The position numbers were made by a program, and so were the translations under genes. The notes below the pieces were generated by a model. It was given only the letters and a program-made list of their open reading frames with translations. It searched no databases and was not told the DNA's origin. A stretch of DNA of 64,000 nt, taken from assembly GCA_030737835.1 (NCBI GenBank), contig CM060852.1:9592507-9656506 (forward strand), written 5' to 3'. This document shows positions 1 to 64,000 of the stretch, piece by piece. The DNA is from Acorus gramineus. Its lineage: Eukaryota > Streptophyta > Magnoliopsida > Acorales > Acoraceae. Numbering within the stretch: the first letter of the stretch is position 1; each line of letters begins with the position of its first letter.

Positions 1-357
1 CAGAGCAAGATAATAGTGAGATGACTGAAAAATGTACATAAAAGGCAGGTCTATCTGAGAACCTCAATAATTCAATCATTGTGCAAATGAATTATGAATC
101 TTGGTTCTCTATGTTTTGGGATCGTGTTATTCTAAGATAATGGATATTAAACAGTCACCACAGCATGGCAAGTAATCACAAATTAGAATAATGTAATCTT
201 TTGAAGCAAAGGATGCGCATGTATCATCAAATATGTCAAAATAAATGGTCTCGGGTAAAAGGTAATTCAATCCTTTCTAGAATTTAGGGTCTTTGATCGA
301 TTTCAGCAAAACACACAAGGCATATGACATGTTGAAGTGTTGTGTTGCAGTCCTTAC

Positions 358-3300
358 GTGTACATGATATCCGCATCCTTGGCGTCACGTTCATCTCCTG
401 GAGAGAAAGCTGTTGCCAGCGCTGAGAATCGTTCTTCCGGATCAGTGATATTCAGCAAATACTTAAGTAGCTTTATCTCTTTTGGTGCAATGCTTCTAAG
501 GCTACTCTTTGTAGTCTTGTATATATGATACATTATATCTTTGACCTGCACAAGTTCATAATTTTGTGCTAAGAGAAATTTGAGAGGGTGTCATGTGGTA
601 CACAAGGCAACTAGATGAAGAGAAGAACTTTCTCAGTGAATCTATTTTGGGCCATTTGCACTACTCCTTCAAAGAGATGAGTTTATGATAAAACTCTTCT
701 TAAGTTGTTTTGAGCTTTCAGTCGATATATGCACGTCTATAGAGAGATAAACTGATGTATCTGGAAACTGCTTTTTACTGATCTCACCTTCCCTTTTTCT
801 TCCCAAAATGTCCCCAAATGGGTGAAAGAGACAGGTGGGTGGAAATTTATCAATCAATAACTTATTCATCCCTAATTAATAGTGTAGATATACGTGACAC
901 AAGTCTACCGCATTCAAGATCACTATATATAATTTCTCAAAAACTTGATGTTTTACAGTAACTATTGGATCATAATTATGTTCTGTTATCAAATGTCCGC
1001 ACTGCCTTAGAACAATATAAGAAGGCCAAATCCTATTAGTATATACCTCACTCTTCATTGTAGTAGACTCCTTTGCAACCCCCCAAGTTTTGTTGATCAA
1101 CAGAATTAATGATGAATCAAGCTCCTTTGCCTTGGCCATGCTTTTGACCCTTTCACATGCCGCGTCCAATGAAGGAGAGTTCAAGATCTCATTGAACTTT
1201 GACTGGGCAATGTTTAAGTCCTCCACATTCTCCAATGCATTATCATATGTGCTGACTGCGGACAGGCATTTAGCTCCGAGCCTTGCTATTGCTGTTCACA
1301 CAAGTGGAAGATACAATCAACAATATGGTGATATTGCCTCAAAAAACAAACAATATGGTGATATTACACAATAACTTGCACTTATTTCGAATTGGTAAAT
1401 AGAGATCTCAGATGAGCTTTTTCATTTGCAAATGCATATAGCTATGTGCTACTAACATCCGCAAAGCTTGCTCCAACATGCAACTTCCTTTGTGAAAGAT
1501 GAGCAACAGACATATCATTCACTGTTTTTGAAATTCAGGTTGGCCTTAACCTACTTGTTCTAAGCAATGCATTCTCAAAGGAAGATTCATCAGTGATCTA
1601 TAACAAGTGAATTGATACAATTAACAAGAAAATCATGTACATAAAGACATATGATGAGTGTCATGACTCATGACTGCTATTAAAAGATGTAATTTCTGGC
1701 CAAGAATTCATGACTGTCATAACTACTGGTAATCAATCCAAATATCCATGTGCAATACCCAAATAATAATAATAATAATAATAATAATTTTAAAAAAAAA
1801 ATTATTACCATCACGTTCCTCCAAGCTGTCAATAGTGTCCAATAGGACACCAAGGTGTCGGAAAAATTCTCCAGTAAAGTCCTTTCGCCTCCTTGCAACA
1901 ATTGCATTAATATCTGTCGGGTTACCCTGAATCTCTTTCAGAAGTTCGGTATGCTGATCCATTTCATTGTCAATCTGCAAATTATTTTTATCAGCCAAAA
2001 CTATAGAATATATATATATGAACTTCTCCAAAAACAATTCATATAAATAAATTTGGAGAAAGACCTCTCACCCAAAAAGTCTTATGCAAAACAGAACCGC
2101 ACCTTCTTAACTTTTCTTGCTAATGCAATCAGTTTCTGTTTCATCGTTGGATCATGCTCACTATCTGCTCGTGCCTGACATCGGTTATAGAAGCTCTCCC
2201 TGTACTTGTTCCATTCATCTCTGAACACCAAAAACTTCCTCCAATTCTTTGTTTGGGGCTTCTCATGCATGAAGACCTCTATCATCTTATCACAAAATTG
2301 AGCTAATGTGTACCCTTGTGTAATTTCAGCTTCATCATTCTCTTCCTTATGGGCAGTGTAAGTACTGCTCACTGAAGTCTCTAACATCAGAAATTTGTTT
2401 TGGGGAAGAAAAAAATCAGTACCATGAGACAGACATGAAAAAAGCCTGACAATGAAAGAGCTATATAAAATTGGGAAAAGTACAGAACGTTAAAACTTCA
2501 TAAGTTTACATAATCAATAGTCATAAAGGTATCAACAATTCTAAAGCCATGATAAGAAAAAGATTTGAACACAAACGGTTATTTTGCTTTTGTCTTCTTG
2601 TGTTGACATATCTTGCGTGCTTATCCAGTTTTGAAGTTGTCGGATGTGGCATTCAGACTTCGCTAAATGATCACCAAAACGTATGCATCTCCCTTCATTG
2701 TTTTTAAATGCACTTCCTTTGTGAAATTCTTATATAAACATCTATAACATTAATTACAGCCTTACAGGTAACTTTCGCAATTCTTAAAATTTTATTAGCC
2801 TTTATAAAATCTAGGTAGCAATTGTTTACTCATCAATATATATATATATATATATTAAAACCAGAAAATGACCTATTTTGTTATGGTGTGTATTCTCTTT
2901 GTAGAATTCGAAGGACAAATAATTTATGGCGAATCAACATCCCTCGATCAGAGCTATGCATTTAGCGTTCTTTTTCTTTCTTTCTTTTTGTTTTTTATAT
3001 CGGATGAACCTCCCATGACGACCTTACGAGAAGGTTACCTCCGCCTGTTTGTCCCGGTTCCACTGGAAAATTCTTTCAAATTTTTACCAATAAACAAGTG
3101 GATAAGTCAGCGTCAAAATTCGAATCCAAGACCTACCCTTAACACAGGTAAGCCTCGAACCGTTGTGCTATAGCCACCGGGGACAACATTTAACATTCTT
3201 GCTCACAAGGCATCCAACAAGAAAAGCACGGCCGATAGAGATTTGGTAAAATTATGAAAGAAAACATTAGTCGTGTCACTATTTCACGCATTCAATATTC

Positions 3301-3829
3301 CACACCAATTTGAAAGGTTTAAATACAGTGTCAATTACTCCACACACATGGAACAATAAAAAAGAAAATAAAAAAGGCATATAATCAAAATAAAAAGAGA
3401 ATTTCACTTTCCATTACCATTGGGATTTGTGATTCGGGAAGCATCAGCTATAGCCTGTAAAGAATCAAAAATCAAAACATGAACACAAAATACATACATG
3501 AAGGAAGGGTCAAGCAAAAGAAAGGAAGCATTTTTAAATAGGAGGGTCAATAGAAACACAAAAACCCAGAAACCCAAAAGACCCAAAACCTCGGATTTGA
3601 AGCTCTGAAGTCTGGTGGTGTGGGTTTTCCAGAAGAGCTTGAAATGACCCGTCTTTGGTGCTTTAGAACTGATTGGAAGCCCTGAAACGATTAAAAGGAA
3701 GAGGAGGATGCGAAGTCTGTTTTGAAGAAACAAAAGAGAGGGAGATTGAAGGGGAGAAAGGGGAGTACCTGCTTTGGCTGGGGCTCTGCGGGAGTTCATG
3801 GAGGCCGCGAAGCAGAGACTAGTCGCCAT
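358..3829 (-). CDS. At4g37920-like chloroplast protein, 3' end off window
   Basis: I recognise this as the plant family of Arabidopsis At4g37920, a chloroplast protein of unknown activity sometimes annotated as endoribonuclease E-like. Seven exons can be joined in one frame: 3829-3769, 3681-3590, 3454-3418, 2380-2103, 1974-1809, 1291-1047 and 545-358, giving 355 residues so far. All introns have GT-AG ends. The start (MATSLCFAAS) opens a Ser/Arg-rich stretch that looks like a chloroplast transit peptide. The family-typical segment YTLAQFCDKMIEVF is in exon 4 and WRKFLVFRDEWNKY follows it. The last exon seen ends in the DIMYT segment with a split codon. No matching acceptor and continuation is visible in bases 1-357, so the final exon must lie beyond the left edge. 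The function is not known to me. Family call fairly sure; the exon 6 and 7 joins rest on phase and similarity. Confidence 0.85.
1762..1788. repeat. (AAT)n microsatellite
   Basis: About nine AAT units followed by an A tract, in intron 5 of the At4g37920-like gene, roughly 20 bases beyond the donor site of exon 5. Confidence 0.85.
2965..3183 (-). mobile_element. tRNA-derived SINE, minus strand
   Basis: Read on the minus strand from 3183, the sequence opens CCCCGGTGGCTATAGCAC, an A-box-like pol III motif, followed by GGATTCGAATTT, which resembles a B box. It runs out into an A/AAAG-rich tail at about 3000-2965 (a T-rich tract on the plus strand). This order of A box, B box and A-rich end is that of a tRNA-derived SINE. 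It sits in intron 3 of the At4g37920-like gene. Confidence 0.6.
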
Positions 3830-3967
3830 GGCTTTGTGAGGTGAAGAGAGACCCCTCTGTGGCTACTGCCTTTTTTTTCACTGCAATTTAATCCGGGTCG
3901 GATTTTTATTTGTGCAGTGCCATCCGAACCCTCGTGCTTTTCCCAAAAAAAAAAAAAAAAAAAAAAA

Positions 3968-4210
3968 CATTATCTGTTAAAGTAAATAGTCATATAAATT
4001 TTGAGTGCTATCACAATCAGTTATATCATGTTAAAAATCCAATGAAACATATTTCTTGTTAGATGCTGTATATGTTTTATTAAATATTTTCTTACACTTA
4101 CTAAATATAGATTCATTCAATTCGAAAATGGAAAGATATACATTTTTTATCAAAATATATATTTCATTAGATGATGTTTACTAAAAAAAAGTCAGCATGG
4201 CTTTGATACT
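3968..4210 (+). repeat. dispersed AT-rich repeat, copy 1
   Basis: Shares an ordered set of phrases with 6105-6385 and 11352-11640: a segment like CAATGAAACATAT, then TTCTTACACTTACTAA, then ATTCATTCAA, then AAATGGA and a TTTTTAT run. This copy lacks the first part seen in the others. It is probably a non-autonomous transposon family; I could not define its ends. Confidence 0.55.
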
Positions 4211-4424
4211 GTGACAGATTACATCTTTTCTCGTTTTGGAGGGTGGGGTTCAAGCATAAAAAGGCGAAAAAATAATATTCTTGTACTTGTTTAGAAACTT
4301 TAGTCTATTGATAGTTTGTATTACATGATGACACAAGTTTGTAATAATAAGTAGGGTTGTTTCAATCTATCATATTGAGGAATCGGGAGATTGTAGTTTC
4401 TAGAGTTCTTGTACGAAAAAAGGG

Positions 4425-5164
4425 TTTTTTGCATGTATGTCATAAAAAATATTATATTTATTTTTATACCACCATAAATAACATATTTATTTTTATACCA
4501 TTAGAATTTTTCTTAATATAAAAATGTGTCACTTTTTTATCTTTTTTAACTAAAATAGACTTTAACTATAGTTAGTTTCTTAACCAATAAATAAAATTGA
4601 TAAAAATAATCTTAATATATAATATTTTTTTTCATAATGTAAATAATTAAATATAATAATCTAATTAATTTTATGTTCTTTTTAAATCAATCGTAATCCA
4701 TTCACCGTTACTTCTTTCTTTTTCTTTCAATCAAGATCTAATTTTTTTTTTAATTGTATTTTGTAACATATATTATTAATTGTTCTCAAAATAATTTTAT
4801 TTTATTTTTACAAATATAAATATTAATAATTATTATATCTATGCTAATAAATAGTTTTTATGATTAATTTTTATGTTATTGGATTTTAGATGAAATTTAT
4901 CATTTTCATGTTAAAATTAATATTTTTTATCTTTATAAATATTGTATTTGGTAAGGTTAAATATGCAAAAAAATAAAAAATAAGGGTAATTTGATATTTT
5001 CTCTAAGATTTTAATGGTTTTAATAAAAATTTGGATGGAAGTTAACTAGAATGATAAATATGCATAAGTTCTACATATTTCAATGGTATAAAAATAAATA
5101 GTTTATTTGAAGTGATATAAAATTAAATAGCATGTTTTTTAATGGTATACATGTAAAAAACCAC
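4425..5164. mobile_element. Mutator-like non-autonomous element with long inverted repeats
   Basis: The left end (GGTTTTTTGCATGTATGTC, then ATTTATTTTTATACCACC) reappears in reverse complement at the right end (5164 leftward: GGTTTTTTACATGTATACC, then ATTTATTTTTATACCATT). Terminal inverted repeats extend about 90-100 bases. Flanking 9-mers ACGAAAAAA (left) and ACCAAAAAA (right) match at 8 of 9 positions, the target-duplication length of Mutator-like elements. The interior is AT-rich with no coding content. No transposase is visible. Confidence 0.6.
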
Positions 5165-5173
5165 CAAAAAATA

Positions 5174-5981
5174 CTGAAAAATATTTCATATAACCCCGAT
5201 AAACTAGTTAATATCCACATAACCCCCTGTATTTTTTGTAAATTACATATAATTCCCTGAAAATTTATATGTAAATTCAAATAGATCTTGAGCTAAAAAA
5301 TAATTAACAGATATTAAATATTCACATAATATTCCATTATGTTAACTCAGGTTATATAATTTTTGTATATTAAAACCCCTGTATTATACAAAAATGCATA
5401 TATGCCCCTCTAAATTACTATTTGACCCTCTCCAAACTCACCCATCTTGCCCTCTCTACCACTCCCACCATTGAACCATCACCCCTCCACCTCCTCCCAC
5501 CACCACCACCACCACCACTAACCCTTCTTCATTTGAACCGCCATTCACATATCCCTCCTCCCCCTCCCTCCTCCCCAGTACCATCACCATTCATTCACCT
5601 TAACTATCTTCTCACTCCTTTCCACCACCACCCTTCACCTCCTCCCACCATAACCACCACTGCCACAACACCCTCCGCCACTTGAACTGACACCCACCAC
5701 CCCCAGGCCCCAATGTTCCCTCCCTCCTCCTCCTCCCCGCTGCCATTCGATCTGTAAAGAAAATGTTTTTAGTGGAATTTTTAAGAGATATTAAGTTCTT
5801 ATGCGGGGGTAAAAAAGTTATTTTATAAGTAGATTTAAATAAAATCAATGATAATTAATTTGATTGACAGAATGATTTATTTTAATTTATGTGGAGGTTT
5901 TTAGGGGTTATATAGATTTCATAAAACACAGGGATTACATGGATATCAGATAATTTGAGGTTACATGAATTTTTCTACATA
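5174..5981. mobile_element. long-TIR element with a CCA/CCT-rich interior (Pack-MULE-like)
   Basis: The left arm (CTGAAAAATATTTCATATAA, then CCACATAACCCCCTG) is mirrored, imperfectly, by the right arm read in reverse (TAGAAAAATTCATGTAACC, then CCATGTAATCCCTG). Between them, at about 5405-5750, is a strongly pyrimidine-biased tract of CCA, CCT and CTC units unlike anything nearby. AT-rich inverted arms around a compositionally foreign filler is the architecture of a Pack-MULE, but I do not recognise a source gene. Borders are approximate and the target duplication is not clean. Confidence 0.45.
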
Positions 5982-6104
5982 AAATATATACGGAAGTATA
6001 CTAATATATTATTTATAGAAATAAATAATAATAATTTCATATAATGTAATAATGCAGTATATTTTGCTATAAAAACGTATGCATATGACATTGTACATAT
6101 ATTA

Positions 6105-6385
6105 CAAGAGTGTTGTTACACTCAGTTTTTTTCACAGTTCAAATTACAGTCCTATATATCGTTATAGATTCAGTGAAACATATACCTTGTTAAACAATAT
6201 ATATATCTCGTTAAATTTTTTCTTACACTTACTAATAATGAGTTCATTCAACTCAAAATGGATCGATGTGCATTTTTTATTAAAGTATATAGATGATATC
6301 TACTATTTAAAAAATTAAAAACATGTGTGATATAAGTTTTAATTAATAAAGTTGACTGAGAATAACATTTTTTATATTATAAATA
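6105..6385 (+). repeat. dispersed AT-rich repeat, copy 2
   Basis: Same family as 3968-4210 and 11352-11640. It begins GTTGTTACACTCAG, passes through CACAGTTCAAATTACAG and TTCTTACACTTACTAAT, and continues TTCATTCAACTCAAAATGGA. It is the most complete copy in the window. Confidence 0.55.
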
Positions 6386-6432
6386 TACGTATTTCATTAA
6401 CTTTAAACAGTACACAAGACCATCTCCGATGT

Positions 6433-6443
6433 CAGATATATAA
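6433..6443 (+). promoter_or_regulatory. possible TATA box of STR2
   Basis: GATATATAAAA lies about 500 bases upstream of the STR2 start codon, just before a change from AT-rich repeat DNA to the more C-rich leader. It is the best TATA-like motif there. The long distance makes it uncertain, and a 5' UTR intron or a closer promoter is possible. Confidence 0.3.
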
Positions 6444-6720
6444 AAAAAAAACCTGCAATGCATCCTCGGAGACGCTCGTTTCTTCCGCCCTCATCACACC
6501 TTAAAAATAATCCAATCATAGAATGTCCCAATCAATCATTGTAAATAAAAATGATTTGGATCCTCTGTATTTCTAGCATTGTAAAACAAGATAAGACTCT
6601 CAAAATCACAGCTTTCCTTCACAAACAATCGAAAATAGCAGAACCACCTCCCCTTCAAAACCTTTGATGAAGAAAACAAAGCCAAACCAATCGATTGAAA
6701 CGATTCCAAAAAAAACCAAA

Positions 6721-6902
6721 CAAACAACTTTCATTCAAAACAAGAATAAAAAAAAACCCAACCTTGGAACCCCCTCAAACCAACACCTTTTAAACTCTCT
6801 CCCCAAACAAACAAACAACTTTCATTCAAAACAAGAATAAAAAAAAACCCAACCTTGGAACCCCCTCAAACCAACACCTTTTAAACTCTCTCCCCAAACA
6901 AA
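6721..6902 (+). repeat. 91-bp tandem duplication in the STR2 leader
   Basis: The segment starting CAAACAACTTTCATTCAAAA at 6721 is repeated almost exactly from 6812 (period 91) and ends 43 bases before the STR2 start codon. It includes an A run and a C-rich stretch. Both copies read the same way and appear nearly identical, so the duplication is recent. Confidence 0.85.
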
Positions 6903-6945
6903 CACTCTCCTCTCATAACTCTCCGAAAAAACAGAGTACCCAACA

Positions 6946-9900
6946 ATGGCCCACCACCACCACCACAACAACCGGCACGAACACTCGGTGATCGACGTGG
7001 TGAAACCCTCCACCTTCATAGGCGGTCTCGAGTTCTCGGGCCTGACGTACACGGTGGTCAAGAAACAGAGGGTCGACGGCAAGTGGACCTCGCGCGACGT
7101 GGACCTCCTCCACCGCATCACGGGGTACGCGCCGAAGGGGTGCGTGACGGCGGTCATGGGTCCGAGCGGGGCGGGCAAGTCGACGTTTCTTGACGGGCTG
7201 GCGGGCCGGATCGCGAGCGGGAGTTTGGAAGGGCGGGTCGCGCTCGACGGGGCGGAGATGAGTCCGACACTCGTGAAGCGGACGTCCGCGTACGTTATGC
7301 AGGATGACCGGCTGTTCCCGATGTTGACGGTGTACGAGACGCTCATGTTCGCGGCGGATTTCCGACTCGGGGCGGTGCCCAGGGAGGATAAGCGACTTCG
7401 GGTCGAGAAGCTCATCGAGCAGCTCGGGCTCACCGTGAGTGCCCGCACCCAAAACACTAGCACTTACACATCACCTGCTTTAAAACCTCTTTTTTTTTTT
7501 TTTTTACAAAACTTTGAAATATCCACTCTGAATGAGTACAAATGATAACAATTTTAGGATAACATATAATTAACAAGATATATATAATCACCTATATAGA
7601 GAGTGCCTACGGAACAAAGATACTCCATTTCGCTTTTACTCCTGTTCATCACTTCTTTAATTTATATCATGCAGGAAAAGAAACACAAAACAAAACAAAC
7701 GATTGGATTCATCATTTTTGTCGATCATCATGCTAACAAAACCAATGGATCCAACACCGACCAGATTCCATATTGTTGATTTTATTTTTTAATATAGGAT
7801 AGATCATTTTACCACTGAGATTTTGTGTACCTTATATAATATTGGAACCAAACACGATACATACAGTAGCTTATTTTCATGAAGATGTAAATTTTGTTAC
7901 ATGTAATATGTATCTTTTTTTTAAAAAAAATGCACTTGGAATAATCTCACACTTAATTTTTTTTTCTTTTACAAATTAATAGATCCAAGCAATTAAAACT
8001 CAATTTTTTGTTTTGTTTGTTCTCTTTTCAAAGATATCTATATTTTTTTTCCTTCTTTCTTTGGGTTATGTGGTATTTTTATATTTTGTTTTACTCTATT
8101 TTGCTTTTATACATTTTTTTTTATTGTTTTATGTGCTATCTTTTTCTTTTTACCTTTTTAGTTTTGTCTTCTTTTATATATTGTTATTTATTAGGATTTT
8201 TCGTTTTCAAATTTAATTTTTGTGATTTTATTAAAAAAATTTGTTTTGAAAATAAAAACTAAAATGAATTTACAAATCACCTTTTTTGTGCAAGCACATC
8301 AGCCACACCATTTGAGCTCTCACCATCATATTTTGTCACACGCGCGCGCGCGCAGTCTTCGCAGAACACGTACATCGGCGACGAAGGCACGCGCGGGGTC
8401 TCGGGAGGTGAGCGTCGGCGCGTCTCGATCGGCGTGGACATAATCCACGGCCCGTCCCTCCTCTTCCTCGACGAACCCACATCTGGCCTGGACTCGACGA
8501 GCGCGCACGGCGTGATCGAGAGGGTCCACGACATCGCGCGCGCGGGGAGCACTGTCGTCCTCACCATCCACCAGCCCTCGCACCGTATCCTCTCCCTCAT
8601 CGACCACCTCATCATCCTCGCGCGCGGTCAGCTCATATTCATCGGGTCCCCAAAGGACGTCACGCGCCACCTCGCGCGCATGGGGCGCAAGGTCCCCAAG
8701 GGGGAGAACTCGATTGAGTACCTGCTCGACGTCGTTCGGGAGTACGATGAGTCCGAGCTCGGCGGTGTCAAGGCGCTCGCCGACTTCTGCTTGACAGGGA
8801 TGAAGCCGCCGAAGATTGACGGTGGGGAGTACTCTATATCGACCGTGTTCCCGCAGACGCCACAGTCGTCCGTCCATCACCAGATGGATGATGGTTTTGA
8901 TCGTAGCATTCGGAGCCCGCTCAAGTCTCCTTGGGGTGGAACCGCTAGTGTCACGACGACTCTACGGTTCACGCCTTCCACTCACCGCAGCAACCTCGCA
9001 CCACCGCAGGGTCCACCCAGGTATGTAAGCATGCATGTCTACTCTAATTTGGGGTGTCACCCAATAAACAAATTAAGGTTGCAACTCTGATGGGTGGGGC
9101 GAATGAAGCTTTGATTAAGTCAGAAAACACCTCTTCTCTCTTTAAAAAAGGTCAAAGAATTAAATCCCGGGGAGTACCATTCCTTCAAAAAAAAAAAAAA
9201 AAAAAAATGATGGGTGGGATTAGACTGGAGTTTAACTCGAATCCAACCCTCCATTAGAGGGAACCAATCAAACCCAAGTCAACCCGACCTTCAAACATTT
9301 TTCAAAATCAGATTAAACTTGCATGTAATGGATCAAAAACATATCAAGAGACAATGAGTTTCAGAGATGGCCTAATTGGAGGCACGTTGTACGTTGTCTT
9401 AAGAACAGAATCGCTCCCTCAATCGCACAGGGTACTCGACAATTTTCCTCGGATACAACCACCCAGCCTCGCTGATTTTCTCCTCTGGTGCAGCAGGAAG
9501 AAGATATGTAAACCGGTCGCTGACTTGAACAATCACCAAAAGAAAGAAAAATTTCTGGAACAAGAGAGAGCTAAGATTGCATATGTGGTGTAGTCCTTTA
9601 GCCTCTTTTTATAGAGGCTAAGGAAGAGATCCATTTGAAAGCCGTTTCGAAGAAACGCTCCACCCGTTACGCAATCGTTCCCCCCTAATTACGTGGCGGT
9701 TACAGTCCTCCACGACTGTTATCGATTGCATGTAGAGATTCTCTCTATCTCTGTCGTCTCTTCTTGACCCAGACCCAAGACCAAGCTCATGACCAAATAC
9801 AAAATGCAAATGCAATCCACAAGCCCTTGCCCCCCTTAGGACCCTAGTCAAGTACCAACTCCCTTCCTTATAAAGAGGATTGAGTTTACAAAATAACTAA

Positions 9901-12315
9901 TATGGAACTATATTTGAGGAGTCCCAAACCAAGAAAACAAATAGAGGGAACACACTTTCCCTCCAAAACATTTTAGAACTTTTGAAACTTATTTGAAACA
10001 TTTGGAAGAAAATGGGGGAAAACCCAAAACTTTCACAAAGTTTCTAACAAGCTTAACCTATCTGGCTTGATTCGATTCGAGTTTAATTTGGGTTCAGGTT
10101 CATATTCAAATTTGATTTCATATGATATCATTTTAGACAATCAAATTTGTAAAAATCAATGTTTTGCACGGAAAAATATAATAAAGGTAAAAACAAAGAA
10201 CAACTGTGACGAAATAGTAGAGAAATAAAACTATAAAAATAACGAATTTTAGTATAAAAATAAAATAAACAAATCAAATTTCATCTCAGATTCATGTTCA
10301 AAGCTATCACCGGTCATCAAATCGGGTTCGTGTCCTATTTAGGTTATTTGGCCTTTTAAACCAAATCCAATATGAATTGGATTTGTTTTGTTTGGGTTCG
10401 AATTTTAGTTAAGCCTGAGTGCTAAAACCACAATCTGAATCCATCCAAGTATAAAAATTGATTTGGATTGTGTCAGGTTCGTTCAACCCACCCAAATTGC
10501 ATCCCAGTCCCAATCAATATTTGAAATCAAAATTGGTCTGCACCTTTTTAAAACGTGAGATTGTGAAATTTATTTATTTTTTCTCCTGTCAGCCTGATTG
10601 AATCCCATCTCCTGTTTGATTGATCCACCATGACAATCGCAGCGTATCGCCGGGGTACTACACGCGCTCGATCGAGATCGTCCCAGACACACCCACCCCG
10701 TACAGCAGCGACATCAGCACGGTCCACAGCAGCGACTATCGCACGACCTCCACTGCCGCCGCCTCCTCCTCCCACCTTCGCCCGCCCCGCCTGGGCCCCA
10801 AATTCGCGAACCCCTACCCAAGCGAGGTGTGGGTCCTGATGCGGCGCAACTTCACCAACATCCGGCGCACACCCGAGCTCTTCCTCTCTCGCCAGATGGT
10901 CCTCACCTTCATGGGCCTCATGATGGCCACCATGTTCGCCAACCCCAAAGCCGACGCCCAGGGCGTCACCAACCGCACGAGCTTCTTCATTTTCACCATC
11001 TCTCTCTTCTTCTTCTCCTCCAACGACGCTGTCCCCGCCTTCATCCAGGAGCGCTTCATCTTCGTGCGCGAAACCTCCCACAACGCCTACCGCGCCTCCT
11101 CCTACGCCATCTCCGGCGTCATCACCTACCTCCCCTTCCTCGCTATCCAGGTAAGCATGTCAATGGATCAAACGAGTTAATTCGGATACATATATTAATT
11201 TTTGGATTTGAATATCTTCATATATATATATATATATATATTTTTAATGGTATATTTAAATATTAACATTAATTTGAATAATTAAATAATACATTAAAAA
11301 AATTAAAATTGAGATTTTTAAAGTTCATTCTCTTTTTTACAGTAATATAATATGGGTTTTGTTACACTCAAATTCTTTTTACAGTTCAAAATATAGTTTT
11401 ATATGAATAGTTAGAAATTCAATGAAGCATATACATATATAGACGATATATATGTATCTTTTTTATATTTACTAAAAAAGGTACATTTCATTCAAAATGA
11501 AGCGATGCACACTTTCTATTAAAACACATATATACACAGATATATTTATTATTTTTCAAAAAATAATAATAACACACGTTGTCTGCGTTTTGAACTATAA
11601 AATGAATTGAACATAACATTTTTTATATAATATATTATGATTGTGATTAATTATACAATATAACAAATATGAACTATATATAATACAAACATATATAATT
11701 TCATAATATATGTTGGGTTCTTATATTTTTTAGATGAAATACATTTATATCTGTCTTTTGGATTTTCGAAGAATATCAGAAAAATGGATTCGGATCTTAC
11801 GTGGATTTTTTTCTCCAGAGAATTGACATGCTTCCGTGCAGGCGCTGACGTACGCGGCCATAGTGTGGAAGGCGCTCCGCCTGCGCGGGGACTTCGGGTA
11901 CTTCTTCGTCGTCCTCTACACGTCCCTTCTGTCGACGAACTCTTTCGTCGTCTTTGTCAGCTCTGTCGTGCCAAACTTCATATTGGGGTACGCGGCGGTC
12001 ATCGCGTTCACCGCGCTCTTCTTCCTCTTCTGCGGCTACTTCCTGAGCAGTCGCGACATACCGAGTGCGTGGAAGTGGATGAACTACGTGTCCACCATGA
12101 AGTACCCTTACGAGGGGCTTCTCCTGAACCAGTTTCAGACTGATAAAGTGTTTGTGAAGGATCTGAATGAGAGGGGGTTCGATATATTGGAACATCTGGG
12201 GATCGAGGAGTCGAGGAAGTGGCGGATGGTGCTCGCGTTGCTCGGGTGGGCTGTTTTTTATAGGGTGCTGTTTTACCTGGTTTTGAGGTTCGCTTCGAAG
12301 ATTCAGAGGACGTGA
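6946..12315 (+). CDS. STR2: ABC transporter G family member STR2
   Basis: STR2 is a half-size ABCG transporter that pairs with STR in the periarbuscular membrane of mycorrhizal root cells and is needed for lipid supply to the fungus (known for the family). Four exons: 6946-7434, 8356-9020, 10643-11150 and 11842-12315, 711 residues, close to the 727 I recall for Medicago STR2. Visible motifs: Walker [10 protein letters not shown] (72-80), Q-loop Q119, signature VSGGE (178-182), Walker B with LLFLDE (198-203), H-loop H235, then a Ser/Pro/Thr-rich linker. The C-terminal membrane half from about residue 430 contains [20 protein letters not shown] and ends FASKIQRT. The start ATG opens MAHHHHH; a His-rich N-terminus occurs naturally in this gene group. 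Exons are strikingly GC-rich and introns AT-rich. Introns 2 and 3 carry transposons. No break is seen. SYMRK follows on the same strand. Confidence 0.95.
7435..8355 (+). other. STR2 intron 1
   Basis: GT-AG intron. The first half is AT-rich with no recognised element. From about 7950 to 8240 it is a T-dominated tract that is open in several frames only because of its composition. It ends in an alternating CA/CG run against the acceptor. Confidence 0.8.
8337..8355 (+). promoter_or_regulatory. alternating CG tract forming the 3' splice site
   Basis: CACACGCGCGCGCGCGCAG ends at the exon 2 acceptor of STR2. An acceptor normally follows a pyrimidine tract; here the last 16 or so bases are alternating purine-pyrimidine. 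The reading frame ([11 protein letters not shown]) fixes the acceptor at 8355. Confidence 0.7.
9075..9206 (+). mobile_element. SINE-like fragment with poly-A tail
   Basis: A short segment beginning GCAACTCTGATGGGTGGGG, with GGTCAAAGAATTAAATCCC as a degraded B-box-like motif, ends in a run of about 21 A's. It lies in STR2 intron 2. The A box is weak, so this is a tentative call. Confidence 0.4.
9207..10510. mobile_element. hAT-like remnant interrupted by a solo LTR
   Basis: The pieces 9207-9319 and 10050-10510 share GGGTGGG / GGTTCGAATT / CAACCCA-type subterminal motifs. The right end read in reverse (GGGATGCAATTTGGGTGGG) closely resembles the terminus of the hAT-type MITE at 46015-46551. A solo LTR separates the two pieces. 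The left border is unclear. All of this is in STR2 intron 2. Confidence 0.4.
9320..10049 (-). mobile_element. solo LTR (Copia-like), minus strand
   Basis: On the minus strand it begins TGTTAGAAAC at 10049 and ends CCATTACATGCA at 9320, so it has TG...CA ends. A CTATAAAAAGAGG TATA-like motif is at about 9610, followed by a short downstream part. No reverse transcriptase, integrase or second LTR is present. Flanking five bases (AAACT and AGCTT) match only in part, so the ends are good to a few bases. Confidence 0.55.
11352..11640 (+). repeat. dispersed AT-rich repeat, copy 3
   Basis: In STR2 intron 3. Shares GTTACACTCAAATTC, TTACAGTTCAAAATATAG, CAATGAAGCATATA and TTCATTCAAAATGAA in order with the copy at 6105-6385. 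An (AT)n run lies just upstream at 11220-11242. Confidence 0.55.
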
Positions 12316-14351
12316 CTGGAGATAGTTTTTGTTGTTTGTGATGGTGGTGGGTTTTTTTTTTTTTTTTCATTTTTTGTGATCAAAGCTAATTTGGGTCTGT
12401 GTTCTTATTTTTATATAAATATTATTTATGTTTTGGGGAATGTTTTATCCATGTAAAAAAGAATTGGTTGTGAGGTTGTGACGAATGAAGATGACCCATG
12501 TGAAATTTATAACATTTAACCTTGGTTTTGGGTTTATGGTCGATACTTGTAACGTGTCCTGATTTTCACCTGTGTTTTGACATCAGCTTGGTTTGATTGA
12601 GTTCTTTAGCCCCGTTTGGATAGGGATTTAAGTTATTATGAAATTATTGTATAAATAAGAATAAAATGATTTTTTTGTTTCACTGTGTTTTGAATTATTA
12701 TCGTTATGAAACGTAATAATAAATTTTTTATTATTTGGATAAAATGTGAATAAAATGTATATAATGATTTATAAAATGTGAAAAATGATGACAATTAATT
12801 TATAAGAGGTGATGACAGTTGATTTAATAGTGGATCCATATATTTTTTTGGGTTGAATAACCTGCAATAACTTAATTCCATGGGTTGGTTGGAATCCATA
12901 TATCATTTTCTGACATACATATTCTCATTTATTCTATCATTCCAAACACCCATTTTGCTATTATTCCAACAAATCCCCCTTGTTCCGGGCCATATTCTCG
13001 AATCAAACAGGAGCTAAAAACGGTAAGAGGAAAAGAATGTCGCAAAAGATACTACAGCCTACAGGGGATTGAGCTATTACCGGGTTAGGTCCAACGCCTG
13101 TTGGACAATTAGATTCTTCAATGTGTCTGTGATCGTTCGATCTTCTCATTTTGAGATTGAGAAAGTTGAGAAAAACTCTTAAAAAAGGTTAAACTTTAAT
13201 TGAATCATATTCAAAGTTTAAAATATGATAGAATATCCCAGTTATCTTAAAATAAAAAGATCAGATAGTTATGAGCGCGTTGAATAATCTAATTGCTATC
13301 TTCGATTCAGAACTGATAAGATTAGCATGACATTTGATGAAGGGATCAGTCAATGTAAGTAATCGTTCAAAGAATGCATAGAAAATAGAAATATCTTCTT
13401 CAACCCTCTGGACCACATTAGGTTAGCTAACTCCATTAAGAGGATGGTAACTATTGTAGTCATTATCAAATAAATTTGATGATCATGGGAATTGTTTGTG
13501 ATGTATCTTCTTTAACACCCTGTTGAACAGAGTCCATTTTTTTTATTCTAGAATCTTTATCAATCTATGCATTAGATTCATTTGTTTTTTTCTTTTGTCC
13601 TTTCCTTAAAAAGTTTTCATAAGATTTCCAATGGAGATAAGCTGAAGTCAAATGTTGAATGTGGGTTTTTACGGGTGATCAGTTACCATGAGAATAGATT
13701 ATTTTAAAGGAAAAACACATATAACCCTGACAAATAAGAAAAATACAGGTAAACCCTGTGTGATTAATTTAAATCACGTATGTAAAATTTCAAGTATACG
13801 ACCCAACCAAATGTAAATCATTTCATCATATATGCAGTTCTGAGGGGTTATTTGTATTTTTTTAAAAGGAAAAAATTCGATCTAACTCTTTAAAAAGTTA
13901 GCTAAATCGGTTTTAATTTCTGTCAAATTAAAAAATTACCATAGATCCTTAGAAATTACGTATGATTAATGAATTTAATTTTGAGTTAATTTTTTTTAAT
14001 AAATACATTTAAATAAGCCTCTATAAAATATAAAAAATTTATTTTAATTATTTTGATGATAAAAATATCCCTTTTTTCTTGAAAATTCTAATATTATTTT
14101 ATACTCATCAACAGTAAAAAAAGGAAAAAATCCATATAACTATGTAATTATGTACTTAGTTAATTGAAGTGAGTAGATATTCAAACACAATATTTTTTTT
14201 AATAACATAAGAATTTATGATGATATTTTAAGATGATATTTTAATTTTATAGAATTAAAAATGATTTCATTGATTTTTCTTGGAGTAAGATCGATTTTTT
14301 TTTTTTTTAATCCACTTTAAATTAAAAAGACCAAAATACCCCAAATGGTCA
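12316..14351. other. intergenic between STR2 and the CIPK pseudogene
   Basis: Holds the STR2 3' UTR, then a MITE-like segment at about 12610-12960 with GCCCCGTTTGGATAGGG at one end and CCAAACACCC at the other. The repeat copy at 13079-13300 follows, then a roughly 160-bp inverted-repeat element at 13706-13865 (ACATATAACCCTGAC against GAGGGGTTATTTGTAT). From 13870 to 14340 it is AT-rich with nothing recognised. Confidence 0.7.
13079..13300 (+). mobile_element. MITE copy, family of 15153-15391
   Basis: Starts ACCGGGTTAGGTCCAACGC, then TTGGACAATTAGA and GTGATCGTTCGATCTT, matching the right end of 15153-15391 read in reverse. The far end is degraded. Confidence 0.55.
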
Positions 14352-14940
14352 TCACGACCCACCATTACCGTACGACCTGGAGATCTCCACCACGGCCACC
14401 TCCGGCGCCGCCGCGAAGACCTCCCCCTCCTCGATCGCCTCCGGGGCGGCGTCGACGGTGAGCGAGATCCGGGGTCGACACAGCCCTTCCTGAATCAGGG
14501 GACGGCCATGATTTCCGGGATCGAGATCCGCTTTACCGGAAAGACAACGGGGAGCCTCGAAATCAGCCTCCTCTCGTCCTCCGAGATCCACCGCGGGAAC
14601 TCAACAATCGGCCTTGAAGGGGAGGAATCCGGCCAGGAGGATGACGTCGGAGGACCATATGTCGGCCTTGTGAGCCGTCGTAGCCCCTCTTTCGGAGGAC
14701 CTCCGGCGCGACTTTCGCCCGGGGGGCGGGGGAACTACGTGTGGTGGAGGAGGCCGTCGTAGCGGAGGTGCTCGGGGAGGGCGAAGAGGCCGAAATCAGA
14801 GACTTTGATGGTCGCCATTGTCGTAGCGGAGGTGCTCGGGGAGGAGATTCTAGGGTTTGAGATCGCGGTGGGAGACGCCGCGGGCGTGCCAGAAGTGGAC
14901 GGCGGAGATTGAGATGCCGGAAGGAGACAATATCGTCCAT
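14352..14940 (-). pseudogene. CIPK-type protein kinase pseudogene, intronless
   Basis: A GC-rich island in AT-rich DNA. Read on the minus strand, kinase motifs appear in the right order but in shifting frames: HARGVSHRDLKP (catalytic loop), then a TAG where the conserved Glu codon should be. Next come VSDFGLFALPEHLRYDGLLH (activation loop), another TAG, VAPEVLRKRGYDG, a frame change, KADIW, LAGFLPF, ISEDERRLISRL and RISIPEIM. The tail EVFAAAPEVAVVEISRS resembles a CIPK C-terminal end. SDFGLFALPEHLR with APEVL.KRGYDG is typical of CBL-interacting kinases of the intronless clade. At least two stops and several frameshifts make it dead. Both the N-lobe and the NAF region appear to be missing. 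Confidence 0.8.
14762..14846. repeat. local duplication inside the kinase pseudogene
   Basis: The roughly 20-base segment GTAGCGGAGGTGCTCGGGGA occurs at about 14759 and again at about 14823, in the same orientation. It corresponds to the EHLRYD codons and shows that an internal duplication contributed to the decay. Confidence 0.7.
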
Positions 14941-16767
14941 TCAGGTGAGTAATTTGGTCATTTATATGAGTTTTTTTATTTATTTATAAATTTTTAAGGG
15001 GTTATCTCAGTCTCCCGTTTGACAACGGAATTAGGGATTGATTCTGTTTTTAATTAAATAGAAAATTCAAATGTATTATCCAACGAGTTTTAGAAAATCA
15101 GTTTAATTAAAAATCTATTTAAGTCATTTTATACAAAATTTTATTTTTTAAGGGACCCGGTTAGGCCTTGATAATTACACTGTCCAACGCAATCATGACC
15201 GTTCGATCTTATCACTTTGAGATATAAAATTTAATTGAATCCTAAAAAAAAAATGTTAGAATTTAATTGATTTTAATTTTAATTTTAAAATCTAATAGAA
15301 TATTTCAGTCATAATGACTCACTAAGATCGAACGATCACAATTATATTGAACCATCGAATTGTCCAACGCATATTGGACCTAACCCGGTCCTATTTTTCA
15401 AACGTGTTTCCAAACATATTCAGAATCAAACATATTTAGAATTGTCTATTTCTAAAGAGGTTATGCATCTTTCTCTTACTTTATTTTTGTGAGGAGTTTA
15501 GTGTTTCATATTTTTATTATAGACCACTAGGAACATGCCCTCTTGATTAACATTCAATTGGATGCGAATCAAACTTTCATTAGTTGGCTAGTGCCTCATC
15601 TCTTTATGAAGAACCCTATTTTTCAAAAAAAATATATTCAAAATTGGATGCGAGACTCAAAAATGATAATTTTTATATTTTTGTGTTTTAAACTTAATTT
15701 TATAAAACATGATTATTGTAGTTTTCAAAAATGAGTTTTTTACACAAAAAATAATAAATAGAGGTTTGTGTTTGGAAACCAACCACTAATTTATGTTTGG
15801 ATCCGTGATTGAATTTTTTAACTCTTCAAACGCATAATTCACCTAAACAAGGATCTAAACAGACCCTAAACCTCCCAGTTTTTTTTATAAAGTGAAAAAG
15901 TGTGATCTCCTATTTTGCAAAAAGTGAAAGAAATTTTATTTATATAAATTAAATTTAAGGAATTCAACAAAAATGTTTTCTAGATAATGTCCCATACCAA
16001 ATTCAGTGTTAGTTACTTGGATACCTACATCATCAAAATTCAGGGTTGGTTTGAGACTTTTTAATAAAATTATCCAAAAATAAATCACAAAAGCAAAGCC
16101 TTAAAAAAAAAACAGAGCAGGATGAATAAACATAGATTTACAGGATCGGACGGCCAAACGATTCCCATGATCATAAATCGATTTTTACTAAAACACCCTT
16201 CACAACTCTTACAAAACAAAGGGCACCTTCTGTGGGTCATTTTAGTAAAAACAAACTTGCATTTGCCGTGGCTTTTGGGATTACCTGTGAAAGATTGTAC
16301 ATAAGACAAAGAGCGGGACGAAAGGCTTTGAAAAGCTCAATTTAAAATTTAAAAAAACAAGAAACAAAAACACCCATTGAAGTCCTCCTCCCCAACAAAC
16401 ACACATCTATTAATAATACTCAATGACCTAATCATTTGATTTTATATAGTCTCAAGTCCCCACCCATATAGTTTAACAATTTTATTTGTTTTGATTACCC
16501 AATCAATTGGGGGTGGTCTTCTTCTCTCTTTCCACAACCATCGTTAGAGAAGTCAATCCGTGAATTTTATGAGCTTAAACGAGGCGAAATGAGTCGAGAT
16601 CGTGTTTAGAGATTTCAAGAAATAACAGATCTGTTCACTCTATCAATAATTGGGTTCATGTTACATACAAAGAGATGTTACTAGGGCGTGGAGGGCGTCT
16701 CGACAGTTGCTTAGATTGAAGAATTTGTATGAAGAATTCATGAAAAGATGGGGCATAAGCCTTGTGG
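14941..16767. other. intergenic upstream of SYMRK
   Basis: Holds the MITE at 15153-15391 and a MITE-like hairpin region at about 15755-15880 (GTTTGGAAACC, GTTTGGATCC, then GGATCTAAACAGACCC). The SYMRK promoter follows: a TTTATATAG motif at about 16441 and a CT-rich stretch at 16510-16530. No coding region for a malectin-like ectodomain is found here. Confidence 0.65.
15153..15391. mobile_element. MITE with GGACC(C/G)GGTTAGG ends
   Basis: The left end GGACCCGGTTAGGCC and the right end in reverse GGACCGGGTTAGGTCC form terminal inverted repeats. Next inside, in both arms, come GTCCAACGC-type and CGTTCGATCTTA motifs. Length about 239 bp. A second, decayed copy is at 13079-13300. Confidence 0.6.
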
Positions 16768-17348
16768 ATGAAGATGGGATTCATCAGATCAACAAGGATG
16801 GGATATTTATTTGTTCATCTATGCTTGATCATCATTCAAATTGCATACGCTCAACCAGGTTAGTGTTTTTTTCTTTCTCTATCAGTTCCTCTCAGTTTTC
16901 ACTAATTTCAGTCAAAATAAGTGAACAAGGATGTTTATCGCGATTAAGACATTCAGTAACCATGGATTTCTAAAGTAATTGATTAGTTTATAAATCTTTT
17001 GCCAAAGAAGTTGGATCTTGGTCTTTATCTTTGTTCGCTTCCCATTCATGTGTAACATTCATTTGGGTCTAATAAAACAGGACATGTTAATCAAGATCTT
17101 CAAATTCATACAAATAAAGCAAGTCACATGGTTTCTAAATTCGACTATTTTCTTTCAAACATTTCTGACACTCTCTCTTTGAAATAGTGGAAGTAGCAGT
17201 AGAGTTGAGGAACAAACTGGGGGAGAAAAACCATGGCAGTGATGTTTTGGAGAGATGGGAAGGGGACCCATGCGGACCGCCTTCATGGCTGGGCTTGTCC
17301 TGTGAGAAGACAAACAATGGTGTTTCCTATATCATCACAAAATTGTAA

Positions 17349-17402
<54 letters not shown>

Positions 17403-20400
17403 GTGTGTGTGTGTGTGTGTTGTTGATAGGGAAGCATTTTTGAATATTTATAAAGTTTTGTTTTTATAGGAATGCATTTTTGAATGATGAACAAAAGATA
17501 GCATTAGATTTTGAATGGAAAGAGTAAAAAAATCTGTACAAATGGATTGTAAAAATGTGGTTTTTAGCATAATGGGTTGTCTGTTTATTGGACTGGGTTA
17601 TTATTTCTTGATCATTATCTTCCAAACAAATGCAAGGTCTGTTGTAGCTCTTTCAAGCTGTTTATCACCTTCTTCTTTTTTCAGGGATCTCTCTTCAAAG
17701 GGTCTTCAGGGTCCAATTCCTACAATCATCAGTAAACTGACAGAGCTGAAGGAATTGTATGATTCAACTTGGCTGAAACATGTGCTTATGAACTTCAATA
17801 CGAACAAGTGTGCTAATGTACTCTGCCTCTTCTTTTGTTTTCAGGAATCTTAGTAGTAATCATTTCTCCGGCACCATCCCTTCATTCCCACCGGAGTCCA
17901 AGTTATCTTCAGTGTAACTACCCTCTTCATTTTGATTATGAACAATGTGGATCTTTTGATTTTATTTGTGAACCACGTGATTATCCTCTCAGGAATACTA
18001 TTTGCATTTGCTTTTGCGTAACATTGTTATCCCAATTTTAGCAACTCTTCTGTAATAATTGAATTTTCTCTGGGTTGTTCAAATCATGTGGATCTGCAGT
18101 GATGTGTCCAAAAACAACCTTACTGGATCTGTTCCAGGATCCTTTGCTTCTCTTCCCCATCTAACAAAACTGTAAGTTTATTGTGTATTTGTACAAGCTT
18201 GTTTACTATGTAAATACGAATTTTCAGTTGAATAAGATTAAAATGTTATTGTTTTAGTTTCTTTCGCTGCAACCCTGACTTCGACGCACGGCTTCCTCCA
18301 GGCCTAATGAACCGGTCGAATCTTCTTACTGAGTATGAAATGGCATACTTTATTCTGGTGTTACTTGGATTCTTCAGTAAGAATTATGATTTTATCTGAG
18401 TTAGTTCATAACTGTTATTGCTAGCCATGGAAGTTGTGGTGATCTGCCAGTGGTACATGCTGGACAAAGAACAGTCATCATAGCCAGTGCAGCTGCAGGA
18501 TCTGTTGCTATTACAGTTGCAATTGGAGTCATGTTTACATGTTTTTGCAAACGTGCCCATCGACGCGATGAAACGTATCCCATTTATACGAAGAGTATGT
18601 TATTAAGTTTTCCATTCATTTGATACAATTGTTTATTAGGTCAATTGGATATGCCTTTTTATTTGTAGGTACAAAACTGTTATCTCATAAAAATTGCTTA
18701 TAGATATGCTTACCCCATAAATATATTGATAACAACTAATGCCCCATTTGGAACCAATTTTTGGAAACAATTTTTTCATAAAACTGCTCTCAACAAGGTT
18801 ATTTTTGCCCTCATAAAACTACTCTCAATCAGCTTTTCCATAAAACCTGTTTTGTTGAATTTTAACACCAAAATCCGAAACCAGACGTTAAAAATTGAAA
18901 AACCCCTGAAATCTATTTTTTGCAATACCCATTGACTTCTGCTTCTTCAATGTGCAGAAGCAATTTTTGCAATACCCATCTCCGAAAACCGTGAAATGGA
19001 CTCTAAAGTGCGGTCATTCTCTTTGAAATGCATTGAGGAGGCCACATGCCATTATAAAACCATGATTGGTGAAGGCGGTTTTGGAGCTGTTTATCGCGGT
19101 ACTCTTCCCCATGGCCAAGAAGTTGCTGTGAAGGTTCGATCAGATACATCTACGCAGGGAACCCGTGAATTCAATAACGAGGTATTGTTTGTTTGTTCTG
19201 TCATGACACCATAACATCTCTACAAGTAGGCTCGTAACATATAATGATAGAGCAAAAAAACATTTTTTGAGTCATGTTCTTTAGTCAGTTTTCAGTTACA
19301 GTAGTTCTAAAAATATGGACCTGTTTTGCAGGTAACACTTCTTACAGCGATGCAACACGAGAATTTAGTCCCTCTTCTTGGTCACTGCTGCGAAAACGAT
19401 CAACAAATTCTTGTCTACCCCTTCATGTCCAATGGTTCTCTACAAGACCGCCTTTATGGTATCTCTGATCTTTCTTTTGGAAGCTCGGTGCACTATTCTT
19501 AACACGTCCAGCTTGTTTAGGTGAACTGTCACCATTGATTCCCAAATTTTCACAGGGGATGCAACGAAGAGGAAACCTCTAGACTGGCCAATCAGACTTT
19601 CAATTGCACTTGGTGCTGCTAGAGGTGTGTTGATTGTGGTACACATTGTAGGTGTCATGTAATTCAATCTTTAATACTGACCATGGTGATGAATGCTTTT
19701 GTGTAAATGTGAGGCTAACAATCTATTTATCTGTCGTCAATGTTCAAAATATCAAAAAAATCGGTATATCAAAAGACCTCCAAATCGATATTATCAATCG
19801 ATATATCGATTTTGGTATTTTTTTTTGGTCGAAAACTGAAAAAAATTGAAAAAAAAAACAGAAAATCCAAGAACAATAATTTCATATCAATTTATGAATT
19901 TTGAAATAGTTTTGGTATGAAATGGAAATGTATAACTACAACATGAAGTGATAAATTTACAATTTATACATTAAATTTGAGGAAATTTATTTAAATAAAT
20001 AATCCATTGCATATACATCGATTATCGAACGCGATTTTAAACTGTCTGTCGTTGAATTATATTTGTATGCTTTCAGGTCTGATGTATCTGCACAGTATTG
20101 ATGGAAGAGGTGTCATCCACAGAGATGTCAAGTCAAGCAACATTCTTTTGGATCACAGCATGTGCGCAAAGGTGGCGGACTTTGGCTTTTCCAAATATGC
20201 ACCTCAAGAAGGGGATAGCTGTGCTTCTTTGGAAGTGCGGGGAACAGCTGGATACTTAGATCCGGAGTAAGTTTTTTATTATTATTATTTATTATTATGG
20301 TGACCTCGGTAAGTTTTTTATTATTATTATTTATTATTATGGTGACCTCATGCTGTTTGTACCATTTGGGAAAATGATCGGCTTATGCTAAACAAAGTTA

Positions 20401-22881
20401 GAATCAAATTTCTGCTCCTAAGTCAATGGAATAACAGATGGTGCACAGGCTACAAAACAGTAAACATATACTCATCAGTAAATTGCCTAAAAACCTCACT
20501 GCCCAGGAACTGAAATAAATTATACCCAAAGCTCACTTCTGTGTTTGTGGCTTCTGAAGATCATTATATGTCTATCTCTGCTGTCTCTAAAAGTAATGAG
20601 ATTGATTTAGGTATCATTTGGAATTCATTTTGCAAATGAGCTTTCACTTGAAGCATAATTTTGTTAGATACCAGATTTATTTTTTCACTGTTTATAACCA
20701 GAAACTATTTTTATATTTTCTTAAAATAGTTTTGATCATTTAGGGCTGTTGAAAACTCTAGGTTAAGATGATTCTTGCAAGCAGAATCAACCACAAAGTG
20801 TTTCCAAACACTACGTTGATAAGAAGATATGAACGATTGTGGGATAAGTCCAGTACTTAATAAACTTACAGGAGCAAAATGTTTCATCTCAATCTTCTTG
20901 AATACTAATTTTCTATTTCTATAATTAGTGAAGTTTATGCTTGAAAAAGCAGTCATGGTATTCCTGCGGGCAGGTGAGAACGTACTTCTAAGTTGAAGCA
21001 ATGTTTTGATTTTCCATGTTTCAAAAACAAGCTAGCTGCTCTTGCCCCAAGTATAGGACGCTGAGCATTTTCTGGATTACAATTCTTTTGTAAGTTATAG
21101 TATTCACTTGTAAATAAATTATAAGTGGACATTGCTTAGTAATTGCTTGAGCTAAAAGGATGAAGTCCTAAATTGTGTCAAAAAATGAGGAAGGTTAGGA
21201 CTGTATCTAGTCTCTCCTCTTGCCTCACTGAACTGATGAATGAAGAAACACATCAACCATAAATCTCTCCATTTTGTGTTGCAAGTGCAACTGTTTACTT
21301 ATATACAGTCCCTACTTCCTACATGTTAGGCAGAATAATTTTTGACATCCAGTCTAGGTCATATACTAGGGGAAACTCAGTCCAATTTGTTTAAGTTACT
21401 TTTTGGGTGGTAATCTATTTATATTTCAATTGAAATAACAATATATTGAGATTCTATAATAGAGTTATCAGATAGATGAATCTATTCTCTCAAATTCTTT
21501 ATTTTTGATAATAAAAAATGGTTCAAGTTCAGTGAATGAACTCTGCAATCTCTGATGTGCATCTTTTTTAAATGCAGGTATTATTCAACCCAGAAGCTAT
21601 CCTCCAAGAGTGATGTTTTCAGTTTTGGTGTCGTGCTTTTAGAGATTATAACAGGACGGGAGCCTCTCAATATACACAGACCTCGCAACGAGTGGAGCTT
21701 AGTAGAATGGGTGATTATACTTTAAACAAATCCTTGTCCTTTTGAAATAATGCAAATGATTTTTAGTGTTCATAATACATATTCAGCACGTGTTCTAGAG
21801 TCAGTTATAACAATCTTCATTATTCATAAATTTTTAACATGGTTCCTTGTTAATGTTCAACACCCAATATATGGCACCAAAGAATAGAACCTCAATATTT
21901 CCACCTAGAAACCAATATATCTTAATTTTCAGTCATCTGTTAAGAGATATAGGGGTAATTATGTTTCTGTATAAGAAATTTAGCCCTCTAATTGTTACAA
22001 ATCTTTTCCCAAGATGGTGTTTGAAAATCCGAAAAGGAGCTTTTTCGCTTAAAGATGCTTATGTACTAAGAATAGCAGGATGAGAAACTCCTTTGCTTTA
22101 ACTGTTTATAACTAAAAATTGTATTTTGCTTTCTTAAAAAGCTGAGTCCATTTGGGGCATTTGAAAAAGTGTTTGGATTAAATTTGATTCTTGCAAAAGC
22201 AGAATCATCAAAATGTATTTCTAAACGATGCCTAAATGTAACAATATGATCTCTCAACCTCATTATCTTGTACAATGTACATTCATACAAGTTTTTGATC
22301 ATTAATATCTATGATGAAAAGCACCACATTATGTTCATAGAAAAAGAGATGATTAACCTTAGTTATGATCTTAAAAACATGAATGTAATCTTATTACATG
22401 AGCCTTTTTTTTCAGTTCATACTGCATACTAATATAATGAGATCAACACTCACATATTACAAGTTTGTGCAAGTTCAGTGACAATATATAATGGTCTTAG
22501 AAAGATGTCATACTTAACATATCGTCGTATCCTCGCATGCAGGCGACCCAATACATCAGGGAAGGGAGGATCGATGAAATCGTGGACTTAACCATCAAAG
22601 GAGGGTACCATGCAGAGGCAATGTGGAGGGTGGTGGAGACCGCCTCAGCATGCGTTGAGTCATTTTCAATTTATCGGCCTTCAATGGACGTCATTGTTCG
22701 AGAACTGGAAGACGCGCTGATAATAGAGAACAATGCGTCTGAGTACATGCGCTCCATTGACAGCGCAGGAGGCTCCAACCGCTTCTTATCAATAGACAGG
22801 AAGGTCTTCGCGCCTACTCTGACTCCAACTGAACCATCACCAGTTGTTTTGCAACCTACAACAGATCCACAGCCCAGATAG
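16768..22881 (+). CDS. SYMRK: symbiosis receptor-like kinase SYMRK (short form)
   Basis: SYMRK (DMI2/NORK) is the plasma-membrane kinase of the common symbiosis pathway. Exons: 16768-16858, 17188-17344, 17685-17756, 17845-17913, 18100-18171, 18258-18332, 18425-18594, 18958-19181, 19332-19458, 19556-19624, 20077-20266, 21578-21710, 22543-22881; 595 residues in one frame. Signal peptide about 1-29; LRR cap with WEGDPC; about three LRRs ([39 protein letters not shown]); TM about 195-219. Kinase: GEGGFG 273-278, K294, HRD with D392, DFG 410-412. The C-terminus ends HPQPR-like (DPQPR), as in legume SYMRK. Exon 1 joins straight to the LRR cap, so the malectin-like domain of dicot SYMRK is absent, as in rice. 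I chose ATG 16768, the first after an in-frame stop; ATGs at 16774 and 16798 would also leave a signal peptide. Confidence 0.95.
17350..17420 (+). repeat. compound microsatellite (CT)n(CTAT)n(GT)n
   Basis: Begins five bases inside SYMRK intron 2: a CT run, then about seven CTAT units, then a GT run. The CT run starts almost on the donor site of exon 2. Confidence 0.9.
20267..20350 (+). repeat. 42-bp tandem duplication copying a splice donor
   Basis: The first 42 bases of SYMRK intron 11, starting with the donor GTAAGT, are repeated at once, so a second GTAAGT stands at 20309. The unit contains TTATTATTATTATTT and ends GGTGACCTC. Only the first donor keeps the GTAGDLDPE-type frame across the junction; use of the second would add 42 bases (14 codons, including a stop in the Ttt/TTA-rich part if read through). 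Confidence 0.8.
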
Positions 22882-24200
22882 TGTGTATGTTAAGGTGATG
22901 AAATTTAGAAACACATGTAGAGTTGGATTGGTATTGCATGTGATGAGACTGTGGTGGGATGGTGGCATTCCTTTTGTTTATCTATTTCTGGTGTGCGCGT
23001 TTCAGCGTAGCCTTCGCTTTGTCCTTTTTATTTAGTTGGGAAGAAGTGCTTTACACCGCTTGTGCAAGCACCATTTCCCATTTCTATCTCATTCTCCCCC
23101 TCTTGTTTTGAGGCAAGATTCATACTATTGTAACATTTTATTTCAAAGTTATATAGTCTACCGTTCCCTATAAAAGAAAAAAAGATACTAGTTCTTATGT
23201 CGCATATTGCATTGCAAACACATCGATGTGTTGCAGATTGCAATTCATTATGTGTTTGCAGGGAATCACTGTAAAGTAATCTAAAGAGAATCATCTATAC
23301 AATGTAGATTGCCGACTGGTACTCTAGGTTCTATTTTCTGCTTTTGATATCTCCTCAAGCATGTGATTTACAGTTATTCTATAAAACCCTGTTTGGGTAG
23401 AGGAATAAGGGGAGAATAAAATGGAATAGAGGGAAAAATAAGCCTGAAAACCTATTTGTGTGTAAAGAAGTATAGCGACGCTAAAATGAATTGGAAATAG
23501 TATTCTAAGTCCTTTACAATTGTGTTATTTTACCTAATCTATTCAACTAGTATATAAAGTTCACATGTTAAATCACATGTCATCACCTTTTATATAAAAA
23601 ATTTACATGTCAAATTATTTTTTTATATTTTATAAATTATTGTTTATATTTTATTCAATTTTTATTCACAACTTATCACGATCAACCAAACATCAAAAAT
23701 TTGATTAATATATTTTCGAATAACAAAAAAATCACAATAAAAAAAAAATGACTTGTTCATCGTTTATATTCGAATAATTATATTTGAATGACTTATGTGG
23801 CTATCCGTTATGAGATAAAATGCAATAAAGGGTCACGTGATACGCACGCACAAGTGAGAGAGAAAGGACACAAAAAAAACAACCCGCACGACACGTGGCC
23901 CGCAGACACCGTTACGATGCTTCAATGCCCGAAACCCACCCCGTTGCATTAAACGGTTAACACGCACAACCCACCCCAGCCCGAAAACAGAGCCCCATTT
24001 AATGAATTTTCGCGGGTCATCCTAACGTAAAAACCCACCCCCCTTTCCACCTCCCCCATTGGCCCATCGGCCGAACTTTCCGGAAGCGGAGCAACATAAC
24101 TCTAAATAACAGCGCTCCTCGAGTCACCCTATCCGCTTATCCTACACCCGCGAGTCACCGCCCACGAGTCCATCCCCTGAAAATGTGATGCTCTCTTTTT
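22882..24200. other. intergenic between SYMRK and UBA1
   Basis: SYMRK 3' UTR first. A MITE-like AT-rich segment runs from about 23382 (CCCTGTTTGGGTAGAGG) to about 23690 (CCAAACATC in reverse sense). From about 23840 the sequence turns C-rich (ACGTGGCCC, AACCCACCCC), marking the UBA1 promoter. No gene seen. Confidence 0.7.
24059..24066 (+). promoter_or_regulatory. site II-like element (TTGGCCCA)
   Basis: TTGGCCCA, the reverse of TGGGCCAA, lies about 500 bases upstream of the UBA1 start codon. Such TGGGCC/T elements are common in promoters of plant housekeeping and growth-related genes and often work with telo-boxes, one of which occurs downstream here. Confidence 0.4.
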
Positions 24201-24208
24201 CTATAAAG
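24201..24208 (+). promoter_or_regulatory. putative TATA box of UBA1
   Basis: CTATAAAG followed by a GA-rich leader (GAGAGAGAAATGGAGAGAG), about 355 bases upstream of the chosen start codon. Position and context fit a core promoter. Confidence 0.45.
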
Positions 24209-24430
24209 TGCAGAGAGAGAGAAATGGAGAGAGAGAGGAGTCCAGTCTTCGGTAAACCCTGATTTAGGAAATCTGAATCGTCGAAGAAGAAGCAAAGTCG
24301 ATCTCTCTTTCTCTCCTCCTTTGACATCCGCATCAGATTCTTCTCCTCCGCCGCCTCCAACTCTCATCGGTACGTTCCTTCGACCTAAATCCACCTCTTA
24401 TTATCTCTCTCACCTCATCCATGGCGCGCA

Positions 24431-24462
24431 AGTTAGGGTTAGGGTTAGGATTAGGGTTTTGC
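24431..24462 (+). promoter_or_regulatory. telo-box-like TTAGGG repeats in the UBA1 leader
   Basis: Four near-perfect hexamers of TTAGGG type (one is TTAGGA), ending ATTAGGGTTTTG, which contains the plant telo-box core (reverse of AAACCCTAA). It falls between the possible upstream start at 24421 and the chosen start at 24562, so it is probably 5' UTR. Confidence 0.6.
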
Positions 24463-24561
24463 GTGCTTGTCGGGGTCGTATCAGCAGATCTGAACCTGTT
24501 TGGGCTGTCCCTGTTGTCTGTGGCCGTTTCGATGGGCTGCCTGCGCAGGCTGATGCACTTT

Positions 24562-27500
24562 ATGCTTCCAAGCAAGAGAGCTGCAGGAGGAGTAGACGTA
24601 GCTGAGGCGGGCGGGACGGAAGCGTTTGTGGGGAAGAAGCCGCGCGTCGATCGTCTGATCTCGTCAGCGGCTGGTGCAGAGGAGATGGAGGTGGAGAAGA
24701 ACATCAACTGCAGCGGTGGGAACAACAACGATGGTGGTGAGGTCAACAACGGCGTCAATGGAGGCGTCGAGAACGGTGACGTGAATGGTGGAAGCAGCAG
24801 CGGGGGTGGAGTGCAGGAGATCGATGAGGATCTGCACAGCCGGCAGCTCGCCGTGTACGGACGTGAGACGATGCGGAGGCTCTTCGCCTCGAACGTGCTT
24901 GTCTCGGGATTGCAGGGCCTCGGTGCGGAGATTGGTGAGTTAGTTTACTCTCTCCATCTCTCTCTGCTGTTTTTTCATTGTTGATCTGTATGATTTATAT
25001 GTTTTTGTTTAGTTTGCAATATCTCTTTCAGATCGTGTTTCTTGAAATCATAGATGTCATTGTTTCCTTGTGTTTGTGTCTTTGCCTAATGTTCTGTAGG
25101 TTTTATGAAGAATACCAAATACTAGAAGCATGGACTTGACAGATTCAATATGAGAATCTGAAACATCCATGGATGGTTTGTAATTATTTTCTTCGTCATG
25201 AGAGAATGATTATGTTTTTTTTATTTTTTATCTCAAGTCTTACGGTCGTTCTTGCTGATATTGCTGCCACTGCTCTCTCTAACTGCAGTGTGAATTTTGT
25301 GAAGGATGAATTATTCGGCTGTTCTTTTGATTTGATTATTTGTAACTGAGTTATGGTTAATCACTTCTGTAACTGTCGATCCTTTGAATAGTTGATGGTA
25401 GGCTATGTATCCTATTCAATGCTCATTTGTTGGAGTGATGGCTCCTGTAAGTGTTGATCTCTCAATGAAACACGGGAAGAGGAACTGTTTATGGTGTAGC
25501 ACTGCACATGACTGTGTTGTGCAAATTATTAATTGATTCGAATCTTATGATGGATTTCATCATGGTTTAGAAATTTAGCTGGCATCAGGCTTGTCAAGTC
25601 TAGCTGGGCAACTGTAAACAGGTTTTGTTGTTTGGTTACGTGAACACAGCAAAGTAGCCTCGTAGTTGATTGAGTTTTTTTTTTTTAGGAACTGCTCTTT
25701 TGGAATCTAACTTTAAAACTTGGCCAACTTTATAATTGGTTTGGCAATTGTATTTTGGCAATTGTACATACCCTACATATTTAACAGCTTTATTTATTGG
25801 TCATGTAAAATTTCTAATCAAAGATCCACAAAAATTGAGTTCCTTAACTTGGTTAAGAAGTATGTTCCAATTGGATTTTGGAAGCTTAGTTGACATAATT
25901 GTTGTTTTGGAAATTGTACATACTCTATCTGTATGTTGTTTCATTTTTATGTCTCCAGAATATATGAATAGGTAGAGTTTCATCGCATGTTTAAAGAAAT
26001 TGTGCTGGAATTAGGCTTTGGAAAATCAGCTAATATACTTATTTGTCTGGCAATGTTGCACACCCATCTATATATCCTTATTAATATTCTGCTATGTTAT
26101 ATGAAAATTGCAGTTGTATCTCCCTGAAGATTGAATTGAAGGTTATGTTCCTTCACATGGTTATTTCATTTCATTCTTCATGATTATTCATTAGAAACTG
26201 TTTATGGAAAACTTCAGATTTGGATTTACATCCATCTGCCAATAAGAATGCCTGAAACTTGTAATTAGGTTTATTTTTATTTTTTTTTGTAATTAGGTTT
26301 ATTAGTTAGATAACTTACCTTAGTTTGTTTGGTTTTTATTTATGTTTCTCCATTACATCAATCAAGGGATTCATGAGACTTTTGTTTTTGCAGCAAAGAA
26401 CCTTGTTCTTGCAGGAGTTAAATCTGTCACCTTACATGATGAAGGGGCCATTGAACTGTGGGATTTGAGCGGAAACTTCTTTTTGTCAGAGGAGGATGTT
26501 GGGAAAAACCGTGCACTTGCTTGTGTCCAGAAGCTGCAAGAACTCAACAATGCTGTGTTGATCTCTGCCATCACGACAAAATTATCCAAGGAACAACTTT
26601 CTAATTACCAGGTGAGCAATTTGTGATATGCAGACAGCACCCCATCTTGATCTCATTAACCCTTTACAGTATTAAAAACCATAGGATACATGCCTTGATA
26701 GTTTATGACCTCTCTATTTGAACAATGTGGTGGATTATGTCATCTTTTGTAAGCTCTTTTACATTTGTTCACGTTGTGGAAGGATAGCACCCTGTACTGT
26801 TTCTGAATTTGAACAGCTTGATCTGAATTGGAGTCATCATTTATTCGTCATTCTTAACTGGGCATCGCTACGAGCATCATAGTCCATTCTGTTGATTGTT
26901 GAGGAGAACAGAATTTGGTGCATGCGTTTTTCCTTTATGTGATCTGGCATTTGGTCATGTAGGAGTTGCTTGTTCTCCATAACTGGATATAGATGTGGTG
27001 ATGACCTCTAACAGTTGTTCATAGACTTATTCTGTGCTGGGAGCTATCATGGATTTATCTTTTAACATAAATTATCTCAAACCAAGGATGTCCATTATGC
27101 AAAATGACTTTCCAATATGAATGAATTGTGGTTAACCTTTTTTCCTTCAAGGATTTGGTAATATCATTGTTAAACTTTAAACAAAGAAAACAATACCTTT
27201 GTTTTTATTGAACATAGAATGTGATGAAATATGCATTGATTGCTATATGCATTTTACAACCAGTGGCTACTGGAAGCAATTAATAAACAGGAATACTTCA
27301 CCTTAAATCCGCAATGATAAATAAGAGAGGTTGGACGTTTGTGGTTGCTTATTTTCCAAAGGGATGTTGTATAGTAGCACAAAATTGCTAAATAAAATTA
27401 ATCGATGAAATGAGAACAATGAATTAAATGTTATGCTGCTATTTTGAACAGTGGTATTCCAATTAAGCCTTTCATATAATTTTCTGACCGTGCCCCTTTT

Positions 27501-30500
27501 TCGACCTTGAGATTGCTGTCACAATTTATTTTGGTTCTTTATGAAAAAATCGTGGAACAGAATTTAGTTTTCGCAATTGTGTGATTTGTTTGACTAAAAT
27601 ATCTGTGGACGTTAATCATTTGTGCAGGAAAATATATAATGTCTAAATCTCCATTTCTTTTAGGAATAAGTGTGACTGTTGATTGTCATTGAATTAATTT
27701 GAAAGAAATCTCTTTTGTAAAATTTAATTGTGTTTCTTAAAACAGATCCATTTGCCAGAAAACTTAATCATATAAAGATTCTGGAGATTGTAATCACAGA
27801 TAATTTTTAAACCATTTTAGGAAAAAGCATGATGCCTGACAGATCGGTTGCGATAGTTGTCTTCAATTCCCATCTGCGTTTTTTGCCTAACCCTATTCTC
27901 TTTTCCATGTCTTCCGTGCCATGTATGTTCTTGTAATACTCAGAACGTGATCTACATTTCACACATTTTAATTCTCTAATGGTTGCAGGCAGTGGTTTTT
28001 ACTGATCTCACATTGGAGGAGGCAATTGAATACAATGATTATTGTCACAACCACCAGCCTCCAATTTCCTTTATAAAATCTGAGGTTCGGGGTCTATTTG
28101 GCAATGTTTTCTGTGACTTTGGTCCCGAGTTTACTGTTGTTGATGTTGATGGCGAAGAGCCTCATACGGGTATAATCGCATCAATTAGCAATGACAATCC
28201 TGCACTGATATCATGCGTGGATGATGAGCGGCTAGAATTTCAGGATGGTGATCTAGTTGTATTCTCTGAAGTTGAGGGAATGACGGAATTAAATGATGGA
28301 AAACCAAGGAAAGTTAAGAATGCAAGGCCATATTCATTTTTTCTTGAGGAGGACACTACAAACTTTGGATTATACAAAAGGGGAGGAATAGTGACACAAG
28401 TAAAACAACCAAAGATATTGAACTTTAAAACTTTGAGAGAAGCCCTCAGTGATCCTGGTGATTTCCTTTTAAGTGATTTCTCCAAGTTTGACCGTCCGCC
28501 TTTTCTACACCTGGCTTTTCAAGCATTAGATAAGTTCAGATGTGAAGTGGGGCGCTTCCCTGTAGCTGGATCAGAGGAGGATGCCCGGAAGTTGATAGCC
28601 TTGGCAAACAACATTAATGAGAGTTCAGGGGAGAATAGGGTGGATGAAGTTGATGGGAAACTTCTGCGGCATTTTGCATTTGGTGCCAGGGCTGTTTTGA
28701 ATCCCATGGCTGCTATGTTTGGTGGAATCGTCGGACAAGAGGTCGTTAAAGCTTGCTCTGGAAAGTTCCATCCGCTTTTCCAGGTGCAATTCAAACTTTT
28801 TTTTTTTTGGGTTTCATCAAGTTAATTAAGTGACTATGTCTTTGTTTTAACTTCATTAAATAAATATTTCTTTGCTTTAAATTCATGAAAGAATTTATGA
28901 TAACCTTGTTTGTCTGACTTTGACATCGCACAACCTGTATCAGTTCTTCTATTTCGATTCGGTGGAATCCCTTCCCACTGAACCACTGGAAGCTGGGGAA
29001 GTTATGCCATTGAACAGTCGATATGATGCACAGATCTCAGTGTTTGGATCCAGAATTCAGAAGAAACTAGAAGAGGCCAACATTTTTGTTGTAGGTTCTG
29101 GGGCTCTTGGGTGTGAATTTTTGAAAAATCTAGCACTGATGGGAGTTTGCTGCAGTCGGCAGGGAAAGCTAACCATAACAGATGATGATGTGATTGAAAA
29201 AAGTAACCTGAGCAGGCAGTTCCTTTTCCGTGACTGGAACATTGGACAAGCCAAGTCCACCGTTGCTGCTACTGCCGCCGCGGTGATCAACCCTGCCCTC
29301 CACATTGAGGCTCTCCAAAACCGTGCAGGACCAGAGACAGAAAATGTGTTTGATGATTCATTCTGGGAGAGTCTGAGTGTTGTTATCAATGCCCTGGACA
29401 ACGTCAATGCAAGAATGTATATGGATCTCCGGTGCTTGTATTTTCAGAAGCCCCTACTGGAATCAGGAACCTTGGGTGCCAAATGTAACACACAGATGGT
29501 CATACCTCACTTGACAGAGAATTATGGTGCCTCCAGGGATCCTCCAGAGAAGCAGGCGCCTATGTGTACGGTTCACTCGTTCCCACATAACATTGACCAC
29601 TGCCTTACATGGGCCCGCTCCGAGTTTGAGGGCTTACTCGAGAAAACTCCTAATGAAGTCAATGCCTTTTTATCTAATCCTGGTGAATATACACTTTCCA
29701 AGAAGAAAGCTGGAGATGCACAGGCTAGAGATCTTTTGGAGCGTGTTCTTGAATGCCTTGACAAGGAAAGATGTGAGACATTCCAAGACTGCATTACCTG
29801 GGCCCGACTCAAGTATTTCTCTGATCACTTAAAAATTCTACTTTTTATCTAACTGTTTCTCCCTCTTGCATGCTCTTTTTATTATTATTTTTATTTTATT
29901 TTTCTGGAAGGTCATGTATATAAAGTTCATATCTTATTAATTAGACTGCTCTTCCTACATGGGTGGCTCTTATAACATCAGATATTTTCCTTTATGCCTC
30001 GTTTCTTGACAATGTTATGATGTTGTGTCATGGGCCTGTCCATTGTTCACTGAGGTTTTGACAGTCATTTTTTTTGTTGTTGGATATTGTATTCTCTAAT
30101 TAATCCTTAAATCTCCTTTAATTATGCAATGTGGATGTTGAACCAGGTTTGAAGATTATTATGCAAACCGAGTGAAGCAGTTGACTTTCACTTTCCCAGA
30201 AGACTCTGCCACCAGTACCGGTGCTCCTTTCTGGTCTGCTCCCAAGAGGTTCCCAAGGCCGCTCCAGTTCTCCACCGAAGATGCTAGCCATCTCAATTTT
30301 ATTCTTGCGGCATCTGCATTGCGAGCCGAGACATTTGGGATTCCTGTACCAGAGTGGGCCAAGAATCCGAAGAAACTAGCTGAAGCGGTTGACAAAGTTC
30401 TGGTCCCTGATTTCCAGCCCAAGCAAGGGGTGAAAATTGAGACAGATGAGAAAGCCACGAGCGCGGCTGCTGCTTCTGTTGATGATACAACCATCATTAA

Positions 30501-31816
30501 CGATCTGATTGCCAGGGTACAGGAGTGTTATAAGAGTCTACCTCCTGGCTTCCGAATGAAGCCCATACAGTTTGAGAAGGTATTCGTGCTATTTATTTCT
30601 GTGACTCAAAAATTGTTTTATATTTTTTATATTTTAAAAAATTTAATCAAATTATTTTGGATGTTAATTACTCATCTATGCTGATAGACTTTTGCCATAT
30701 TTTTTTTTTGGGGAAATGTTGCACTTCGTCTTTTGTACAATTACTTTTGCAGATGGAACATGTTTTGAAATTATTTAAGTATATGCTTATTTAATGAAGT
30801 ACATACTTTCAAAAAAATGTTTTTAGTACGCAATTCACAAAAAGTGAAGCACATACTCAAATGTATTGAAAGCATTTTTGTGTTTTTTGTGATAGAATAT
30901 ATCTTCAATAGTAGAGTTTATACTCTATTAGAAATTTCACATACTACGTTAGGTGACGTGGCATCTACATGAATGGCTCGAGGAAGGACCAAGTATATCA
31001 GCGCCCCTTTTATTACTTGTGACTTGTATGAAAACATAGTTTGTTTCAATTATCTAGTAATGGCTCACTTGAAAGCACTAATTTTTGGTTGTTCTGTTCA
31101 CTATCCTTTGTTTTTGGTCACTGTGTCTGTTATCTGACTCGTCCTTCAGTTTCAATTTCTAACATTTTAATTTGTGGACCTCCCCTGATGCCTATATCAT
31201 ATTTTTTATGTATGTGCAGGACGACGACACAAACTACCACATGGACCTAATAGCAGGGCTAGCCAACATGCGGGCAAGGAACTACAGCATCCCTGAAGTG
31301 GACAAGCTGAAGGCCAAGTTCATTGCTGGGCGCATCATCCCTGCCATCGCAACCTCCACTGCGATGGCCACTGGCCTCGTCTGCCTCGAGCTCTACAAGG
31401 TGGTGGCCGGAGGCCACAAGGTGGAGGACTACCGCAACACGTTCGCCAACCTGGCCCTCCCCCTCTTCTCCATGGCCGAGCCCGTCCCTCCCAAGGTGGT
31501 CAAGTACCGTGACATGAGCTGGACCATCTGGGACCGCTGGGTGATCAGGGAGAACCTGACCCTGGGTGAGCTCCTCGAGTGGCTCAAGGCAAAGGGTCTG
31601 TCCGCCTACAGCATCTCGTGCGGGACGTCACTTCTCTACAACAGCATGTTCCCAAGGCACACGGAGAGGTTGAAGAGGAAGGTTGTGGATGTCGCGAGGG
31701 AGGTCTCGAAGATTGAGTTGCCGTCATATAGGCGACATCTGGATGTTGTGGTTGCTTGCGAGGATGATGAGGAGAACGACATCGACATCCCCCTCATTTC
31801 TTTATACTTCAGGTGA
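24562..31816 (+). CDS. UBA1: ubiquitin-activating enzyme E1
   Basis: E1 adenylates ubiquitin, binds it as a thioester and passes it to E2 enzymes. Exons: 24562-24934, 26394-26611, 27989-28783, 28944-29812, 30147-30579 and 31220-31816, 1094 residues; Arabidopsis UBA1 has about 1080. Motifs: [20 protein letters not shown] at the start of the first adenylation half, nucleotide-binding GSGALGCE at 513-520, [16 protein letters not shown], the catalytic cysteine C670 in [10 protein letters not shown], and a C-terminal ubiquitin-fold domain ending LISLYFR. The start at [10 protein letters not shown] is chosen because it gives the family length. An in-frame ATG at 24421 would add 47 hydrophobic residues translated from a TTAGGG-repeat region, which looks like leader. 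The N-terminal extension is rich in Gly and Asn. No defect is seen. Introns 1 and 2 are about 1.4 kb each, with no element I could define. Confidence 0.95.
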
Positions 31817-32379
31817 GTGCCCGTCACTCCCTTTATGGTGTTCCATTTTATATCCCGGTGGGATTGGTTGAATTAGTTTACATGAATAGCTTTTAGTCTC
31901 AACATTCATAATTCCCCACAGAGTGTTTGTGGATTCTGTGATGTAATTGTCTCGTTAATCAACAAAAAAAAAAAAAGTCATGCTCAGATTCGAACTTCAT
32001 ATATGCCGTTTTGTGTGTGCTTTTGATGTTGGGAGATTGGATGTGATTTGTAGGTTAAAACGAACTTGATATGCTCATCAGTGTTTCAACAGCTTACATG
32101 GTTAGACAGATTATGAGTTGGCTATTTCTTAAGGTATAGCTGTTAGTCTGGTTACAATGTCATCTGAAGTCCTAGATCTGTAGGGTTGTGGTGGGTAAAG
32201 AAGAATGTGCTGTGACTGAGGTATGCATTTGATATATTTTTTAATATAATAAACCCGTTATTTTTGCAGTCCTAAATTTCTTCCATTAAATCTTTTAGGA
32301 GGATGTGGGACACATGCTTTTCAGTCTAATATCTGAAGAGATTTTTATTTTTGGGTTTAATGGGTTACAACCCCACCCC

Positions 32380-32610
32380 CATAAAAGACGGGTTTGCATG
32401 TGTAACGGTTTTTTTTTAACCCTTCCCCAAACTAAGTACTACGAAAATTTGGATCAACATAGGTAAAAGTCTGATTGTGATCGAAAGCTCTCACAGGAGC
32501 CAGCTTAGAAGACTGTACACCCTTCTTTTCCAATCCTGTCATCTCTGGGGTTTAAACCCTTCCCCCCAATGGGGATGTGGCCCTCTCACTAGGCTAAATT
32601 TTTAATGGAT
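32380..32610 (-). mobile_element. tRNA-derived SINE, minus strand
   Basis: Read on the minus strand from about 32605: TTTAGCCTAGTGAGAGGG fits the pol III A box (TRGCNNAGYNGG) and, about 35 bases on, GGGTTTAAACCCC fits a B box. The spacing is right for a tRNA-type promoter. The 3' end is not clear. Confidence 0.55.
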
Positions 32611-32669
32611 GTTATCCTATATTTCTATCGGCATTCTATCCTCCCTCGAAATTTTTCTTAAATAAACAA

Positions 32670-32975
32670 GGGCTGATTTAGTAAAGGGATAAGTGTTGGG
32701 ATATGGGGTAATTATGGGGATTGATAAATGAGTGGAAGGATATCTTATCCCCGTTTGATAAAACATAATTAAAATAAACTGTGGACAATTGTCTTAATTT
32801 TAAAATGAAAATAAAGATATTTTGTTCCATCTAAATATTGGGATGACATTTATCTCTATTTTTTTTTATCTCAATTTTAACAAATGTAAATATGAACAAA
32901 ATTAATGAATTTTTTATCCCTTAAAAATTAGGACAACTTATCCTTAAAATTTTATCCTTTTACCAAACTAGCTCC
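32670..32975. mobile_element. MITE
   Basis: The left end GGGCTGATTTAGTAAAGGG and the right end in reverse GGAGCTAGTTTGGTAAAAGG form terminal inverted repeats around an AT-rich interior with repeated TTATCC/GGATAA phrases. About 306 bp. The target duplication is not clean. Confidence 0.5.
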
Positions 32976-33339
32976 AAGAGTGCACTTGCAAAACTCTTTT
33001 ATTAGATGTTTATCAGATGTCTTCCCATCAGACGGAGGATGCACAACCATTACACAAATAAATTACCGTCTTATTTTTCACCACCTAAATATGTATACCA
33101 ATTTTTTCTTCTTTCTTTTTTTTTTTTTTGGTTGAAAATGGTATTCTTGCCACTGTCACTTTTATTGAGCAAAACACAATTACAAGTTTGAATAGAGGGT
33201 GAAAGGATTCGAGAGCAAACAAAATAAAACATCATAATAGGATCGCATTGCTTCGAGATCAAGGTGATAGCGCAATACTTGATAGGGTATCAACCGTCGC
33301 CTCGCACACCCCTAACTACACTTCGCTTTGATCAAAGGA

Positions 33340-33552
33340 AACGCACCTAGCACTTGTCAAGACGCGACCCCATTCCTTGATCGGGCTAAGCCGTATTTTC
33401 TCACATATTCACGAGAAATGCGGTGATTCCTCGTGCACCAAATTACAACGCACCTAGCGCTTGTCAAGACGCGGCCCCATTCCTTGATCAGGCTAGCCGT
33501 ATTTTCTCACATATTGATGAGGAATGCGGCAATTCCTCATGCACCAAATTAC
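33340..33552 (+). repeat. two-copy 107-bp tandem repeat
   Basis: AACGCACCTAGCACTTGTCA at 33340 recurs as AACGCACCTAGCGCTTGTCA at 33447. Both copies run through CCCATTCCTTGATC, GCCGTATTTTCTCACATATT and GCACCAAATTAC. Differences are mostly transitions. The unit is GC-richer than its surroundings and codes for nothing I recognise. Confidence 0.8.
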
Positions 33553-35051
33553 CTATGCAACCGCTAGAAGATCTCCACGACCTCTTGTTGAGTGGTGAAT
33601 CTTGAGTTCGACTTTGTTTGAGAACCGAAGAATGCATAAATTTGCTTCACCCTGTGGATTATTTTTTCTAGTGGTTTTTTTTTTTTACCATTGCCTATTC
33701 TAGTCCATATATTTATTTAATATTAGTAGTAAGTTTTCATAATTTGATTGGGACTGTCACCCCACTTTTGTTTAGGCCTTTGTACTAAAAGAATTTGGGA
33801 TATTGAAAATCAAATCTACGAAAAAAAACGTGCTCTATGCACTTGCTTTCTTTTGCTACCCCTCTCTAATCATTTTTCCTATTCCTCATTAAAATGTTAG
33901 ATTCATATTTTTTCTTTTCTTCATTCTATAATTTTGGCGGATGGAGTTCATCGATGATAGAGTTGATAGATATCTTTAATCAATTCTTCTTTTACGGACT
34001 ATAGCTTTATATTAATCAAGTTTAGAAATATAAACGGTTTTTAAGGTGTAACGTAGATTTTCCTCCCACGTTGGATAATGGAAAAATCCAAATAACCATT
34101 TGTATACTGTCTGAGATTTATATAGACTTTAAGAAAAATAAAAGATTATATGAATTTCAAACAATTTACAAGGGATTATTTAGATATTTACCATAAGAAA
34201 AATGCACAGAGGAGAGGAGGACAATGGTAACCCTATTGGATGAGTTCATTTAACAATCAAACCCTCACATCCCAAAAACATCATATTTATCGTATCATAG
34301 ACGGTGAGAGACATCTCCCACACTTATTCTTAAACACAAATAATTTATACAAGGGGATATAGTTAATTGTTTAAAAAGTTTAAATCTTATTCATATTTTA
34401 TCCATCATTTATCTTTTCTTTATATAAAGTAAACCAAACAATAAAAATGTCACTTTTATGGTTTCAAAAGATAACCAATCAAAATCTATTTATTTTGCAT
34501 TGAGTATTATCTATCTCTAGCTATTAGGAGAGAATAACTTTATTGTGGGTGAACTATCACACCATGAGTTTAGCCTCACATGAGATATAATCTGTGAGTT
34601 AGATAAAACAAACAACATCACAAGTATAAGCCTGAGATATTACAATATCCTTACATACTCTGAGGAACAAACGTCAAAAATTTTACATTTAATTAAACAA
34701 GTGACTGCAGAAATGAGTAAACGTATCATTTTCCGACAAGGAAATAAAAAGATTGAAAGAGTAAAAATGCAGAAAAATGAATTTGTGGAAAATTCATAAT
34801 GCATATCACCCAATATCATCTTTAAAAATGTCTCTACTGTCAATCACACAATTTTATTATTTTTTTCTTTTTTAAAGTATTTCGGTACCAGTTCTACAAT
34901 AAAGGTCCGGTGCTTAATTGAACTGAAGCAAAGAACAATTTTTCAGTTGAAATAGTAGAAATCACATCATTTTGAATATGATAAAATTTGGAACATGAAT
35001 TTTGTATATCGGTTGAAAAGGAGAAAATAATTCACCTTCCATGGGGTGGTT

Positions 35052-38000
35052 TCAGGCAGAAGCCGAAAGCTCCAATAAGCCATTGTGCCGAAGCAAGGCC
35101 TCTGGCGAAGGTTCACGCCCACGAAAATTGATAAACACCTGAAAAACAGAAATTGTGAGGACAAAATGTGTCAAAATCCAGGCCAAAACCTTGCCATAAT
35201 TTTTATAATATATTTTTCCAAGGAGCTGAAGAGTGATCTAACTTATAGCATCAATGCTGCGTGTGTGTGTGTGTGTGTGTCCTGCAATAATAAATGATTG
35301 ACTAGTTCAAGAATAAGTTATTTGCATCAAGCATCAGAGTGTGAACTTCCACCAATTACTGGGACAGCAAACGAAATGAAGAAATTGTCTAACCTCAAGC
35401 GGTGCTTTCCCTCCACCAAGAGCAAGAACGGTTTCTCGGAACTTCTGACCTGTCTCTCTAATGGCCTGTATCACGACAAGATTTCTCCATCAACAGAGAT
35501 TAAAGAGTTGATCTTACAAACATGTTTACTCAATAATATGAAGGAACAAATCAGTGGAAGAAGTTCTTAAAACTCCATAAAGCATAAACTTTGTCTTCAT
35601 ATTCCTGTCTGTTTTTCTTTCTTTATATTTGAAAAGACTTTTATTCTGAAAATCGGTGTCCCCCTTTGTATACCCTGCCGGTGAGGGACCTGAACTCCCA
35701 GCCTCAGGGTGTGTTGACCGGCTAATCAAAGCTCGGTTTGCAAAAAAATGTTTAGAAGATTCTGTCTTTTTGCATACTTGGATGTTTACGGTATAAATAT
35801 ATCTCATGGACATCCCCCACCCATCTCAAAAATCCTCTAGAGCGCATAAAAGGATGAATGCAAAAACCTTTTACATTATCCTACTATATTCATCGGTACT
35901 TAACACACGTAGAGGAACTTCATGCACATACGGATATCACAAGCTTAGATTGATTAACATTGTGGAATGATAAGGTGAGTGCATTGTCCACTAAGGTCTA
36001 TTCCTTATGTTTACTTAAGCGCACAATTACTCAAGTTGAGAGCCTGTGTTAAAGATGAGTTCGATTCTATTTTGACTTTCAGGGTAGGCATGATCATATT
36101 GCTATCACTTATCTCCTGCTCCCACCCCCTCTTCCCCTTCTTTTTTTTTATCTTCCTTATATGGTTGGTAGACCCAGGTCCGCTATAGTGCATCTAGAGC
36201 TATGATGCAAATCAGGAATCGGAGGAGGAATGGAACATTTAAAAGATAGGGATATGACAAACTAGAAGACCTTTATTGCTCAACAAACCATAAATACAAG
36301 TCAAAAGGGTTTGAAAGGCCTCTTTCAAATTCACAAAATAAAATACTAAAACTTTATGCTCTTTTTGCACCCCCCCAAAGGGGTTTATTTATAGACCTTT
36401 AGGAGCAATTTGATTGGGCCATACATATCATTAAACCAATTTGATTAGTCCATACACATCACCTAATGGAATAATTTGATTGGTTTGTAGACATCGTCAA
36501 AACCAATATGATTGGTCCATCACCTAATCCTAACAAATTATTATCCAATACATAGATAAAATAAAAAAAAATTACTAACTAATTATCTAGGTAATCCTAA
36601 AATAAATCTAATCCTAAAATCAATTTAATCTACTCTGCATCAAGCGATAACTAAATTTTCATTTAATTTAGGTGGTGAGCTCCCACCTTTTTTAAAAAGA
36701 AAAAGAGAGAAAAAACTATTTCGACTCAGACTTCTTCCTGAGATGTGCTCCAATGCCAACCATTCTGATGGGGACGAGACTGGTAGGTGCTGTAGCAATA
36801 AATGCATTATTCTAATTTTTGGTTTTTAAGGTGACTCTTTTTTAAATCACTGAGCTATCATTATCTGAGAATTGGTGTAACAATTAGTTCATTTTGCATT
36901 ACCAGTAGGGGTAGTAAACGAGCCGAACGAGCCGAGCTTTGACCCACTCAGGCTCGGCTCGTTTAGTATCGGGCTCGGCTCGGCTCAGGAACGATCTTTA
37001 TTTTGTATTCAAGCTCGGCTCGTTGGGTTCGTGAAAAGCTCGGTTGAAGCTCGGCTCGGCTCGTTTGTTAAACAAGCCAAGCCGAAACTCGAATTAAGGC
37101 TCAGCTCGGGCTCGTTTAGCTAAAAAAAATCTTGTATAGCATTTGAGAAGTCACATTTCACAAATCATAACACCTTATACATGTGAAAGTAACATAAGCT
37201 CGGGCTCGGCTCAGGCTCGGCTCGGGCTCGGCTCGTTCACCTTTTTTCTGTTAAGTAAACGAGCTCGCCTAGGCTCGGGCTCAAGCTCGGCTTGTTTACA
37301 AACCGAGCTTTATAAATTGTTCAAACTCGGCTCGTTTGTCTAATCGAACGAGCTTGATCGAGCTTTAACCGAGTCAAGCCCAAGCCGAGCCTGAGCTGCT
37401 CAACTCGTTTACCAGCCCTAATTACCAGTCAGGAAAATTTATTTTTTTGTCTAAAACAAAACCCAATGTAATAAAAAATTGCAGACCCTAAAACAATAGT
37501 AAAATCCAACATGACTGGTCACACTGCAAAAATATAAGACTGTTATGGAAGCATTGATGGAAGACAATGTAACGGTATATATATAACATAAAAACACCTT
37601 TTCGTTGTCCAACCCAGCATCCTCAAATGCCGAAAAAGCATCTGCTGATAACACCTCCGCCCACTAGAGGAAACACAGATCAATAATCAGAAAGTACCTC
37701 ATAAAAACAAACACTTGGGGAAAAATAGCACCTGGAAAAAATTGAGTCTGCAGGGATCTCAACAATATTTTCCACACATCAAAAGGAATAGTTCCAACAA
37801 TAAAATATAAAATGAAAAAGCCAAAAAAAAAAAGTTGAATAACTAGTGGAACTTCAAATAAATATCTACAAGGGATACCTTGTAACTATAATATCCAGCT
37901 GCATATCCACCTGAAAACCCCCCCAAAAAAAGTGAGCCCAAATGTATGAGATAAATCCAAAAAAGGAAGCTAAATAGTGATAAAATAACGTCAAACCTGC

Positions 38001-41000
38001 AAATATGTGACTGAAACTACAGAGGAATCTGTCCTCTGGCAACGGGAGCATAATTTGTGTCCTCTTGCTTACTCTCTGATCAACATCATAAATAGATTCT
38101 GACCCTCCAGGTACATATTTTGAATGTAGCTCCAAATCTAGACTAGCAAATCTTAACTGCAAGTTCAGTTGCAACCAGTTACTACCCACATCAACCAAAT
38201 CAGCTGCTACTAAACTTGGCACCAAGTATGATTTTACAACAAAATCTTCAATATAATATAGGATGACAAATGAGCAGCTGTGCACCAGCACAAGCTGTCT
38301 TACACACTTCCATTGCATGCCCTTTAGTAACGTATAATCTTTAAACCAATACTTCCTGACATCCAATATCTTCTTCAAAAAAAAGAGAGAATTTTCATGT
38401 CTGACAATAAACTCTAATTTGTACTAGCCAATTCTCTTTGATAACTATTTGTGCATTATTATATATTAGAATGTAAATTATAAGTTCAATATGCGTTTAC
38501 AGCTACAAAGAACGTATGCTGTCAAGAGTAATATTTGTAGACACCGTGGGTCAGCATGACCTGGGGGCGAGACTATTTTGCTGCAGCCTGTGCAGTGACT
38601 GCAGGAGCGCAAAGCAGTTGCTTTTTGGTTAGGAAAAGTGAACACCATGAGAAAGTATAAAAAGTCGAACTTGGAAATTCTGAACGGAGAAGGGAATGAG
38701 CAAACAAATTAAGAGACCACTAATTACAGGCATGACATAATGCTTACATTGACGATAAATGGGAGAACACAAATTTTGTTTGTGTCTATTGAAATGGTAC
38801 CCTTGTATTCCATGGAAACATGAGTTAGCTGTGGAAGATTGGAGCCATCTATAAATTTTCTGACTAATCAGCATTTAGATACCAAAGAACCAGGGTTTAC
38901 AGTTTAATTCCATATTCATGATGTATGTTCCTATAATACCTAATTCATGGCAATTATTCTCAATTAAGATCGAAAGAAACAACCTCCCACAATGATCAGC
39001 AAAAAATATAAGTAACATGAAAGCAATGCAGAAAGATTTATTTTAAAATAAACATACAAGGCAGGAGGTGACTGTTTCAATTGAAGTCCACCAGTGGATC
39101 CTACTGAACTCACCAGAAGGCAATCAACGTAGTGAGTAGAATGGATGATTCATTTCCACTTTTGGCGACGCACAAAAGCAATGAATAAAGTACGATATTA
39201 GACTAGTTTTTTCAAAATATATAGCTTGGGAATGTACTGGAATTAGGTGCACTACCCAAAAGTATTTAGATTCCAGAGAACAGGGCTAACTTTTTAAATA
39301 ATTTGGTCAACACACACACTAGTCAATAATTACTCAAGTCAATAATTATTCAATTAAGGGCAAAGAAATAAACTTCCAGCGATGATCAGGAAAAAAAGAT
39401 CTGCAACATAAATTCACGGCAGAAACATATATTCCTTTTATTAATAAACACCTACCGAAGTATTAAAAAAAAAAAGCATTGAATGATGAGCACCTGACCA
39501 TAAAATCCACATGGCTTGCTGACAAATTAACATGTTAAACTAACCTGACGAAGGGATAGAGAACCAGCATTAAAAGTCCTAGCTGCCAGAAGCTTCAAAT
39601 ATACTTCTTCAGGAAGGGGATCACCAGTTTCATAGTGTCTTGCAATGCTCATTAGAGTATCCCTGGAACATCATACAGAATTATCAAATAAAAATGTTTC
39701 TTACACAATTACACAAGTATAATTTGTAATCCAAGGCTCTGAATACTAAACAGTACCCCTCTCTTCCCCCCCCCCCCACATAGTTTGTGTGTGTGTGTGT
39801 GTTGAATGACTATAGCTTAAATGGTGCCTGGTATTCTTCTTGAAAAATATGCAATACCCATTAAAATGTATATCCATTACACCATGTTGTACATTAGCAG
39901 GGGAACAACCCAACCCATACAAATTGTCAAACTGACCATCAGAATATTCTACCTAAACAAACGATATTATTACTTTTTCAGATCTTCCTGCAAATAAGCA
40001 AGAAAAATTATCAGCCTTGCCAATTGACATATATCTCGTAACAATGGTTCATTGAATTTAAAATAAAAATAAAATATATTAGACAATGAGCACGGATAGT
40101 TTATCATAATGTGAAATTTTTATTTCAAAATCACTCATGGGCAGTGATAGAAGTATGAGAAGGGTTAAAAGAAGGAAGCTAATCTGACTTATGAGGTATT
40201 TAGGTGTATCAATAAGAAAATATCACCTTTGATAACACCAGTTCTCCATAAATTGGGATGGTAGTTCAACAGCATCCCATTCGATTCCTCGAATTCCTGC
40301 GACCAGACCTTCATCTTGTTTGGTGAGCATATGTTGCAATGCATGACCAAACTCATGAAAGACAGTCTCAACCTGAGTATCCAAGCAAATATTTGCCTTA
40401 GCCACTCATAAAAGAAATTAAGCACACAAAGATCGATAATCATATCCTTAGGGAACAACCAATATATTAAGCCATACATGCAGTAAAAATAATAAATATT
40501 ATGCATCACTGTCCCAATCAAAGGAAGTGGATCAATTGCCCTATACTTGTGATAGTTGTTTCTTGGGGGAACGGTATCATATGAACATAAATACTAATGT
40601 GTGAGGCACTTACCTCACGGAAAGTCATAAGACTCGGCTTGTCACCAACTGGAGGTGTCTGATTGCACACCATGTGGGCAACAGGCAGCCTAGCACTGGT
40701 ACCATCACGTGCAAATACACGACTCCGAGAAAGTACTTCATCCATCCATGCTCCACCGCGTTTTTCAGAAGGCCTTGAGTAAGGATCAAAATAGAAATAC
40801 GCAATGGGATCTCCTAATGAATCTTTCACACAATAGAATCTGACATCATTATTCCAAACCTGGAAAGTTGAGAAACACTCTCAGATAGTAAGAAGTTACA
40901 TGAGTTCTAATCACAAACACCAAAAAACTAGAGTATATACTATGTACCGGAGCTAAACCATCAGCTGGTTCAATGTTGATATCAAAGAGGGTCTTTGCAA

Positions 41001-44000
41001 GACTAAAAAGGCCATCCATAACTTTTGGCAGTGAGAAAAATGGCCGAAGCTCCTCCTGTGAGGTTAGAGAAGATGAATTTTTAGATATTTAATAAAATGA
41101 AAAATGTTGTCCTAGCATAACGAATCCATAATTTTTAAAGAACCGGTTGGAATCCTACCACCAAATTTGTTAAAATTTATGTACAATTCCAAAAAGGATA
41201 AAGCTGCACAAATAGGTGTGCAACTATTAATCACATGTATTTTATAAGCTGATGGATGATTTTATTAATTTTAATTCTCTAATTATCACGCTTTCAAATT
41301 TTTATAGGTATATTTGAGATGAGAATACTATATTTACATGGTAACCATAGTTCACACAGAGTCACATGGTTATCATAATTCACTAGTTAAATAATAAATT
41401 AATGAATAATAATTACAAAAATAACCATTGCAATTCAATTAAAAATAAACAACCAAATACAAAGATGAGAAAACTCATTACGACAACAAAAAAAAATATC
41501 ATAATTCTGAAGCCATCAATCAACCAAAAAGAAAATCACAATACAGAATCCTAACCAAAAGAGCAAATAATCATGTGACCAATTAAAGCATCACCTTTAC
41601 CAATCACTATCCAAGCAATTAGGTTAGCTATTTATTTTTTTGTAGTTTCCATCAAATCTCAACTAATCATATATTTCAATTGCAACTATCACAATTAATA
41701 GGCCAAGTCCATTAAATATCTCCTTGACCCATTTATTATACCTAGGCAAGCTGGCCCAGGCGCTCCTGATAAACAGGCCAGTTAGGCAAACACGACCCAT
41801 ACGGGTCTGGTGTTAAGATAAATCATGAATGATAAACCATGCGCATTTTTGGGAGAACTAGGAGCCACAGATGAAAAACTATAGATCCGGTTTATATAGA
41901 AGATTCAGCTGAAGAGGTAATTTTGAAGCTCAAATAGTTGAGAATGTCTCAGGCACTAGTGTCCTATTCCAGCATATAAATATCAGATAGTTTCAACTTT
42001 TTTTTATTGAGCAAAGGTAGACCAGGTAGTTTAAACTTCAGTTATGAAATCCATGTTAATGTCATCCAACAATGTGTCATGTCACGTTCTTCCCCAATGG
42101 GCATCATACTAGAGCCAAAGCTTCACATGGTGTCAGATGACTTCAAAGCTTCATCTCCAGAATATTTAAAGAAGAAAAATTCTCTTTGAAGTATGCAAAT
42201 AGGCCTCTAATTAGCATATCTATCATATCCCAATGAGTAAAAAATGAAAAAGGAAAATTCGGGATCAAAATACTGAAGGAAACATTCAATAATAATTTCT
42301 TGTTATGATACCAGAAAAGGATATCATCAATATAGCCGATGATAATAATAAAAAAAATCATTATTTTTGTGTAAAAGGTATACAGAACTGGTTGTATGAC
42401 AGTTTGACGCTGTGACTGATGAATTGCCATAGAGATAATCAGACACACTATATAAAATATGCTTTTGCATCGCATCATGTATATGTTTCCAAGTCTTAGA
42501 GACTTAAAGAGTTCTCTTTGGTTGCATGAGACCACTAACAGGCGCCACTACTCACCAGCCGATTTTGACAAATAACATCATAGCATAGCCCTAGTAACAA
42601 ATAAGGGTAATTAGCACTTTTAGCCCCCCAAAATTGAAAATTTACAGAAATAGCCCCGCCACCCGAATATTTGTAAAAACTAGACCCGCTGATATTTTAC
42701 ACTGGAGACGGATTATATATAATCCGTCTCCAGTGTTGCAACCCGTAACTGCCCCATTTACAATGGAGACGGATTATATATAATCCGTCTCCAGTGTAAA
42801 TCACCCCTTTATTGAATTTACACTGGAGACGGGTTTTATATAACCCGTCTCCTGCAAACGGATTGTATATAATCCGTCTCCTGAAGACGGATTATATACA
42901 ATCCATTTTCAATCTTAATTTTTTTTTTTGGTTGTATACATTATTGGTTATCTCACCTGTATAAAAATTCCTGCTTGAACATGCATAAATATAATAAAAA
43001 TGCATTGATATTTGCATAAATCCATTATAATCACTTGACTCCTGTTTCTAAACACCAACGAAAATACATAAATACAATAAACACAAATGAAAATGCATAA
43101 ATATAATAAACATGTTTTACATCCCATAAATACAATCATCCAAATATTTTCATAAGTCCTTTCTTTTTAGCTTTTCTCGGAGCAGGAGGTGCTGATGAAG
43201 AGGGTACGTCAGTTGCTGTGGATGGCGGCACACCTGATTGTGGTGGAGTGGTAAATTGTTCGCCCGATCCCCGACTGACAGTAGTAGAAGTACACCAAAC
43301 CCTGCGTGGTCCACGAGTATATGTCTGGAGTGTCATCTGTGGAGCTCGATCAGGAGCTGGGGCTGGTTGTTGTGGTTGCTCATCGATTTCTGCATCGAGT
43401 CGTACATCATTGAAGAACTCATCAATTGTGAATTCAGTGTGAGCGAAACTATCATCTACGACATCCTCAGAATCATCAGCATCTGTAGATGCACTGGAGG
43501 TACAAAGTTGTCCCCTGTCTCCCATCATCGCCTCTGCATAGTCACGTGTCACAGCAATTATACGATCCCACTCATCGCAGTTGGGGTATAAGACCAACCC
43601 CCTTGCAAGCACCTCGGTAATGTTCTGTGTAACTCCCCCCTGTTAACAAAAGTTTCAATATGATAAGTAGTTATAAAATCATTTATCACTATCTAAAAAT
43701 GTAACACGCGTTTAAAATTCTTACCGAATTTGGTGCGACATAGCCTGGATGGTACTGTGGGGGTGGTGGAGGTGTGATATGTCTGACTATTCTCTCCCAG
43801 TACCACTCCATATATCTCCTCGAACTCCGGGTATGAGAGAATTGGTGGATGTGATCCAATCGTTGGTCCCAACGCTCGATATAAGTCTGGTGAAAAACTA
43901 TCCAATTCACATCCTGTCTACCTCGTCTGTTTACCCGGTCGATGGCCTCTACATCAGATGGAATGTCCTGATGCCATCCAAATTGACGTGCGACTCGATC

Positions 44001-47000
44001 TGGCACGTGCATCTCCACAATATCAAAGCAAATGAGTGGGACCCTAGCCGTCCACAACTTCATATGATCCATACATGCAGGTGGTAGTGTCTCATATGTC
44101 CCAGCATATGGTTTGCTTCCGATAGCCTTTGCTATAGTTGAATCTCAGCATATGGTTTGCTTCTAGCCTTTGCTATAGTTCTCAACTATAGCAAAGGCTA
44201 TCGGAAGCAAACCATATGCTGGGACATATGAGACACTACCACCTGCATGTATGGATCATATGGAGTTGTGGACGGCTAGGGTCCCACTCATTTGCTTTGA
44301 TATTGTGGAGATGCACGTGCCAGATCGAGTCGCACGTCAATTTGGATGGCATCAGGACATTCCATCTGATGTAGAGGCCATCGACCGGGTAAACAGACGA
44401 GGTAGACAGGATGTGAATTGGATAGTTTTTCACCAGACTTATATCGAGCGTTGGGACCAACGATTGGATCACATCCACCAATTCTCTCATACCCGGAGTT
44501 CGAGGAGATATATGGAGTGGTACTGGAAGAGAAAAGTTAGACATATCACACCTCCACCACCCCCACAGTACCATCCAGGCTATGTCGCACCAAATTTGGT
44601 AAGAATTTTAAACGCGTGTTACATTTTTAGATAGTGATAAATGATTTTATAACTACTTATCATATTGAAACTTTTGTTAACAGATGGGAGTTACACAGAA
44701 CATTACCGAGGTGCTTGCAAGGGGGTTGGTCTTATACCCCAACTGCGATGAGTGGGATCATATAATTGCTGTGGCACGTGACTATGCAGAGGCGATGATG
44801 AGAGACAGGGGACAACCTTCGAGTACCTCCAGTGCATCTACAGATGCTGATGATTCTGAGGATGTCGTAGATGATAGTTTCGCTCACACTGAATTCACAA
44901 TTGATGAGTTCTTCAATGATGTACGACTCGATGCAGAAATCGATGAGCAGCCACAACAACCAGCCCCAGCTCCTGATCGAGCTCCACAGATGACACTCCA
45001 GACATATACTCGTGGACCACGCAGGGTTTGGTGTACTTCTACTACTGTCAGTCGGGGATCGGGCGAACAATTTACCACTCCACCACAATCAGGTGTGCCG
45101 CCATCCACAGCAACTGACGTACCCTCTTCATCAGCACCTCCTGCTCCGAGAAAAGCTAAAAAGAAAGGACTTATGAAAATATTTGGATGATTGTATTTAT
45201 GGGATGTAAAACATGTTTATTATATTCATGCATTTTCATTTGTGTTTATTGTATTTATGTATTTTCGTTGGTGTTTAGAAACAGGAGTCAAGTGATTATA
45301 ATGGATTTATGCAAATATCAATGCATTTTTATTATATTTATGCATGTTCAAGCAGGAATTTTTATACAGGTGAGATAACCAACAATGTATACAACCAAAA
45401 AAAAAAAAATTAAGACTGAAGACGGATTGTATATAATCCGTCTCCAGGAGACGGATTATATACAATCCGTCTTCAGGAGACGGGTTATATATAACCCGTC
45501 TCCAGTGTAAATGCAATAAGGGGGTGATTTACACTGGAGACGGATTATATATAATCCGTCTCCATTGTAAATGGGGCAGTTACGGGTTGCAACACTGGAG
45601 ACGGATTATATAATCCGTCTCTAGTGTAAAATATCAGCGGGTCTAGTTTTTACAAATATTCGGGTGGCGGGGCTATTTCTGTAAATTTTTAATTTTCAGG
45701 GGCTAAAAGTGCTAATTACCCAACAAATAATTGGTTTTCCAGGATTTGGCACCAGCTATAGAGCTTTGACAAGTGATAAAACTATGTCAACCTTGCCATG
45801 AAGCCTCTCATATTTTCATATGAGTGATGGAGAAAACAGCATAGCCATATGCAGCAACAAACCAAACCACATTACACATAAATGCAAGTAGCAGCAGTTT
45901 CTGCATAACCAACCATTTAAAAGTGTACGATATAATAAATATAGTCAACCAAATTCAAAGAAAACTTTGAATGTCCATTTACTGCTTGTACTTGGGAGAA
46001 GGTGGGTTCGGCTCTAGGGTGCAACTCGGGCGGGTTGGGTTGGGTTGGGTTGGAGCCCAACCTGAACCTAACCCGAAGTTGAGGGAAACCAACCCAAACC
46101 CAACCCAACCCTTAAACCTGAGAAGCTCAACCCAAGCCCAACCTGTCAGGTTTGGTTCGTGTTTAGGTTAGATTTAGGTTGGGTTGGGGTTTGACTTAAA
46201 ATCGTGTCATTTTAAACAATTAAAACTTTACGAGAGACACTGCTCCACATTAAAAAAATAAGATGAAAATGAGAAAAAATTTATTTATAGAATAAAGAGA
46301 TGAAACTATAGAGGTGATAGATTCTAAGCAAAAATAAATTGGACACTTTAAATCTTATCTCACTTATTAAAAAAATTAAAATATGACTTAGAACATTTAA
46401 ATTTATCATTCTTTACTTCAGGTTCAGGTATCCGAATTCTCAACCCAACTCGAATTAGATTCGGGTACCTGAATGCTAAAATCTTGACCCAAACCGGCAA
46501 CGCTCAAATATAGAGTTGGGTTGGATTCAACCCATCCAAGTTGCACCCCTAGGCTAGATGCTCCTTTTCAACCTCAAAGGCATGTGGGATGGTTCCATTG
46601 GAGTAGTAAGCAAATCGATCGTAGCAACCTTGCTAAATTTCAATTGCTTATTCCTCATGTGGTGTGTTGGAGCACATGGATCACTCAAGATGATGATTGG
46701 ATCTTCCAACATATGAGAGTCCATGATGTGAATACTTGGGTTATAATCACATGATTTCTTAAATAATGGGTTATCAAGATTCTAGGAGTGCATGTGCTTT
46801 AAATATTATGGGCCACACATGGTTCCAGGTGTGATGCATAGGGGGCACTTGGTGTAAGGCTTATTGCAAGATGAGGAGGGGTGTTTTTTTTGTATTTTCT
46901 TCCTTTCTCTTTCTCGGAATCCCTAGTTTCCTTTTGTTCAAGGCAATCAATATAAATAGATTGCTCCTTCTGTTTTTCAAAAAAAAAAAAAAAAAGATTG

Positions 47001-50000
47001 TTCCTACATTCTCTCAAAATTTTTCAAGAGAACTTACAAGCAGAAAACAGAAAGAAAGGACAAATGGAAGGAGCAACCTACCTCATTTATATCATATTTT
47101 GCCTCCCGAAGCCTCTCACTCCAAAAGGTAATGTCCCAATGGTTCAAGTCATCAGCTTCCACAGCACCTTGTTCTTTAGCAAACACCTTCAGGTCCTCCA
47201 TTTCTGATAGATATTTAGAAGTTATGTGACTAAAACTGTTTTTATAATGAGATAAAACAGGACATTCAAGATTATTGCAGAAAAATTCTATTGCTCCAGC
47301 AGATATCACAAAATGAAATTTAAACAAAGATTATTATTGCTTATAAACAGTTATATTAGTAGAACACAACTTTTACAACAATCCCATAAGGCATTAATAG
47401 GAGAACTTGTGGGTAGGTCAACGTTTAAAGAATTAATGCAGATCCTAATGAACCACATGATCTCAGTCGCTTATCAAGGCCCATTCTAAAAATATTGATA
47501 TCGTAAAGAAAAAAATAGAGGTACAATTTTAACTTAGTTTAGTTCATCAAAGATACATAGTTATATGATTTTGATATGTTAATTTTTATTTTTAAACCAG
47601 ATCCATCAATTAACTATTTATTATTTGATTCAAACACAAATATGTTCAAATTTGTGTAAGCTTAGTTTAGTTCATCAAAGATACATAGTTATATGATTTT
47701 GATATGTTAATTTTTATTTTTGAAACAGATCCATCAATTAAATATTTATTATTTGATTCAAACACAAATTTGTTCAAATTTTTGTAAGCCAAGCTTTGCT
47801 TAACAGGTAAGCACCAACTTCTCCCAAACGACGACTGGGTTACAATCCCATACCTAGTGTCCTTGCAATTCAAATTCTTTATTGATTGATACTCTATATT
47901 GAATATGAGAAAATTTCTTAAGAACATCTCCTAGTTTTGTGTAATGTTTGCTAACTGTGGATAAAAGATGAAGAATGGTTCATTGTTTGATAAATTTAAA
48001 AAACATGAAAAATAAATTTAATGACCTTTTAGTAAAAATGTTTGCTACATTGTGATGACTGTGATGCTACTCCTCCTCGGTTGGTCCACTAATTACAAAG
48101 TAGTGTACATATATGTGGATGAATCCCCATGGTCCATATACTATCCTTCCCTTTTGCACACTGATCTTCTTAGATTCTCTATCGTTGTTTATAGACTTGT
48201 TCACAATTCTCTTTCTACTTTATATTTTTACTTGTGAAGAAAAACAATCTTGTATTTGTTAGTGCACAAGGCCATGATGAGTCATACCATCTTTTCTCTC
48301 AGAAAACAGAAAATGAGCAGAAATGGAGGATGTCATGTTTTGTTAAGGCATCTACCTTGAATTGCAGCTTTCCAAGAAGCACTCCGAAGCTTTTCCAGGA
48401 GCTCTTCTGCTTTCTCAACAGTGGCCATTTTCATTGCCATACTCACCTAGACAAAAGACAGCTTCCTGAAAAATTCTCGGAAAGGACAAAGCAGAAGAAA
48501 ACCAACACCATACCTCCGCATAGTTGTTGTATCCAAGAAGTTTTGCCTTCTCCAGCCTTAGCTTGAGAATTTGATCAATAATAGCAGTGTTATCAAAATC
48601 CCCACTAGATGCACGGGTATAATAAGCACGATAAACTTCTTCACGTAAAGAACGATTCCGTGCATGTTGCATAACAGGTAGGTAGCTTGGAGCATCCAAT
48701 GTGATCATCCATGGCCCATTCTCAGCAGTAGCCATTACATGACCCTGTGGGAGGAGAAGGCATGGAGAAAGGTGGTCACTCACATGCACAAATGTAATGT
48801 ATTAATTGCATTATATGCATAACTTTTCAGGTTTCATTGATGGATACCTTGGATACTGCTGTTTGTGCGGCCAGACCAAGTGCAGAAGGGGGCAATCCTT
48901 CAATCTCGTTCTTATCTGTAATCAACTTTTCAAATTTTTTGATGGAATCCAATACATTTTCACCAAATTTCTGTGACAATTTTTCAAGTTCCTGAAACCA
49001 AATGAATGTAAGATGAGAGAAAACAAATCTAGTTAATGAAGAAAAGGAGATCTCTCTCCTACTACAATTAAACGAATTGCATCCAACCATTAAGCAAACA
49101 ATTTGTCAATTTCAAAGAGAATCCTTTCTCTTTTTTATCTTTTCTCAAAGAAATACTTTTTTTTTATTATTATAGTTTCAATGTTAACATGCATGAACTT
49201 GGCTACTAAAGATGACGAGGTGTGGAAGAAGAAAGCTGAACTGGGGTTTGCTCACTTGATGTTAATGCATTCAACAATTCCCTGGCTCTAAATTCTCAGC
49301 AGGCTCCCCAGTGACAGAGGATCAATTTTTATGGTCTAGAAGGTTTATGAAATATCTGTACACTAGCGAAGGTTCAGATGTTTAATACCAGCTTTCACCT
49401 GGACCTTGTGATTAAATATAGTTATAAACAGAGTGATAGGATCTGTATATGCCCTGAGCATGATCTCTCTTGTGTTCTGTGCAGTGGGGAAGATCAGAAA
49501 ACATTTCTTTTGAGAAAGGTAGACAACGTACCACGATGTATTAAGATAAGTCATACGAAGTCAGAAGATACAGAGGGACCAAGAAAATGGTAGAATAAAA
49601 GAGGATAGAAAAACACATAATCAGGTCATCCACCCGATGCCAGCTAGGAACAGTAGATGAGCTTTCTACATTGGATGAAAGTTATGCCTAGTTTCACTCC
49701 TCAATCACAGGTTTCGTGCGGGAAGATCAGAGAGCATAGCTTCAGAATCTATTTGTTAAATACCCTTTCAGTATAAGGATATGACTAAAGCTGGAAAATG
49801 CTAGGGGTAAACTTCTTAATGCCAACTCAATTTTTCAGGAATTTCATTACCAACAGAAGGAGGTCTATTCCCATGATGCCACATGCAGTGTGCTAAGCCA
49901 TTTGGCTATCTAGGAATGAGAAGCTATTTGGATGGAAAGAGTGCATTTTGAAAATACTTATGCTAGTGATGTGTTTATGCTACGTGATTGGAGTACCAAT

Positions 50001-52752
50001 ACCCTAAGGGCTGAGACATGCAGTATTTCTGAAGGGATGTTTTCCATTGAGTGAAGTATATAATGTGGGATTTGGTGTCTTTGAGGGGAGATTCCTCGTG
50101 TCCCCTTTTCTTCTCTTCTTTTTTCTTTCTTTTGCTTCTTTGTGTTTGTTCTCTTGCTTCCAAGTTTTAATAAAACTGGCAACACTACCCATTTCATATC
50201 TTTTTTCAGAATATTGTTGTTTCATATCTTTTTCAGAACAAAATTAATAAAATTTGCTAGTCTCATTACCCATCTCACATACTATCTTGGCAGTATGGTG
50301 TCTTTGAGGGGAGATTCCTGGAATGAATTATTTGATCGCTGAATATTTGATTCTTACTTCAACTTGGAGTATTTTCACAATTTTCCATTCATTTATTCCC
50401 GAAATACAAAGTTTTTTAGCCCTTGATTTAGCATGAGCTATGCTTGGTGTCCAAAAAGGTCCTTGATTCTATCCTTAAGAAAGCAAAAGAGTATACTCAG
50501 CCATATTGAAGTACAGATTTCAATTGATACCTTTTAATCACTTGGGTTTGTGATAATTTATATAATACATATGCTTGGGACAATAAAGAGAAATCCCAAT
50601 AAATCTTTGATTTATTATTAAGATTACTATTAGAAAACGAATTTCTTATAGTAGAAATTAGCTGAATGATATTTTGATTTTTTTCATCATTTTTCTTCTA
50701 TAATTACAGAAGCCTGTATGCATTCTATTCAATCATATCTTCATAAAGATATATGCAGAATAAAAGAAATACATAAATAAAACCATCCCCACATATGGAT
50801 TCTCAAACAGACTTAATGATTCTGGTATGATATGAGTAACATTAAATCATTCAATTATCCATTTAAAAGAGAAAACAGAAAACACAATCACCAATTAAAG
50901 ATTACCTGTTCGATTTTATTGAATTGTTCTCTTTTGTCATCTTCAAGAGAAACTCCATTAAGAACTGCCTCCTTCACCTGACCTGCACAAGAAAGAGATT
51001 ATGTGCATTAAAGAAAAAGCAAAACCACATAACTGTATGGGTGAAAATTCCTGCAAAAATAATTGGTAATCAGATGTCACATAAGAGATAGAGTTGTTTG
51101 GTGCAAAACCCAACTAATAATGCTGATATTTTATATTCATCTTCAATAACATATTTGATTATAATACAAAGTGCATTGACAAGTAATTAGAAATTGAGAC
51201 AAGTGATAATAACAGTGAAGAGTTTTGGATCATACACTGCCAAAATGTTTAGAAATTGAGAAACATTTCCATGATATGGAATTAAAGGAAATTAATTTTA
51301 ATGTCAATGAAACCAGAGGGCCAATTAAAACACATGCATTCTTTAATTGAAAACATGAATATTATTAAAGTCAAAAGTGCATAATACCTTCTACTATCCT
51401 TTTTTGAGCATCGTTCAATTCTTCCCAGCTTGATGATTCTTGCATGGCCTTAAATGCATTGTAGATGGGTTTGCTTTGTCCCAACCTAAGCTGAAATTTT
51501 ACTTTCTCTGGCTGTTTAGGAGGAAAATCTTGTCTTAGTGCTCTGAACGAATTGATTCTTATTTTTAAAAGAAACAATGAGACCTTTTTCCCATTATTCT
51601 CAGTGATATTGCAACATCATGTAAAATATGCCAGCCACACACAGATGACTATTTTTCACTATAGTGAAAATTTGAAAATATAAATAAAAACAAACATATA
51701 GGAGCAGACGTTGATTTAGCAATGAAATAAAACATGTAAAACTAAATATTATAAAACATACTATTGATATAATAGTGAATTTTCATCAAATTTATACTCT
51801 GGAACATGGCAATAGGATAAATTGATGGCATCCACACTCTGGAACATGGCATTAGGAATATCATTTTTTGTATCGAACTCCATAGGGAACAACACTTGAT
51901 GGAAAATTGAGGCATGATAGGAGATCGGATAAACATATGACGTAGAAATTTTATTATGCCACTCATGATGATTGTCTTTATCTGTATCAGTTTCCACACA
52001 GCCTAGCCAAACTAAGCCAGCAGACGTAATATCCCTCTGTACTGAAACCTCTCAATATATCAAACTTTTTATATCACAAATTCCATAATTAAAAAAAATC
52101 AACGAAAACGCATGCAAATACTAACAGTCCAGATTCAAAAAAATCATAGAACAGAAGATTTCAAACCTGAACTTCCTCGACAGCAGACCGCAGCTCGGGA
52201 CAGTCCTTGACCGCCTTGAGGTGGTTGACGGCGCCCCAGACAACTTGAAGCCCATCGACGATCCTCTCCAGCGGCTCCACCAGCCTCGGCCACGTCGGCT
52301 CCACCCTACTCTCCAGATCCACCAAGTCCCCCTCCTAAAACCACAAAAAAAAAAAAACCAATCAAAACCCCCATCCAAACAAACAAAAAAAAAACAACAG
52401 AATCAAAATGAGAGAAACTCACGAGTTTCTTCAAGAGAGCTCGGATCCCGGGGCGGACGTGCTCGGGGTTGACGGCGTCGAAAGGGGGGAAGACGAAATC
52501 CTGGAGGAGCGGATTGTTGCCTTCTAGGGTTTCTCCACCGAGAACGGACGAGGACGACGAAGACGCCATGGACGAGGAGGAGCAGGAGAAGAAGCTGGGG
52601 GAGGTGGAGCGGGAGAGGTGGGAGAGGCAGAAGGAGAAGGAGGAGGACCAGAGGGGACAGGGGAAGGATTTATGGGAGAGGAAGGGGTGAGAGAGAGGAA
52701 GACGAGGGACTGATGAGCGTGCGAGGGGTATTAAAGACGCGGTGACGAGCAT
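35052..52752 (-). CDS. OOP: oligopeptidase A, organellar (OOP/TOP1-like)
   Basis: An M3-family zinc metallopeptidase; the Arabidopsis relative (At5g65620) degrades targeting peptides and other short peptides in chloroplasts and mitochondria. Seventeen exons: 52752-52423, 52334-52167, 51511-51388, 50982-50906, 48991-48848, 48744-48514, 48446-48356, 47203-47082, 41055-40948, 40859-40614, 40372-40227, 39662-39545, 38156-37997, 37910-37879, 37663-37598, 35465-35394, 35138-35052. The frame holds throughout; 773 residues against 791 in Arabidopsis. Zinc site HEFGH 553-557; third ligand probably E583 in [12 protein letters not shown]. The N-terminal 90 or so residues are Ser/Leu/Arg-rich, like an organelle transit peptide. 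An in-frame ATG at 52854 would add 34 residues. Intron 8 (6 kb) holds the giant inverted repeat and intron 15 (2.1 kb) a solo LTR and a hAT MITE. A cytosolic form is less likely because of the N-terminus. Confidence 0.93.
35640..35745 (-). mobile_element. SINE-like fragment, minus strand
   Basis: On the minus strand, GATTAGCCGGTCAACACACC is A-box-like and GGGAGTTCAGGTCCC is B-box-like, at tRNA-type spacing. It ends in AATAAAAGTC. It lies in intron 15 of the oligopeptidase gene. Confidence 0.5.
36203..36642 (-). mobile_element. solo LTR, 440 bp, minus strand
   Basis: Both ends read TGATGCA...TGCATCA. Flanking five bases are AGCTA (left) and AGCGA (right), a 4-of-5 match. On the minus strand GGTCTATAAATAAACC gives a TATA box and, about 110 bases downstream, GCAATAAAGG a poly-A signal, the R-U5 layout of an LTR. 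Three near-copies of AATTTGATTG(G/A)NCCAT at 36400-36520 are probable upstream repeats. Located in intron 15 of the oligopeptidase gene. Confidence 0.65.
36906..37420. mobile_element. hAT-type MITE with GGCTCG subterminal repeats
   Basis: Terminal inverted repeats TAGGGGTAGTAAACGAG and (reverse) TAGGGCTGGTAAACGAG are flanked by an exact 8-bp duplication ATTACCAG (36898-36905 and 37421-37428), the hAT target length. The interior is packed with more than twenty GGCTCG/CGAGCC hexamers in both orientations, a transposase-binding type arrangement. No transposase gene; 515 bp. In intron 15 of the oligopeptidase gene. Confidence 0.85.
39769..39802 (+). repeat. C run plus (GT)n microsatellite
   Basis: A run of nine or so C's, then a (GT)n run, in intron 12 of the oligopeptidase gene. 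Confidence 0.8.
42695..42915. repeat. cluster of GAGACGG...CCGTCTC palindromes, left arm
   Basis: Three or four units in a row, each built as GAGACGGATTATATA and its mirror, mostly set between TTTACACTGG and CCAGTGTAAA. The first unit, 42704-42731, is a perfect 28-bp palindrome. Its TATATA core makes each a strong hairpin. The cluster starts about 90 bases from the element end, the usual place for transposase-binding repeats. Confidence 0.85.
43136..44072 (-). CDS. plant mobile domain (PMD) fragment, left arm
   Basis: Two exons, 44072-43725 and 43639-43136, with a GT-AG intron. Segments such as [31 protein letters not shown] and RYMEWYW are those of the C-terminal part of transposon-derived PMD proteins (MAIN-like; often labelled serine/threonine phosphatase 7 long-form homologue). 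The N-terminal part of the domain is absent because the arm stops at the centre of symmetry. Exon 2 is Asp/Pro/Ser-rich and ends [10 protein letters not shown]. It has almost the same sequence as the copy at 44251-45190 on the other strand. It is transposon cargo, not a host gene, and it reads in the same direction as the oligopeptidase gene around it. Confidence 0.6.
44251..45190 (+). CDS. plant mobile domain (PMD) fragment, right arm
   Basis: Mirror copy of 43136-44072: exons 44251-44598 and 44684-45190. The frame is open upstream of the ATG to a stop at 44176, so the methionine is only the first available one and not necessarily the true start. Compared with the left copy there are about four residue changes in exon 1 (for example K/E at position 5 and ERI/KRK near position 92). 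Exon 2 has a few more and one extra codon. It opposes the direction of the host gene. Confidence 0.6.
45415..45630. repeat. cluster of GAGACGG...CCGTCTC palindromes, right arm
   Basis: Mirror image of 42695-42915 with the same order of units. One unit near 45597-45622 is two bases shorter in its TA core than its partner and is now imperfect, a small difference that has built up between the arms. Confidence 0.8.
46015..46551. mobile_element. hAT-type MITE with GGGTT subterminal repeats
   Basis: Ends TAGGGTGCAACTCGG and (reverse) TAGGGGTGCAACTTGG are inverted repeats. Just inside are arrays of GGGTT (plus) and AACCC (minus) motifs. The 8-bp flanks (about CGGCTCTA and AGGCTAGA) agree at only 5 of 8 positions. 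The structure matches the hAT MITE at 36906-37420 but with a different subterminal motif. In oligopeptidase intron 8. Confidence 0.65.
46552..46997 (+). mobile_element. LINE 3' end remnant with poly-A
   Basis: A stretch that reads HVVCWSTW with a run of Asn/Asp/Trp codons, like the zinc-finger end of plant LINE reverse transcriptases (CWxIWxxRN), followed by an untranslated part and a run of about 17 A's at 46979-46995. Short and decayed. A comparable phrase (HAVCWAIWLSQNE) is at 63060-63130. Confidence 0.45.
47533..47788 (+). repeat. two-copy 128-bp tandem duplication
   Basis: CTTAGTTTAGTTCATCAAAG at 47533 recurs at 47661 and both copies continue through CATAGTTATATGATTTTGAT and TTATTTGATTCAAACACAAA. 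Only a few bases differ. In oligopeptidase intron 7. Confidence 0.85.
47790..47935 (+). mobile_element. SINE-like fragment
   Basis: GCTTAACAGGTAAGCACC as a weak A box and GACTGGGTTACAATCCC as a B box, at tRNA-type spacing, directly after the tandem duplication. No clear A tail. Confidence 0.4.
49100..50880. other. oligopeptidase intron 4
   Basis: Long intron (48992-50905). It contains a probable retroelement 3' region at about 49940-50180, ending in a CT-rich stretch and TTAATAAAACTGG. An exact 23-bp direct repeat lies at 50074-50096 and 50297-50319. A near-duplicate of GTTTCATATCTTTTTTCAGA occurs twice at 50190-50240. No gene seen. Confidence 0.6.
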
Positions 52753-53385
52753 GGTGAGTAGTAGTGATAATGGTAGGGTTGCTAAAACGGGAAGACGAGA
52801 CGGTGGTCCGGGTCGGCGTTTCGGACGGGTCGTTTGTTGTTGCGTGGAGGACATGTTTTTATCTTCGGACCGTTGGGAGGATAATAGCTTGGGGTGGGGG
52901 TTTTTCTTGGATCGTTACGCTGACCCCACGTTTGGTTCGAGAATAGGTTATCTGGGAATAGAATAATTGCTATTTTTGTTAGATTTATAAATAAATAAAC
53001 CTTTTAAAAGAATGAAAAATATATCCTACGTTTATATTCCTCGTGTTATCAGGGTTTAATTTTGATTTTTAGGAATCATTATTGATATTGAAATGATACA
53101 AATGTTTTCTCAAATAATTGAAAATCTTAATGATTTCCAATTTAAATAGATTATTCTTTTGATTGTTTTTTCACCTCCCGTTTCTCCTTTTTTTTTAATT
53201 GGAAGTGAAGTGAGTATTAATGATTTTCAGTTTAAATAGACTATTCTGTTTTTTATCAAAAAATCTTAAACATACTATTTTTTTTGGAAATAGCGTTTTT
53301 GATTGTTTCCAAATTAACAATCCATTCCAACAATGAACCATTAAGTTTTAGTGTATTTACACGCCTGATTAAAAAATAAAAAGTT

Positions 53386-53417
<32 letters not shown>

Positions 53418-53967
53418 CTTTGCACATGATAATTATATCATTACAAACCTAGTTAATTGTAGGGAAAATACTCAAAAAAACCATCTAAGTATTAAAAAAT
53501 ACTTAAATAAGTCATATTTTTAAATTCTACTTTAGAAGGTCTTCTTTAACATTTTTTTTTTCAATATAAATCTGTAATTCTGCTATTTGTTATAGCTGAA
53601 TTAAACTCAACTATGATTAATTTCTAACGGTCTTTAAATGTTTGAAAAAGATTGGTCGTTGAATATCTCCTATATTTATCGGTTGAATTATCTTCATACT
53701 TTTATCATATTTTTTTCCATGTGTAAGATTGTCAAATATTTATCATATATAAACTTTGATCAATCAATCTTCTATTCACTAATTCAGTTTCAAATATTGT
53801 CATAGAATCAGTCTAGACATTTTGAACTGGTATAAGGAACATTTTCTGTATCATTATTTTTTGTTCATAATTTGTCCATTGCATATGACTATGTTTATGT
53901 TTGATATTCGAGAGTTATCTGGCTTAAAATTCATTTTGAATCTCACATTCAGTTTCCCAAACATAAA

Positions 53968-54218
53968 TGACTAAGGTCCCCACACGCTGTAGCGGGGCGG
54001 TGGAGACACCCTCCCCCTTGGGGGAGGTTGTGAGGTCAAGACTTGCCAAGCGCAAGAAAGGAAAAAAAATAGTGTTAGTCTCTCTAAAGACCGATGTGTT
54101 TATAGACTTTCCTAGCCAAGTTCCTGCAGCCCTCTGGGCTGGCTGTTAAAAGGTCTCTCGTGGCTGGTACCTCTATGCTCGGGATGCAAAGTCTTTCTAT
54201 CAAAAAAAAATAAAAAAA
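53968..54218 (+). mobile_element. tRNA-derived SINE with A-rich tail
   Basis: GCTGTAGCGGGGCGGTGGAG (A-box-like) and GGTTGTGAGGTCAAGACTT (B-box-like) are followed by a roughly 180-bp body ending GTCTTTCTATC and an A-rich tail with a T interruption. The 3' end resembles 58085-58122 (GTTCTTTGTCAC plus A-rich tail), so both probably belong to one lineage. Confidence 0.65.
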
Positions 54219-54658
54219 ATACGAATGACTGAGAATCAATGAAGCTCTGAATTCAGAGTCAGATTCTCATGCAGTTCTACCTCAACTTGATTACTAGACT
54301 GTATGTCCATCTCACCATATGCCAACAATGCATTGCTATGGTCAAAATTAAACAGATATGGTGGAAAAACAAAACGTCGGGCCAAAAGTGGTCTGTTTAT
54401 CCATTTTGAAGCAAGCATTCTTAATATATATACATTTTAATGGAAGAAATTCTGGACCATCACTTCTCTATAAATCACAAGCAAATGCCATGTAGTTATC
54501 ACCTCGTTCGTCTTTGTTAAATTAAAATGCTACTGCCACGATCCATCTGCTTGCTGCACATAAAATGAGCAAATTAGTAGTGTAAATTTGATTAGAGACT
54601 GACATGAAACGGCATTTGAAATAAACTACTTTCATTTACAAAACCATATGATAATAAA

Positions 54659-55494
54659 AGGGAAAAATCATCTTAACTCCCTGAAATCTTCTTAAAATCA
54701 TAAAAAGTCACTCTAAAGTCAGAAAATCATTCTAGATCCCCATAAAATGTATATGGTTAACGAATTTAGTCCCATGGTCAAGCGTATATTGAAATAAATC
54801 CTTAGAAACTTACTAAAATTGGATTAAGTCTCTACAAACTTTATTAAGACAGTTTAGTTTTTTTGTAAGACAAAAACACCCCCGTTATTTTTCAATATTC
54901 TCATCTCCTGAAATGTCATCTTCATCTGTAAAAAAAAATATCGATCAAATCTCATTTGATCTATAAAATTGAGTCATTTTTCAACATTTTCACCTTAATC
55001 TCATTACAGAGATTGAACAAAAAAAATAACAACTTCATCAACTCCATTACAAAATCAGTAGAGAAAACAATTTAAAAATCCAATCAAAATTCTATAATAC
55101 ATTCTTAACTTCAAATTAGTAGCAATAAAAAACATAACACCTTGATTATAAAACTATAATTTGTTTAATAAAATTTAAATAAATTAGTATATATTTTTAG
55201 ATAATCACATGGAGTTTTTGTGATTTTAAGAAGATTTCATGGAGTTAAGATGATTTTTAAATTTTTCGATTTTCATAAGTTTTCAAGGAGTTATATTGAT
55301 TTTTTTCAACAAAGAAAATAAATTTTAAAAGGGTAATTTATCATGCATGGTTAGGTTAACCACACATCTGGTCAGTTATAAGGACTAAAATAAATATTAT
55401 CTAATAAGATAGGGACCTGAGTGAATTTACCAATTTTACAAGAATTTTTTCTGATTTTCATAAATTTCCAGGGAGCTAGATCGATTTTTCCCTA
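54659..55494. mobile_element. Mutator-like non-autonomous element
   Basis: The left end GGGAAAAATCATCTTAACTC and the right end in reverse GGGAAAAATCGATCTAGCTC are inverted repeats and stay similar for about 45 bases. Both ends are flanked by TAATAAAA, giving an 8-bp (possibly 9-bp with one change) target duplication. A further mirror-like segment at 55200-55310 suggests nested or repeated arms. AT-rich, no coding content. Confidence 0.6.
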
Positions 55495-55845
55495 ATAAAA
55501 AATATAGACATAAGAAGGAATCACCCAAATGAGTTAAAAAATGATCTAAAAAATGATCGCACGTTTACTTTAATTGACATTTTTGTCAATACAATTATAA
55601 CCTTCTTTCTAATATGGTTATGAATTTTGGTGGACATTTCTTCTTGCTTCAAATAAGTAATTACATAGAATGATATATCATATATGCCAATGCGAAAAAG
55701 GTAGAATAAGGGAAAAAAGGAAGTCCTCATCAAGTATCACACATAAATCTATCAGCTGTTGAGGAAATATTTAAGCTTTTCAGACTGGTGTGAGTGTATT
55801 GAGGTGAATTTAGAAGAACCTCACCGAGTAGTATCAGATCTTCGT

Positions 55846-58800
55846 TCAGTTCTTGTATTTCATTGTGGATTTCTCAAATCCAATTGTTGGGAACTGTTTT
55901 GCATACTCCTCAACTTCATGGTGAAGCTTCGCGATCTCAGATTGAATGGAAGCATTTGTCTGCATCGTGACCACGAAATCCTTTAGTTTAGTCCCACCTG
56001 TTTCCAAAAAGATATCACACCCGTGATCAGTAAATGTTAGGTATTCATCAATTAGACTAGAAGCTATAGCATAGTATATGCATATGTTTATTCACATGAA
56101 AACAAAACCCAAGGCTTTCTTTCAAGTATCATTACCTTTTGTTTCAGACTTGATCTTCAAAGCTAGTTTAACAGCAGCATCAAAATAATCAGCTACTTTT
56201 GCGAAGTCTTCCTCTGCAAATCCTCTTGATGTGAGAGCCGGTGTTCCTATAGGACCAGAAAGGAAAACATCAGGCAAGTGGGTGACATACTCATATTGTA
56301 TTTTGGTCCGAACAACCAGTGACGGCTAATTAATAGGAGGACTAAGATTCTATACCCATCCGGATGCCCCCAGGAACCATTGCAGAAACATCACCAGGTA
56401 CAGTGTTCTTGTTGGCTGCAATATGAACCTGCTCCAACACTTTCTCAACTCGCGAACCATCAATGCCCTGTTTACTTGAACTTTTAGTGCAAGATAAATC
56501 GGATTATGCTTGTTTACCTAGCTCTTTGGGCCTTGGGGTTTTCCATTTTTCATGTAACAATACAATAAAGTATTTGCTTTACTGTGAAAAAGCAAAGTAA
56601 ACACTCAGTTGAAATGACACAAATATGTAAAATTACCTTATTTTTCAGGTTCACCAGGACTAGATGATTTTCTGTTCCACCAGAAACAAGTGCATAACCT
56701 TTTTCCATCAAACACTGCAATTATTGGATTCAGAAAATTAATTACAACAAGAGGTTTTTCTTCTAATTCACAAAGTACGAAATAACCAATCAGATAAGTT
56801 GACTAAAACATGAAAATAGAATATGATACTACTTCTATACCTGTGCAAACTTTGCACAGTTACTAAGGACCTGTTCTTGATAGGCTTTATACTCTGATGT
56901 CATTGCCTGCAACAAAAAATCACAGAAGTTATAACTCACATACAGCTATAAGTAAAGCACCGAATCTGCTCTGATTGGATTTCTGTTACATGCATAGAGC
57001 GCATCTTCATTCACGAGTACAACTCATATAAGGGGAAAAAGATAATATGAACAATAGTCAACTCATACCAAGAAAAGAAAAGGAGTGAATAAAATAAATG
57101 AGATCCCAAATGCACAAAAAAGGAATGAAACTTCAGCTCCATGTCCCATATCCAGTACCAGTTTGAGTGCCACAGCTAAGCCAGTAATAATGTGATTGTG
57201 TGGACCTCCTTGAAGCCCAGGAAAGATTGCTGCATTTATCTTGTCTTCAAAGTCATACAGGACCTTCAATAAAGTAGTCATAATTAATTTTTGTAGTACT
57301 TCACTTTCACCATTATGATCTGATTGCTTCGTTAAATAAAAGATAATGAAGAAGTTGAACACCAGTGTGAAAAGAACTACAGTATAATGGCCTAACTGAT
57401 CATATATGTATATATATGAAACCTCACCTCTTTTCCTTGTTTGTTAACCTCTTTTATCCCCTTCCTGAAAAAAATCATAGCACCACGAGGGCCACAAAGA
57501 GATTTGTGTGTTGTAGTTGTCACAACATCTGCATAATCAAAAGGAGAAGGGATAACGGCAGCAGCAACCAGTCCACTGATGTGCGCCATATCTGCCAAGA
57601 GTATGGCTTTTTGCTTGTCGCACACCTGCCAAATCAATTTAAGAATTCAAAAAATGATAAGGTGTGACCAATGGAAAGATTCTTGAACATTATTAATTGA
57701 ATGTTACTTGCCTTTCTGATACGTGCATAGTCATAAAGGCGTGCATAAGCACTTGCACCAGCAACTATTAGTTTTGGCCTGAAGAGAGTGGCGCTTTTCT
57801 CCAACTGTTATTGAAAAATGAATAAGTAAATCAAATGATTCACTAGCACAGCTTATGATGTGATATTAATATATACATCATCAAACATCTCACCAGCATA
57901 TCAGGAAAACATTGAAGGTCTCATAAAACTAAAAACTTAAGATGTATATAAATATCGAACTTTTGGAAGCTAGGTAGAGGAAAGGTATAGAAATGTTACA
58001 GTAGGTCTGATAAGTTTCACCAGTGCTGGTTGGTTGGTGATTGTGTGCGTCCGGGTTTTTCCCAACCAATGTTGGAGTTCTTTGTCACAAAAAAATAAAA
58101 ATAAAATAAAATAAAATAAAAATGCTAGGCATCACAAGTGGCTAATGCACACCAATTCTAAAGAATGTAAAACAGGTTAACAGGAATAGGTTAGCAATTG
58201 AAATTCATCATTTCCTTATTTTCCTCTACAAAAGGTATTCTGAAAACTTGAACACTGTAGAATCACTATTTTATAAGATCAGGTATGCCACAAACTGCAT
58301 AATTTTTTATTTTTTTTTTCGAATTGCATTGAAGTTGTGAATTCTTACAGCAAAAGGTTTTATGACAATTTTACTTGATGTTAGCATGATATTATCTGGG
58401 GCACAACATTGTGCGAAGAGAGAAAATATTTGTAAAATGAACAAAAAGAGAAAGGCGATGTCAATGTAACAGAACAGGTACCTGGTCATAGTCAATGTAC
58501 CCAGTGCTCTCGTCCAACCTATATGGCATTGTCTCAAAAAATATAGATACTGCAGATATCTTCTTCGTATCAGTCTGCATGCATCAAAAAATGTCATGAT
58601 CAAGTGAATTCATGACCAGAGACACAAATTCAAACAACCAAACACTAGGGAGATGAAAGTTATTACAAAGCATTGCATTTCACCAACTGAAGTAGAGCGT
58701 GAAGCCATATTGATCAATACTATGGAAAATTTATGCAAAGATATTCTCTAAGCACCTGATATCCATGTGAAAGATGCCCACCATGGGGAAGATCAAGTGC

Positions 58801-60072
58801 CATGATTCTTTCATGGGGTTTCAATAGAGCAGTGTAAACTTGAAAGTTAGCAGGTGACCCCGATAGTGATTGCACATTCACTGCAGGAAGTATAAGCATA
58901 TTTATATGCAAGAGAAAGTGGAATCAGAAAAATAGCATATAATTGTGACTTAAACTAGAAATTTAAGTATTTTCACATAAAAACTACAAAAATAACCCTA
59001 GAGAGATTGATACAGATGCCCAAACCATGGTAAGAAAACAAGCTTTGTCCTCTTATATGATCATGCAGTGTGTAATATATGATCTTCAAAAAAAAAAAAA
59101 ACTACATGCATTTGCAACTGTTAAATGTTTGGCCAAATGTTTCAGGTGCCTCATCTCAACACAATGAAGTATTAAGGGAAATCAATAGCAGTTAAACGCT
59201 TTTGATTTTCCATTTTTGAGAATAACTTCTTCAAAAGAAAGATAACCAATATGCGAATATTTTACCTCCCCATTTCACGGGGTCCAACCGAAAAGCCTCC
59301 AATGCGCGCTTCTGACATAGTGTCTCAGCCATGTCAATGTACCTGAATAAAAATCAGTCAGTGACCAGAACCTTAAAACAGAGAACCATATATTCTACTA
59401 AAAATTACAAAAGATCATCAAATACATACTCGTTACCACCGTAGTATCTGGCACCAGGATACCCCTCACTGTACTTGTTGGTCATTATAGAGCCCACAGC
59501 TTGCATCACCGAGACCGAAGTGAAATTCTCCGATGGTATGAGCTCGAGCCCCTTTCACAACACAAATACCCAAGTGAGCAAATCCGATCCATACAGGACC
59601 AATTTTCATTCACAAACAATATGAAGGAACACAAAGGTATCCAAAATCAAGAAACCACAGACATACCTTCCATTGCCTGGCCTTCTCAAGCTCGATAATA
59701 TCGGCAATCTCTGGATCGACAACCTCCAACGGCGTGTTCAACTGCTTTGGCCACTGCAAGTTCCCAACTTTTCTTCACTTATTAGTATCCGAACCCAAAA
59801 CAAACCGACAAATACCAGAGTCAGATCAAAATGAACTAGAACTCACAGTGATGCCCGGTTTTTCATAAACCGCTTCACTCGGCAGCGAAGACTGTCGTAA
59901 GAGGGGGAAAAAAAATCGTGTGAAACACTATTGGGTTCCTCAAAAAAACACGACTTTAGATTGAACAAAAAACCGAAAGTATAAACAGACCATGTAATAC
60001 AAGGGGCCGCCATTGAAGATGCGGCGCATCGGTTGCTTCACGGAGGATGAGAGCCTTCGAAGCGCCATCGCC

Positions 60073-60080
<8 letters not shown>
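55846..60080 (-). CDS. SHM1: serine hydroxymethyltransferase, mitochondrial
   Basis: SHMT interconverts serine and glycine with tetrahydrofolate; the mitochondrial form works with glycine decarboxylase in photorespiration. Fifteen exons: 60080-59991, 59891-59847, 59753-59667, 59551-59430, 59342-59266, 58880-58756, 58574-58482, 57804-57712, 57625-57428, 57263-57159, 56906-56841, 56714-56637, 56467-56356, 56246-56136, 55997-55846. They give 517 residues, the length of Arabidopsis SHM1. The N-terminus [20 protein letters not shown] is a typical mitochondrial presequence. The PLP lysine is K285 in [21 protein letters not shown] and [11 protein letters not shown] are conserved; the end is STMKYKN. 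Intron 8 starts with GC instead of GT. The residue at the exon 10 end is Leu (ALKL) where I recall Gln in relatives. Confidence 0.96.
58020..58122 (+). mobile_element. SINE 3' end with AAAAT tail
   Basis: GGTTGGTTGGTGATTGTGTG, then GGGTTTTTCCCAACCAATG, then GTTCTTTGTCAC and a tail of AAAAT units. Only the 3' part is present. In SHM1 intron 7. Confidence 0.45.

Positions 60081-60111
<31 letters not shown>
60081..60111 (-). repeat. (GA)n tract abutting the SHM1 start codon
   Basis: On the coding strand, about 15 GA units run directly into the ATG. It is leader sequence. GA-rich tracts are bound by plant BBR/BPC factors, but so close to the start codon an effect on translation is just as possible. 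Confidence 0.8.
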
Positions 60112-60114
<3 letters not shown>

Positions 60115-61927
60115 GAGAATGAAAAAAAAAATTTAAAACATAAAAACAGGTTTTTTTTTTTTTTGTACAGTTTTTTCTGGAGGTGGGGAGGGGGGAGTGG
60201 GTTGGTTGTTGGTTACTGGACCCTTGAATCTCGATGAAATTACGTAATTGCCATTCTATTGTATTTAATCAATGATTTTTTTAAAATTTTTTTTGAGAAA
60301 TTTGTTTAGTTAATATAAATATCTATACATCTATATACGTTTGTTTAATGTTTAGATTTGTTTTAAATGAAAATTATATTTATTGAAAATCAAAGATTTG
60401 TCATCTTGCTAGTAACAATTATTAACTGAATGAATGATCGACTTCAGGAAGTAGAAAATGTTGAATAGACAATTAAAATATTGGATTTGAATCCAGAGTT
60501 TATGAGTGCATATCTTGTTGTCAAATATTATTGATTTATGGTTGGTCTTGATATTAAATAACTATCATTGTAAATATTAGTTTTTGATTTGTAAAATATT
60601 TTATAATTAGGTAATTATTTCACTTTTTGCTTTTTTGAACCATTGCTGATAGGGTATTTTTGGAAACCTATAAAAGTTATAAAAAATATTAAATATGTAT
60701 CCTGGATTTCATACCGGTTTTATGGCTTCTTCAAGGTAGTTATGCAGTTATTTCCCTGTTATATGGAGGGATAACATAAAAAAAAATATTGAATTGTTTT
60801 TTTTAAAAAAAATAATATAGAACTCCATGTTATGAATATCCACCAATGTGCATTGGCTTTTGGTTGAATAATAATAAAAAAAAGATTTTATATGGTCACA
60901 TGAGAAGGTGAAAACAGTGGAAGAAAGTCAACATCAAAGCCACAAATGCATCATCCAAAACTTGGTTGAATTGAGCCACTCACACCCTATCCCACCCTCA
61001 GCCACAAAGGGAGGGCCAAGTGCATCCATGGGTGACTCTCTGATCATCAGTAACCATTGTCTGGTCTTGGTCTAGTGCATCATATATAAATATCTCTATC
61101 ATTGAAGACAAAACTACATGGGGAAAATGTTTGATACAATCTCATTTACAATTTCATTTGCAGCCCATAAATTTTAAAAAATATTAAATAGTATACATCA
61201 CCTAATAAAAATATGTCTCATTGAACGTCTATCGAAGTATATGAGACTATAAGTATGACTATATATAAGACTGTGTAACATGACTCAACAAGTAAATAAT
61301 ATAAAATTTACCAATTTGAAACTGTGGACATTCTTGTATTGACACACGGACATTTCTATGAGGAATCCAAATTCCCAAGGAATAGAACTTTGGCATTGAA
61401 TTGAGCATTTTCATGGCTCAGAAAAACTGTATGATTTAAACTAAACTAGGTGACATCAACTTTTTGTAGTTTTAAATTAAATTGAATGAATAACTTTTGT
61501 GCCGAACTGAAATAGATATTGTATTGCACTGAACTTAGTTTATGTAAACATTAAATTGAACTGAACAATTCAAAAATCCAACTAAACTATTTATGGTTTA
61601 TCTTCCCTCAAAGAATGCTTATTTACCAACTCTGGTGGATTGAGGACTAACTAGATCTGAACCCACATTTCAGCAGCTTTGCAAACTAGCAGCAATTCAC
61701 TACATATCTGCACTGGCGGAGACAGAGAGAATCTTCCCATTGGATTTGATTGTTAGGCAATGAATCAGCTCATAATATAACATAATTATACAGCATACAA
61801 CAAAGAGTATATTTACACCGTGTCGAGCAGCTAAAACTAATGCTAAGGTAATCAGTCTCTCTAATGAAAAAAAGAATGGAAGAAAATGTTGGAAATCCTC
61901 AGCTGTCAAACAATGAAAAAAAAAAAT
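60112..61927. other. SHM1 upstream region and 3' side of the CorA-like gene
   Basis: The first 150 bases are G- and T-rich leader, then AT-rich DNA. A TATATAAATATC motif is at about 61083. The stretch 61136-61275 has short mirrored phrases (ATGAGACTATAAG against CTCATTT) hinting at a small MITE. No gene seen. Confidence 0.6.
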
Positions 61928-63965
61928 TCAAGTTCGGATGGGGAGATAACCATTCCCCTGCACTTCACCTCCACGCGTTCTCCTCAGAAAAGACTTTCTG
62001 TTGATTGATAAACTCCTCTTCAACGATTTTCGATTTTTCCAAGAAACAAAGCGTGTATAAAGAGCTGGGAAAGAGAAAACAATGAACAGGAGTAATGAAA
62101 CCGCAACGCAAATCAACATAACGTAGCGGAATCCATTTTGAAGGGCAGGATCTTTCTGTCCTGTCCATGGTACGCCTCCAACATTCATTCCGAATACTGC
62201 ATGACCAAAAGGAAACATATTTATTTTCTCAATCATAGTCTCATAGACCACATATAAGATAAGCGAAATGGATGTGAAATCTATAAGAAACTTACTTCCA
62301 GTGACGATGGATAATGGAAGGAAGATCATAGATAGAAAGGAAAGGCAATAGAGCTTTCTGTTTATTTGCTCTGCTTGCCAGCTATCAAGACCAGTTTGAA
62401 TAGCAGTGACTCGATTGGCCAAAAATCCGACGTTCTCCTTTAGCCTTCTGAGACGGCCAATAAGCTCTTCAAGAGAAACAATGTCTTCACTGGCAAACCA
62501 GGCCTTTGTGGCACATTTCTCTTTGACTCGCGGGAAGACTTGTTCACCATGAGCAATTATCTATATCAAAATGTGATTGCATTAGCTCAACTTCAACATG
62601 AATGAATTTGAATGGCATGCGTAATAAATTAATCTGTTCAGGTTGAAACAACCTAGGAAGTTCATTGCATGGAGTTTTCTTCCCCCATGCTTCTATCAAT
62701 GAGCATAGATTAATATCCACAACCATAAACTAAGGGCACTTTTATACATAGTCCTTATACGCAGTCTTCGGTTCAGTCCCATTTCACTATCCAGGTATGT
62801 ATGTTTCATTCCATGAGGACATACAATTTATTGAAATATATGCTTCATTTTTTATTTAAATACATGCTTCGTTACATAAGTATACAAAAAAAAAAAAAAA
62901 ATTCAAAGCATGTAGGGACTGCATGCGTGACTGTAACCAGCATCATCCACAAATTACTATCCCCACCTATTAATAAGCATTTATAAATTAATAACAGAGA
63001 GTTAAATTCTCTAAATTATGTAGAAAATTCATGAAAAATAGGAACAGAATTGAAGCTGTGAAAGTCCATCATATTATTGTCCATGCAGTGTGCTGGGCAA
63101 TATGGTTATCCCAAAATGAAGTCACCTTCAAAGGGTCCCTTCTGTACACAGAAAACACCTGGGATTCTGGCATGAGATTTATTAAGGATTTGGGCCCTTA
63201 CTGTATAGGGGTTGAATTTGTTGTATATCTTCTCTTTTTATGGTTCTTCTTTTCACTTAAATTTACTTCTCTCGTGTGGCTTTGAAATTTATCCCAGATT
63301 CAGTAAAAATCTTTGGGGTAGACTCCCATGTTTTCTAAAAACACACATACATCTGTGATGGAATTTTTTTAGGCTCCATGTTTAAGAGAAAATTGGTCTT
63401 CTCCTTTTGGAGATGATATCGAGTGATGTGGCATGCTGACAAAAACAGAAAGTTTTATGTTAGGCACACTACTGTTCTTTTATGGGATGACATTGTATAC
63501 TTGACGTGGGTCCTTTGCTTTTGGAGTTGATCTCACTGGTTGCATGCCAGCAAGAACAGAAAGTTCAACATTAATGTCTATATGGTATATATGGAATGAC
63601 ATTGCATACTTTGGAGTTGGTCACTCCCATTTGGAGTTGACCTTGTAGGAGCATTTTTAAGTAAATCCTAGAATGCCAAGACATCTAGTTTGAGCAATCT
63701 ATATCTCATCTATGAGAAGTAACCTTCCATCAACATTACAGGATGAATCAGTAACTTGAGCATCACAATATGACAAATGAGACGAACAGCAATGTTTATT
63801 TTAAGATAAAGAACCAAGCGAAAAAAAAAAAGATACAGGTTCCATCTTTTGGTATGAATAAAACATAGGCTGCCACAGAAAATACCTGTAATAGTCGCTG
63901 CAAATCCAGATGGATCTTTGGGAATTTTCGGTCATCTAACATTTGCTTTTTGAGTGCAAGGCCAC
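61928..63965 (-). CDS. CorA-like magnesium transporter, 5' part off window
   Basis: C-terminal three exons: 63965-63886, 62560-62296 and 62196-61928, about 204 residues. They hold a long helical region (QVFPRVKEKCATKAWF...LEELIGRLRRLKENVGF), then TM1 (LSFLSMIFLPLSIVTG), the CorA signature GMN split just after the intron (GIFGMNVGG), and TM2 (VMLICVAVSLLLFIVFSF). The tail is basic (KNRKSLKRSLSINRKSF). The GMN motif forms the pore-mouth filter in CorA channels. The sequence after GMN (VGGVPWTGQ) is that of the plant CorA-like group (Arabidopsis At1g29820/At2g42950 type), not the MRS2/MGT family. A further upstream exon must lie beyond base 64000; the bases 63966-64000 are intron. Membrane and exact ion are not shown by the sequence. 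Confidence 0.85.
63031..63290 (+). mobile_element. LINE-type reverse transcriptase end, remnant
   Basis: Encodes HAVCWAIWLSQNEVTF in one open frame, the pattern of the C-terminal zf-RVT segment of plant LINEs (CWxIWxxRNxxxF). It lies in the intron between the first two visible exons of the CorA-like gene, on the opposite strand. No other LINE part is recognised. Confidence 0.45.
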
Positions 63966-64000
63966 CTGAAAGAAGAGTACAAACTGAGAAGCAATTGAAT

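Follow-up and report, generated by a model that had tools for sequence, protein, structure and literature searches.

The 64,000-nucleotide stretch of Acorus gramineus DNA analyzed here (the window) carries a gene for oligopeptidase A on its minus strand, and a long palindromic element lies in the eighth intron of this gene (Table 1). The intron, with its donor at position 47080 and its acceptor at 41056, is 6025 nt long and lies between the eighth and ninth coding blocks, in agreement with the 6-kb intron 8 of the first-pass annotation; the number counts recognized coding blocks, and an additional 5' untranslated exon is possible. The coding blocks on both sides of the intron match the oligopeptidase A structures 4put and 4ka7 in the PDB, the short block at 41055–40948 having been located using a bait sequence. 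The joined coding blocks are 95% identical to the Acorus calamus protein P0125 over 100% of the query, the top identity among the best 120 of 7956 matches, none of which bears the name A. gramineus. This identity and the open coding blocks on both sides of the intron suggest that the host gene is functional.

The element extends from 42605 to 45721 (3117 bp, 52% of the intron), exactly as first annotated, and comprises two inverted arms and a 40-nt center within a flanking duplication; it is thus wholly one inverted duplication, with arms of 1.54 kb, as had been proposed. The flanks match exactly at k = 9 (AACAAATAA) and at no other k tested between 4 and 15, so that the 9-bp duplication reported previously is exact. 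Both ends, read inward, have the sequence GGGTAATTAGCACTTTTAGCCCC. With up to 3 mismatches allowed, this 19-nt terminus occurs twice in the window, at the two element ends and nowhere else, whereas 100 shuffled sequences gave 0.03 occurrences on average. The arms align over 1535 positions with 27 mismatches and 7 gap columns (1542 in total), corresponding to 98.24% identity; the description of the arms as nearly identical is therefore appropriate, but the foldback, at 98.2%, is not perfect. The longest exact stretch common to both arms is at least 250 and less than 300 nt, and the longest other inverted pair in the window is 66 nt (82%; pairs of at least 45 nt, seed 14). A family of subterminal palindromes (D1, 10 copies) forms arrays at both element ends. 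Most of the center repeats, in direct orientation, the innermost end of the left arm (from 44099), with 1 mismatch and a 3-nt deletion. No second related element was found in the 64-kb window, where the matches listed by masked self-BLAST (at least 30) are 14–39 bp long with a best E of 0.014. A search of a plasmid collection gave no match, Rfam gave 0 matches at gathering thresholds, and none of 4 pattern matches to viral contigs was confirmed.

Table 1. Positions in the window of the host gene, its eighth intron, and the parts of the palindromic element
Feature	Positions	Strand	Basis
Oligopeptidase A (M3 peptidase) gene, recognized coding blocks	35076..52515	-	protein matches
Intron 8 of the oligopeptidase A gene, 6025 nt, contains the element	41056..47080	-	GT donor, AG acceptor
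Left TSD copy AACAAATAA	42596..42604	+	exact match to 45722-45730
Left arm: terminal region, PMD 3'UTR and PMD 3' exons	42605..44141	-	98.24% complementary to right arm
Left subterminal array of short GGAGACGGATTATATATAATCCGTCTCC-type palindromes	42695..42919	.	repeat family, tandem repeats
Last PMD exon to stop, left arm	43136..43639	-	3-nt in-frame gap vs right arm
PMD exon fragment, left arm, open reading frame	43725..44141	-	ORF list, protein comparison
Center, 40 nt	44142..44181	.	local alignment, direct repeat
Right arm: inverted copy of left	44182..45721	+	arm alignment
PMD exon fragment (3' part of domain), right arm	44182..44598	+	spliced reading
Last PMD exon to stop, right arm	44684..45190	+	ORF list, spliced reading
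Right subterminal palindrome array, counterpart of left	45409..45631	.	repeat family, tandem repeats
Right TSD copy AACAAATAA	45722..45730	+	exact match to left copy

Each arm contains part of a plant mobile domain (PMD) gene, as claimed in the first-pass annotation. The translations of 43689–44144 (minus strand) and 44179–44634 (plus strand) match Pfam PF10536 (PMD) with E values of 1.7e-22 and 1.3e-22 and scores of 80.6 and 80.9 bits (cutoff 34.9), and in each arm the match is confined to the 3' third of the model (about positions 241–346 of 347). The left-arm PMD sequence has the sense orientation of the host gene, and that in the right arm is antisense to it. The first 9 codons of the arm product (right-arm fragment) are not PMD-like, and the alignment starts at residue 10 in six of seven Acorus proteins (P0001, P0002, P0003, P0005, P0006, and P0007); the seventh, P0004, aligns only from residue 116. 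Two A. gramineus proteins are close relatives of the arm products, P0002 (97% identity over 129–130 amino acids) and P0005 (90–92% over 63 amino acids). An absence of matching PMD elements elsewhere had been named as an observation that would count against the original proposal; at the protein level, matches are provided by these two proteins. The related proteins appear to come from other Acorus loci. Only residues 198–338 of P0002 were placed in the window by tblastn, indicating that residues 1–197 are encoded outside it, and five Acorus PMD proteins compared with the window in this way gave no match beyond the two arms.

The differences between the arms are unevenly distributed, with 14 mismatches in the distal 339 positions (4.1%), 2 in the middle 557, and 11 in the inner 641. 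The distal part is more diverged than the rest (p = 0.0006, for regions picked after inspection), and a binned test of uneven divergence gave p = 0.035. A single duplication followed by uniform decay is therefore too simple a history, and the distal part of the arm may be derived in part from the other end of the element. Codon differences comprise 9 nonsynonymous and 2 synonymous changes, a small count (11 codons) for which the expected nonsynonymous share is 0.73, and the idea that purifying selection has preserved PMD coding in the arms was rejected on this basis. When polarized with P0002 and P0001 as outside sequences, the changes that appear to belong to the left arm are those at residues 27 and 169 of the arm product together with the gap region at 183–185, and those that appear to belong to the right arm are at 115, 138 (by P0002), 139 (by P0001), 164, and 178; at residue 117 both arms differ from P0002. 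The polarity is not unanimous, because the more distant P0003 agrees with the right arm at 138 and with the left arm at 169. Both arms have apparently decayed neutrally since their formation, and this pattern provides no sign of a selected host function. The excess of transitions among the mismatches (21 as compared with 6) is compatible, as weak evidence, with deamination of methylated DNA; CG context accounts for 3 of the 21 transitions and for 102 of 640 cytosines and is not favored, so that the sign of methylation is not strong. The K2P distance between the arms is 0.0178, which at rates of 1.3e-8 and 7e-9 gives an age of about 0.7–1.3 million years, a rough estimate in view of the uneven divergence.

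The element is very probably a non-autonomous derivative of a Mutator-like element (MULE) that arose by inverted duplication of one element end. Its exact 9-bp target site duplication (TSD) and the long terminal inverted repeats formed by the arms agree with the earlier assignment to the Mutator-like type. Because scanning of 14 of the 28 listed open reading frames revealed no transposase domain, membership in this group rests on the TSD length and the long inverted ends. As judged by arm identity, the two termini derive from a single element end, although the distal 339 bp differ more; this is the plan of Mu killer (Muk), to which the element had been likened, and the likeness is supported. 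The duplicated part, however, consists of PMD 3' exons instead of a transposase gene, and the ends are built of internal repeats, as in foldback elements. Most likely, a strand switch during repair or replication of a PMD-carrying MULE led to the copying of one end twice, a mechanism that we infer from a 27-nt non-PMD filler found where each arm meets the center and from the center itself, which is a slipped copy, 40 nt long, of the inner arm end. The element may have jumped into intron 8 as a ready palindrome or may have formed there from an earlier insertion; the 9-bp duplication is compatible with both routes. It would then have decayed, neutrally as far as is apparent.

The predicted hairpin has a minimum free energy of −2928 kcal/mol with 1520 of 1530 pairs formed between the arms, as compared with −464 and −478 kcal/mol for the arms alone, values computed without a shuffled control; 1111 of 1517 left-arm 21-mers are exactly present in the right arm. 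Transcription of the host gene would thus produce an intron RNA with a hairpin of about 1520 arm-to-arm pairs. The likeliest consequence, to which we give an even chance, is occasional dicing to yield siRNAs that methylate the element itself.

The alternative that survives best, plausible although short of an even chance, is that the palindrome is an inert intronic passenger, methylated and heterochromatic with little or no siRNA, across which the host gene is spliced. The features that suggest a working host gene are consistent with this, but a long inverted repeat in transcribed DNA, here one of 1.5 kb, is a classical dicer substrate. Muk is an example of such a substrate (PMC2563033), whereas heterochromatin-marked intronic transposable elements within transcribed genes have also been reported (PMC7145194, PMC4417168). 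Somewhat less probable is an amplifying foldback MULE family, in which the palindrome moves as a unit and is present in many copies, like FARE or Tm1. MULE-type foldbacks are known (PMC3169594), and the exact TSD around the entire palindrome and the internally repetitive subterminal ends fit this possibility; however, the TSD would survive rearrangement in place too, and the arms contain gene exons rather than repeats alone.

The proposal of the first-pass annotation was that of a host-embedded silencer, in which oligopeptidase transcription gives rise to hairpin siRNAs that silence PMD transposons in trans and the element is kept for the benefit of the host. This is unlikely, and effective trans-silencing of related PMD elements by the candidate hairpin is possible with a similarly low probability. 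The computed hairpin capacity, the 21-mers shared by the arms, and the close PMD relatives in A. gramineus argue for a silencer, but the arms are without sign of constraint, and an intron hairpin is normally removed by splicing and degraded in the nucleus. The Muk hairpin of maize, the precedent on which the proposal was based, is reported to yield siRNAs (PMC2563033), and PMD genes give rise to 21-nt phasiRNAs in tea (PMC10673657). For Muk, the read-through step is contested. Sense read-through transcripts from the flanking amy4 gene were seen in maize plants in which silencing failed; plants that did silence had short antisense transcripts originating within Muk, with minor longer hairpin transcripts left possible (PMC3440606). 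The read-through mechanism is weakened by this result and also because the duplicated end here is the PMD 3' end, not a transposase end with a promoter. Slightly less likely again is the element as a TSD-bounded analogue of Mu killer in a presumably widely transcribed gene, in which, without a PMD promoter of its own, host read-through would make the predicted double-stranded RNA, directed at the final exons, the 3'UTR, and the element ends of Acorus PMD-MULEs. Transposon-borne PMD genes have been suspected, as speculation, of counteracting silencing (PMC5418596, PMC8616336). If the analogy is true, a trap set for the candidate anti-silencing proteins that transposons carry would have originated outside maize and persisted in a wild plant. 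Long-read sequencing is known to generate long palindromes artefactually, but an assembly or read artefact (fold-back chimera) is highly improbable and was rejected because the arms differ by 27 mismatches and 7 gap columns with apparent private changes in each, have decayed since their formation, end exactly at the terminal motif with an exact 9-bp duplication, and flank an unequal 40-nt center.

No example of a transposon silenced by a rearranged derivative of itself is better known than Mu killer, and PMC2563033 and PMC3440606 disagree on whether a read-through hairpin or a short antisense RNA triggers the silencing. A natural palindrome in a host intron, with a known center and exact ends, would provide a test of that dispute outside maize; if no siRNA is made from it, a 1.5-kb inverted repeat can reside in a gene without use as a silencer. 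No description of a PMD palindrome in an intron appeared in the titles and abstract openings of the open-access literature retrieved with the terms used. The main text of PMC3310237, on MULEs with multiple TIRs, does not contain "palindrom," "foldback," "Mu killer," or "inverted duplication," and in the available portions of the Acorus genome papers, Mutator and MULE have 0 occurrences each.

The known systems that the element resembles comprise four groups. (i) Like Muk, it is a rearranged Mutator-type element with both termini from the same end and part of a gene in inverted duplication (PMC3440606, PMC2563033). In Muk, duplication affected the end next to mudrA (TIRA) and left partial copies of this gene, and the TIRs of MuDR carry promoters, whereas here the PMD 3' end is duplicated, with the PMD copies running outward from the center. 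The palindrome here, unlike Muk, is bounded as a whole by a TSD and is intronic, and its center has been sequenced, whereas that of Muk could not be amplified. Silencing by Muk has been shown genetically, whereas that by the Acorus element is hypothetical. (ii) The foldback MULEs, FARE in Arabidopsis and Tm1 in root-knot nematodes, have similar long inverted ends with internal repeats, and the TSDs of Tm1 are 8–10 bp, most commonly 9 (PMC3169594). Tm1, however, is a multi-copy family with ends built of repeats, whereas the arms here also hold gene exons. (iii) PMD-carrying MULEs likewise have PMD coding sequence within a MULE-type element, and fusions of PMD-C with MULE transposases have been reported from Amborella and several grasses (PMC5418596); in the Acorus element, the open reading frames scanned contain no transposase domain and only the 3' third of PMD is left. 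(iv) In tea, PMD genes yield 21-nt siRNAs that act on the same family, but these siRNAs are phased and originate from 175 PHAS loci located at PMD genes (PMC10673657), whereas the candidate source here is a palindrome in an intron.

The palindromic element is real and well preserved; it carries PMD sequence, lies in an intron and has a plan like that of Mu killer (Muk). Its reading as a MULE-type derivative, which covers both structure and origin, is likely. The coordinates of the element in the first-pass annotation were exact. The foldback described there as perfect and gene-sized is indeed a gene-sized inverted duplication, but a near-perfect one: across 1535 aligned positions the arms show 27 mismatches, besides 7 gap columns, and are 98.24% identical. 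The 23 nucleotides at either end of the element are identical, and the claimed 9-bp flanking duplication, AACAAATAA, is exact and the sole length that fits among those from 4 to 15. The terminal motif is found at the two ends and nowhere else in the window, where the next-longest inverted pair is 66 nt with 82% identity. Elsewhere, a 54-nt inverted pair (89%, spacing 502 nt) is possibly another small terminal-inverted-repeat element, and two weaker pairs (66 and 65 nt, 82%) may be the borders of transposon remnants.

Positions of the element, its parts, the host gene and other inverted pairs in the window
Feature	Position	Remark
Element	42605-45721	3117-bp palindrome
Left arm	42605-44141	aligned to right arm
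Right arm	44182-45721	aligned to left arm
Subterminal arrays	42695-42919 and 45409-45631	short, nearly perfect palindromes of the GGAGACGGATTATATATAATCCGTCTCC type; one family has 10 copies
Host gene	35076-52515	minus strand
Host intron 8	47080 to 41056	6025 nt
54-nt inverted pair	54656-55265	
Weaker inverted pairs	13079-15389 and 4443-5141	

Moving inward along each arm, the terminal motif is followed by an array of palindromic units of about 29-61 bp and then by an AT-rich 3' region; next come the last PMD exon, including its stop, an intron bounded by GT and AG, and a segment encoding the 3' third of the domain. The PMD gene part reported for each arm was recovered as a match to PF10536 of about 80 bits per arm (cutoff 34.9), and both copies are directed outward, away from the center. 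No domain besides PMD was found in the 14 ORFs scanned of the 28 listed with at least 50 residues. When the right-arm product (the translated PMD exons) served as a protein query, five of 1501 candidates matched at E <=1e-3, all from Acorus. Identity to the arm products is 97% across 129-130 residues for P0002 (A. gramineus), 90-92% across 63 for P0005, 62-63% across 303 for P0001, and 56-57% across 312 for P0007, an A. calamus protein from a separate search. P0002 represents a different locus because the window holds just its residues 198-338. PMD is the sole Pfam domain in the five relatives checked. The C terminus of P0002 runs into the PMD intron, like the unspliced left-arm ORF, so its public gene model probably lacks the last exon. 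P0004 (A. gramineus), named polyadenylate-binding protein RBP45C, has a 110-residue stretch about 65% identical to the arm product, which could mean either that a related PMD fragment sits in a further host gene or that the gene model is chimeric.

At the inner end of each arm, about 27 nt, or the initial nine codons of the arm product, are non-PMD; of the seven Acorus proteins compared, six align from residue 10 of this product onward and the seventh from its residue 116. The center is 40 nt, as claimed. Most of it is a slipped repeat copy of the innermost end of the left arm, from which it differs by one mismatch and a 3-nt deletion. Non-PMD filler together with a slipped copy is, we infer, the trace to be expected of strand-switching repair. 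Derived states occur on both arms when P0001 and P0002 are the outside references, and the arms therefore probably mutated independently since duplication; with the more distant P0003, polarity is reversed at residues 138 and 169. The codon differences between arms (9 nonsynonymous, 2 synonymous and 1 in-frame gap; expected nonsynonymous share 0.73) are small in number and fit neutral decay. Divergence is uneven, at 4.1% in the distal, 0.4% in the middle and 1.7% in the inner part (p = 0.035 in a binned test and p = 0.0006 for a contrast chosen post hoc). The distal part may partly predate the duplication, for example by derivation from the parent's other end. The element may be the product of a single event or belong to a foldback family.

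Translated blocks of the host gene match oligopeptidase A (PDB 4put, 4ka7), the remaining coding blocks having been located with a bait sequence, and the joined blocks are 95% identical to an A. calamus oligopeptidase A across the full query. The intron put at 6 kb is confirmed, and the element occupies 52% of it. Among the 120 matches listed for this gene, two are A. calamus oligopeptidases and none is named A. gramineus; the gene model in that species may be broken, fused or omitted.

A host-sense transcript would contain the right arm (antisense PMD) followed by the left arm (sense PMD). The predicted fold of the host-sense element RNA alone has an energy of -2928 kcal/mol, with 1520 of 1530 pairs arm-to-arm, as set against single arms only (-464 and -478 kcal/mol). 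Early polyadenylation is a possible further effect: downstream of the PMD stop, the hexamers AATAAT, TATAAA and AATAAA each occur once in the left arm in host sense, although hexamers of this kind are frequent and are no proof of it.

PMD siRNAs would not be far-fetched because, according to PMC10673657, PMD genes of tea feed 21-nt phasiRNAs. The chances that the element yields putative siRNAs are evenly balanced; useful trans-silencing by it is improbable. Muk, to which the element had been likened, forms a 2.4-kb hairpin that is processed into siRNAs, according to PMC2563033. PMC3440606 instead links silencing to a pair of short antisense transcripts that originate within Muk, and still allows for long hairpins. 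Judged by that account, a host promoter driving the silencer is the weakest link of the analogy because read-through from the flanking gene occurred in plants that failed to silence. Muk and the element are alike in plan, whereas the site of the element is intronic.
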